From Buxus sempervirens (lineage: Eukaryota; Streptophyta; Magnoliopsida; Buxales; Buxaceae): a DNA stretch of 64,000 nucleotides. Each line of letters starts with the position of its first letter. Position 1 is the stretch's first letter. Shown here piece after piece: positions 1-64,000 of the stretch. A program made the position numbers and the translations under genes. The notes under the pieces are model-generated. The model did not search any database. It worked only from the letters and a program-made list of their open reading frames with translations, and was not told the DNA's origin. The stretch is from contig OX387185.1 in the NCBI GenBank assembly GCA_947561395.2, positions 35,010,213-35,074,212 of the forward strand, given 5' to 3'.

Positions 1-435
1 GACCATGCATCCTTGTTCCGATTGTTATAGATATCTATTACATGTAATAGATATACAACAAAACAACAAAATGTGTAAGGAACATCAATGGGAGCATCCT
101 TGCTCATTCCTGCATAAAAAATAAAAACACCAAAATTAGTATCTAAACCCAAATTAATTTTTAAACATAACTAGAGAAGAAACATGGGATTACCCAGTAA
201 TATTTGTGCAATGCTATTGTTTTCCATGTATTCAAAAACCAAAATTCGGGTTTCTCCATCAACCCAAGGCCCATGGAGCTTAAATATGACATCTAGGTAG
301 GATTTGAAGGACTCCCAGGTTCGGATGATTGTCCACCCTGGGAAGCATGATGATAAGGATTGCTTAATTAAATATACATATTTAAAATATAATCAATAAT
401 GTGTTCTACTATTTCTAGTATTGGATGCAAAATAC

Positions 436-3319
436 CTGTCTTGTAAATGATAAGAATGCGCGTTGAAGCTCCGCAAGTTGGGAGGCCTGTTGCAGCACCT
501 GCTCTTGTAGCTGCTCTAGGTGGTGCATCTCCTCATCTAATCGTTCTTTTCGCTGCTCTCGGTGGTGCATCTCCTCATCTAATCGTTCTTTTAGCTGCTC
601 TCGGTGGTGCATCTCCTCATCTAATCGTTCTTTCATTCGATTAAATTCTGTCATGTCTACTGTTTGGCTGGAGGATGAGCCCCACGTCCTGTTTGGAGTC
701 AACCCCATCCCACAGCATCTAACTCGGCCATGGGTGTCAGGTCCCATGACCTGAGTGTAGACATCATCACGCGCCATACCATCTGGCGTGCCTCCAACCA
801 TAATATTTCGCATCTGTTCCTGAAATAAAGAAAAGTATTTAAGAACCATAAGAATTACATGAATTTTATGAAATTCAAAATAAAAGCTAATTCTAGATTA
901 GTTGCAACTTACAATCTTATTTGCTGCATCAGAGCTGACTGGGGTGCCATCCTTCCTAGTATGTGTTTCAATGAAAGTTTCTGCTCGGCCGGCCAATTGC
1001 TATATGGCACATGTATTTGGAGAGAAAAATGAGAAAAAAGATATAATGCGTAATAACCATTACAAAAAAAAAAAATACAACTTTATTTGAAAGAAAATAA
1101 TATAACAATAAAAGAATAAGCACATGTGAGGTAATACTCATTGAAGGACTTAAGAGGGTGACTCCTTATCTCCTTTGTTGAGATTGCAGGAAATGTGGCT
1201 TATTAAGTGGTTTTGAATTTTTAATAGAGAAAATTTTAATTTTACCCCTAGGCAGCACTATAAGTGGTTGGAAAATGAGATTTTGAGAAATTATAATCCA
1301 AAAAGGCTAGCATATGACTCATGAAACATGCGAAATTTGCATGTTAGAAATTACAACTCAAAAAGTCGAGCATGTGACTTTTTGAGTGTTTTATACATAT
1401 AAAGCCTTCCTACCCAAGAATGTCAAAGCATGGTTTTGAAGTTTTTGTGTGTGCGTGTGTGTTGTTGTTTCTTTTATATATATATATATAGTTTCAATCA
1501 CTATAAAGCCTTCCTACCCAAGATTTTCAAAGCATGGTTTTGAAGTTTGGGTGTGTAGTTGTTTCCTTATTTTTTTCCTTAAAAAAAATATATAGTTTCA
1601 ATCCCTATAAACTTAGTGAAAGCACGGTATGGTAAATAATGACACTCGGTCAAATGATTGGTGTCCGATAGCTATTTGCATTGATGAGTAACTTGTCAAA
1701 GATTTTAACAGTTATAAAATGTTGATACCATACTTACTGTCTTATTTGTCCTTTATTGTTCTTCAAAGCCAATTTATTAGTCTATGTGTCGATTGCCTCA
1801 CTAGCAAGAGCATCAGCAGCCATGTTTCACCATCTCAAAGTAGAAGCAATTTTCTAGCAACGTAAACCATTGGTTAAAAAATCATAAAGAAGAGCCATAG
1901 GATATTGAAATTCATAGATTAATCAGCTTTGCTCTCCATCATGCAATAATTTGAGGCCAGAGACATCAATAAAACTAAACTAAAAGTTTACAGTTGATGT
2001 GCAGCATGTTACTCTTTCACATCACAAAAAGTACAAGAAAGGCTTTATTCAAACTGTTTAGTCTTTGGAACTCTTAAATTCATAGGAAAACAACGAATCT
2101 TTGAAACAAAGAGTAGTATAGAAAATATGAACTTGTCAAGAACAAGATATCAGCAAAGAAACCAAACATGGCTTCATTTTCAGGAACAAAGGAAGTCCTC
2201 TGTCCTCACCAACGAGGATACAATACCATGAAATGAAATAGACATGAAAGGATTATAAATCACAATTATTCGCAATAATCTCTCAATCATTTGGTTACTT
2301 AGACAAACAAAGTCAGTTTCTTAAGCTGAAGCTGAGGTTGTTTAAACCCCAGCTAGTAACTCAGAATACAAGGCTGAGTTACTCAAATTGTAAGGCCTAT
2401 ATATTGTCGATTATAAGGAAAATAAACAAACAGATATTATTAAAAAATAAATAAAAGAAAGAATAAAGGTTTATTAAAAGGAATTATCTCAAAGTTTCAT
2501 ACCTTCTCATGTCTTACTCTAGCGAAGCTCCTCGTGCCAGCTGTGTGTGTGAGCGTTTGGTGGGCACGATGTTGTTTATTCCTTGCACAAAGTTGCTATA
2601 TCATACCAAGTACATACAAAAATGTTAGAAGCCATTTCAGATATAAAAAACAGATAGCATATGTAAAAACAATGTGAACATCTTCTTACCTGTGTAGTTT
2701 CATTATTCCAATAATATACAAGTGGCTCCCACTGGTCTGGAAGCACCCCAGGAGGACAATATCGAAATCTGTCCTCATTCGTCGTATATGGGTCATAATA
2801 TTTTTTCTTCAACTCTGACTTGTAGTCTTTCCATTTCTTATTCAATGAATGCAAGACATACTCTTTATGGCGCTCATCTACAACAAACTTTTCCTACATT
2901 GCACACCAAATCAATTTCCCAAGTTACAACCAATAAGTGCTGTGATGAAAAAACATTAAAGAGATCTAATTTAACTATCTATAATCTACCTGAATACGTT
3001 GCCACGCATCGTCCTTTGCGTCTTGTGAAACCTTTTGCCATGAGAAGCGGTCAACAGGTAGAACATGGCCATCTCGAGCCAATGTCCCGCAAAAATTTTC
3101 TAACTTAGAGACATTGGGCCCGATGGGCTGCCCGTGCTCATTAATGTCTACAGGAATCTTCTCTCCAGACCTTGTTTGCCTATGGAGTGATAGGCATCGA
3201 GTAGGGCCCCTTACCTTCCTTGCAGAAGAGGAGCCCTCGCCACCAACAGCGCCTGGTTGGTTTTCTACCATATCTTCGCACATTTCGATGTTTAAGATAA
3301 ATTCAAAGGAAAGTGACAC
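436..3319 (-). CDS. CACTA second gene, Transposase_24 (Ptta/En/Spm) type
   Basis: This is the accessory TNPA-like gene of the element. Five minus-strand exons join in phase 0: about 3319-2990, 2893-2690, 2595-2503, 999-913 and 819-436, the last possibly running to a stop at 415. Exon 1 has a basic region with PVDINEHGQPIGPN. Exon 2 has KKWKDYKSELKKKYYD. Exon 3 has the family signature HTAGTRSFARVR. Exon 4 has RAETFIETHTRKDGTPV. Exon 5 ends in a coiled coil containing three copies of a 14-residue unit, KERLDEEMHHREQ(L/R). No stop or frameshift was found in these exons. The start codon is uncertain; an inner Met (MCEDMVENQ) is also possible. The function, DNA binding at subterminal repeats, is inferred from the family. 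Confidence 0.75.
1000..2502 (-). other. Long intron of the CACTA second gene with small direct duplications
   Basis: This 1.5 kb is the intron between exons 3 and 4. It is AT-rich and noncoding. It contains a direct duplication of about 45 bp (about 1399-1445 and 1502-1548, beginning TATAAAGCCTTCCTACCC) separated by a GT-rich run and a TA run, and a second weaker duplication around 1272-1385 (GGCTAGCATATGACTC / GTCGAGCATGTGACTT). Confidence 0.6.
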
Positions 3320-3865
3320 AAATTAGAAATACGGGTGTATGAAAAAATTGAATACTAAGAACAATAAATACAAAATAGTACTAGTAACAACCCTGTGCTT
3401 ACACGGGAAAAAGGACATGTTAAACATGTATTTTAATAACAAGTAAGAGGAAAAGAAATACCATAATATATTATATAATAAGCAAGATTCACAAACCAAA
3501 TACTATTTGAATGGATCACCTTACAACAAAATTTAGATTATACGTGCAAGGTAATATGTAAGTATAAATACATGACTTGAATCCAAAAATGATTATTTAA
3601 TTTATAAGTACAAAGGATTTTATAACCTTAAGATGATGAGGTTGGGGATTGGCCTGCAGAAATCAGCAATGATGTCGAGGGCTCTTGTGGAAAGTGGGGT
3701 ATTTTGTTTGGCACACTTTCCAAAGGGGCCAACTCCTTTTATATATAGTATAGATATATATTCGATCACAACTAAGAACATTAAATACATTAAATAAAGA
3801 AGTTCCTACCAACAATAAAAATAATAATAATAACAGAAGATAAAACAAGCAACTACAACACATTG

Positions 3866-6800
3866 TTACTCCGAATCCTCCTCGTCATGAATCGAATCGG
3901 CTAATGGACTTTGTTCCTCCATGAATGGATCAGATGGTGCATCAACAGTTGTTGCAGGTACATCTTCCCTTGCCCAACTAACACCATCATCATCTTGGTC
4001 ATTATCATGTAAATTCTGCGACCAATATGACTCACAATCAAGGAATTTATCGACATCCACATCCATATCAAACAAGTCCCTAGGTTTCGTCTTGACAACT
4101 ACATTCCAATCTTTATCAATTGGATCCGCCACATAAAAAACTTGCTCTGCTTGAGATGCCAGCACGAACGGGTCATCCATAACTTGTTCGCCAGTATACA
4201 ACAATCGGCTGAAATTGACTAGCGTGAACCCAAACTCATCAGTCTTAATGCCTTTTCCTTGTGCCATGACATCAACCCAATCACACTTGAATAGTATATA
4301 CTTTAGGTGCTCTGAATACGCCAATTCAATCACATCAGTTAGGCGCCCATAGTAAGAGATGTAGCTCGTAACTGGTCTCTTGTCCTTGGCACTTGAATAG
4401 CTAGTAGTGCTTGCTTTAACCACAACACCACTATTTTGACTCTTAGAAAATCTCTCCTTCTCTATTGTGCAGAATCGATATCCATTACTTATGTAGCCCT
4501 TCATTCTTGTAGCTATTGATCGTGGACCCTGAGCGAACAACACAATTTTTTCGGACAAATGGGATTTTGAATTTTTCAATGTCTTAACCTATTTAAGGGG
4601 ATGCAAAGTGTTCAAACATACTATAAGCAATAATACAAACCAAATGAAAACAGTCATTAATTTATATATCAACACATACATGTTCCTTAAGCCATTTCGC
4701 AAATTCTTCATTGTGCTTCTTCTGTATTACATGCACGGAGGCTCTAGAATGACACATATTAAGAATGCTAAGATGCCGCCTGCAATATATAATACAATAG
4801 TAAGCACTAGGTTTTGTTTGGTTTGCAATATATTAACAACTGGATGAAATAAGCAATAACATCTTACTTTCGATAACTTTCAAGCCTATCATCATTGAAA
4901 AGCACATATCGATGCGCCTGTGCCCATTCTACATTTGAGAGTTGAAATGGTTGGGCGCTTCCGACTGAACTTCCATCATCATTTCTCACTGGCCTATTTA
5001 TTTTGGACTCTACATCGGGCAAATATCGAGAACAGAATGTAAGACACTCTTCCGCAATGTATCCTTCTGCAATGGACCCCTCCGGTTGCACTCAGTTGCG
5101 CACATATGATTTCAAGGTAAATAAATACCTATTAATTAAAAGCAATGTAAACAACATAAATGGATTGCAAAAATTAATTACGCAAGGATATACAATACTA
5201 ATATATTGTATCACATACCTCTCTATTGGATACATCCATCGGTACTGAACAGGTCCACCCAGCATGACCTCGTCTACTAAATGAACTGGCAAGTGCATCA
5301 TAATATCGAAGAATACAGCGGGAAATATTCGCTCCATTTTGCAAAGCACGTGCACAATACGATCTTTTAACCGCTCTAATTCCTCTACTTCACATACTTT
5401 AGAACACACTTCGTGAAAGAAATTGCTCAATTCGATCAATGCCGATGACACATTCTTTGGCAACAACCTTCGAATCGCAAGAGGTAAAAGCTGTTGCATT
5501 ATCACATGGCAATCATGACTTTTAAGCCCAAATACCTTGCGTTCTTTAGCACTTACACGCTTTCCAATATTGGAAGAATAGCCATCCGGGACTTTCAAAC
5601 TCTTCAGTACTTCACAAAATAACTCCTGTTCACGCTTGTCCATCGAAAAGCAGGCAGCTGGCAAACACAACTTCTTTCTATCAGGCAATTCCATTGGGTG
5701 AAGTGCATGTCTCACACCCATATCAACCAAATCTAATCGCGACTTCAAAGTATCCTTCGATTTCCCTTCAATATTTAACAATGTACCAAGCACACTATCA
5801 CAGACATTTTTCTCAATATGCATCACGTCCAAATTGTGCTTCAACAAATTATCTTCCCAGTACGGCAATTCAAAGAAAATACTCTTCTTCTTCCAATTAT
5901 ACGGCATGCTGCTTGGATTACTGTTTTTTGGACGTTTCCTGCCAGTACGCTTTCCGAATATATGTGAAGTGCCTCTTAATTGATCCAATATTTCAAACCC
6001 AGCCAGTGAACTAGGAGGTTCCCTCATCTCCACGGTACCATCAAAAGATTGCTTCTGTTTTCGAAACCCATGATCAAGAGGTAAGAACCGACGATGACCC
6101 ATATAGCAGTGCTTCCTTCCATTACGTAAATAGCGACTGCATGTGTCCTTGTGACATGATGGACATGCAAACCGCCCTTTTGTGCTCCAACCAGAAAGCA
6201 TAGCATATCCCGGAAAGTCACTAATGGTCCAAAGTAATGCTGCACGTAAAGTAAAGCTCTCTTTTCTTGATATGTCGTAAGTTTCAACCCCAGATGCCCA
6301 CAACTCTTTCAGCTCCTCTACTAACGGCCTCAAATAAACATCTATATCATTCCCAGGGCCAAGAGGCCCTGGAATAAGTAAAGAGAGCATCATATTTGGC
6401 TGCTTCATACACAGCCAAGGTGGCAAGTTATACGGAATCAAAACAACAGGCCAAATACTATGTGTGATGCTCATACTCCTGAATGGATTGAAGCCGTCGG
6501 TTGCTAAACCAAGTCTGACATTACAAAGCTCAGAACCGAACTGAGGGTGCACATCAAGAGCCTCCCAAGCGGGAGAATCTGCGGGATGTCTTAATTTCTC
6601 ATCTTTTTTACGACCCTCAGAGTGCCATCTCATGTCATCGGCCATTTTAGATGACATATACATCCTCTGTAAACGTGGCTTCAAAGGAAAGTGGCGTAAT
6701 ACCTTCGCTGCCTTCTTCTTTCCCTTCTGTTTCGATTGACCATCTAGGGATTTCCATCTAGAAGTTCCACATATATCACATGACTCCTTATGGGCAGAAT

Positions 6801-7587
6801 CTTTCCAATATAACTTACAATCGTTTGGGCATGCATCAATTTTGCTATAACTTAAACCCAAATCTGTTATTATCTTCTTTGTTTGAGAGAAATTATCTGG
6901 CAAATTTGTGTCATCTGGGAAAGCCTCCCTCAACAAGACAAGAAGCAAACTGAATATCTTGTTACTCAATCCTCCCAAACATTTTAAATGAAATAACCTA
7001 ACAATGAAAGACAATTTTGTATGTCTTTTACACCCATTATACAACTCTTGATCAGCATCATTTAACAGTTTTTCAAACTTACAATTCTCCCGATTTTGCG
7101 TGTCAGCTGGTGCTTTGTGTAACGAACTCACAGATGTATCTCCTTCAGTCTGAGCCCCAAAAATTTCACTCAACATAACCCTAGCCTCATCACCCTTCTT
7201 ATGTAAATCATCTCCACCATATGCAAACTTAGGTTGGCTAGATCGTAATCTTACCCTGTCCTCTCCATGGTGATACCAGACCTTGTAAGTCGGGTCAAAC
7301 CCATTGCATATCATATGCTCGTACGCAACCCGACTAGTCTGATACAATACGTTACAGCATTTCGGGCAAGGACACTTCAACTTCTCATTACATGTTGCAC
7401 CGTGATCTTCAGCAAACTTGATGAACCCAATTACTCCATTTCTGTACTCTGGACTAGCCCTGCATCATCCATATATTAAAACATAGCCTATTTAGTTAAT
7501 ATTTGATAATATTTAGCTAACAATGCAACATTAAAAAAAATTTCAGCCTATTAAATACCTAGAGCTGTGAATCCAACTTCTATCCAT
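3866..7587 (-). pseudogene. CACTA TNP2-type transposase, five exons, one in-frame stop
   Basis: This is the catalytic transposase of the CACTA element. Exons read on the minus strand are 7587-7559, 7459-5219, 5128-4868, 4779-4680 and 4588-3866, all with GT-AG borders, totalling 3354 nt (1118 codons). The start MDRSWIHSSR is the typical opening of the transposase-associated domain. It is followed by a zinc-finger-like CPCPKC motif, the tnp2 transposase core, a DUF4218 region (PVHLVDEVMLGGPVQYRWMYPIERY spans the exon 2/3 join) and a DUF4216 region near 4500-4150, ending in an acidic tail. The only break I see is a TGA at 5094-5092 in exon 3, just after KSYVRN and before QPEGSIAEGYIAEE. The protein is therefore probably not made in full from this copy, although the rest of the frame is intact, which suggests recent activity. 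Confidence 0.85.
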
Positions 7588-7590
7588 CAG

Positions 7591-10056
7591 CTAATGGATT
7601 CTGTGTCACCAATGTGGGAACGCTATCCTTGTTCTTCTGCAAAATAATACTCCATAAATAGGTCCCTTTCTAATATCAAATGGTACTCCGGTTAGTTTTA
7701 AAGTTTATGCTTGGTTTTGCCCATTCAAGAATAGCGAGCAAAGTACTCGTTTATCCATGTGATGCATATATTTCTCTACGAATTTCGGCAGCATCTCTGC
7801 GCAATTCTCCAAATACGTAAAAGTTTCTTGACATACTATGCTTTTATCATCCAAATTGGACGATAAATAGCATGAAGTCAAAAAACTACGTATTTGAAGA
7901 AAAAAGAGATCGATGAAACCAAAATGACATGCATTAAGAGAAATATACGAATCACATGTCAAAAGGTACTATACATGCTATTCCCAAACTGTCTATCTGA
8001 CATTCCAAGATATTATATGTGTAAATATATACCTTTTATATTTAAATACTAAGAGTTATTGCAAACTTACTGAAAAACTGCAATCTCTTCAAAGTAGACA
8101 AAATTAATTGGCATAGCTACACATGTAACCTCTTAGGCGAGAATTTGAATTGTTTCCACTTTTTTAATTGTATCAACTCAATCAAAAAATTCAAGTTCTC
8201 ATATTGCTAGTCATGTATTAAAGCAATAAATAAAAGCTAAAACATCAACAATCAATTTATAATTGGTGAAATAAAAGCACAAAAGTGTGGTGTCGGTTAT
8301 ATTGATGCATCCAAACAAAGAAGGCACAATTAAATACACGTGCTTTGCAGCCATGGGAATAGATATTATGCCAACATGCCCTCCAGTTGGCACAGACAAA
8401 AAATGCTACTCATCCCTTGACATGAAGACTTTTTCCAATTAATATTAATATTAACCCATGTTAAGGAATATATTAAATATATAAATTTCATCCCTACTAT
8501 CAGCTTGAGCTTTTAGTAATAACGGTGCTCTATATGGTATCAGAGCCTTAGGAAAAAGCAACAGTTTTGAACATCCCGTTCTTTATCCAATTGCCCTTTT
8601 GGGCCCCACCTTAAAATAATTTTTTTAAAATAAATAATTTCATAAAATACATATATCTTACCTTTATGTGGACATGATATCTTTCTCCTATATTATCGTT
8701 AACTAAATTAAAATTATATCATTAATCCTTATATTTTCAAAGTCTTAGAAACCCATAACTATCTTTTAACTAAATTAATAATGAAAATAATCAAAGATAT
8801 GCTTCCCTCTTTTTCAAAATAATTCTAATATTCAAAACACAATAAAATAAAACTCAATGACGAAACAAAAGATTGTATGATTAGCAATGGAAAAAAATTG
8901 AATTCAATCACCTACTTCTTAATAATTGTAAATTAGTTACACTTTTTTAAAACATTGAGTTTGAGTGTTATTTTACTGTTAAAACGTATTTCTTACAAAA
9001 ATACCCTCATACTCTTGCAATCAAGTTGTAACCTATTATTAAATTAAATATATGTATACTCATTCTCAATTATAAGCTAAATCAATATTTCGTCCAACAG
9101 TTTATGTACATTGTCAAAATTTTAAAATTAAAAAATACATTTTCTCAAATGTTATTTTTAACTAAATTAAAATTATATTATTAATCCTTATATTTTCAGA
9201 GTCCTAAAAACCCATAACTATCTTTAATTAAATTAATAATCAAAGATATACTTCTCTATTTTCGAAAAAAATTGCTAAATTTGCAATTTGCTGGTGTCTC
9301 TTCACGGAAAGGATCTTTGTGTTCTTAGGTGTGATTGCCGATGATATGTCTCGGAATTATAATAATAGTTATTAATAGTAATTAATAACTATTAATTAAC
9401 CCCAACCTATCCTCGCTACCAAACTAATAGGGGTGAGTTAGTGTTTTGGTTACCATCCCTAAGACTAGGTAATGAAAGCTTATCCACATAAATAGAACAA
9501 TTACGTCAAATGCACGATGGATGAAAATTGTATAATTTTCATTAAAAAAAGAGGATTGACAACCAAAAAACGGCTAGCAAAACATTGAATCTTGCACATG
9601 GTAAGAATAAAATCTTGACATAAGGAATCGTTGCCATTAAAATCTTGAACTATAATGAATTGTTGCCATTAAAATCTTGAACTATAAATAAAATACTAGC
9701 GTGCTTACACATGGTAACAAAACGTCCAATTATTATATTTGCTCATTGTAGCTGTTATTTTAAATTATTTTAAAATAACATATTTAAATATATACGAAGC
9801 ATAGATTAAACAACTAGTTTAACTATATAAAGTTCACCCCTACTATCAGCCTAAAAAGGTTCTTGAAAGTCAAACAAATCCATGGTTTGAAAAAACAGTT
9901 CTCTTGGGCCGTAGTTTCCTTGATTCAACAGTCTGGTCCATTAAAATTAGCGGGTCCACAGGTTTCGAGTCAGCCCGGTCATCACACGGTTTTGTTCCAT
10001 TTTCCCGCTAAATGGTTAAGGAGCTCCCTCTCTCTCTCTCTCTCCCTCTCGTGGCA
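7591..10056. other. AT-rich stretch without genes; LTR-like primer site
   Basis: I see no coding frame here. At about 8534-8550 the text TGGTATCAGAGCC is the classic initiator-Met tRNA primer binding site of LTR retrotransposons, preceded by a segment ending GCTCTATA that could be an LTR end. The phrase CCCCTACTATCAGC recurs near 9837, so 8.4-9.9 kb probably holds a decayed LTR element. The near-repeat ACCCATAACTATCTTT appears at about 8750 and 9210. Confidence 0.45.
10021..10056 (+). promoter_or_regulatory. Pyrimidine-rich (CT)n leader before the start codon
   Basis: A run of CT dinucleotides from about 10027 to 10050 directly precedes the ATG at 10057. CT-rich leaders are common just upstream of plant start codons. 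It is consistent with a 5' UTR, but the transcription start is not visible. Confidence 0.4.
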
Positions 10057-11525
10057 ATGGCGCTTCCATCTGGTTTCCTAGAAAGGCTCAAGCACATGGA
10101 AGAAACCAAAAACCAGAGGCTCTCTCTCCTTCAGGTTCAAAGCCCTAATCTTGTTCTTTTCTCTTTCCTCAAAACCCTAGTTCTTATTCTTACTCACCAT
10201 CCACAAGAGAGAATAATTTCAGGCTGAAAAAGATCTTCAAACCAACAAATCTCTGCTCCTGACGGCAAAGCGTTCGAACATCCGATGCATGGAGCAACGC
10301 TGCCTGATGATGGAGCAGAAGAGAGTTGAGTTAAGCTGCAAGATCTTAGCTCAAAAGTCAGAAATCAAGAGATTCGAGTCCGAGTACCAAATCATAGCTC
10401 AGAAGTTTAGGTACTTCCGTTGATGCCATTGGTTTTCTCCAATTAAGGATTGGTCTATTCTTAAGGAATTGAATCATGGATATGTTGGGTTAGGGATTTG
10501 AAGAGTGAGGTGGAGGAGTTTGAGGAGTGTGAGAAGAACAAGGACAGGTTTTATGAGATGAAGAGTGCTGAAATGCGGGAATTTCAAGCTAAAGTGAAGA
10601 AGTGTGTCTTGGAGTCCCGTCTGCAAGTGCAGGAGATGAGGTACAGCAGGGATAAGGTAAAGTTGGAGCCTTTAGTCCTTCTGTTCGTGAAATTGTTTGA
10701 ATGGCTCTGGTGTATGTTTGTGTCTGTGTTTGTGCTGGTATGTATGTATCATACTTGTGTACAGCCAAAGCTTTATCAAATTGCTACTGTTTTATTGATA
10801 ATAATGTAGTTGGACAACTTACAATCTTTGCATGCTCAAATGGTTCAAACAATTTCCTTGTTGTCCAATCAATGATCAGTATCATCCTTAAATAGCAGGG
10901 TTGGCTGAGTTGGGCAGGTTGGGTTGAGTGTATGTATTAATTAGTCTTGACACAACTCAAAGCTGCACATTTGTTAAACAGGTTGAGTATAATCAATCCC
11001 ACTCCAAACCATATGAAAAGGTACTCAATCTGATTGTTTAACTCATCTTTTTCTTTGAGATTTGTAAAAATCAGTATACGCTAAAAAATTATGCATTCAC
11101 TGTTCTTGGTTTCAGGAGTTTTCATTGACTTAAAAGAGAATTCTGTTGAGCAATTTTCCGAATTTGGGAGTTATTAATTATAACTTCAAAAGTTATCTTG
11201 TACAGTATGATATAACCTTTAATTGCTCCTGCATCTGTTTTACCATCTGTGGATGAATTAAACATTTGAACTATTCCACTGAGATAGACAAATATGTTTG
11301 ATTGAGCTTATTTACTGGTATTTGGTTTCTCTGTTTCAGCTGAAATTGAGCCTCAAGGAACTTCAAGGAAACAGTGGATACCTAAGTAATTCAGAGATAG
11401 CTGCAGCTGAGACAGTAAGGGCCAAACTTTTATCTATTAAAGAGAACTTGGAGAGAAACTTGGCTTCAAACTACCAACTAGGAGCACAGTTGGAAAAGCA
11501 GCTGCAGAAAGCTTTGATTTCATAA
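10057..11525 (+). CDS. Plant coiled-coil protein of unknown function, 204 residues
   Basis: Four exons join in frame: 10057-10134, 10223-10410, 10494-10656 and 11340-11525 (615 nt including TAA). All introns have GT-AG borders. The N terminus MALPSGFLERLKHMEETKNQ is preceded by a CT-rich leader. Nearly the whole protein is charged and heptad-like (Glu, Lys, Leu), with no membrane segment or signal peptide, so it is predicted to be a soluble coiled coil. The last exon contains LKELQGNSGYLSNSEIAAAE and NLASNYQLGAQLEKQLQKAL. I recall short plant coiled-coil proteins of this shape that databases label 'ribonuclease P subunit P38-related', but that label is weak and I see no RNA-binding domain. 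No neighbour suggests a role. It is one of two genes in the window that look intact. Confidence 0.8.
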
Positions 11526-13302
11526 AGAGAAGAAAAAAAAACCTAGAGCAATGAAACAGAGGCCTGAGTGGCATGTCCAAAAACATGATAAATCAATGAA
11601 ATCAATTGGTGCAGGTGAATAAGACAACATATATCCAATCTGCATGAGTCACAAGTTACAACTAGATATTGTCTTTGTTTGACAATTGTTGTAGTTGAAA
11701 TCCTGATATCTTGTGAGGATATGGTGTCCTATTCATAATGATGTAGAATTCCATTGTAATAATATCCATTTTCAGTGAAAAAGAATTCCTCCATTCTTTA
11801 TGTGAAGTTACACACACTACAGAGATTGAAATTTAATATCCGAGATGCTAATCGTTTCTTATTACTAGGAAAGGCTGAATTTCTTAAGTAGGTTGCCTGG
11901 CCTCCACACTCCACAAAGAGGAGGAATCGTAATACTCCAAAACACAACATAACACGGCCCTCAACAGAATAAAATTACTCATTCTTCTTCCTTTTCTTGT
12001 TTTCAAAAGAATATAGAAATACAAGAGAATGATAAATTAAACCTCTGAATTCATTAAATTAGGCATACAAACTAAGGGAAATATTAATTGGAAACTCTAA
12101 GTACTAAGCCAACACATAAAGAAGTGGAAAAAAAATGCCCATTAAATAGGGTGGTTAAGTCAGGGTTTTGCTGGGGGCTTCATTGGTTGGCCTAGAATTG
12201 AATAATGGATTTAATGGTCTAGACTCAACATTGGTGATGGGCTTAATGGGTTGAGCTGAAACAACTGAAGAAGATGAAGAGTGGTTTGATTTAAGCTAAG
12301 TAAATGAGTGCCACCTTCTAGTGAGCAGGCATTGGTAGTTTGACATTTCCACCCAAAAAAATTTGTAGTTTGACAGAGTTCAGCACAATGACAAGAATAA
12401 TACCTTTTCTGCTATGAAATATGGTGCTATTATTGTTAGTGCCCTTGAGAGATATCTTAACAATAAAATAAGCACTTAAAAACAGTTTGAAGCTTCTGAA
12501 AGATTGAAAAAGTCTATATGGGGGCTAGTTGTTCAAGGAAATTCTGGTGCGAATAGAAATTGCAGCTCCTCTAGGGTCCTAATCAACAATTTTTTGGCCT
12601 CAAACCTGAAGAATTGATTGAAATTTAATAAATGGACTAATACAACATGATCCAACATGCTCTAGAAGTAAGTACATGAGACATAACAGTTGCTGTAACA
12701 TATTTTTCTAAATAATTATGGTTCTACTTCTAATTGAAGACAGTTGGGTGCCACAAAACTAAATAAACTTGCTTTGGGATGCTTCATTTAAACCCCCTCT
12801 TATTTTCGTATACTTCTCACACTAATATCTTTCGTTTGCAGTAACAAACAAGTATCCCAAAAAACCCACCTTGACTGCAAGTGAAAGCAAACACAGAGAG
12901 GAAAAAGACTTCCATTTTAATTTTTGTTTCTCTCCTTCCCAATCATGATCCATCATCTGCTTTGGATTCTTTCTCATTATATTTTTTTTCATTATTTCAG
13001 TAGTTTTAGTCCAAATATAATAAGTTAAGGAAGTCTTTCTTCATTCAACATTATTGATTGCACAACTCTCCTTGGCTTTAGAACTTTCTTCTCCTCCTTT
13101 TTGCAGCCTCTTTCTTGTGCCTTTTTTTATTTTTTTTTTTTCAGTTGCAAAAATAAACTGAAAAGGGATTCAGTTTGGCCCCCCTTTAATGGGATGATTG
13201 GTGAACTTAAAGGTCCATGGCAGCTTATACATTTGAAATGTTAAATGACTTAAGCCAGATTACATTCACTAGAGTTTAGCACTTTCAACATCTATTATAG
13301 TG
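11526..13302. other. Noncoding stretch, nothing recognised
   Basis: This AT-rich sequence follows the coiled-coil gene. Its first 100-250 bases are likely that gene's 3' UTR. I see no coding frame, terminal repeat or RNA gene. T-rich runs occur at 12960-13140. Confidence 0.5.
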
Positions 13303-13639
13303 CTTTGAACATGGCTGACTCGAAAATGTTTTGATGAGTTGACATGTAAAGTTGAGTAAATAAACAATCACGCCAGGATTCCCCTCCAATGTGATTGGGC
13401 GTGGGGACTTTAAAATCCGAATATTCTCCTTATCCCTCACCCACAAATAGTATGTGTGTCCCAAATCATACTCTTATGACATCCTTATACCCTCTTATTT
13501 AAACCAAACGGCACCCACATTATATCCATTCTATTCCAAAGGCGAACAAAACATAAAATACTTCTTTATAGCTTGTCAAACTTCCAAAAAGATTTTCTCT
13601 TGCTTCGTTTGTCTTAATCTCATCAACTCCTCACACTTT

Positions 13640-13656
13640 AAACATATATAAACCCT
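13640..13656 (+). promoter_or_regulatory. TATA-box-like element in the left palindrome arm
   Basis: CATATATAAACCCTTCAC sits about 150-200 bp before the MAX2-like coding fragment, with a CT-rich stretch after it, as in plant core promoters. A mirror copy occurs near 16595 on the minus strand in the other arm. If either were active, transcription would run into the palindrome. Confidence 0.4.
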
Positions 13657-13807
13657 TCACCCATCTTCCCATCATCCTTACTGTTCCATAAGAACACTCC
13701 AATGTACTCCCCTCTACCTGCTCTTTTTGTTCATCACTCTTTGATTACTGTCCTTCACAACCCAAAAAACCAAACTAAAACAAATCAAGTACCAGCATTT
13801 ACTGCCG

Positions 13808-14790
13808 AATGATTGGGGTTTGGTGTTCGAGAACGGCGTATTTCACCGCAAGGACCCAACAACTGAGACTTCAGAAGGACGACAAGCGAACGCTCACAAG
13901 AAGGTGCTAATACATGTCCCTACCAACGAAGTCATATCTTATTACTCCTCATTAGAGGAAACCATTTTTGGATTAGGTTAGGAGAGGTACTATGATGACA
14001 CAGACCTCTTCCAGTTCCACAAGAGTATAACCGTTGATCTCATCTCTCTACCTAGAAAATTAGGATTCTTTGGCCTAGAGAATTCTCCAAGTTCAAGTCC
14101 TTTCACGTGTATGATATTGTCATTAAGAATCATTTCCTCCTTGGAAGCATTGGAGCCTATCCGCAGCCGCATACAGAGATTACACATTGATTGTATTTGG
14201 GATAGCTTGAAAGATGCTCAGTGACTTATCCAAGCATTCAACTTGAATGAACTTGAATAAGATGATGCTGACTGTAACGGCCCTAGCAATAACAAATGCA
14301 GATACTCAATAGATGGAGATTATTCTCTGATTCAAAACAATGGTAACGAGGTTCAAAGTAAAACCTAGGATCGATTGCGATATCGTTTCCTTTGGATTGC
14401 AGTTGGGGAGCTATTAATTCCATTAGCATTGGTAGGGCTTGAGGACTGCCCTCTGTTGGAGGAAATTAGTATCAAGGTTGAAGGTAACGACAGGGAAGGC
14501 CTAAAGCATCCAAAAAACTGAATTTGGAGTAAGCTCTCTCGAAGTGGCATTCAGATTAAGCTCACTTATGCAGTATCCTCGCCTGTTTAAGATGCAGCTG
14601 GATTGTGGGGATGCAATAGGTTATGCATTGAGTGCACCAACTGGGCGTACAGACCTGAGTCTGTGGAAGAGGTTTTACTTAAATGGGATTGGAATTTGAA
14701 TCTCAATGAGCTTGATTACTAACCACCACATGTCATGATATGAGTATCAAAATGCGAGTAGACTTATGCAGTTGCTTTAAGGATGTGACA
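13808..14790 (+). pseudogene. MAX2-like: MAX2-like F-box/LRR protein fragment, left arm
   Basis: MAX2 (D3 in rice) is the F-box/LRR subunit of the SCF ligase in strigolactone and karrikin signalling. The + strand here reads as a broken LRR region. Recognisable pieces are ALEPIRSRIQRLHIDCIW (near 14150; the MAX2 family has a closely similar string), ELLIPLALVGLEDCPLLEEI, and LSLWKRFYLNGIGI with NLNELDY. It then jumps to DMSIKMRVDLCS, a degenerate copy of the conserved C-terminal motif. Stops interrupt it near 13980, 14222, 14258, 14367 and 14520. The F-box N-terminal half is absent. About 40 residues before the C terminus are deleted, and that missing piece is present, inverted, just downstream. 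It is not a functional gene. Confidence 0.8.
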
Positions 14791-14792
14791 CT

Positions 14793-15059
14793 TTAATAAT
14801 ACAGGATGAAACGGCTATTCAACGAATCCTCAAAGTGACTGCACGAATCTACTCGCATTTTAGTACCTATATCATTCTTTGGTACAGGATAGTAATCTTC
14901 TCTCAACTGTACATCCCTGAGATTGGGGATCCTGAGAAGAAACATCATAAAGTGCTCATAGATTGTGCCATGGATGAAGAGCTTTCTGAAGGTGGCACGT
15001 TCTGTAAGCAACCCAGCAACAGGGAGAAAAGAGGGTCCTTTGGTACACATCCAGTTGCA
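14793..15059 (-). pseudogene. MAX2-like: MAX2-like C-terminal fragment, inverted, left arm
   Basis: An 85-residue open frame on the minus strand contains AGLLTERATFRKLFIHG, EHFMMFLLRIPNLRDVQL, REDYYPVPKND and RVDSCSHFEDSLNSR, which match the extreme C terminus of MAX2 proteins. It faces the + strand fragment that precedes it, so within this arm the C-terminal part is flipped against the body. There is no start codon context of its own. It mirrors the fragment at 15229-15495. Confidence 0.85.
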
Positions 15060-15228
15060 CTGCTCATTTCCATTTCTGCCACACTTTCAAACTCTCCCTT
15101 TTCCAGGCAATTGAGACTTGACCACTTCTTTCCTCTCTCTCTCTCTCTTTTTTAATTTTTTGTGAACCAAATGTACTTTCTTTTTTAAATTTTTTTTGTG
15201 AACCGGATGTACTTTTTTTTTTGAGGAT
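15060..15228. other. Loop of the MAX2 palindrome
   Basis: These 169 bases lack a mirror copy. They hold a CT run (about 15134-15150), T-rich runs and a short duplication: GTGAACCAAATGTACTTT near 15162 and GTGAACCGGATGTACTTT near 15199. Confidence 0.75.
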
Positions 15229-15495
15229 GTGCAACTGGATGTACACCAGAGGACCCTCTCTTTCCTTGCTGCTGGGTTGCTTACAGAATGTGCCACTTTA
15301 AGAAAACCCTTCACCCATAGCACAACCCATGAGCACTTCATGATGTTTTTTCTCAGAATCCCCAATCTCAGGGATGTACAGCTGAAAGAAGATTACTATC
15401 TTGCACCAGAGAATGATATAAGTACTAAAATGCAAGTAGACTCTTCTAGTCGCTTTGAGGATGCGTTGAATAGCCGCATCATCCCGTATTATTAA
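15229..15495 (+). pseudogene. MAX2-like: MAX2-like C-terminal fragment, right arm
   Basis: An 88-codon open frame reads AGLLTECATLRKPFTHS, EHFMMFFLRIPNLRDVQL, KEDYYLAPENDIS and VDSSSRFEDALNSR, then TAA near the end expected for MAX2. It is the mirror of 14793-15059 with several amino acid changes. It has no upstream coding region in frame. It is the best preserved MAX2 piece here but covers only the last tenth or so of the usual 700-residue protein. Confidence 0.85.
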
Positions 15496-16450
15496 AGTGT
15501 CACATCCTTAAAGCAACTGCACAAGTCTACTCGCATTTTGATACTCATATCATGACATGTGGTAGCCAGTAATCAAGCTCATTGAGATTCAAATTCCAAT
15601 CCCATTCAAATAAAACCTCTTCCACAGACTCAGGTCTGTACGCCCAGTTGGGGCACTCAATGCATAACCTATTGCATCCCCACAATCCAGCTGCATCTTT
15701 AACAGGCTAGGATACTACGCAAGTGAGCTTAATCCGAATGCAACTTCGATAGAGCTTACTCCAAATTCAGCTTTTGGGATGCTTTAGGCATTTCCTGCCG
15801 TTACCTTCAACCTTTATACTAATATCCTCCAACAGAAGGCTGTCCTCTAGCCTTGCCAATGCTAATGGAATTAGTGGCTCCCCAACTGCAATCCAAAGGA
15901 AACAATATCGCAATCAATTCCAAGTTCTACTCTGAAACCCATTACGATTTTTTTATATCAAAGAACAATCTCCATCCATTGAGTATTTGCATTTCGTATT
16001 GCTAGGGCTGTTACAGTCAGCATCATCTTGTTCAAATCGAATGCTTGGACAAGTCGATGAGCATCTTTCAAACTATCCCAAATACAATTAATTTGTAATA
16101 TCTATATGCGGTTGCGGATCGGCTCCAATAACTCCAAGGAAGAAATGACTTGAACTTGGAGAATTCTCTAGGCAAATGAATCCTAATTTTCTAGGCAGAG
16201 AGATGAGATCAACGGTCATACTCTTGTGGAACTGAAAGAGATCATAGTACCTCTCCCAACCTGACCTAAAAAGGATTTCCTCTAATGAGGAGTAATAAGA
16301 TATGACTTCCTTGGTGGGAACATGAACTTAACACCTTCTTGCGAGCGTTCGCCTGTCATCCTTCCGAAGTCTCAGCTGTTGGGTCCTTGCAGCGAAATAC
16401 GCCGATCTCAAACACCCAAACCCCAGTCATTCGGCGATAAATTCTGGTAC
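15496..16450 (-). pseudogene. MAX2-like: MAX2-like F-box/LRR protein fragment, right arm
   Basis: Mirror of 13808-14790 on the minus strand, with the same order: DMSIKMRVDLCS remnant near 15550, LSLWKRFYLNGIGI near 15600, the DCIW block near 16080. It carries its own substitutions and stops. Like the left copy it lacks the F-box half. The two arms differ at scattered sites, so the palindrome is not a cloning or assembly duplicate of one arm made today. Confidence 0.75.
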
Positions 16451-16611
16451 TTAGTTTGTTTTAGTTTGGTTTTTTTGGGTCGTGAAGGATAGTAATCTAA
16501 GAGTGATGAACGAAAAGACCAGATAGAGGGGAGTAGTTTGGACTGCTCCTATAGAACAGTAAGGATTATAAGAAGATGGAAGAAGGTGGAATGGTTTATA
16601 TATGTTTGAAG

Positions 16612-17795
16612 TGCAAAGAATTGTTGGAATATTTTAGGGCTTCCAACATGTCCCACAAGATATAAAATGTCTAAAATGAAAGTTTTTAGACAAATCAGGA
16701 TTGTCTTCGAATTACTCAAGCTTCCAAGGGCTTATGAACTTGGAATTTAGGCTTCCAAAGCTTCCTGAAATTACGCAGGCTTTCAGGGACCTTCATAAGC
16801 TTCTAGAATCACACAAGCTTCTAGAGGCTTATGAAGATAAGATTCTGAAATTTCAGGCTTCCAGAGGTCCTATGTGTTAAGGAATTAAGAGGCTTCCTTA
16901 GGCCTATACAAATTTCTTGGAATGAGCGCAAGCGTCCAAGGGCTTATGAAGTTTTTGAAGAATCTGGAATTTCAGGCTTCCAGCCATCCTATGAGTTGAG
17001 GAATTACGCAGGCTTCCTCATATCTATGAAGTTTTGAAAAATCTGAAAGTTTAGGCTTCCAACAATCCCATGAGTTTCTAAATTAAGGCTTTAGAAGACC
17101 TATGAAATTAAGAATTACTCAAGCTTTCCTAAGGCTTGTAAAAATCTGGGATTCAAAGGTTACTGGTGGCCCATGAAATCTGAAGTTTAAAAGCCTTCAG
17201 TTGTCCTATGAATTGATTTTTTGAAATTCCAAGGCTTTCAAAGGCCGAAAAAGATTGATGGAATTAGTCAGGCTTCTAAGGGCCTATGAAGCTTAAAAAT
17301 CTGAAATTCAAAGGCTTTCAGAGGCCTATGATAAACTTGATAAAATTTGAAATTCAAAAGCTTTCACATGCCTATGATGTTTTTTTGAACCTTCTTTGAA
17401 ACTCTTTGAGTTGAAAAAGAAGCACAAGTTGCTTTAAAGAAGTTGATTTTTTTTTAATTTTTATTCTTTTTATTTCTGATTTTGAGTTGTTATTTGCGTG
17501 GAATTCAATCGTTTCCAAATGACCCACAAAAGGACTTTTTAAAAGCTTGGGATTCCAAGGTTCCCAAGAAACCTATGCACTTATTTGGAAGATCTTTTCT
17601 TGGGGTAGAACACGAAGATTATTTAAGTTTTGATGACTTAAAACTTGAGATTTTCTTTGAAGACTTAGCTCTGAAAACAAATCAAATATAAGACTAATTT
17701 CTAACTCATCTCAAAGACAAGTGATGAGAAGAATGTAGCCTTATATTGACTTATTATTCCACATTTTTGCAAACTTCCCCAAAGTTAAAAGTTTA
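16612..17795. other. 1.2 kb insertion in the right palindrome arm, made of degenerate repeats
   Basis: No counterpart exists in the left arm between the CTCATCAACTCCTCA block and the TATATAAACC block. From about 16640 to 17390 it is filled with diverged copies of a phrase like AGGCTTCCAGAGGCCTATGAA at irregular spacing of roughly 45-70 bp. The remainder includes a 69-codon frame (17482-17691), which I do not recognise. No terminal inverted repeat is evident. A short repeated CTAAAC/TTCAAAC at the edges might be a target duplication but is too weak to rely on. Confidence 0.6.
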
Positions 17796-18112
17796 GGCAT
17801 GAGGAGTTGATGAGCTTAAAACAAAAGAAGAAAATCCTTTTGGAAGTTTGGCAAACTATAAAGAAGTATTCTATTCCTCGTTCGCCTTTGGAATAAAATC
17901 TAGATAATGTGGGTTTCGTTTGGTTTAAATAAGAGGGTACAAGGATGTCATAAGAGTGTAATTTGGGACACACATACCATATGTGGGTGGGGGATAAAGA
18001 GAATATTAGGATTTTAAAGTCCCCACTCCCAATCACATTGGGGGAATCCTAGCGTCTACTCAACTTTATATGTCAACTCATCAAAACATTTTCGAGTCAG
18101 CCATGTTCAAAG

Positions 18113-21100
18113 TTTAGGGTTGCTTCCATGGCTTTGCAAATAGCCACAGCTAGCCTGCAATGATCTCATGGCATGTGTTTGATAAACAAATAGCCATAGC
18201 TAACATTCATAAGCAAATAGCCATAGCTAGCAGCTAACAAAAGAGGAAAATTGAAGGCGGAAGTGCAAAACCATAATATCAATTGTGACAAGGCTATTCT
18301 TGTCCCTCTATGGCCATAATACCTCATGAGCTCTATTCCTATAACAAAATCTATTGTTCTTTGATATAACACTTTTCTAATCTAACGCGGGGAATAGAAA
18401 TCCCTATGATAGGTTTCAATCCCGTGTACAAAAGTTCGAGAAAGATAAGAAATTACAATATAGAGAGATCACCAGCTTCCTAGGAGCTCGGTTGCCAATA
18501 AGAACCTGATTCATGATGATCTCTAACTTGTCCACATCACTAACATGGATGTCTTTTAGGAGTTGGGATCATTTTTCCCTTAATGACCATGTCACTATCA
18601 ACAAATCATGGCTAAAATTTAAAAAATATTTTAGAGTAAAATACAGCCATAAAATAGCACTAAAAAAAACTCATGAACGCACATGGAATAAAAAACTCTC
18701 ACAGAGATAAAGGATAAGATGAGGAAGAGTTTAAACTTTAAATAATTAGTATCCTTACCCATACAGCCAACCTTATGCCAGTCCAAAATGGCCTATCCAA
18801 ATCACTATAGCACTGGATTAGTTTCAGCTAGTATCAAGGGATCTTTTAAGTATTACCTAAAAAACTATGCATGCCTTTATATGTCCTACGTCTAGTCATT
18901 CTAACGCCAATACAGGTTGGTCAACCCATATCAGTATTTGGCAATACTTTAAATCATAGATGGAGGGAGGAGAGGCAAGTAGGCTAATACTTTAAATCAA
19001 CAGCTAGCAATAATTAATGTGTTTTACCAAATATTTAAATGCAATATTTATATTAGAAAAATATTAAAAAATGGAAATTTGAGGAAGAAGAAAAGCTCAA
19101 AATTAAAAAAAAAATCAAAATTTGAAGAGGAAAAAAGAAGATAACATTACACAAGATATCAAGAGTTGTACTGATTAATTCCAATCATTCTTGTTGTCAT
19201 TGTTAGTTATTTATTTCTTTTTATTCTATGAAATACCTTGATGAACTCCTGATCAAAATCTGCTTCAGCCTCAAAATCTGGGGCTGTATTTTCCAAACAA
19301 AGGAAATAGAGTGGATTGGGTGTGGTTTTTGACCTATTAGGGATTAGCCCAACTTGAAGTTAATCAGTCCAAACTGTTTCCAGTATGAATTGAGCCTGAC
19401 CCCAACCTAAAGATTTATCTTTTTAATTCAAGCTGGCTTCATTTCAGATTGATGCAAGCTAAAGATATGCTTGGAGCTCCATACACTAAAGGGCATGTTT
19501 TTGTTACATCACAAAATTATTCATTTTTTTATGGCTTCATATCAGCATTCTCTACTGCCAGATAAAATTATTATGTATTTATTTCCGCTTAACTGTATAT
19601 CCGTTCTTTATAAAACAGTAGTTTGGTCCATTGGAGCTTAGGTTTGGGTTATCTGTTCTTTTAAGTTATTATGACATGATTTATTGGCTGTATAAATCAT
19701 TTAACAGTGCATATGTTTGAGGTTAGTATCAGATAATATCTATATAATATTTACTGTATATTTTTAATTAAGGTGGTCTGAGGCAGGCTTACTTTGGGCC
19801 TACAGCAAAGAAAAACTGTACTGGAACCCATTTAGGCTAGTGCAATCAAGCTTTTATTAGGATTTTGTCAGGGGTTTTTTGGGTTTGTCTAGCTCCATGT
19901 ATTTATGAGTTGGCGTGTGTTAGTCCAAAATCTTATCATGTTCTCCCTTTTCAGTGGTTGAAAATAATACTCTCATTTTAGCATCGAATGGTAATGTGAT
20001 TTTTCTCTTGATTTTATTAATATGACAATTAATTACATCTTCTCAATATTGTGATTTCTCCTTCCATTTTGCAGTCTAAAGTAACTAGCAACTTATAAAT
20101 TTTTTCCTTTGCAAGCAACATTAAAGGAAAATTTTGTATGAAATTTAGGTTCAAGGTAATTTCCACAACAGGAAATAAAAGCCAGCACTTTCCCAAAGCC
20201 AAGATTGTACTAAACCCCAAGACAACCATTCGTAATTCTACATCAATCAGAAATAAAGAGAATTTCATAACAAATCCTAGTACTGAATCATAACACAGTC
20301 CACCACTACCTTAACAAACTAAAAACAAGATTTCTATTTGAGGAACAACTACCTTTCCATTTAACAAGTATTGAAGGGCAATATAAGTGACTATCATTTC
20401 AATAACTCATACACAGATCTTAACACATTAGGGGTATTTTTGGCTTTGCCTTTCTGATGAAAGTGATTCCTAGGTTGAAAAGGTGCTTCGAATTTATAAA
20501 TAAACATTTGGTAAACCCATGCTAGAAGCAATTCCAAAAGAATCATCGCATCTCAATCTTTACAAGCTATAAATTTCTTACTTTTCAATTCATGTTTATT
20601 CAGGAATCAGTTTAGAGTTTAAATGGAACTTATCTTAAGGTCTCATTTGCCCTCAATATAAACCCTTCAATACCTATTTTAAACATAGGGCTTTCTGTAA
20701 AACTCCCATTAACATTTTCTATCTAGCATAGATCTCTCACATAAGATCCATACAAATAAGCAATGCAGAAAAAACCCAAAAACAAAATCCCCCTAATCTC
20801 TCTCTTATTGATGTCTCCTACTCAACCCAGATTTATCTCTCCCTCTCGTTCACATTTTATACTTCACATGAAAGTGCTTTTTACTATCTTTACCAAACAT
20901 TTTTCTTTTTTTTTAACCTTATCGTATTAAATGTTTCACAAGAATTGATTCTAAAGGAATCATGTCTCCTTCCAAGAAGCAATACGAGTTAGAAAGGTCA
21001 ATAAAACTCAGAGTCTTACAATAACTTATAGGAGAACCACCAGAAAGATTTGGGTTACAGTGTGGCAACTGGCAAGTTGATCACAACATATTGCGGCCTT

Positions 21101-22111
21101 CTTCTTGTTAGAAGTTCATAGGCAAAATCAATATGGTATACGGCAAGGGTAAGGTTAAAAAAAGGCCTAGCATCACAACAATAAGTTCAGTTTGAATAAG
21201 AGATGGAATAATACATTCCTCATAATAGCATAGGATCGCATGGATTGCTAAGAGAATTAAAACACGACGATTGAAGGCGAAAACCCCAGGTCTATGGGAT
21301 TACCCCAAGACCATACCACTGACCCCAATCACCTTTAAGTACTCAAAATTAAATTACATTATACATTCTTCATTCATTCCATATACATGCCACTAGATCT
21401 AAAAACTATAAACATTTAAAATAAGAGGTAGAAGATATAAGGTTTTTAAACCACGAAAAGAAAGCATGTATAAGTACCTTCTACAAAACCTTGATGGTGC
21501 AATAATATTGAGACTACATAATTATTCGCATGCCAATAACACCATATATCATGATTTGCAACCTTTACATTTATAATTTCATCCTATGTCTTAAAATCAT
21601 AAATTATTAGATGGTGGCTCGATACCGCTATGTCTAGGATCGTTAACTTAAACACACGAAGAAATAATCTAAGCAGATAGAAAATTAGCAAATTGAATAT
21701 TGAAACTATTAACTAAAAGGCAAATCTATTTGAACATCTGATTAGATCAAATAGATCAATAAATCAGATCAATTGAAGGGACTTTCCAAATACCAGTTAG
21801 TTCCCCTAGGTTGCCTTCAATCGCAGTCGGATGATAATCCGAAAGCTATTCCTCGGCAGAGCCCGGTAGGCGGTATTGTTGAACATAGGTACAGATCTCA
21901 AGCCAGGGGGCGTCTGTTGATCTGTCTCGGTACTTCTAGAGTCCCTAAAAGAATTGATCTTGATACATTGAACTTATTGATCTAATCTTTTGATTTTTGA
22001 AAGAAATTGAAGACAGCAAAACGAATACCAAAAATTACAATTCATATCATATGCCATGGCCTAAATACTTACAGCATGACACATTATAGATACTAGAGAA
22101 TAAATACTTAC
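18113..22111. other. Noncoding stretch without recognised genes
   Basis: This AT-rich sequence holds no supportable coding frame. Around 21600-21985 is a moderately GC-richer block (with CTCGATACCGCTATG and CCGGTAGGCGG) that resembles a decayed LTR or leader of a retroelement, but I could not define ends. A triple near-repeat AAATAGCCATAGCTA occurs at 18136-18235. Confidence 0.4.
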
Positions 22112-22237
22112 CCGTTCTAGAGGCAACAAAAATGCAAAAGCACTTGATGATTTGCTTCCTGCTTTCAGAGCCACAGCTCTTCCTTGCCAATCAATGACTG
22201 GGGAACCACTTGACCCTCCTTTAGTTCCTAATGCAGC
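22112..22237 (-). pseudogene. DEG7: Single exon of a DEG7 serine protease
   Basis: DEG7 is a chloroplast DegP/HtrA-type serine endoprotease. This 126-nt minus-strand exon (42 codons, phase 0, acceptor TTTTTACAG and donor GGGTAAGTA intact) encodes [20 protein letters not shown], then [20 protein letters not shown]. It includes the trypsin-like catalytic Ser motif GSSGSP and matches the DEG7 family closely. The gene normally has many exons, and I find no other DEG7 exon on either side within several kb, so it is probably a captured or left-behind fragment. Confidence 0.75.
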
Positions 22238-25200
22238 CTGTAAAAACAGAAGAGAAAAATGTAGAAACAAAAAAAGAAAACCTAAATAGCAACCAAGACT
22301 TTACCAAACCGCAGCACGTACATGAAGGATTAGAAATTCATGTTTTTATCATGAAGAAGGATTTCTATGACAAGTGTCTTATAAATCTGGAAATTTTTGG
22401 CAACACAATAAGCATCTCTAGGCCATTTACTACCATTCTCAGGTGTCTTATTCTGTTGACATACAAAAGGAAAAGACTCAAATATCCTTACTAGCTTTGA
22501 CGATTAAATATAAGTACATAATACATGGAATGCTTGAGAATGGTGTAGCAAGCAGCTTACACCAAGTACAAAGAAATAAAGATTGGAAATTTGTATTCTA
22601 ATCTAACAAAAATTCCTGAATCAAGCTCTTTGTGCCATAATTTAGAGATGTTCCTCAAAGGAGGTTTAAACAAAAGTAATATACTTTGTTTTGCTATAAT
22701 TAGAGGCATCTAAAAACTGTATGTTTTTTCTCTATCTTATTTCTTTGTACAACCACACAAAGCTCCTTTCTGAACAAGTCCATTTATCTTGATGCATGAA
22801 GTACACAGGAAAGAACATGTGCATGCACAGGAAGTATAATAAATTACCAACACAACATCGGTGAAGAATGATAAAAAAAATTGCTTAAACACCAAAGGAC
22901 TTCTCCCTAGAAGCTATCATTATGTGATAACGCTGATATGAAATGCGTTTTGCACATGTTAGAAATTAAGATAGAAATGCAGGGCAGTCCATCCTTATTT
23001 ACCCCCAAATGCACAAAACATGTATTCTGCAATTTCTATATATGATAGTTTATGAGATGACGTGAACTACAATACACTTTGCATCATAGCCCTCATATTT
23101 TGTTATCGACTAGTTTTGCCCTCCACGTGCTTCGCACGTGGTTGGCCTATGTACCAATATAATTTATCTAAATATAATTGAAGTAGTTACTCCAGGCATT
23201 GCAATTGCAATGACAATATCCTAATTTATTTTCAAGGAATTTAAAACACACATTAAATTTCAAAATATAAATCCAAATGGCTATAATGAAGTAGTTGCCA
23301 AGGGAGTTTTTAAACTACATGACAAAGAGAAAAACAAACTAAGAATCCAACACGTGACTCTTAGTAAATATTCTGTACTGTGTTCACTGGTGCTGTCATC
23401 TTGAAATATGATTGAGGAGCTTGAAGCACAGCCCCAGGAAGCAGAAGACAAAGTGACAGAACTTAGAGCAAATTTGAAAAGTGTAGAAGGCGAAGCACAA
23501 TCGAATGGAAACTTCGGATGCACAAACCATAAAGATCTCACATTTGTCTATTGAAAAATTATACTTAAATATGATTGTTTTAGGGGGTTGAGAAATTGTA
23601 AATATTCTGTACTGTGTTCACTGGTACTTCTTTGTTACTCATATTCTTTTAAAAAAAAAAGAAAATAAAAAACTTGCCCATTTTAGCAACAGAATAGTTT
23701 GATGGGTTCTTTTCTAGAAGACATTCATCACTTCTAAATAAATTTTCATAGCAGAACTGTTCATGTCCTCCGTTATCTTCCCTCAAATTCTAGCACGTGT
23801 TCTATTTCCAAAATGCCATCACTTCGCTTCCTTATTAGCGACTCAACATCTCACTCAAATGTATAACACCAGTGGACCCAACGCAGTATATTCTAACAAC
23901 TGATGCAGAATCCAAGTCAAATACCTTTTGTGAAAGAAAAATGGAAGAAATTGGATGCAAAACAAGACATCCTATATCCCTATATGTCACAATGATCCTT
24001 CCAATGTTGGGTTTCATGAGAACAACATATCAAAACTGCACCCAAAGCTTGTTGGACAAACCATGAAGAGAGAGAGAGAGAGATAAAGTGAAGCTTTTGG
24101 TGTTGCAAATTAAAGGAAAAAAGCCACACATTTTTTATATCTCAAAGACGTGAATTTTTCTGCCTATGTATTGGAGTAGAAGTATTACTATATTTGATTA
24201 AAGATTTCTAGTAATGCAATAAATGAGGTGTTGCTTTTTTGGAAAGAACCAAAGCCAAATCCAAAATTTTGGGGAGAACTTGGGTCAACTCAAAATGGAA
24301 TGTTCTTTGCATGTTTTAAATCTGAGAATTTCAAGTTATACATGGAAACCTGAAGTAGCCCATTTTGGGTTACTTAGGTCCCTATATGGCAAGGAGAGAG
24401 AGGCATTTTAGCCTTCCATGGTGATCTTGAATAGCTCAGATCAGGTAGTCATTTTGGGACAGCTTTAGCATCCTCTCATTGCTACCCTGTTGAATCATCA
24501 ACATATCCACCTGACATGACATTTGGCCCCTTTTATTACTTGTTTAAGGACCAAAATCAACCCAGTAAGAATATCTATATACACCTAAACAAATCATTAA
24601 TTATTTGACAGCCAAAAACAAAAACTGTCTTCACAGAGATTCTTTTGTGAATGGTCAGAATCATAACCAGCCTCAGTGACCACCTCATTCAACCTAACCC
24701 TACCCACTAACTAAATGAGTTCTAATAGAGTCAGATTGATTTGAAAATGAATTACCAATTGCATTAAGAGTTTCAAAAGATTAAGCAAATGATAACTAAG
24801 TGATACGAAATCCTGTCCTCAGCATATACATTTTAAAACTCAGCCCTAACCGTTGATAACATTTCGGGTTCTGGATACATTTCATCTCTCTCATTAAATT
24901 TAGAGACAAAAATAAAAAATACATAAAGAAGAAGTAAAAACCTCTCTTGCAGAAGCAGGGTACTAGGATGGTTCTGGATTGTGATTGTTTTCTCTTATAT
25001 TACTTACTCTAACTGTTTTCATTTCCTCATGAAGATCAGGTCTAAAGTGCTGCCATTCAATTAAAATATTAACTTAGATTTTAATTGAGTCAAAAGCAAT
25101 ATCTGCTAACTTATGAGTATATATACTCTAAAAGGATTGACTAAGACAACAGATTAGTTAAATTTCTTAAGGATATGCTTAAAATTTGTTTGGACTTGAT

Positions 25201-25945
25201 CAATGTGCAGGTTATACATGAAGATATTGAAATAATTGTGAAAAAAAAACTCATTGTACATGTGCATACTCATCAACTAGCAATTCAGCTAATAATCTTT
25301 CATCCAGTTTCTTGGACTTACAGACCCTCCTAGGATCATAAAAAGGACAGAGACACCTGGTATTCTATTGATGACTCAGTCAATATTTTACCTGTTTAAG
25401 GTTTTTAACTGAATCTCTGTCTCAGTTCCTGCTTTACAGATATCATTGCTAATAACGGATGAGCAAAGGGATACATGACACACACACACACAAAATTACT
25501 TGTATAATTTTAAGCGCAATATGTAGCAAATCTTTCTCTATTTGTCATATAGAAGAATATGAACAGTACATATACCTCATTCTTTCAAATTGACCCTCTT
25601 TTCTCAAAGTAAATAAACAATAATCAAATTATCTCAGAAAAGTCGAATGTCAGCTGCAAGATGACTGCTGTCCTAGCCTATGATGCTGTCACAGCACCAC
25701 CTATCAAAATGATGCATCAATTTCAGTTATCAATAAGTGCAAAGCTTATAGGAATAGATGTATTTGCTTAAACAGAAATTTTAGAATCTGTAAGAAGCTA
25801 ATGTAGTCAGAGACAACTATAAAAGAAGTTCAAAATAATGAATGCCAAACATAAAATTTTGTTTTATTTGGGCTCTATTTCTTGATACTATGACATAATT
25901 TTGAGAATTTTCTTTCATATACAAACAGGAGAACAGAAGACTCAC
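22238..25945. other. Noncoding stretch containing a Helitron end
   Basis: Apart from the Helitron 3' terminus at 23110-23141, I see no coding frame I can support. Simple-sequence runs include GA at 24070-24083 and CA at 25478-25492. The phrase AATATTCTGTACTGTGTTCACTGGT is repeated at 23367 and 23599. Confidence 0.5.
23110..23141 (-). mobile_element. Helitron 3' terminus
   Basis: On the minus strand a perfect 8-bp hairpin with a 3-nt loop, CCACGTGC-GAA-GCACGTGG (23141-23123), is followed by nine bases and then CTAG, with T as the next base. Hairpin, spacing, CTRR end and flanking T all fit a plant Helitron 3' end. The element should extend to higher coordinates, so it could contain the minus-strand gene fragments at 25946-26585. 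The 5' end (TC after A) was not identified. Confidence 0.7.
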
Positions 25946-26057
25946 CATTATGACAGATTTTTTGGAGTTCAGAAAAAGCAACAGCTATTTTTGCGCCTAC
26001 AATCGCATTATTCTTCACGAGGGCAATATCTATAGCTCGGTTTAGGAGGTCATCCAT
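25946..26057 (-). pseudogene. Possible first exon of an unrecognised gene
   Basis: On the minus strand ATG at 26057 begins MDDLLNRAIDIALVKNNAIV, then GAKIAVAFSELQKICHNG, ending at a good donor (ATG|GTGAGT) in phase 1. Composition and frame look like a real exon. I do not recognise the protein. No following exon was found, so it is probably a gene fragment, perhaps Helitron cargo. Confidence 0.45.
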
Positions 26058-26471
26058 GGAAATGAGATGAGAAAAAACAAATAACAAAACAGACCTAACT
26101 GAAACCATAGTTATTAAAGAACAAAGAAGCAGAATTATCAACCACGTATATATGTATATCATTAGTCAGCTTCCCTCATGGTTTCCTCCTTAAGTTCTCT
26201 ATTTTCCTTTATTTTTCTGCATGGTCAATTCGAGTCTCTTTGCTCATTCCGGACTCCATAATCACAATTTTACCCATCACTTGTTACACTTGTTTTTCAA
26301 AAAAAAAAAAAATGTGCATACAGCTGGAACACAGACTAGCACTTCTCAAAATCAAAAGTTTCATCTAAAGCTACAACATATAACCTTGAAATAAGCATTA
26401 GTTTTACAGCAGTAATTGTTGAAACAAGGAGAAGATAAAAAATCCAATAGGCATGCTTGATCAACACCGAC

Positions 26472-26585
26472 CTGTGTTTCTTTTAGAGTATAACGCTCCA
26501 GCAAAGTCTTCTTTTCTTCATTGGTAAGCACCTGATGCGAAGGAATGAGAACATGTTCTTTAATGTTTACCAGCAGCTCTGCCTC
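26472..26585 (-). pseudogene. RNA polymerase subunit 5 (RPB5/NRPE5-like) exon
   Basis: A 38-codon minus-strand exon has an acceptor (TTGGATGCAG) and donor (CAG|GTCGGT). It encodes [20 protein letters not shown], then [17 protein letters not shown], which matches the segment of the RPB5 family joining the jaw domain to the assembly domain. RPB5 is the shared subunit 5 of nuclear RNA polymerases; plants also have Pol V-specific versions. The next expected exon, with the conserved DPIARYYG region, is not found within 400 bp, so this is a fragment. Confidence 0.65.
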
Positions 26586-28109
26586 CTGCATCCAAGGTGT
26601 CACCAGCAAACATAAGTAGCAAAAATCAACAAAAGGAATAGTTCCAGATAGGACTTAAATAGTTTAAAGTTCCACTTTTTCCTTTCTCCTCAATTTCCTT
26701 TTGGATAAATATATGAGAGCCACCAACTAAAAGAACATACAGTATGCAATTAAAACAATACAGAAATGCCTTTCCCCTACTAGTTGTAGTCAGCAAAATG
26801 AATCATATTCCTCCGTCCTGATTTGTTACAAAACAATCTTCAATTAAGTTATGAGCATCCAATAACTTTTATGCTAACACTAATTCAGATTCTTTTTGCT
26901 TTACTCCCTGCTCAACTGGATCTTTTTTCTTTTTTCCTTTTTCTTTTTCTTTTTTTCCGTATAAGTAACGCCAGAAATTAAATTATAAAGAAAGTAGAAG
27001 AGTTAGTACATGGGACACTGGGTTGGCCTTATACCATTGCAAGACTCACAAATACATAACACATTATACCACTAGTTTGGTCCACCAAAACCACATTAGC
27101 TGGAAAAGAAAAAAAAAAGAAGGGGAACTCCAAGTCACTTCTTGAATAGAAATTATTATTTTCTCAATAATTAAGAAAAATATGAGTTTGGCAAAAACTT
27201 TTTGTAAACACCTCAATACTATAAACTTAATCTATTTGCCTATCACCCTTATACATGTCCTTGATGAGCTCAATGTATTTGATTGATATTCATGTCCTAT
27301 CTATAACCCATCAAAATATTTCTTTAACTACTATATCTCCTTTTACCTGTCAACTTCTTCACTTGATCAAAAGTAAAAAGATTGCCTTAATGGTAGACTT
27401 CCTTGGCATAAATCTAAAATTGTGTAAGAAAATTTAAGTTATTCTTCTTAATATTTGCTCCGTTATTCTTTTTCATAACTTTATAGTGTGACTTATAAGC
27501 TAACTCCACAATATTGGTACATTTCGGATTTTACTATCACATTCTCCCTCCAGCCAATTGGTGCCTTTTCTTAAAAAAACCTTGGTCAACCACAATGCAC
27601 CAATTTCTCCTAGCATTTCCACTATTCAATTAGAATACCTTCTTGCCTTTCCTATTCTCATCTTGGCAAAGCTACCTTCTTACCTAATGTTCTTTGTTCC
27701 TTCAACACTCAACAAGTTCAAAAATTTTCTGTTTATCTTTTTCTTTTCAAATCCCATTATCCTCTACTAGAAGCAAGAATAACAAGATAATTCTTATATG
27801 AATTTTTTGCTAATAGAAGAGGCAAATCCCTAGAATAATTAGTTTCTCACCAAGAGATGGCTGAGGGAATTATGCATTGCAACCCCTATGTTTTGCCCAT
27901 TAATATTATCGTGGTTTTTCCTGATGTCTGAAAAATGAACTTTAATTGGAAAAAAAACAAAAAGAAAATAATAACGAAGAGAAAATGACCCACTACCACT
28001 GCCATCCTTTCTCCACTGCACTTGATGCGACAACACTTGAAATCATCTACAGCCAAATCTGACAGCAACTGTAGTGACTACTTGATTCACTTAAAATTTT
28101 ATTTTGTCT
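26586..28109. other. Noncoding stretch
   Basis: No gene recognised. T-rich and A-rich runs near 26930-26960 and 27105-27120. Confidence 0.4.
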
Positions 28110-29830
28110 TCTGAAAAACAAATTTTTTAAGAAAGGGTGCCCTCTTTCCCCCTTCATCTTTGTACTTGTCATGGAACTGTTTGTAGGTATCACTGATAAA
28201 AGGACTGAGAGATTTCAAGACCCATGCCAAATGCAACAACCCCATCATTAAAGTTTGTGATTCACAGATGATATCTTTATATTCAGTCATGGTGATCTTA
28301 TCTCTGTAACTGGCATCCTTAAAGCTTTAGGTATCATGGCCTCAATTTCTGGTTTGAGAACAAATCATTGAAGAAGCTCCATTTACCTTTGTGCAGTTCC
28401 TCTGCACAAAGGAGAAAAGCTTGGAAACTTTCCCTATCACTGAAGGAAAGCTACCTGTTAGATATTTGGGTCTAGCCCTCTTAACTTCTAACCTCACGGC
28501 AAAAGGAATGTGAACAGCTCATAATCAAAATAAAGCGTAAGCTTCAATCTTGGAAAGCAAAGAGTATCTTCTATGCTGGCTGCCTCCAACTGATAAAGAG
28601 CGTCTTTTTCTCTTTAACCATTCATTGGCTCCCTGTATTCATTCTCCCAAAAGAATATAATTCTACTGATTTAGAAAATGTGCAAGTACTTCTTAAGGAC
28701 AGGGATGGAAAGAAGATTACACCTATTTTTTGGGATGTGGTTTACTTTCCAAAAAGTGAAGGGGGCCTGAACCTATATAACTTACAAAAATTGAATGAGG
28801 CCACTGTATTGTGATTCTGGGGAATAATCAGGTCAAAAGACACTCTCTTGGTGGCTTGGGTAAAGAATTTTCAAGTTAATGACAGGAATCTTGATCTCTC
28901 AACATTCCAAATGGTAGCAAGTAGCAACTTGGAGTTAGAGGAAAATACTCAAAAGAAAAAAAGAAGCTCTACTTACTCATTGAAAAAAAAAACAAGTAAA
29001 TGCATTTCACACTTGGCTTTGGTTCAATAACTGGCACTCTAGCAGTCCTCTTCTCAGATATCTTGTCAACAGAAGTACAAACACATCTGGGTTGCCCAAA
29101 GGCTCAATGATTTCTATTATCATTGAAGATGGAGAATGGAATGCACCAACACCGTTCACTCCAAATCTCATTCAGGTTTGGATTGAGCTACAATTTTTAA
29201 ATACACCAAATACACAGGAGAAAAACAAGATTGAATGGGTAGGATCAACCTCAGCTAAGTTCTCAATCAAGGAAACTAACAATAGACTAAGAACTATGAA
29301 ACCAAAAGTAGAATGGCACAATTTGGTATGGTTCAAATATTGCATCCCAAAGCATTCATTTATTTTTTGGATTGCTGTCCATAGAAAACTAGCTACTCAG
29401 GATTCTTAGGTTCAAATTAGTGTACTCTCCTCTTCATCCTATGTTCTTTGTGGTACAAATTCAGAAGGTATAGATCACCTTTTCTTCAGATGTGGTTATG
29501 GTAGTCATGTTTGGAACTCTATTTTGCAGCAAGCTCAAATTAGTCAGAAACTCTACATGTTGGAGTGAAGAGATCTCCTAGGCAGCAAAGGAATTTCCAG
29601 TTCTTGTGGTAGTGTACAGATCAAGAAAGGTAGCGTAGCAGAAACGGTGTATCGTCTATGGGCCAAAATAAATTTCTGCATTTTTCACCAATGCGGAAAA
29701 CCAGAAATCTTCTTTATCGAGGCAATATGTTCAGACACAAGGATGCGAACTGTTCTTAATCAAGAAATTCAGGCACACTTGAAATACATAACACATTACA
29801 CTGGATCCTACAACAAGCATCCCTCACACC
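28110..29830 (+). mobile_element. L1-type LINE, reverse transcriptase 3' half, degenerate
   Basis: The + strand reads, across several frames, the second half of a plant L1 ORF2. Pieces in order are PLSPFIFVLVMELF (near 28140), TDDIFIFSHGDLISVTGIL (near 28270, the region of the catalytic YADD, here TDD), LPVRYLGLALLTS (28450), LQSWKAKSIFYAGCLQLIKS (28540), then the zf-RVT domain with KFSIKETNNRLR and HSFIFWIAVHRKLATQDS (29260-29405), LCGTNSEGIDHLFFRC, and a tail VYRLWAKINFCIFHQ (29650). Several frameshifts and stops are present. The endonuclease half is missing, as is usual for 5'-truncated LINEs. Confidence 0.85.
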
Positions 29831-32753
<2,923 letters not shown>

Positions 32754-34334
32754 TCCATATAGCTATATCTATGCCTTTACATATGCATTCTCACATGTCT
32801 AGTTTGTATAAAAGAAACCATACTACAATTACTTTTAAGCTTTCGTACAAGTAGGGGCACTGTTGTGCAATGGTAGAAACCTTGGACTCCTAGTGTGGAG
32901 ATATGGTCCCAGTCTAACACTTCATATGAAAACACTGAATATTAAGTGTATTGCCAATCCACTCCTCCCAGGATCCTGCTTCCACCAGACCTACCCTAAG
33001 TTACTGCATAACAAGCAACAAAATGCTATATAAAGCAACATGCTGAGTTTTCTCATTTCTATACATTTATCATCAGATATTGCATACTAGCATATAATAC
33101 TGATTCAAACAAATGCATTCAGATAGATTTGAATTCGAAGAAAATACCATTTTGTTAATGGATTCACATAAAGTTTTGAACATTGCAATCAATTACATCT
33201 TAACGTACCAGTCCAGTATATATAAGAGTTCTTTGGGCACTAAAAAAATGCGCTACTCTGAGGAGAAAACCAGCCAGGAGTTCTTTCTTGAGTCAAACCA
33301 TCAAAGTCAATGCTAGAGATGGCAAGTCCACAGGGAGGCTTCTAGTAACCTTGCTAATACAAGGAGATCAATAGTTAGCTTCTTGGGAACAGCTCATCCC
33401 TGCTTCATTTATCAACTCCTGCTGAATTTTTATATTTTGTTAAACTAGCCTATGTGGTCATTGGAAACTATGGTGGAAAATATTAGCAGCAGCTAGCACA
33501 AAGACTGTGACATCAAGTCCAAATATGACCAAACCCAGGTCACCGACCTCTCAACTACAACTAGCTTACAAACCATACACTCCTTTTTAAAGATAACTAT
33601 AAATTCTCAGAACTAATTTTTCTAGTGAGATTAGCCTATATATAGGCAGCCCTCCCAAGTGCTGCAATTAGTAGGGGTTATAGAAACTTGTGTGAGATCA
33701 GGAACCCAAAGGGCCAGCTGAAGTCCAAATCTTCATGGACTTCCTGTTGACGTGCACGCAGGAGGTAATGCCAGCAGAATCTCAAGATTTGACACAATAA
33801 GATGGATATGCTCAGGAACTGGAGAAAGACAGGTCCATTATTTTTCTCAGTGCAACACTGCTCAGATTATCTGGAAATAAGAAGTGGGTTCCTGAATTCA
33901 GAGGGGTGGAAGTAATTCCTATTGGAGAATATACAGATAAGAAATAAAATTTATGCATTAGGCCACTTGTGTTAACAATGAAATAGCAGCCAAAGCTCAA
34001 CAAGAAGAAAGTAGAAACCAAGGCCCTAAATGAAGCTCTCAAGGCAGCTAAATAGAGAGGAAGAACCAAACTGCAGTTTAAATGTGATATCAAAGAGAAG
34101 CTTGGCTTTCTTCACAGGGAGCTTGATCAAGATAAGCCAAGCCCATGAAGTTAAATAATAAATAAATTGCTTTCCTTTGTGGTGAATGATACCTAACCAA
34201 TTTATTCTATTGAAAAAAGTTACAATTGCCTTTAAAAATTCTCCCTTATGGCAATCCAAATCCATACCAACACACCATAATAAAATATATGGGTTGTTCA
34301 GATGGATTGATAGGTATGGTCAAATACAATCTAT
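32754..34334. other. Noncoding stretch downstream of the glucosidase fragment
   Basis: Apart from the possible SINE, no gene or element was recognised. Confidence 0.4.
32851..33000 (+). mobile_element. Possible tRNA-derived SINE remnant
   Basis: The text GGGGCACTGTTGTGCAATGG has an A-box-like TGTGCAATGGTAG. About 40 bases later ATGGTCCCAGTCTAAC resembles a B-box. A non-tRNA body follows. It does not fold as a tRNA. I cannot mark the 3' end or target duplications. Confidence 0.35.
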
Positions 34335-34374
34335 TATATGTTAAAGATCAAAGGATGGTTATATTATCTAATTA
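34335..34374. repeat. 40-bp direct repeat, copy 2
   Basis: Exact copy of 30842-30881. Just beyond it, ATATTTGGACTAT (34380-34392) is the inverse of ATAGTCCAAATAT (30832-30844) beside copy 1. Confidence 0.9.
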
Positions 34375-36850
34375 AGTAGATATTTGGACTATAAAAGCTT
34401 CAATCTGGAAAGCCCTTCTATCAGTGGGGCGTTCTTTTTCATGAATATTGGGTACTGGGTTACACGTGCACTTCTCTGAACGAGCTCCTTTTCGAGGCAA
34501 CGAACAATTCCATAAAAAGGCAACAACGAGGACAGGGAACGCGCGGGCGTTAATCCTCCCTTTTCTGTAGTTGGTGCCAGAGAAGTCAAGAGGAAGAGAA
34601 AGAACCGACAGGTAAGTAAATCAGAACTGTTTGAGAGGGGCAGCTGTTCAAACCACAAATCATGCAGGTTCTTTGAACTGAAACTCCTTCCCATAACCCC
34701 CATGGCTCACACCCTTTTCACTTTCTTTTTGCCAACAACATCCCACCATCTCTTCTCTACTTCAGTTATTCGACAACTGAAGTTAGAGATCTCACAAATC
34801 ATCCTCAGTAGAGTTCAGAAGACAACTGTATAATTGGTTCATCAGCTTAGACTTCTTATTGGTGTTCAACCTACTGCAGCCTTGGTGGTGGATGTGGAGG
34901 TGGTTGTGTTCTGATTGCTTTAATATTAATCTTCTTCTTATTTTGGGTTACCACTTACCACTTCATAATTTCACATCACTTACCACTTCCCCCAGCCACC
35001 CACTTCTTCCTCTTTCAGCCTGGATTCTTCTCCACTATGGCCATCCAATATCCAATTTTCTTATGTCCCTATTTAATGATTTTAATCCATCTTGAACTCC
35101 ATCTTTTATCTATCTTCTAGATGGAAGTAACAATGTAAACTAAGATTGCATTTTTCTTGTCCCCAGTTAAACACACAAGAACTCTACTCTAATACAAATA
35201 AAAGCCCATCATATACAAGACCTAATGCCAATATCCATCTGGAGCTTCATAATCAGCAGTGGAGATCCAAGAGGTTGACTCATCCACTTCAATCAGCTCC
35301 AACAAGACAGACAACTAATATCTCTCTCCTTTTATACAGAAATATGCACTGGGACAAGCCTTCACCACTAAACGCTCATAATATGCCACATTGGTAGGGC
35401 AAAGGCTCCTTTTATGCCCCACCTTGAGAGTGAATTGTAGATTAGTGAAAATGCATATCAGGATTCACGACAATCATAGGTTCTGGAAAGAGTAAAAAAG
35501 AGGAGGTAAAATCATGTGCCATGGCCAAGCTGATGAACAACCATCTAGTTTTCTCAAGGTGAGTAGCTTTAACTAATTATGGAGCTTCAAATCTAGAAGA
35601 AGAATAAAATCAATAATGAAGATGAAAGAAGACCTGTGAGAGTGCTCCCAAAGAAAATCAGCATTTGAAAATTGAGATAGCATCAGCCACACAATAATTT
35701 CCAGCCAATGTTGTGAACATATGAATGGAACAACCCCCTAAATATGCTAAATGGTGCGATAGGTGGCATTTCTTGTCAAAAGCTCCGTAAAATCAGAAGA
35801 CGAAAATTGATTTCATCTTATAATAAGATCAATAGAAACCCTTTAAGGTGCTTCACCTATATAAACCCAAAAGCAAGAGGATAATAACAAGTTTAACATA
35901 AAGATCCCCTACATACTATAAGCTCTGGGTTTATCCTTCAAAATTCATGTCAAAAATATGCTTGTACACATCTTTAACAAGAAAATAAATGTTTAAGCCA
36001 TTTTTCAGTGCTCGGCATTCTTATCTACGATACTGACATCTTGGAGAAGACAATAGGATGAATTCGCAAAAGAAACATGATTACCAATCAACTGAAGCAT
36101 TTCAAGCCTTCTTTTTTCAAAGATTTTGTGAACTGTTTCAGCATAGATACTTCAGAAATTGGAGAAACACAGCAGAAACTGTAGAACAGCTCAGTTAGCC
36201 ATTCAAATCCTCAGTTTAATGAGCAAGAAAAGGTCCTGTATGATATTGCCCACTTGCAATGGCAAGAGTCACAAAGTAAAGTAGAGCCACAAGCAAGAGG
36301 GGAAATAGCACTCGATCAAACATAACATTGAATTTATTCACAACAACAACCAAAAAAAAAAACATGGAAGTGCTCCAACAAAACACACAAACCTCATTAA
36401 AACGTGTTTGATCGACGGTGCCAAGGGTCACCAGTGACAGAACGGAAACAGCTGCAAACAGAAGAAGAAAGGGAAGAACCAAGCTAGGGTTCTGCTCGTG
36501 TTGATCGTGCTTGAGGCGGATTTATACGAACGCGCGATGATAAGGAATGAAACGTGCGTTGCAGTGATTCGATCGAAATCTGAAGAAATCGAAATCGAAC
36601 CCTATCTAAAGCAATCCAAAACGGTGAAAGTGGCGAAAGTGGAGAAAGTGGGGATGGAAGGAAACCGAAAGTGGAGAAAGTGGGGAAAGTGGCGAAATCA
36701 AGTGGCGAAAGTGGGATTGCAGGAAAGCGACAGGAGAAAATGGGGATCACACAGGGAAAGATGAAGGTGAGAAAATGGGGATCGCGCAGGCAAGGGAAAG
36801 GTGAAATCGATCGGGGTTTACATAACGGCGGTGAATATACGCGTGATTCT
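34375..36850. other. Noncoding stretch next to a CACTA end
   Basis: No confident gene. On the minus strand, 36480-36390 reads as a hydrophobic segment (LVLPFLLLFAAVSVLSLVTL, then GTVDQTRFNE followed by GT), which could be a transmembrane exon captured inside the neighbouring CACTA element. It lacks an ATG and I do not recognise it. From 36590 to 36780 the + strand is purine-rich with repeated GTGGCGAAAGTGG/GAGAAAGTGG words. Confidence 0.35.
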
Positions 36851-36852
36851 AT

Positions 36853-37064
36853 AGCGGCGGTCACATGTTACCGCCGCTATTGATTCAACGGCGGCAATAT
36901 ACCGCCGTAATTTAGTATCATTTATTAGCGGTGGTAATATACCGCCGCTATATTTTATTTTAGCGGCGGTAAAAACTTACCGCCGCTAATCATGCTGTTT
37001 CAGCGGCACGAACACTATTACCGCCGCTAAAACGCCGACGCTAATTCTTTGCAGTTTTGTAGTG
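36853..37064 (-). mobile_element. CACTA terminus with palindromic subterminal repeats
   Basis: On the minus strand the terminus begins CACTACAAAACTGC at 37064. Inside it are four hairpin-forming motifs built on AGCGGCGGTAA...TTACCGCCGCT: 36853-36878, 36888-36908, 36927-36949 and 36962-36987. Subterminal repeats of this kind bind the element's TNPA-like protein. It sits inside a retrotransposon gag frame whose flanking bases are AAG on the minus strand. I could not find the other end, so the element is either truncated or its border is hidden. Confidence 0.7.
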
Positions 37065-37536
37065 CTTGTGGCATTACTGGTTGTTGTGGAATAGTAGGGG
37101 GTGCCGGAATATGTAACGGCGGCTCTGGTTGAACTGGCCAATGTTGTGGAATTTGTTGCTCTGGCGGTTGCAAGTTCAGCTGTGGGAGAACTGGTGGGGG
37201 CTGCTCTGGCATGACTGGCACAGGCTGAGGGGCTAGCCGCTGTGGTGGTTGTACTGGCGGCTCCTGGGGAGGAGCCGGCTGCTGCAGGGGCACTGGCAAC
37301 TGTTGCCGGGGTTGCACAAACTGCTATGGTGCTTGCAGCCTTTCCATTTGCTGCATCATGGTGGCCATCATGGTTGACATGTTGGCCATCTGCTGGTTCA
37401 ATCCTGTGATCACCGGGTGATCCTCCAGTTTCTCTTGTTCCTGAGGTGGAGGTAGAGGTAGTGCCTTTTCTTGTTCCTTGGTAGGATCCATCTGAAGCCT
37501 TCTTCTGGAACGTAAGAGAATTGGGCTTTGATTAGC
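37065..37536 (-). pseudogene. Gag start of a Tat-like Gypsy retrotransposon
   Basis: The minus strand encodes MDPTKEQEKALPLPPPQEQE, then NQQMANMSTMMATMMQQME, then after an in-frame TAG (37326-37324) a long Pro/Gln-rich segment (PVPLQQPAPPQEPPVQPP and similar). This layout fits the N terminus of plant Gypsy gag proteins. The frame is cut at 37064 by the CACTA terminus. The rest of gag and all of pol are not visible in the window. It is not a cellular proline-rich gene. Confidence 0.6.
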
Positions 37537-37599
37537 AATTTTGGAACCTTGGGAAAAGAGACACAAATTAGTACAAAGAATTCATGCTGAATTGAAACA

Positions 37600-40160
37600 T
37601 GATGCATGTTGGTGCAGGTTATTTTTTATTTATGTAGAGACTTAAAAAGTTAAATTCCACTTGCTTAATTGGATTCTGTGAACTCACAACGTTGATTTCC
37701 ATAGATTTTAGGGGATTTGGGAAATGCGAAATGATCTCCCAGAGTAGCAGAAACACGAAGTGGTTTCTAAGATTTTGGGAAACGCGAAATGGTTCCAGAT
37801 TTGAAGGAACACGAAATGGTTCCAGGGCAACAGAAACACGAAATGGTTCCTACTAAGATTTTGGGAAACACAAAATGGTTTCAGGATAGCAGAAACACGA
37901 AATGGCTTCAGGTTAAAATTTTGGAACCACGAAATGGTTTCAGATTTGAGGAAGCGCGAAATGGCTTCGACTAAGATTTTGGAAACACGAAATGGTTTCG
38001 AAGTTGGGGAACACGAAATGGTTCCAGATTTTTGGGAAACGCAAAATGGTTTCAGATTTGGAAACACGAAATGGTTTCAAATTTGGGAAACACGAAATGG
38101 TTTCAGAGTAGCGGAAGCATGAAATGGCTTCAACTAAGATTTTGATTTTGGAAACATGAAATGGTTTCAGGTTTGGAAACACAAAATGGTTTCAAATTTG
38201 GGGAACATGAAATGGCTCCAGAGTAGCAGAAACGTGAAATGGTTCCTACTAAGATTTTGCCATTTAGAGGCGAGGGGACGAGTCCCTGATTTTGGGGGTA
38301 GTCCCGGTTTGGGAAGAAGTCCCTATTTTTTGGGGGAAGCACGAAATGATTTCCTAGGGCTGCTGAAGCACAAAGTGGCCTCGACTGAGATTTAGGATTA
38401 GCAATTGACATTTTGACACATTTGGTCTTTACTTGGATTTGAAATTTCTTCTTTCTTTTCTTTTCATCATTTTTTCTTTTTCTATTTGGCTGATGGTCAT
38501 CAGTAAGGGTCAGACCCATCCTTGATTTTTCTTGACTTATTATTTTGGGCTAGGTCATAGCCAAATGATTCTTTTCTTGATTCGACTGAAACTGATTAAG
38601 GCACAAGGAATTGGAGCCAGTCCCGGTGTAGCTTTGATTTTGGAAAATTTCGCATTCTCTCATTTGAAAATGATTTGATAAAAAATGTTTGTGCAAATGA
38701 TCTTGAAGTGTGTGCACTTGATGCATGGAGATGTGTGCAAATGCTAAATGATATTACCATTCGAAAACATATATCAAAAATTGAATATGAAAAATTACAT
38801 CAAAAAGGGTGTGTGCACAGCCCTAAAAAGGTTGGTGCCCCGCAGGGCATGACCCCTAGACATACTAGTGTATGGAAGCACATCCGAGTCCCGGTCTGCT
38901 TTTCTTTCATCTGCCTTTGACTTCAGGTGCCAAACCAAAATAATTCACAACTAGCCAGCAAGGGCGAAAATTACAAGATATTTCACCGAAATCTACAAAG
39001 GATTCATCCTTAAGGCTATTGGGAGCCAAAAGGAAGGATACAAATTTGCTTCAAGGCGGGTAGGCCAAATTCCTAAATCTAGGGTTTGGTGCCCCTACTC
39101 TGATTTGGCATGCTTTCATCTGATTGTCTGATCTGGCTGGCTTTCATCTGCTCAAAAAGCCGACCCGGACTCATGGTGCTTCCAGCGGACTCAATGGGTC
39201 AAGGCCCACAGCTTGCAGGACTCCATTCATGGATCTGGGGTGGTTCCCCTGATCAAAGTTAGGTTGGTTTCCTAAATTAGGGCTAAGGCAGCCCCGAATC
39301 TAGGATATAGTCAATTTGATGCAAAAAGCAGGGGTTGCTACCCCTGATGGACTCTTGATTTTATTCCAATTTTACTCCTTTTGTATTTATCGTTCACATC
39401 ACCCTCACAATCACAAATCACGGTTTGTTCAGAAATGTTAGGTGGGGAAGGATACCCAGCCCGAGACATAAGCCTACAAGGGTTTGGACCAGTACTGGAT
39501 CCTTGCGTGCCACGGCAAGAAACCTGTGGTGCTAATGGACTCGAGAAAACTGGGGGGATGGGTTTACCCTGCTTTTCCCCGGCAAGCCACGGGAGTGTAG
39601 GTTCTAATACCATCCCAAAAGTCAGTTCATAGGAATCAGAAGGGTAGCTGCTAGAGAAGTCTAAGTTTTGGAAGAGAAGATGCAATATCCGCATTTACTC
39701 ATTCATTCAGGGTCGGATCATCCACGCAGTCCCCCTCGTGCGTGTCACCCCACGCAGTTTATCACAAAACTGGAAAATAAGTCCATCCACGGTGTGGGGG
39801 TGTGCCCATGTGTGCAATTGGGCTGAGTGTTGTGTCTAATCGGGTGAGATTTGACTGGATTTTGTTGATAAAGGAATTTTTACCGTCTCATATAGTAAGG
39901 TGCAAAATTGGCACGCAATATGAGGTTCCGGGAGAGTCCCCAGGTAAGTGGAGGGTCACAGGGAACCACTTAAATTCCACTTTCCTTAGGCAATTATCGT
40001 GTCATTTTGACAGGACTCCCTAGAACACGCAGTTGCGCGTATTCTATGCCTTACTAATATAAGACAGTAAAAGATCCTAGAACCAACTAAATCCCTCTTA
40101 CGTTGACTCATTTTAACCAGGGGTTCTATTGGCTGAGAGGTCCCCAACAGAGTCACCAAG
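37600..40160 (-). mobile_element. Leader of Tat-like retrotransposon, copy A
   Basis: The untranslated leader of the minus-strand element lies between the primer site and gag. From about 39240 to 40160 it matches a second copy at 43320-49577 in the same orientation, for example GGGGTGGTTCCCCTGATCAA (39237) against 43322. At 40142-40160 the minus strand reads TTGGTGACTCTGTTGGGGAC, like the TGGCGACTC-type primer binding sites of Tat/Ogre elements. Confidence 0.6.
37700..38280. repeat. Short tandem repeats in the retrotransposon leader
   Basis: More than 20 diverged copies of a 20-35 bp phrase like GGAAACACGAAATGGTTTCAG lie head to tail. They fall between the primer site at about 40150 and gag at 37536, where long leaders with tandem repeats are common in Tat-type elements. 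Confidence 0.75.
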
Positions 40161-40161
40161 C

Positions 40162-41340
40162 TGTGTGCATGTGAAAATGGCACGCGGCGAGGCTCACGGA
40201 ATTCTTATGCGTTCCTACGGATGGGTAAAATGGGAATTTGGAGTCGCCACTGCCTGATGGGGTGCAGGAAGACACCTGGGTGCCTATATTTGTCCATTAA
40301 GGCTTGGTCTGCGGCTTGAGATTCTAAGCAAGTTCTCGGTTGCAGTCTGGGGAAGTTCGTAGACACCCCAGTCCACCCCGTAGGGTGACGGGTCCCATAG
40401 TTTTCCTAGTCTTGAGTCAATTTGGTTTCTCACCCGATTCCTATTCCAGCATGCACATTTGATTGAGCCTTGCGGGACCGTCAAAGTGGTGTGAGTCCCT
40501 TTACTTGATTTTATCTTCTTTAGTTAAAATGAGATGAGCTTGGTTGGGCAGGCCCCGTTGGAAGGCCCGGATTCCTTGGTGGGCTTGGTTAAGCCCATAT
40601 GCCCTCTGGTTGGCTTCAGCTTAGCCTGGAGGCCCTTTTGGCTTTGGTTCAATGAATTTACTTTAAAGTTCAAGTTGGGATTAAATGATTTTCAAGCAAA
40701 GCGGGTTGGGATTGCTTTGTGGGCCCTTGAGCGGGCCACGCCATTGGTTGCCAAGTGATTTTGGGGATTTATCTTGATTAACTGTGCCAAGATGGACCAG
40801 GCTTTGTGCTTGTGGCCCTTTACCTGGGCTTGGGCTTGAAAGCCCAAGGCTTCTTGAGTTAGCGTTTGGAAACCCTAACCTTTGTTGGGTTCAATGGGCT
40901 TCATGGGCCCGACAGGCCCTATCCGTGGTCTCGACCAAACCACAACATTATCTAAGTATGCATGCCCCGAATTCGGCTTTGGTGGGCCTCAATGGGTTTG
41001 GCCCATTCAATTCTTTTAATTATCTTATTTAAACACAATTGTATGGTTCGGTTCGGGTGGGCCCCGTTGGAAGGCCCACTGGAAATCAAAATAGACCGGA
41101 TGGTCCGAATCCCATGTTCGGTTTCCGGATGACCCGGAAACCCTATTGGTTCACTTGGTTCGGTTGAACATATCATTCCAATGCACCCGAGATCACGAAG
41201 TACATAAAATAGCATTTCTGCCATGTAACCGACCTTAGTTGTCGGCTACAAACAAGCCCCAGGTGATCCGACCTGAGTTGTCGGATCACCCTAAAAGTGC
41301 ACTTTTTCGGGGTTTTGCAGTTGGGGTGGCTTCATGGGCT
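40162..41340 (-). repeat. 5' LTR part of the Tat-like element, copy A
   Basis: Right of the primer site the sequence matches 49579-50280: both have GGAGTCGCCACTGCCTGATG or a close variant, GGTGCAGG.AGACACCTGG, and two copies of the phrase GGGCCCCGTTGGAAGGCCC. GGAGTCGCCAC is typical of Tat LTRs. The outer LTR border is not found and may lie as far as 43.3 kb. Confidence 0.55.
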
Positions 41341-41650
41341 TCCTAGGGGCTTCTAAAGTTGTATGGGCCCCAAAAAAAACCCATGTTGGTCTAGGGAATG
41401 GATAACATCCCATTTTTGGTCTTTTGAAGGGTTCTCAAAAGGAAGAGGGAAGAGAAGGCATGGGAGGCTGCCTTCTCCCATTTGAGCCACTTTCAAGAGC
41501 TAAAAAGGGACCAAGAAGTCCCTGTTTTGGTCTCTCAATCCACACAAGCCAGTAAGCTCAATAATCAATAAAAATCCATGCAATCGAGCACATAAAATAT
41601 ACTTCATCCTATGAGCGGAACACATGCATGCTGCCCTATTTCTTATCCAT

Positions 41651-41684
<34 letters not shown>

Positions 41685-43320
41685 GGCGATAATGGGACTT
41701 AACCTTGAACAACTAAAGGGGATGGCAAGTATGGACATGGGGGTGAGGGAAGTATACTTCTTGATCACATAACAGCAAGTTAAAAGGAGTGAGGGGAGCA
41801 CGTTTATGCACACACAAAATTATGGCATTTAGATGGACAACACAACAACATGAAAGGAGTTGCTCATGCTAAAGAAGGTGAAAACAGCAGGGAAAAAGTG
41901 GGATGGGATGACATGCTTCTAGGTATAAAAACAGCAAGCACAAGGGGCAAAGCAAGTGCACACAACTGTAGCATACTTGGCTTGGTTTAAAAAAAACAGC
42001 AACTACGCATGGGATGGGGGGAGCATGCATTTCAAAGATAAGAGAAAAAATGAAATACCCTACCATATGCTAAACATGCAAATCAGCACTACCAATCATG
42101 CCCGCATAGTGGTTCACCAGCCCTACTGAGATAGATGAACACCATTCCTCATGAAACAAGGGGAAAACCATTACAAGAAGGGATGAAGAAGGGGGGGGGG
42201 GGTTTATATGGGGGATACAAAAGATGAGCACTCATGGGGGAACATTCTCCCCCTTCCAAATGAAACAAGTCAACAATATAATAGCATTCTAAGAGATGAT
42301 TAAACCTTGCATGGGGGGAAACTCCTCCTCACTTGAACTCATGCGTGCACTCGCCCTACCATGGGAGGCATTTTACATGATGGAGATGAGGAGAAGACAC
42401 ATAAAAGCATGCTAAAGGACAGCTTTCAAACAGTAAATACAAGACCTTTAAAACCTTCTTGAAATCACCTCATCTTAATATATGTGAAACAAGTGGGAGT
42501 GAGAAACAATACCTTAGGGTTAAATCCCTGGAATGAGATGTGTGGAGCCTCCTTAAAGTGAAGGAAGCAGCTGGAGCAGCACCTCCTCCCACCAACAGTA
42601 GCTCCTTCTCCTTCTCCTAGTTCTTGAGTGAGGAAGAGAAGAGAGTAAAGAGGGGTAAGATGGTCAAGCAAGAAAGTGGTTAGGTTTGGGAAGCAAGGAG
42701 GGGCAAAGGGGAAGGGTTTCGCACTAGGGGCAGAGGGGGGGAAGAGGTGGAAGCAAGCCAAGAAGAGCCAACCTCCGGAATGGGGCTGCTGTTGCCTTTT
42801 TATAGAAAAATTTTTGTATCCGGCATTTAATGTCGGATACACTACACTTCCTTTGTATCCGGCATTTTATGTCGGATACACTGCACTTCCTTTGTATCCG
42901 ACATAAAATGTCGGATACAAACACAATTATTTCAAAATTTTAATTTTCTGTGCGTATCTGTCAGCGAATCCGCGCGAATCTCATGGGCAAATCTCTTGTA
43001 TCCGGCAATATATGTCGGATAAGAGGAGAGGAGTGTGAATCAGACATATATGGTCGGATACAAATCGGATATTCGCAGATTTAGTCCCTGGATATTCGCA
43101 GATTACTCCGATACACTTGGATATTCACAGGTTTGGTCCCTACGAATTTTTTATTTAGTCCCTGAGATATTTTGAATATTTGGAATTTCATGGATTGCCC
43201 CTCGAGATATTTTCCTACGCCTCTCGCCACGTGTGCAGCTTTTTGCCACGTGTGCAGTTTCCGGCTTTTGCTGCTCGGAAACTTCAACAAGTCATATCTT
43301 CTTCATCCGGATTCCGATTT
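41341..43320. other. Stretch with G-tracts and 39-bp palindromic repeats
   Basis: Probably the rest of LTR A or a further insertion. It holds a 32-base G run (41651-41682), an 11-base G run near 42192, and five palindromic units of the type GTATCCGGCATTTTATGTCG between 42816 and 43060. No coding frame is supportable. Confidence 0.5.
42816..43060. repeat. 25-bp palindromes at 39-bp spacing
   Basis: Palindromic units GTATCC(G)ACAT...ATGTCGGATAC start at 42816, 42855 and 42894 (39-bp steps). Two diverged copies are near 42998 and 43036. Between the first three lies CACTACACTTCCTTT or CACTGCACTTCCTTT. Confidence 0.8.
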
Positions 43321-43426
43321 GGGGTGGTTCCCTTGATCAAAGTTAGGTTGGCTTCCTAATTTAGGGCTAAGGTAGCCCACAGTCTGGGGTTCATTCAATT
43401 TGATGCGAAAAAGGGTAGGGGGTTGC

Positions 43427-46400
43427 TGTAAAACCCTGAATTTTCCCAAATATTAAAATAAAAATAATAATTAATATTCTTGAGGATTATTATGGATGGA
43501 AATAATTTATTATTGTAGGGGATATCGTTACAAGCGGAGATCCAGAGTTTGGCGCAGATCAGACCGTTGGATCGTGAGATATCGAGATAACAATTAAATT
43601 TTAATGATGCTGTATTCTGATTGGGCGATTGCATTGCGATTGATACTTGAGTGTTGCATGGGATCGTAGGTATTTAAGTGTAGAGTATGCCCTAAGAGAA
43701 TACGGTTTTAGAATTCTCTTTGTATTCGCTGGTCTTCGACAGCCGCAGAGGACTAACGCACGATTGAGGAAGAAGAAGAAGAAGAAGAAGGGAGAGAGAA
43801 ACTACCTTGGGTTTTCATCTTCTGGAGACTATCTTGCAATCGTGAACAGTGTGATCACTGCTGGTTTAGAGGAGGAAGAAGAAGAATGCACAAATAGAGG
43901 TAGGTGACACAGTTTTGTTCGTTTGATTTGTATCCATGTTAGTTTAATCTTCAAACCATGTTTTTATGATGTAGATATATGTATAATGCATGATATAATC
44001 ATTATAAGTATTATGGGATTGCTTAGAATAGGAAAAATCACGTTTTTAAACTATTTCTGTTCGTTTTTGGGGGACCGCCGACCTCGACTGTGCTCAGCGA
44101 TCCTCGGCTCTCATTGGCGCTCGTTGAAAATTTGAGACCGCCCAAGACCGCTTGAAGACGTATCGTCGGCGATCAAAAACTAACTACTGCCGACCTTTGA
44201 CCGCCTAGGTGATCCTGAGTGATCCTAGGCGCTCTAGCAAAAAAATGCAATTGTGACAGTTTTTCATTCCCTTTTCTTCTCCAACCCTTTTCCAAATAAC
44301 TTGAGCCTCCTACACACCACCCTTATTTACCTGAAAGACATTTAAGTAAATGTCCTGTGTATTTATTGCTCCATTTACTTAAGTCTTTACATGTAAATAA
44401 GGTTTTACCCCTCATTTGGAACCAATAAAAATACTTCCAAGGTCTAATTCCCAGCCAATAAAAAGTCAACTTTCCAGTTCATGCCTAAATTTCCAGTTTT
44501 CCCAGTTTTTTTTTATCAAAAAGCCCGTTTTGGGTTTGATACCCAAATGAGTGATTCAGGAGCCCATAAAATTCTAGGAGATGTGTTTACCTTTCAATAG
44601 ACTACAACCAAAATTTGAGCCCGAAACTCCTTGTAGATTTGTCTAGAAAAATTATATACCAAAGGTCAACGTTTTAACCAGACTTAGAATATTTTTGGGA
44701 TCCGAAACTTTTTATTTCAGAATCAATTGATTTTTGGTATGGTGACCTTATTAGGGATCCTAAGACTATTCCACTCATCCAAAATATATTTTGAGAACAT
44801 TATGACATTCTTAGTCCCAAATCATTATAAAATAGGTTAATTGGACTTCCACCACTTGTAACACTTCTCTAAGATTATTCTTAACGTTTCTCTGAAGGCC
44901 AATTATACTAAAAAGTTCATATTAGATATTTAACCACCTTGTTCTATGGTTTAGTACAATTTAGGGTTTAAAGAGGATCAAATTCACTTAAAATGATTAC
45001 AAGGATTCTATATAGGTAATTTCCTTCTGAAAGTATAATTAGACTGTGGACTGAATGCCATGACGGCTATAAGAGATTGTACCATCTGTGGATGAGATAT
45101 GAGACCACCTGCGGGTGAGATGTGTAACTCCTGCGGGAGAGACCTCTTGTGGGGGAGATGTATTCATGATGTGACTGCATCCCACAAGGGAGATGTATAT
45201 GTGACCACCTGCGGGTGAGATGAGACCTCCTGTTGGGGGAGATGTGATCCTGGTTGGATTGCATCCCACAGGGGAGATATGTGACCACCTGCGGGTGAGA
45301 TGAGACCTCCTGTTGGGGGAGATGTGATCCTGATTGGATTGCATCCCACAGGGGAGATATGCGACCACCTGCGGGTGAGATGAGACCTCCTGTTGGGGGA
45401 GATGTGATCCTGATAGGATTGCATCCCACAGGGGATATATGTGACCTCCTACGGGAGATATGTGACCTCTTGTGATGGAGATGTAATCACGATGTGATTG
45501 CATCCCACAAAGGAGATATATGTGATTACCACCTGCGGGTGAGATGTGACCACCTGCGGGTGAGATATGATGACTCCTGCGGAAGAGACCACATGTAGGG
45601 TAGATGTGATTACTGCGTGATTACATCCTACATGGGAGAATGTTGTTATCAGATTGAGATTTACTATTAATTATGAATGACATGATCTACATTTGAATCA
45701 GAAGAGTTTGATTAAACGGTTTAGCTATGACTTGATTTGATTGACTCTAAAATAGAATATAAATGAGCCATGAATTAATTATAGAATTATTGTAGGAAAA
45801 CAATACTTGCAGTGAATTGGAAAATCCTTTAGATGAGATTTATATTATGTTGCTTTTCTAATTGAAATGAAGGTCACATAATAAACTCTCTTTATCTCAA
45901 GCACTGAATAAATGTTGGTTTCGTATGGTGATTACTCGTTCTTATTATCGACTGTGACTACCCGATTGTTTTATTGTGCATGAATGATTACTTTTATATA
46001 TATAAACTTTTTCTAGCATGCATGTGTTACCTACTAAGATAGTTTTATCTCACCCTACTTCCTTATCTTATTTTTCAGCTGTTCCACGTGAGAGCGTCCT
46101 TGGGGTTGACTCAAGGGGAAGTTGCAGATTACTAAGCTGAGGATCTTTCTTATTTAGTTTAGATCTTTCTATTAGAGGTTGACATAGATGTAACTTGATA
46201 GATAGTTTATGATTTAATTGAATCTAAGAGAAAGTGTGTTAGAAAACCCATTTACCAGATTTATGAATTTATATTGATGAGTTAGTTTGATGGTTATAGT
46301 TAGCCGCGCATATTGCTGAAATTAATGTTTTAATTTTCCGCACTCTGATAATTAATGGAATTTGTTGAATTTAAATGTCTAGTAATTAGTAGCTTTGGGC

Positions 46401-46464
46401 CCAGTATCACTTCGGATTCGGGTTTGGTGCTTGTTTTGCATAGACCCGGGTTAGGGGTGTTACA
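43427..46464 (-). mobile_element. Solo LTR 1, 3038 bp, TSD GTTGC
   Basis: It begins TGTAAAACCC and ends GGGTGTTACA, flanked on both sides by GTTGC (43422-43426 and 46465-46469). It contains a GAA run (43765-43790), an approximately 80-bp tandem repeat (45100-45640), and words GATCCTCGGCTC/CGCTC near 44090. Its ends and internal blocks are reversed relative to solo LTR 2. No gag or pol is inside, so it is a solo LTR. Its orientation is arbitrary and is given as opposite to LTR 2. Confidence 0.92.
45100..45640. repeat. Tandem repeat of about 80 bp inside solo LTR 1
   Basis: Units start at about 45202, 45282 and 45363 with GACCACCTGCGGGTGAGATG and end GCATCCCACAGGGGAGATAT. More diverged units lie on both sides. 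Open frames through it on the minus strand are repeat artefacts. Confidence 0.9.
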
Positions 46465-46620
46465 GTTGCTGCCCCTGATGGACTCTTGGGTTTTAGATTG
46501 ATTTTACTCCTCTTGTATCATCATTCATAATCACATTCATCACAAAAGGTGTATCAGAACGTTGGGTGGGGAAAAGGATACACAGCCAAACACAAATGCC
46601 TACAATGGTCTGAGCCAAGT

Positions 46621-48982
46621 TGTAACGCCCCGAACCCGGGTCAGTGCAAACCGGCACCCGACCCGAACCCGGTTCGCTACTGTAACAACCCGAATTTAGT
46701 TCAACAACCAAATCCGAGGTGTTACTGGCCCATATCAATTACAACATCAATAACATACCAGACCAAAGAAAGCAAATCCAAACCATATATTAAACTATCA
46801 GAGTTGCGGAAACAAGTATGTGCGGAAGTGTAGATCAAAATCCTCAAACAAGCATAAAGCTTGACCATCAGTCAGTAATATCAAAGTCTGGTAAAATGAA
46901 CGGGTCACTATCTCTCTCTCTCATCTCTCTCATACATCAATCCATATAAATGATAATAAACCAATCAAAATGCTAAATCTATAACATCAATCCACCTCAG
47001 ATGAGATCTGGATAATAATAATCCTCCGGCGAATACTCTGCTATCTCTCCCTGGAAGTCTAAGAGATCCCCCTCTCGCGTATCAGCTGAAAAAATGGAAT
47101 AGAAATAGGGTGAGATACGAATATCTCAGTAGGTAACACATGCATGATTAAACAGTTAATATAAGCAAATTAACATTTCATGCACGATTAAACAACATCG
47201 ATAAATCAGGCTCGCATAATCATTTATACCATTCATGAACACAAAACAGTTTGATAAACAGTTATAGAAGTGATTTTCAGCAAGTTTTAATATAAGAACT
47301 CAATAGCCAAATAAATAGCATAATCCATGCATTGCCAGGATGTACTAAGCAGTCACATCCAACCAATATCCCAATCACATGCATCCCGCACGTGCACAAT
47401 AAGAATAATAATCATATCAAGTGTTGTGTTTTCAGTGTCATTGTAGGACTCACAAAGTTAGATAAACCTTTTGAGATGATTCTCAACCAATTGCTATACC
47501 ACCGTGCGACTTAGGAGCGATGCTACTAATGATACTCAAGCCCCATGCAGCGCAGCTTAGACAAGAGCCGTAGTCACCGACTTATTGCACACGTACCCAT
47601 CAGAGTTGGCATGTACCACCAGCATGCAGCACCAGAATCAATACATGGAGATGGTTGCTTATCCACATGTACAGGGAATCACCAGCGGCTCACCAGGGTG
47701 TCCCTCCAGACATAGGACCTTCCCAGACAAACTAACTTGCAAAGGAAGCGCGTCGCATATAGGAGTAACTCAACCCAAATGACATATCCCTCAGCTATCT
47801 AGCTACGACTATGGATCCATAACCAGCTATGCCCACTAGACTCCAAAATTCCCTAAAGTATCATATTTCTATAAGGGTTGGTGCCTAGCAGCATATAATG
47901 GTTATATCTGTACATTCACTTCATTATTCAGTCATTCGAATTCTGAATTCTCTTTATAATGTCTTATGATTTATAATGTCATTTAGAAGTGTTTAGATAA
48001 TCAAATGGTAGTTAGGCTTTTCCAAAATCACATTTCTCATTTACCTTCAAAACTTGGCAACTAATGTCCTAAATAACTCCCTAATTTGTTTTTCTATAAA
48101 ACATGGAATTAGATAGTTTATTTTGGTCTTAAAAGACCTTAGTTAATCATTAAAATTGTCTAAAAATAGTTTAGAGTTGAATTAGGTTCGAAAATATGAA
48201 AAATTGGAAATTCTGCTGAGAGCGCCTGGGATCGCTCAGGATCGCTCCGGGCGGTCATCAGTCGGCGGTAGTGCAAATTCGAGCGCCCACCGTCCGTCGT
48301 CCCGCAGTCCACGGCGTCCTCAAATTTTTAACCAGTGCCTAGGATCGCCGATGAGCGCCTAGCACAGTCGAGGTCGGCGGTCTCACCAAATCGAGCAGAA
48401 ACAGTTCTAAATCGTGATTTTCTCGTCTAAACTCATTCTAATGTATTTCTAACATGCTTAGCTAACTAAATACAACATTACATATCATAGAAACATGCAT
48501 TGCGATTAAACAAGGGTAAATCCAATTTTAAACCAAAACGATGTCACCTACCTCTATACGCTGATTTCTCCTCTCTATTCTGAACAATGGCGAAACTCTT
48601 GCACTGAGGAACTCCCTGGACGATGAACGCACCCCCAGCCCTTCCTTCTTCTTCTTCTTCTTCTTCTCTTGGTCGTTCGAACAATTCGTCGCTTGCGGCT
48701 TCAATACGAGCGAGAATACACGTATAAGAATTAGGTTAATTCTTTATACCTATATATACCCCCTGATCCTATGCATCTCCCATGCAACTCTTCTATACAC
48801 CTCGCCCAATTAGAATACATACCTCGATATCTCACGATCGGACGGTCAGATCTGCATCTAATTCTGGATCTCCGCTAAGTTGATCACCCCCTACAATATT
48901 AAAATATTTCTATCAATCATAACTCTCGGTAATATTATTTGCTAATTTAATTTATTATTTAAGGAAAATTCGGGGTTTTACA
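46621..48982 (+). mobile_element. Solo LTR 2, 2362 bp, TSD CAAGT
   Basis: It begins TGTAACGCCCCGAACCCGGG and ends TCGGGGTTTTACA, flanked by CAAGT (46616-46620 and 48983-48987). It shares inverted blocks with solo LTR 1: GATCGCTCAGG-type words near 48220, a TTC run near 48640, and AGGTAACACATGCATG near 47130. No internal coding region. Confidence 0.93.
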
Positions 48983-49578
48983 CAAGTCCAAAACCCCTCA
49001 CGCACCATGGTAAGAAACCAGTGGCACTATAAGGATCCAAAAACCTGGGGGATGTTTTACCATCGCTTTCCCCCTGCAAGCCAGAGGTGCGTTAGGCTAA
49101 TATCATCCCAAAAGTTGTTTATAAGGTAAAGAAGGGTAGCTGCTAGAGAGGACTAGGGATAGGTTGAGAAGATGTATACACGTTCCATTCAGTTGGATCA
49201 CCCACGCAAGTTCCCTCGTGCATGTCACCCCACGCAGTTCATATCAAAAGCCAATAAACATCCACGGTGTGGTGAGTACACATTGTGTGACCGTCGTTTG
49301 GTGTTGCATCTACTTGGGTGAGTTGAGTTTACTCGGCTTAACAATCTGCCTTATGCAGTAAAGTGGGGAATTTTGTATGTGAAATTGCACCATGAAAGCT
49401 CTCAGGAAACTGGAGGGGTCACAAATGGTCCCACTTAAGACCCAGTTTCCTTAGGCCATTTAAGTCCTTTGTGAAAAAGCTTCCTAGATACTCTTTTCAC
49501 AACATATTCCCTATATTACTTAGATAAGGTAGAACCAAGATCTGACTAGGTTAGAAGGTCCCTAGAGGAGTTGCTAGG

Positions 49579-50335
49579 CTATGCGCACGTCGATCCATGG
49601 CGCACGTGATGCGAGAGGGAGAGTGGAAGTCGCAACTACCTGATAGGGTGCAGGCAGACACCTGGATGCCTAAAAGGATGTCTATTAGGTGGTCTGCGTA
49701 TTGAGATTCTAGGAAAAGGTCCAGTTACGGTTCGGGGAAGTCCGTAGACACCTCGGTCCGCCCCATCCAAAGACGAGTCCCACAGGTTATCTCGGGTTAG
49801 CGTTTAGTCAGTCAACTCATTTTTACCTCACCCATCCTAAGTAAGCATGCTTATTTGATTCGGTCTTTGGCGGGGACCACATGCATGGTGTAGGTTCCAT
49901 TTATTTTGATTTTTTATCTTTTTAAGCCATGTGATTTGAGCCTGAGTGGTGGGCCCCGTTGGAAGGCCCACAAAATGCCAAGTGAGGCTAGAAACAGCCT
50001 AAGTCCCCCTTAGGTTTACTATATGGGCAGTAGCCTTTCTGGTTTAAGCGCTTTTAGTTAGGGGTGTAATTTAAGGAAAACGGATTGGTTCCTTTCAGTT
50101 TTTAAATGACTATGGGCTTGGGAATGGTCTACAGTGTAGTCCACTTAGTCAGCATATCCATTTAGAATGGATCTCGGGTGAGACAAAAGGTGGGCCCCAT
50201 TGGAAGGCTAGTTGGAAACCAAGATGGGCTTGGAATGAGCCCAAAGTCCAAATTTGGATCTCTAAATGGCTAGAGACCCTTCTGACTTCAAAGCAGTTGA
50301 TTAAAATTGATTTTTATTTGAAAATTAACAAGAAA
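49579..50335 (-). repeat. LTR part of the Tat-like element, copy B
   Basis: Matches 40162-41340, including GGTGCAGGCAGACACCTGG and two GGGCCCCRTTGGAAGGC phrases at about 49953 and 50193. It is cut off where the truncated LTR at 50340 begins. Confidence 0.6.
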
Positions 50336-50339
50336 GCCT

Positions 50340-52073
50340 AAAATCTGCAGAATTTCGTAAGCGTCCGTATATGTCATACGGCTCTGTCACAACCATATAA
50401 TGCATACAGACAGGGCGCTTGAGCGGCAATAGGGCGCTCGAACGGCCTTATACTTTAGGTTGTTTCAGGGTTGGTCACTCGATAGATCGCTCAAGCGACT
50501 GTTTGGGCGACAGTTAAATTTGGGAAAATTGCTCTCGGCTTTTGACAAATACACAGGGCACTCGAGCGATTGTTCGGGTGGCTCGATACAACGTAAATTT
50601 CTGAAAAATTACGAAATTCAATAAAAATTCCACAACTCCATATCCAATGCATCAAATCCATTCTAAATCATTATAAAACACTTTATAAACATGTAAGAAC
50701 AATTTAAACAAAATGAAACTTCGTTTATAAATCAAATCGTATCAAAACTAATCATATAACCACACTTTAACAATTTTTGAGAAAACCCCTAACAAACACA
50801 TAACATTTACCAAAATCCTTGTCTAAACGTAAAGGGTTTGTTTCTAAATCATCTCATAATATATCTAAATAATAAAACACTAAAATCATGCAATTCCTCC
50901 AGTTTTCTAAGTGTTTGCTACTTGCCTCATTACATGAACTAAATCTGTCCAGAAATCTGCTCGCCTAGCCATTTTCTGAGCTTGATCGTAATACCTTAAA
51001 CTCCTCCAAATCCAATCTCCACTGTTCAGATTTAAGTCCCGTATGAGTAGATCAAAACTCTAAAATTTCAGTCCATTCCAACGGTTGGATCTTCCTAGCT
51101 CATCGTTCGAAGTTGGCTGGTCGGCCATCTCTGCAACCCCTTTTTCTTTATAGAATCTCCTCCTTTTCTCTTCTCTCTTCTTTTCCTTATATTCTCCAAG
51201 CCCAAGCACGAATTTCCCTCCTTTTCTCTTCTCTCTTCTTTTCCTTATATTCTCCAAGCCCAAGCACGAATTTCCCTCTTTTTTCTCCTAATTTTTGACT
51301 TACTAAAAACCCTAAACCTTCCCTAGACCTTCCCTTTTATAAGCTCACTTAATTAGAAGTCTTAATAGGTTTAGGACACCTTATAAATAAATTCCTACTT
51401 TTTCTCCACCTTTTAATCCTCTACTAGTACTATACCAATTAAATCCCTCACTATCTAAACTCTTCTTTCTAGCTAATTTTCGTGCATATTTAATTCCTTA
51501 TTTTAAAATATTACTAAAACACCCCAAATCTCCTCTTATTCCCAAATTTAAGGCTTCTTATCAACCATAATCACCAATGTACCATTTTTCCTACTTTTAA
51601 GCCATAATTTGCTATTTAAATTCAAACCTAACCCAAGTTAAGTCTAATTAAATATTTAAGTCTTATAATTATTTAATTACTCAATATATTAATTTGGCTA
51701 ATTGGAAAATGACCAAAATACCCTTTACTTGTAAATCCATATTTAACCTTTGGATCTTTTTCCCAAAAATTCTCCTCTTTATTCCTCACATCGATCTTAA
51801 TCATATAATATGCACTTGGATTAATACCTATCTTCTCCAATCATTTATTTTTAATTTACTTTCCCAATTTATCTAAATCATCCTCTCTTTTTTAATTAAT
51901 TTGGATTTACTATTTAATTCCTAATTACTCAAAATTATTATTTATTCATTTAATTACTAATATCTCTTGGATTATATTGTTATTCCTCCAATGCCTAAAT
52001 TAGATCTTAACTTCTCTATATATTTAGGCTTATTTTATTTATTTTATTTTTTAGGAAAATCCAGGGTTTTACA
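50340..52073 (+). mobile_element. Truncated LTR of the solo-LTR family, right half
   Basis: It ends CAGGGTTTTACA at 52073 like solo LTR 2. Its body matches the right half of the LTR ending at 59952: the CAACGGTTGGATCTTCCTAG block (51079) against 59163, and the CCACYGTTCAGATTAAA block. The left part with TGTAAC is missing. CT-rich duplicated blocks at 51160-51290 repeat TTTCCCTCCTTTTCTCTTCT at about 56-bp spacing. Confidence 0.75.
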
Positions 52074-54593
52074 CTTGCCACATCTAGTTTCCTTGTGAGC
52101 CAGGGCTTTTCTTCCTATTTCAACATTTCATATCATCAACATAATAAGGGACAATAGGCCATATGAACAATACATCAACCCATATAAAGCTCATCAATAC
52201 TTGCATAAATGAGATGTATTAGGTGTAACAGCAGCTTGCGAATTTTTTATGTATTTAAAATCTAAACAAGAAAGGCATTATATATAGAGATGTCTTTTTA
52301 TAATGTAACAATTGTTTCTGAGTTGAAACTTAGCATACGAGGTGCGAGCAATGAGAAACAAAGCTTCATTAAAAATGCAAAAGGATGAACAGAAAATGTC
52401 ACCAAAAAAAGAAAAAAAATAGACTAAAACAATAATAAAGAAAACAATAAACAAATATAAAAATCAGATAAATAGAAGCAACAAATTATGGTCCCTTCTC
52501 TCTAATATTTTCAAATAGAAGCCGGAATAGAGCACATTATATTTTCAAATATAAACAAATATGAAAATTAGATAAATAGAAGTAGCCCAATAAGTAACCT
52601 TACCTTAATGAGTTCTCTTCTCTCTACATTTCCTAAATAACCAGGAATAGAGCACATAATATTTTCAAAACATGGACTTGTTTTTCACCTTTTTGTTCCA
52701 GAATTTAAGGCCTTTCATTGACATCTGGTCTTAAAGCTATTGACCATTGTTTACCAACAAAATATGGTCTTCCATATCACTAAAACATAGCAGGTTATCA
52801 GTGTCTTTAGGCATGGAGTTAGGCAGTAGGTATGTATTGACAACAACCAACTCCAAATTTATGCAGATAGCCACTACTTGAAATCATCTGTAAAATATCC
52901 ACCATCATATATGAAACAACCATGTTTGACTAGTAGATTAGCTACATGATAAATTTAGTCTTTATGTGCAGAAAATATATAACCCACAAGAAATAAAATA
53001 TATATATATATATAAAATAAAAAGGCAACTATTTGTATGGCTTAGAACACACCTAGATTATACTTCTACTACAAACCCATCAAAATCCAAGCATCATACT
53101 ATGAATGATGAGATCCTCACCTAAAAGATGAAAATGCCCCAAGGTCAAAAGAACACAACATAGAACAGAAAAATCTAACAAAGCTCCGAAGTTAGGTCTA
53201 ACACTTGCTTGGATCTGGCACATAGAATTCTCAATTATTATTGATTGGGACTTGATCTTTTATGAAAGAAAACATGAAGAGCACCAAAAGAATTTCAACT
53301 AAAGTAAAGAAAAATCTAATGAAGAGAAACAATCAAACAATAAGGAAGCAGAGCCATGGATAGAGAACCAGAAGAATTTCAACTAAAGTAAAGAAAAATC
53401 TAATGAAGCTCTGAAGTTAGGTCTAACACTTGCTTGGATCTGGCACATAGAATTCTCAATTATTATTGATTGGGACTTCATCTTTCATGAAAGAAAACAT
53501 GGTTTTGAAGAAAGAGAGTAGTCAAAATAAAAAATAAAGCACCTTACAGAGTTACAGTTCCTTCTAAGTGAAATACATTGGGTCCAGGTGACCTACGTAT
53601 TTAGTTGATGGGATTAAAATATCAACCTCTATATTTATTTTTAACAGTAATTTGTAAGATAAAACCAACCTCTGTATTTAGTTATCAGACCCACTGCTTG
53701 GTGTATCACTTATGTTAAAGTTAATGAATTTCAGTTAACCAAAAAGGAAGAGCAAGAAAAAACACTATTTAAACCCCTTTCTATTTAGAAAATGGACACA
53801 CAATAAAAAAAAACTCCTTTCTATTTAAACCCCTACAAGAATCTTCACTTGATGCTCCAAACAAAAGCCATGTGGGGTGTGTAATTGGTAAGTGGAGAAG
53901 AGATTAAAACAAATATTTGCTCGGTATCAGTCAAGTTAATCTCTTCGGTCGATGGATTTCAATGGTGTCTTACGGCAGTCTATGGTCCCAGCAAACCCAG
54001 AATTAGCGAGAGAAGTGGATCAAAACAGAGTAAAAAATTAAACAAAAAATCAGAAACGTACCTGATTACAAACTTTGTAAAGCTTTTTGAGTTAACCCAC
54101 CACGCAGATGTAGAGATTTAAAGAGAGAAACTGAGAGAGGTTTTCCTCACGATCAATCCAAGATAACAGACGATGGTGGCGAAGAAGACTCCTCTTCTAT
54201 GAAGAAAAAAATCTCAACAATGATCAAGAGAATGTTAACGGAGGAAGAATCGTCACCCACGAATGGTGAAGATGAAGTCGAGACGTTCTCGGGAAGGCTA
54301 TTGTTGAAGAAGAAGAGCAGTCGAAATTTTTGGGCTATTGTCCTCGGGAAGTTTATCAAACGAGTCGAGACCTAATTGCTGCATGATTTCTAACTCACGT
54401 GAATTACAAAAAACACCCCCCACGTCTAACTTATGATTCTCGTGAGAAGCAGGAATTGGGGTCTAAGAAAATCATGTGGCATTTTGAATTCTCATAGGAA
54501 TTGGTATCCCAAACATCGGAATTGATATTTTTTTTGTCTCAATTCCAATTTTCACCCTCCAATTCACGCGATCCAAACGGACCCGAAGAGAAT
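52074..54593. other. Noncoding stretch with a 225-bp tandem duplication and LINE scrap
   Basis: GTTAGGTCTAACACTTGCTT occurs at 53191 and 53416, with matching sequence around, giving a direct duplication of about 225 bp. At about 53885-54010 the + strand reads SVDGFQWCLTAVYGPSKPR, resembling the endonuclease domain of an L1 LINE. It is only about 40 codons long. Confidence 0.45.
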
Positions 54594-55553
54594 TAAGATT
54601 TATCAGAGTGGTAGGAAGCTTAAATTATTCATTAGAATCTGAATCTTTCTATTACATCAAATATTCAAATAAAAGACAAACTACAACTAAACTAACTCCT
54701 AAAAGTCTACTAGTTTACCTACTATCATTTTAGGAAAATAAAAACACCTACATCAATATGCTACTCTTGGCTTCTAAATATTCTAGATTCAGGCCCACTA
54801 TCTGACTAACCCAAGGTGTCCTCTCTAAGATCACCTGAAAACAAAACATTTAAAAGCAAGAATGAGATATAAAATCTCAGCAAGTAGCAACATGCATGAA
54901 AGAAAACAGTTTATATATATATATATATCCTTTACAAACCATTCATGAGTTGCAAAACAATATCACAAGTATCGCTAAAACAAGAAGACAAAGCCGTATA
55001 AATCAAATCCACAATTTTCCCCAAATTAATACAAATAGTTTTTCCCAACACAATTCATCATGTTAATCATGTCATTTTAATATTTCTTTTCAAACCGTTC
55101 TTGTCAAAACATGGCTAAACCGATCAATCAATCTCTTTCTTTTTAAAAGAAATCAAATCATTTATAATTAGTAATTAAAGTTCACCTTCGGGTAGTATCC
55201 TACCTCTACCGCAGGGTGTGAGCACATAGCATTCACACCTTCTCCGCAGGAGAATGCACATCTCTAGACCGTAGGCGCCCCCTGCAGGAGATAGCATAAC
55301 TCAACTGTAGAATGTGAACACGTAGTACCTACGTCTCCCCCGCAGGAGATAGTTTCCTCACCCTCAAGTGATATTCATACACCCATCTCCCATGTAGGAT
55401 GCCATCATGTAGTAATCACATCTCTCCCACATGAGGTAAACACATCTCTGCCACCAAGCAGGTAAAAGTCTCTGCCACCTAGCAGGTAATAATTTCTGCC
55501 ACCAAGCAGGTAATAACCGTAATATACATCTCTACCATCAAGCAAGTAATACA

Positions 55554-57942
55554 TGTAACGCCTCGAACTTGGGTCAATTCAAAATAAGCACCCAACCTGA
55601 ATTTGAAGTGCTACTGGGCCCAAAGCATCTAATTACCAAACAATAAAATTTAATTCAATCAACAATTAATATCAGAGTGCGGAAGTCTAACATCAATAAA
55701 ATCAATAACTATGGGTAAAAATATCATTCAAACAATCACATAAATAATAATCAAAAGTTTGGTAAAATGGTTTCTATCACTCTCGCTCTCATAATCATCC
55801 AATCCATAAATTAGCAAAATAAGAATCAAATGTGTTAATCAACTGTATCAACCTCCAATCAATGTCTACTCAGGATAATAATAATCCTTCGGGAGAAAAT
55901 CAGCAAACTCGCCCTGAGAACTAACCCCCAAGTCTCTCTCATGTGGATCAGCTAAAAAATAAAACAAAACAAAACACGGATGAGATACGAATATCCCAAT
56001 AGATAACACTATGCATGAATAAATAGTTTATATACATAAAAATAGTCATGCTTTCATGCTCAATAAAGTAAACGACAAGTTAGGATACAATATCAACAAA
56101 TAAGACAGTACTTAATTAAAAACATTTCAGCAAGTATAATATTTCTCATCAACATGATTTTTAACACAATGGTGCAATAAGTAAAACCAAAACTCAACAA
56201 TCATATAACATTGTAGGACTTATGAAGACAAGAAGGCCTTCAACAAGAAACTCTCCGTCCACTACGCCACCATGCGACTTATGAGCGAAGCTAGTAATAC
56301 AATCCTCACACTTGAATGACATCTGATAATATGAGGCCTAGACATCGACTTATTGCGCATGAAACTTACGGAGTTTGGCGTGTACCACCTAAGTATATAG
56401 CCCCTGAATCTGTACATGGGGATGGCCACTAATCCGCACATATAGGGTACTCACCAGCAACTAAAATCTGAAATGAGACCTTATTGACATGAAGACCCTC
56501 CAATGCAAACTAACTTGCAAAGGAAGCGTAAACACAAACTAGGAGTATCCAATCAAAGATAAACCTCTTCATTCTCTAGCTTAAACCTATGGATCCATAT
56601 GCAGCTATGCTCACTAGACACCAATAATAGCAACTCACTCAAAATCAATGTAATTTAGTAATAGTGCCTAGTGGCATATAGGGGTTTTCAAAGCTTATAC
56701 TATATCCAAAAATAACTCAACATATCAAATCTGGTATAAAGTTTTTTTAATAAAGTTTCAATAGTCGAGACACTTTAAAATATACTATACGGAGTAAGAA
56801 TTATTCAACTCAACTCAAATTAGATTGTGAAAGAATCCAAATTCCGTGAATACCGAAAGTGAGACATTCTTTTAGCAAAATATACCTAAATACTCATTAA
56901 ATTGTTTTTAAAGCAAACGATCAATGTAAACAATTTGTAAGCACTTAATATTTGTTGGTTCAAAGATTTAATATCATTAAAAGTTATTTTATATTGAAAT
57001 TTCTCTCAAAACTCAGAAAATATGAAATCTGTGTTGATCACTCGACCTAGGCGCTCAAGCGGTATGGTTAGGCGATCTTGTATCTAAATTTAGACTAGAA
57101 AACAACTTGGTGCTCAAGCGAATTGATGGGCAACCTAAATATTTTTTAGGTTTTGAACTGTCGCTAAACCTTGGTCGCTTAGGCGATCTGTTAGGCGACT
57201 GATTATCTAGAATTTATAGGCGAGTCGCTAGATAGGATCGCTCAGGCAATCATAATGAGCGCTCTACTAATAGCGGCTAATTCCAAACTTCTGAAACAAG
57301 TTTTTATGCAATATAGGACTTCCTATACATAAAAATCAACTCTAATCATATTCATAATCATACATTCAACACTTCAAAGCATGCTAGCCGATCAAACCTC
57401 AATAAAAACACATTAACGTCAAAACGGGTGTGCTACCTACCTTTGATCACTCAAGGTTTCCTTCTTCCTCTTTTGTCTTTTTAGTTTGGGATTTGATCTC
57501 TATTCTATCAACCACACAACTCCTTCTAGAATGCAATTCTCCTCAAGACCAGCAAGCTCCTCAGTTTTTCCTTTTTCTCTCTCTGTTCCTCTTCTCTTCT
57601 CTCAATTCTTCCTTCTCTTCTTTCAGCCGCCAGAGACAACTACGTAGGGTATAGGTATATGATTAGTTGTATACACAATAAGAAACCCTATTTTATTCCA
57701 TGCGATTCCATGTATCTCCCCTCTACCAATTTCCATGCAATTAACCAATCAGATTAAAAATAATTCTTAACTTTATACTTACCTCATTATCTTATGATCC
57801 AACGGTTGGATTTGCATCATACTCTTGATTTCCTTAATCCATGTGATCACCTATATAATTCATTACAAATTTTCAGTAAAATCTACAATAAAATATTGAT
57901 TTTTATTTAATTAAAATTTCTGAAAATTTTTGGGGACTTACA
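55554..57942 (+). mobile_element. Solo LTR 3, 2389 bp, TSD ATACA
   Basis: It begins TGTAACGCCTCGAACTTGGG and ends TGGGGACTTACA, flanked by ATACA (55549-55553 and 57943-57947). Same family and orientation as solo LTR 2, including the CGCTCAGGCGATC-type words near 57060-57250. Confidence 0.93.
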
Positions 57943-59824
57943 ATACACATTTCTGCCACCAAGCAGGTAATACACATCTCTGCGACCAAGCAGGTAAAAA
58001 TAAATTTGGCCACCAAGCCACTGTACAGATAATCCACATTGCCATCCTTAGCATATAAATCATTCCATGGTACATGGAAGAGCATAAATCCACAATCCAA
58101 TTTCGTATATAAAGTAGTTTGTTCATGTTTAATTAATAATTCAAAACCTCTTATCAATACTTATTATATTTCAAAACATAGGCTCAACGTATTCAAATCT
58201 GTTATAAAAGTATTTCGATAAATTTCAGGACTTGAATCATATCTAAAACAATGTTTTATAGGTGTAGAAATCAACCAAAACTATTTAAAACAAATTCTAG
58301 AACCAAAACTCTCTTTCAAGTTAAAACAAGACATATTTCAGTAGAACGTACCCAAAACTTTGTATAATTTTTATAAAATTAATCGAACACTCAAAACAAC
58401 TCATAAACACCCAAATCTTATTTGTGCATATGTTTGATTTGTCTAAAAACATTTTATAATAAAAATCTAGGTATATTTCCCAAAATTATAAAATCTAGGT
58501 TGGGCGCTCAACAGGGCGCTCAAGCGATCCTATCTAGCGATCTTTGAAACAAAACAGAACAAACAGGTGCTCAACAGAGCACTCAAGCAATCGTGTTGAG
58601 TGGTCAATAATAGAAATAATACAAGTGAATTGCTTGACATTGCTTGAGCGACCTGTCAAGCGCTCACCCAATTGCAGGAAAACCTGGAAATCCTATTTCT
58701 GTAATTTTCCTCTTTTGATCCTTTAAACCATGATTCCAACAAATCAAACCATGTATAGAACATCTAATATTATCTATAAATCATTCTAAACAAACCAAAG
58801 CACAAATTTATTAATCAAAATCTTAGATAATCAACACTAAAGAGCATACTTAACATATTTCATAAACCCCATCTAAGATCATTCAAACCCACAAAATCTA
58901 CTTTATAAAATGCATGGTTTGGTATATCAAATTATCATATATTAATTTCAGATCAAGCTCAAACAATTAAACCTAAAATCATGCAACGATAAAACAAAAC
59001 GGGGTATTACTACTTGCCTCAAAATGCAAAATCCTTCTTTTCAAGGTACAGCCAAAATCTGCTATTATTGCACCTTACTAGAGACCTCAAAACACCATCT
59101 CCACCGTTCAGATTAAAGCTCCACCAATCGTGAACAAAAACTCCCAAATTGGAGGCCGATCTAACGGTTGAATCTTTCTAGATCGCATTTTGATGAACTC
59201 TGGTCAGAAATGTCTGAAGCACCTTCTCTATCTATATTCCCCAAACGTGAGAGCCCTTATTTCTCCTCCTTTTTCTCTATATGATTTTATTAGAAGAAAC
59301 CCTAACTCCTCTCTAAAGCCCCCTTTTATAGGCTCACCTAAAATAGAAGTTCTGATAGGTTTGAAAATTTTCTAACTAAACCCACTAAGATTCCTAATCT
59401 TTCACAACTCCTTCTAATTCTTTTCTCTTAATTCTAAATAAGAGAAACTTCTGTTTTTCCTAATTTTCGTGCTAATTCTTTCTCTTATTTTTAAATATTT
59501 CAAAAACTCCCTAAAACTCCTATTTTCCTCAACTTAAGGCTCCTAATCAACTATAATTACCAATATGTCATTTTCCCACTTATTAAGCTATAATTATCAT
59601 TATTAATAATCAATTTAAACCCAACTTAGGTCTTAAATAATTTCTCAAATCTAATAATAATTTAATTATTTACCAATAATTAGAAGGAATTGACCAAAAT
59701 ACCTTTCTCTTGATAATCTCATATCTACCCATTGTATTTCTTCTAAAATTTTCACATTTATTCTCCTTATTATTCTTAATCAATTATACATCTCAGATGG
59801 ATGAAAAGTACCCCAAATCATATG

Positions 59825-59825
<1 letters not shown>

Positions 59826-59860
<35 letters not shown>
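59826..59860. repeat. (TA)n microsatellite
   Basis: About 17 TA units inside the LTR ending at 59952. Confidence 0.95.
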
Positions 59861-59863
<3 letters not shown>

Positions 59864-59952
59864 ATCTCCAATTTATTTTGATAAATTCATTAACATTCCA
59901 AATATTCATATTTAATTCGCTTTATTTATTTGTTAAAATTCGGGGTTTTACA

Positions 59953-61000
59953 GTTTGGAAATTAAAACTTTAATAGTTTTGATGAGGTGGCAAGAGAGAA
60001 AATGTATATTAACAATTTTTCCCATCTTTTTCTGATTATTTAAAATTAAATACCAAAGTTACCCTTTAGTAGGTTGTTTCAATGTTTACAACATTGGCTC
60101 AAATGAAAAAAAAAAAAACAAACCTGGTTCACATATCTTGAGGGCATTTTAGGTACTCAAGGACTAAATAAAACCTTTTACTTTTAAATGTAAATGAGAC
60201 TCTAAGTTTGGACCAAATACTAATACATAATGTAATGTTTTGTTCAAAAAGAGGAAAAATTAAGTTTTGTTGGTTGTTAGAGTGGTGGGTTGCTTAGCAT
60301 TAGAAGCTATTATCAACTTTGCTTAATTCGTAGAATTGGAAATTATTTTTAAAAAAAATGGGAAGAGGAATCACAATAGCTTAAGAGAAGCTTAAAACCC
60401 AATTCTAAGGAATTATTTTGGATGGAGATTCTTAGTTCTAATTCCTCATTTGAAGCCCATGTACCTAGCCCAACTCGTTTGTTCTGACACACGATCCAAT
60501 ATATATGTTATTGTAAAATTGGATTGGAAGGTTTCTTTGATTTTCAACATAGGATTCAGTCCATAAGTTGATGTGTATATCATGAATGGACCAATTGCAA
60601 GTATGTATTGCAAATACCTTTGTCTTGCAAAATTTTTTCTAGCAATGGGGCTTGATCGTTTCTAATTCTTTAGACGTACATTTCAAGGATCTTACGCTTG
60701 TGACAAACGACACAAGAAGGATGGACACAATACCCATTAAATAATTTGATATTTTGAATTGCTTTCATCATTGAATTACAAAATCCACAAACCCCCACCA
60801 AGCTAAACTCAACCCCATAATCAAAATTATACTTCAAAAGAAAACAAAATTCAACTGGAGCTCCACAACTACTGTAATGATCCACCACAAGCAGAGGAAC
60901 TCAAACCCAAATTCATCTTCAAATGGGCTTCAAGTAAATAGAATGTGATCTTTCACTCATTCCGAGTTCAAAACTCAGCATCAAAAGTCACCCAAACTCC
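59953..61000. other. Noncoding stretch downstream of the receptor kinase gene
   Basis: No other gene seen. The last 100-300 bases before 61001 probably hold the 3' UTR of the minus-strand kinase gene. Confidence 0.5.
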
Positions 61001-64000
61001 TCAAATGCTCACATGCTCCTCTTCCCTTGGCAAGCTCAGGACAGTATCCGACCAACGGCCGGGCGAGTGATCGCTGCCATTCGACGACACCTGAGCCTCA
61101 GTCCTCGATTCCCTGATCATCTTCAACACCTCCCTCATCGCCGGCCGGGTCTCGGGAACCACCGAGACACAAGCCACGGCCACATTCAAGAGCGCCCCCA
61201 GCTTCTCCTCGGAGGCCTCATTGCCGGAGGCAGGATCGTCTCCGGACTCGGTCTCCTCTTCCCGGACCGATCTAACCCACTGGGGAATGTCGCTGCCGTG
61301 CTCCTGAACCAGGTCCTGAAACGGCGTCTTTCCAGTGAGGAGCTCGAGGAGGAGGACGCCGAAGCTGTAGACGTCGGACTGGTGGGTGAAGTGGGGCTTG
61401 CGGGTGTCGCGGCACTCGGGTGCTCTGTAGAAGAGGGAACCTGCGTTGGGTTCTTCAATGGCGTCTGGGTCTCTTAAGGAAGTGAGACCGTAGTCGGTGA
61501 GGCAGGACTCGAAGTCGGAGCCCAACAAGACGTTGGAGGACTTGAGATTGCCATGAATCAGGCCTGGCGTTTGGTGGATGTAGACCAGACCTGCAGCTAG
61601 ATCTTCTGCTATTTTGAGGCATGACGTCCAGTGAAGAGGCTTGCCTCCACCTGAAGCTCTTGAGCCTGCACAACCAAACGGGACCTACAGAAGTTAGAAA
61701 AGCTTCAACATTGATTCTGATCTTCCTAGATGGAAGAAGCTGCAAAACCCAAACCCCCTTTTTTAAATTATGTACAAAAAGTATCACGAAAAATTAATTT
61801 TCCTTTTTTTTTTTTTTTTTTTCCTTTTTTTGGTTAAGGGAAGAACCCACATCATATATTTATATCACATTTAAAGATACATACTTCAATCCAATATCAT
61901 CTTAAGAAAACCATGATCCAGTGTGTTGAACAAATTGCACCTGTGAAGGCGCAACTGTGTATCAAAGACGAGACCATATCGCCTGGACCCTCTTGCTGGT
62001 CCAACGGCAATGAATGTGACCACATCAGCCTCTCATACCTATGTGGACACATGCATTGCCGTTGGACCAGCAGATCTTCCAGCATACGGCTCCAGCAGAT
62101 TTCAAGTCATCAAAGACCTAAACATGATATCTCAACACTTTGGGAGAACAAAACACATACATCTTCAATACAAATGAATATGGAAAATAGATTTTAAATG
62201 ATATTTTTTCAAAGAATTCAGATTCAGTCACCAATTTTTGATAATTATGGACTAATGATACTTTTTAAAAATAATTGAGAATTAGTGTGTTCATAAAGAG
62301 TTTCTTTCAAAAATGCCCTCAAGAGACTTTCAAAACCTGCTTTACCCATTTTGTTAAAAGGAGGTTTGCAAGTCTTTTTCAGGGCATTTTTGCAAGTCTA
62401 ATATACTACGTTAAACAAATGTTACACATAAAAGCTTAAGATTATAGGTAAAGTCACAACTAAATGTATTAACGGGCTCAAATACCATATATAAAAAGGT
62501 ATTATATATAGGATTTGAGCTTTGTAACAGTAACAGTCCTTACTAATTAAAACAAGACAAGCAAAAATAAAGAGAAAATAAAGAAAAAAAAGACAGGCAA
62601 ATCTCAACAATATCTCCAACTTAGCTATATTGTGTACTAATAAAATTAATCAAGCAAACTATTATATTTTTTAAGAACGCACAAAACATGGGATGGGAAA
62701 GTCACACTCAGTCTTTCAAATGAGTGGAACACAAGATTTACGGAAGTGGATTTGAGCTGGACTCAGAGTCACCGGACTGGACACTTGGTGGGGCCAAAAA
62801 TTTAAATTATGAAACAAGAGGGAAGGATTTTGTTAATGATTAGAAGCAAAGTGGGGTCTTGAAAAAAAAGGATAGAATAGAGATGTGGAGCAATCAGATC
62901 TAACATGAAAGACTTGGCAGAATCTATCACTTGTCTCATCCAAAATCTAAAGAGTGCTTATGGAAAGCGATTTAGATTACGACTCATGACAACTTCAATT
63001 ATCTCAAGACTTAAAGTATATGAATCCAACGGTGGAAATTCATTCATCTTAAAAAAGAAGGGGTATTTAAGTCTTTTCACTTGAAATTGTTAAACAGTGT
63101 CATCACCTGTAGAAACACTGATAAGAGACAAAAACAGATGAGGACCACTTGCACCCTGAACAAGAGTCTCTGAAGGGTAAAAAGTGAAAACAGAGAAAGG
63201 ACAAAAGAGGAGTCAAATAAATCGCATCTAGTCCTCTGGATGAACCAATCAGACCGTAGTACAATTTTTACTCTGCATGGTGTGGCCCCACTTCCACCGT
63301 ACGTTGAACAAGTACACCATGCACAAAGTTCAAACAAAAAAGATAGACGATTTGCTGTCTCGCTAACACATAATTCTACTGCCCTACGGGTGCATGTTAA
63401 AACCGAACCCCTAACCAATTTCGATTCGGTTTGGTTCCTTGATCTGTTCGGTTTTGGTCCAAAGATCCTGTGGGATGGATGCTTGATTAAACCGAATAAA
63501 AAACGACCAGAATTCATATATTTGCCTAAACGGGCTTGATTAAACCGATTAAAAAACGACTAGAATTCATATATTTATCTAAACGGAATTGAACCGAAAC
63601 CGAAACCGACCTAATATATCATATATATATATAATACAATATATATTAAACCATGAAAACTTACCTTTAAACTTTGAAGGTATTATAAACAATACTTTTT
63701 TGCTTGAGCACAAGCATGTATTGGTATAATGCGAATCAAACCAAATTAGATTGATTTCAGGTAATTCGGTTTGGTTCGGTCTGGTTTGGATTGACTACAA
63801 AATATTTTCTGTTTGATCATGGCTCAACCCGAGTTGTATCCTTACGGCCAACATGACTCCACGTTCTGGCTTACATTCTGCCACGTTAACCATTTTATCA
63901 ATGGGCCCACAAATTGAACGGTGCAGATTGTTCCGCAAGGAAATAAAGATAAAGGAAAAAAAATTGCAAGGAACGTACCGTGAAGGAGAGAGAATAAACT
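61001..64000 (-). CDS. LRR receptor-like pseudokinase, 3' end (At1g60630-like), partial
   Basis: Plasma-membrane LRR-III receptor-like kinase of the 'inactive' At1g60630 type. Exon 2 is 61665-61001 (TGA at 61003). The last 22 nt of exon 1 are 64000-63979, reading SLFSLLHG across the join, with donor G|GTACGT and acceptor TTGTGCAG. The 2313-bp intron lies between. The kinase C-lobe shows HGNLKSSN in place of HRDxxxxN (catalytic Asp lost), TDYGL in place of DFG, APE, DVYSFGVLLLELLTGKTPF and RPAMREVLKMI. It ends SDHSPGRWSDTVLSLPREEE. The frame is clean and both splice sites fit the family, so the gene is probably intact, with LRRs, membrane helix and N-lobe beyond 64000. It likely signals as a scaffold, not as an active kinase. 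Confidence 0.9.
61982..62082. ncRNA. Strong hairpin in the kinase intron (MIRNA-like or MITE)
   Basis: Arms 61994-62025 and 62041-62072 pair over 32 bp with only two mismatches, around a 15-base loop. A weaker extension (CTGGA with TCCAG) lies outside a 5-6 nt internal loop. The arm reads TGCTGGTCCAACGGCAATG. The size and shape resemble a plant miRNA precursor, but a small inverted-repeat element is equally possible. Either strand could fold. Confidence 0.55.
63482..63594. repeat. 53-bp tandem duplication
   Basis: CTTGATTAAACCGAATAAAA at 63482 recurs as CTTGATTAAACCGATTAAAA at 63535, and both units continue to CTAAACGG. It lies in the kinase intron within a region rich in CGGTTTGGTT words. 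Confidence 0.85.

Follow-up and report, generated by a model that had tools for sequence, protein, structure and literature searches.

What does a palindrome that contains part of MAX2 do in the genome that carries it, and how did it come to be there? To answer this, we analysed a 64,000-nt window of Buxus sempervirens DNA (assembly GCA_947561395.2, contig OX387185.1, positions 35,010,213-35,074,212, forward strand), to which all coordinates refer. An initial annotation of the region 13303..18112 had described a natural palindrome of MAX2 arms, each with a TATA-like block, as a possible source of siRNAs against MAX2, and had pointed to inverted duplication of a target gene as the proposed birth route of young plant MIRNA and siRNA loci. 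We find that the palindrome is the cargo of a multi-copy CACTA (En/Spm-type) transposon and that cytosines in CHH context have decayed to thymine faster in its arms than in other parts of the element.

The palindrome joins two host genes

The arms face each other across a loop, and 1503 of 1688 aligned arm positions are identical when the outer repeats are counted in; positions 13303-15060 pair with 15229-16626 and 17800-18112 (Table 1). The palindrome is thus real, and its copies are dispersed across the genome, which argues against an assembly error, an explanation that we reject. The arms are not uninterrupted, as 1173 bases (16627-17799) break the right arm and are missing from the left one.

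Both arms are chimeric: an FPF1-like gene, represented by its upstream region, its TATA box and the greater part of its coding sequence, is joined to MAX2. A palindrome of MAX2 only is therefore rejected: the 3′ third of MAX2 is present as had been noted, but the outer halves of the arms align to the FPF1-like gene and its upstream region, and the TATA-like block matches, by eye, the TATA of this gene. The outer left repeat from 13379 onward is homologous to the sequence upstream of a genomic FPF1-like copy (L069), and the left-arm coding piece stops, as judged by eye, at the position equivalent to VVKN, close to the C terminus.

The genomic MAX2 open frame spans 758 codons from stop to stop (709 from the first Met) and matches five distinct solved-structure sequences (E 1.3e-26 to 2.4e-21), four of which are named MAX2 homolog; the best-scoring is named only F-box protein. 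Because a Pfam search with the FPF1 piece returned no family, the name FPF1 (FLOWERING PROMOTING FACTOR 1) rests on a 109-residue genomic homologue. Within each arm MAX2 is itself rearranged (bases 1423-2022 sense, a 51-base piece, then 2275-2021 antisense, in open-frame numbering), and overall identity to MAX2 is 79-86%.

Table 1. Features of the palindrome and of the transposon that carries it, in window coordinates
Feature	Position	Strand	Basis
Weak Transposase_24 (Ptta/En/Spm) match	418..897	-	21.3 bits, under the cut-off of 28.7
DUF4216 frame of the CACTA element	3869..4588	-	profile match
CACTA transposase frame of 790 codons between stops	5095..7464	-	Transpos_assoc, Transposase_21, DUF4218
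Outer left inverted repeat	13303..13620	+	pairs with 17800-18112
TATA-like block TATATAAA, left arm	13645..13652	+	by-eye match to TATATAAA of genomic FPF1-like gene L070; region aligned
FPF1-like coding sequence, left arm	13809..14128	+	alignment; frame break near start
MAX2 open-frame bases 1423-2022, sense, left arm, 80% identical	14138..14737	+	alignment to genomic MAX2
Short MAX2 piece 2198-2248, sense, left arm	14735..14785	+	alignment to genomic MAX2
MAX2 open-frame bases 2021-2275, antisense, left arm, 85% identical	14798..15053	-	alignment
Loop separating the arms, 168 bases	15061..15228	no strand	inverted-repeat mapping
MAX2 open-frame bases 2021-2275, sense, right arm, 86% identical	15236..15490	+	alignment
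Short MAX2 piece 2198-2248, antisense, right arm	15503..15553	-	alignment to genomic MAX2
MAX2 open-frame bases 1422-2022, antisense, right arm, 79% identical	15551..16141	-	alignment
FPF1-like sequence, right arm, including TATA TTTATATA (16595-16602)	16142..16626	-	alignment; TATA read from sequence
Unpaired segment within right arm, degenerate direct repeats	16627..17799	no strand	inverted-repeat mapping
Outer right inverted repeat	17800..18112	-	inverted-repeat mapping
Candidate right CACTA end TTTTGTAGTG, then CTT	37055..37064	-	10-base candidate seen in the window only

A CACTA transposon carries the palindrome

The long minus-strand frame at 5095-7464 encodes a tnp2-type transposase (Transposase_21, E 3.1e-97). 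The left CACTA end lies 6359 bases to the left of window base 1 with CTT in front, so that in the window's element CTT borders the outer sides of both this end and the candidate right end. Similarity among elements starts at the same place: 25 matches extend to the 3′ end of the query, and 20 of them begin at bases 81-84, where CACTA starts at 83; the remainder comprise the full match of the window to itself and four that start at 71, 79, 80 and 124.

At least 24 loci, the window's own among them, match 499-501 of 501 query bases at 93-100% identity; all locus counts here are lower bounds, since the whole-genome searches score best candidates only. In all 24 of these near-full-query copies the transposase lies upstream and is oriented as in the window, and in 23 a match to the CACTA left end occurs within 90 kb. 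Transposase matches with no palindrome nearby are also among those listed (for example C14:29018750, at 91%), which indicates that some related elements do not have the cargo. A candidate empty site was rejected, as this copy (C21) contains an insertion of other DNA where position 13327 would be.

Besides the window's family there are at least three divergent FPF1-MAX2 palindromes. Within the family, left and right arms form two separate clades in a tree. Among 170 C-to-T arm events with a base in the opposite arm, that base equals the ancestral state in 155, the derived state in 14 and neither in one; for T-to-C or A-to-G events the derived base equals the opposite arm in 12 of 39. The C-to-T counts and the separate clades show that variation in the arms did not arise mainly by gene conversion between them; the T-to-C and A-to-G events may still include a share of conversion or of changes oriented the wrong way. 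One copy broken by an insertion (L024) was excluded from the arm-identity, 20-copy mutation, 20-copy shift, trinucleotide, gene-conversion, codon-position and MAX2-match counts, and is also outside the 17-copy shift set and the 10-copy transposase control; where one count takes it in, that insertion distorts the group B values.

Folding of the arms and their match to MAX2

The initial annotation expected read-through to give a long imperfect double-stranded RNA, and a transcript of the core is indeed predicted to fold as a single long hairpin. In this fold 1261 of the 1440 bases of the left arm find partners in the right, with 13 uninterrupted stems of at least 21 (control, one mononucleotide shuffle). 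The arms are thus near-complementary and able to fold, as a hairpin source of siRNAs would be. Young plant MIRNA genes reportedly originate by inverted duplication, and the palindrome resembles them as an inverted duplicate of a would-be target gene. It differs in being the multi-copy cargo of a transposon and in joining two fused genes, so the idea of a lone inverted duplication of MAX2 does not hold. Rfam gave no match at gathering scores across 13000-18400, which rejects a known RNA family; a new MIRNA family could still fit.

A stretch of 20 nt or more matching intact MAX2 had been set as a check beforehand, and the arms contain exact matches of 24, 23, 22, 22 and 20 bases. The window copy holds 11 21-mers that match MAX2 perfectly, 108 within one mismatch and 362 within two, with none in three mononucleotide shuffles; among the tested copies, perfect 21-mers number 5 in each of two group C copies and 9-18 in nine group A and B copies. 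Polymorphism among copies in the MAX2 part is even across codon positions (60/565, 55/563 and 55/566), with no sign of constraint. At A/T sites, polymorphism is lower where the arms agree with MAX2 than where they differ from it (22/799 versus 14/171, p 0.0025), although misoriented old C-to-T changes could cause the same pattern; at G/C sites the difference is not significant (108/609 versus 26/115, p 0.24).

C-to-T changes at CHH sites are in excess in the arms

To compare the arms with the rest of the element, we counted changes per site in 20 copies. C-to-T changes affect 84 of 881 CHH cytosines in the arms and 39 of 964 in other parts (Fisher p 2.3e-6), and the excess persists when stratified by trinucleotide (p 3.3e-6). 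CG changes (33/120 versus 13/42) and the transversion rate do not differ between the two. Against the transposase frame, a gene-like control for which 1150 of its 2370 bases were compared with the arms of the same 10 copies (nine plus the window), the CHH excess is again seen (66/881 versus 11/328, Fisher p 0.008; stratified, p 0.019), with no difference at CG or CHG; a CHG excess of arms over other parts (p 0.037) is gone in this comparison.

Shifting the arm mask along 17 copies reproduces the observed ratio only at offsets of -750 to +276 bases, and it is reached by none of the 6260 shifts in which no more than half of the arms is overlapped; the plain circular-shift test, taken alone, is not significant (206 of 1752 shifts reach the ratio, and 1026 of 8760 in a second run). 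The loop is intermediate (3/47), and the right outer repeat has no CHH excess (3/105). A:T-to-G:C transitions per site are also raised, at 0.024 in the arms and 0.017 in other parts (20 copies), and at 0.020 versus 0.0088 against the transposase (10 copies; 33 versus 6 events, p 0.07). The excess is therefore not purely C-to-T, unless some C-to-T changes were read in the wrong direction.

Discussion

With moderate confidence, we propose that hairpin-fed RNA-directed DNA methylation acting in cis left this CHH decay. The palindrome would have formed from one ancestral FPF1-MAX2 fusion carried in the CACTA transposon, and in each arm the promoter region captured from FPF1 lies on the outer side and faces inward. 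Because the promoter regions face inward, transcription from either side would enter its own antisense copy and yield hairpin RNA; small RNAs from this hairpin would bring methylation, chiefly in CHH context, back onto the arms of the copies, where methylated cytosines would have decayed faster than in the rest of the element. We infer promoter activity, transcription, small RNAs and RNA-directed DNA methylation as the cause from the sequence record. In one study (PMC10760457), maize hairpins show peaks of CHH methylation, and dependence on RNA-directed DNA methylation is greater for mCHH than for mCG and mCHG.

The main rival to RNA-directed DNA methylation as the source of the CHH excess is mutation linked to palindrome structure. 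Palindromes can expose single strands, and when one extrudes, deamination of its unpaired DNA might likewise add C-to-T changes. The cargo would then be an inert passenger, a dead captured fragment whose CHH excess comes from palindrome DNA structure or local sequence and not from small RNAs; the absence of an intact chimeric frame in the window, the neutral-looking transversion rate and the somewhat higher A:T-to-G:C transitions all fit such an account. However, the excess does not peak beside the loop (500-base bins), it holds after trinucleotide stratification and against the gene-like control, and it does not extend to CG sites or transversions, and we regard an inert passenger as possible but doubtful. 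Far less can be said for a new chimeric protein gene, an FPF1-MAX2 fusion under a captured promoter. The MAX2 sequence does follow immediately on the FPF1-like upstream and coding sequence, but in the window the frame of the fusion is interrupted, no open stretch of the palindrome exceeds 124 codons and codon-position constraint is absent, making such a gene very unlikely.

A different question is whether small RNAs from the hairpin family might act in trans, lowering the activity of MAX2 (and FPF1) so that the transposon would modulate strigolactone and karrikin signalling. The proposal of a MAX2 siRNA source keeps part of its ground here: the arms can fold, they hold exact and many near-exact matches to MAX2 in at least 24 near-full-query loci, they carry the CHH excess, and MAX2-matching A/T sites are less polymorphic. 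Against this stand the 79-86% identity, the G/C sites and the few perfect 21-mers of the tested group C copies; moreover, the even codon positions and a transversion rate equal to that of other parts indicate no clear selection for matching MAX2. We consider such silencing improbable. Less probable still is a broader version, in which the transposase-bearing CACTA family would keep and multiply a hairpin construct, made up of a host promoter, FPF1-MAX2 in sense, the loop and the antisense copy, as a source of small RNAs directed at two developmental regulators of the host. Its bursts would then retune branching, flowering and the strigolactone/karrikin response, and selection for the hairpin itself would account for the palindrome having formed repeatedly, in at least four lineages.

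Returning to methylation in cis, the locus brings together three things that are usually apart: gene capture by a CACTA element, a natural host-gene hairpin with a captured host promoter region towards both ends, and a context-specific mutation record that is readable without small-RNA data. If arm-confined CHH decay holds elsewhere, it would offer a simple test, applicable to any plant assembly, of whether small RNAs directed methylation in the past. Should the RNAs act on MAX2 as well, a family of transposons would be regulating the dosage of strigolactone and karrikin signalling. Our literature search, which left most subscription papers outside, found no paper on MAX2, strigolactone and a CACTA transposon together, and none on FLOWERING PROMOTING FACTOR, MAX2 and a transposon.

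Several known systems share features with this element. Like the Pack-CACTA and gene-capturing CACTA elements described by Gisby and Catoni 2022 (PMC8903248) and in PMC13317346, it has a CACTA end, host coding fragments from more than one locus (FPF1-like and MAX2, between the left end and a candidate right end) and genome-wide copies. Pack-TYPE elements are by definition non-autonomous, whereas the Buxus unit that bears the palindrome includes the 790-codon transposase frame, of putative activity, and carries a long inverted repeat in which the captured promoter region lies on the outer side of both arms. Captured fragments as reservoirs of siRNAs against donor genes (PMC13317346) are alike in captured host sequence and in a proposed link to small RNAs; those described there belong to Helitrons, Pack-MULEs and Sireviruses, while the Buxus case, known from its sequence, is a CACTA element with a ready-made hairpin. 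Mu killer of maize (PMC3440606) is likewise a natural long inverted duplication proposed to give hairpin RNA and siRNAs. In Mu killer the duplicated sequence comes from the transposase and a terminal repeat, and the action is on the transposon; the Buxus arms, in contrast, consist of host FPF1 and MAX2 sequence, and the palindrome has multiplied together with the transposon.

Architecture of the palindrome

The initial annotation described a palindrome built from a fragment of MAX2. The palindrome is real: inverted repeats fill positions 13303-18112, and in the window copy the arms are identical at 1503 of 1688 aligned positions. The proposed origin from MAX2 holds for the inner part of each arm; FPF1-like gene sequence makes up the outer part, and the structure is more elaborate than had been claimed. 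In a predicted RNA fold of 13621-16626, the right arm supplies pairing partners for 1261 of the 1440 bases of the left arm, there are 13 uninterrupted stems of at least 21, and the minimum free energy is -2057.6 kcal/mol, compared with -740.4 for one mononucleotide shuffle.

Features of the palindrome and the surrounding element
Feature	Position	Strand	Remarks
Left arm	13303-15060		
Right arm	15229-16626 and 17800-18112		mirror of the left arm
Interruption within the right arm	16627-17799		1173 bases
Loop between the arms			168 bases
CACTA transposase frame	5095-7464	minus	790 codons; Transposase_21, E 3.1e-97
Candidate right CACTA end	37055-37064		

The assignment of the inner arm to MAX2 is based on a 69-residue piece matching five distinct solved-structure sequences (best E 1.3e-26); four are named MAX2 homolog, and the best-scoring one is named F-box protein. 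The genomic MAX2 frame on contig C14 has 758 codons from stop to stop, 709 from the first Met. Numbered from the start of this frame, approximately bases 1422-2275 are represented in the arms at 79-86% identity. The left arm carries 1423-2022 in sense orientation, a 51-base piece of 2198-2248, and then 2275-2021 in antisense orientation; the right arm mirrors this order.

The outer arm belongs to a gene family that we take to be FPF1; a Pfam scan of the FPF1-like pieces matched no family. An intact 109-residue homologue, L070 on contig C11, shows 79-80% identity in the longest pieces, and a TATA block noted in the initial annotation aligns by eye with the TATA of this gene. A second copy, L069, matches at 82% from upstream sequence (13379) through the leader and coding sequence. 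As read from their frames, L069 and L070 are clustered FPF1-like genes, both on C11, with a common repeat unit upstream, which in L069 lies on both sides.

The palindrome is transposon cargo

A 501-base query from the left arm matched at least 24 loci including the window's own (499-501 query bases covered, 93-100% identity), as well as partial and divergent loci. Similarity extends past the palindrome on both sides in 19 of 20 fetched copies, the exception being the broken copy L024. All 24 palindrome loci are preceded, within 80 kb and with the same relative orientation, by a whole or pieced match to the window's transposase; the spacing is 7-9 kb in 15 of them when low ends are compared, and a left CACTA end lies within 90 kb in 23. 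Some transposase matches lack a palindrome match nearby. A DUF4216 frame is also present in the window. The left CACTA end, CACTACAAAAAA, lies 6359 bases to the left of window base 1, and 20 of the 25 left-end query matches that reach the query's far end start within 2 bases of it. If the candidate right end is correct, the element and the insertions nested in it extend over about 43 kb at this locus.

A stretch of about 7.5 kb, window 27165-34651, is missing from the copy at C6:25.79 Mb and contains a zf-RVT frame (28984-29406); it is likely a nested insertion. Another element copy, L083 (C21:33042195-33042544), is interrupted at the position equivalent to window 13327; in the DNA that follows there, a retropepsin-like reading frame can be discerned by eye.

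Pack-CACTA elements are described as capturing genes from several loci and as non-autonomous by definition (PMC8903248), and genes captured by Helitrons, Pack-MULEs and Sireviruses are discussed as siRNA reservoirs (PMC13317346). Mu killer, a natural inverted duplication, is proposed to produce a hairpin together with siRNAs that act on a transposon (PMC3440606). Among the open-access papers searched, we found no report of a CACTA element with a hairpin made from MAX2 or FPF1.

Related palindromes and a probable shared origin

Three divergent loci have FPF1-MAX2 palindromes of their own. The arms of L066 are 93% identical. Those of L067 (C15:16323500-16327000) are 90% identical and inside-out, with FPF1 adjoining the loop and MAX2 pieces outside; this locus also contains nested inverted MAX2 pieces. 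In L068 the arms are 89% identical and MAX2 is contiguous to the frame end, with identical match scores at three loci. The MAX2 part starts at base 1422-1430 in L066, L067, the further locus L071 and the window, which speaks for one FPF1-MAX2 fusion. In a tree of the MAX2 part common to nine loci, with the MAX2 gene as root, arms cluster by locus (ultrafast bootstrap 100 for the window family, 88 for L066, 77 for L067 and 97 for L068), with support of only 32-48 for the branching order among loci. Together with the common start of the MAX2 part, this clustering suggests a single fusion that would have been followed by several palindromes or by early homogenisation. The window family itself splits by arm, each arm being a clade of its own (100 and 100); therefore, the palindrome is older than the amplification.

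One L068-type locus, on contig C4, has a transposase (74% identity) about 4-5 kb away on the opposite side relative to its orientation, and none is found near the other two among the matches listed; inheritance of the cargo between transposon lineages is thus unsupported. Two palindromes, L072 and L073, are FPF1-only; they are arranged tail-to-tail, and the stretch fetched contains no MAX2 match. L073 adjoins a stretch that reads by eye as a glutamine-rich coiled coil, presumably resembling the CACTA TNPA type.

A CHH-biased mutation footprint on the arms

The best-supported role for the palindrome, judged from its mutations, is that of a transposon cargo hairpin that would have attracted small-RNA-type methylation to itself. 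CHH methylation is described as more dependent on RNA-directed DNA methylation than CG or CHG methylation, and maize hairpins as peaks of CHH methylation (PMC10760457); hairpin-fed methylation would leave decay raised at CHH sites and not at CG sites. Counting both strands in 20 copies (excluding L024), we compared the arms with the other parts of these copies: the flanks, the spacer and the loop. C-to-T changes per CHH site were more frequent in the arms (84/881 versus 39/964, Fisher p 2.3e-6), also after trinucleotide stratification (odds ratio 2.56, p 3.3e-6). The arms exceeded the other parts at CHG sites (56/190 versus 25/132, p 0.037), with no difference at CG sites (33/120 versus 13/42, p 0.69) and near-equal transversions per base (0.0197 versus 0.0199). 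A gene-like control came from 1150 bases of the transposase frame in 10 of these copies; CHH C-to-T counts were 11/328 in the transposase, 66/881 in the arms and 27/965 in the other parts (arms versus transposase, p 0.008 by Fisher test and p 0.019 after stratification), and transposase and arms were alike at CG and CHG.

When the arm mask was shifted in a 17-copy set, 1026 of 8760 shifts reached the observed ratio, so the plain shift test is not significant by itself; all of these lay between -750 and +276 bases, and none of the 6260 shifts overlapping the arms by at most half reached it. In the MAX2 part, 31 of 56 differences between the arms are C-to-T or G-to-A when oriented by the MAX2 gene, with 8 more unorientable.

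The main rival explanation is that structure-linked mutation in the palindrome caused the footprint. A mild rise in A:T-to-G:C transitions leaves room for it: per A/T site these reach 0.024 in the arms versus 0.017 in the other parts across the 20 copies, and 0.020 versus 0.0088 in the transposase across the 10 (33 versus 6 events, p 0.07). However, the CHH excess is not highest beside the loop. In the 20 copies both arms show the excess (40/450 and 44/431), as does the left outer repeat (9/99); it is absent from the right outer repeat (3/105), and the loop has 3/47.

MAX2 as a possible target

The idea that the hairpin could target MAX2, raised in the initial annotation, presupposes a match of at least 20 bases, and it survives because the window copy shares 11 perfect 21-mers with MAX2; 108 lie within one mismatch and 362 within two, and three mononucleotide shuffles gave 0 matching 21-mers. 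Against the FPF1 gene L070 the corresponding numbers are 2, 14 and 46. Codon-position constraint was sought in the MAX2 part, and polymorphism was alike at the three positions (60/565, 55/563 and 55/566). At G/C sites, polymorphism did not differ significantly between MAX2-matching and non-matching positions (108/609 versus 26/115, p 0.24); at A/T sites it did (22/799 versus 14/171, p 0.0025), a pattern that could stem either from old C-to-T changes being oriented the wrong way or from genuine constraint. These comparisons give no clear sign of selection for continued MAX2 targeting, and a regulatory role in strigolactone signalling is possible but unproven.

Other features of the window

Positions 44034-44205 and 48250-48421, 4 kb apart, are inverted repeats of 172 bases with 74% complementarity. 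Direct-repeat arrays occupy 37767-38259 and 45197-45473, one with AACACGAAATGGTTCCAG-like units and one with an 80-base period. On the minus strand, a frame at 61004-61684 matches a protein kinase domain (Pfam Pkinase, E 3.5e-21).
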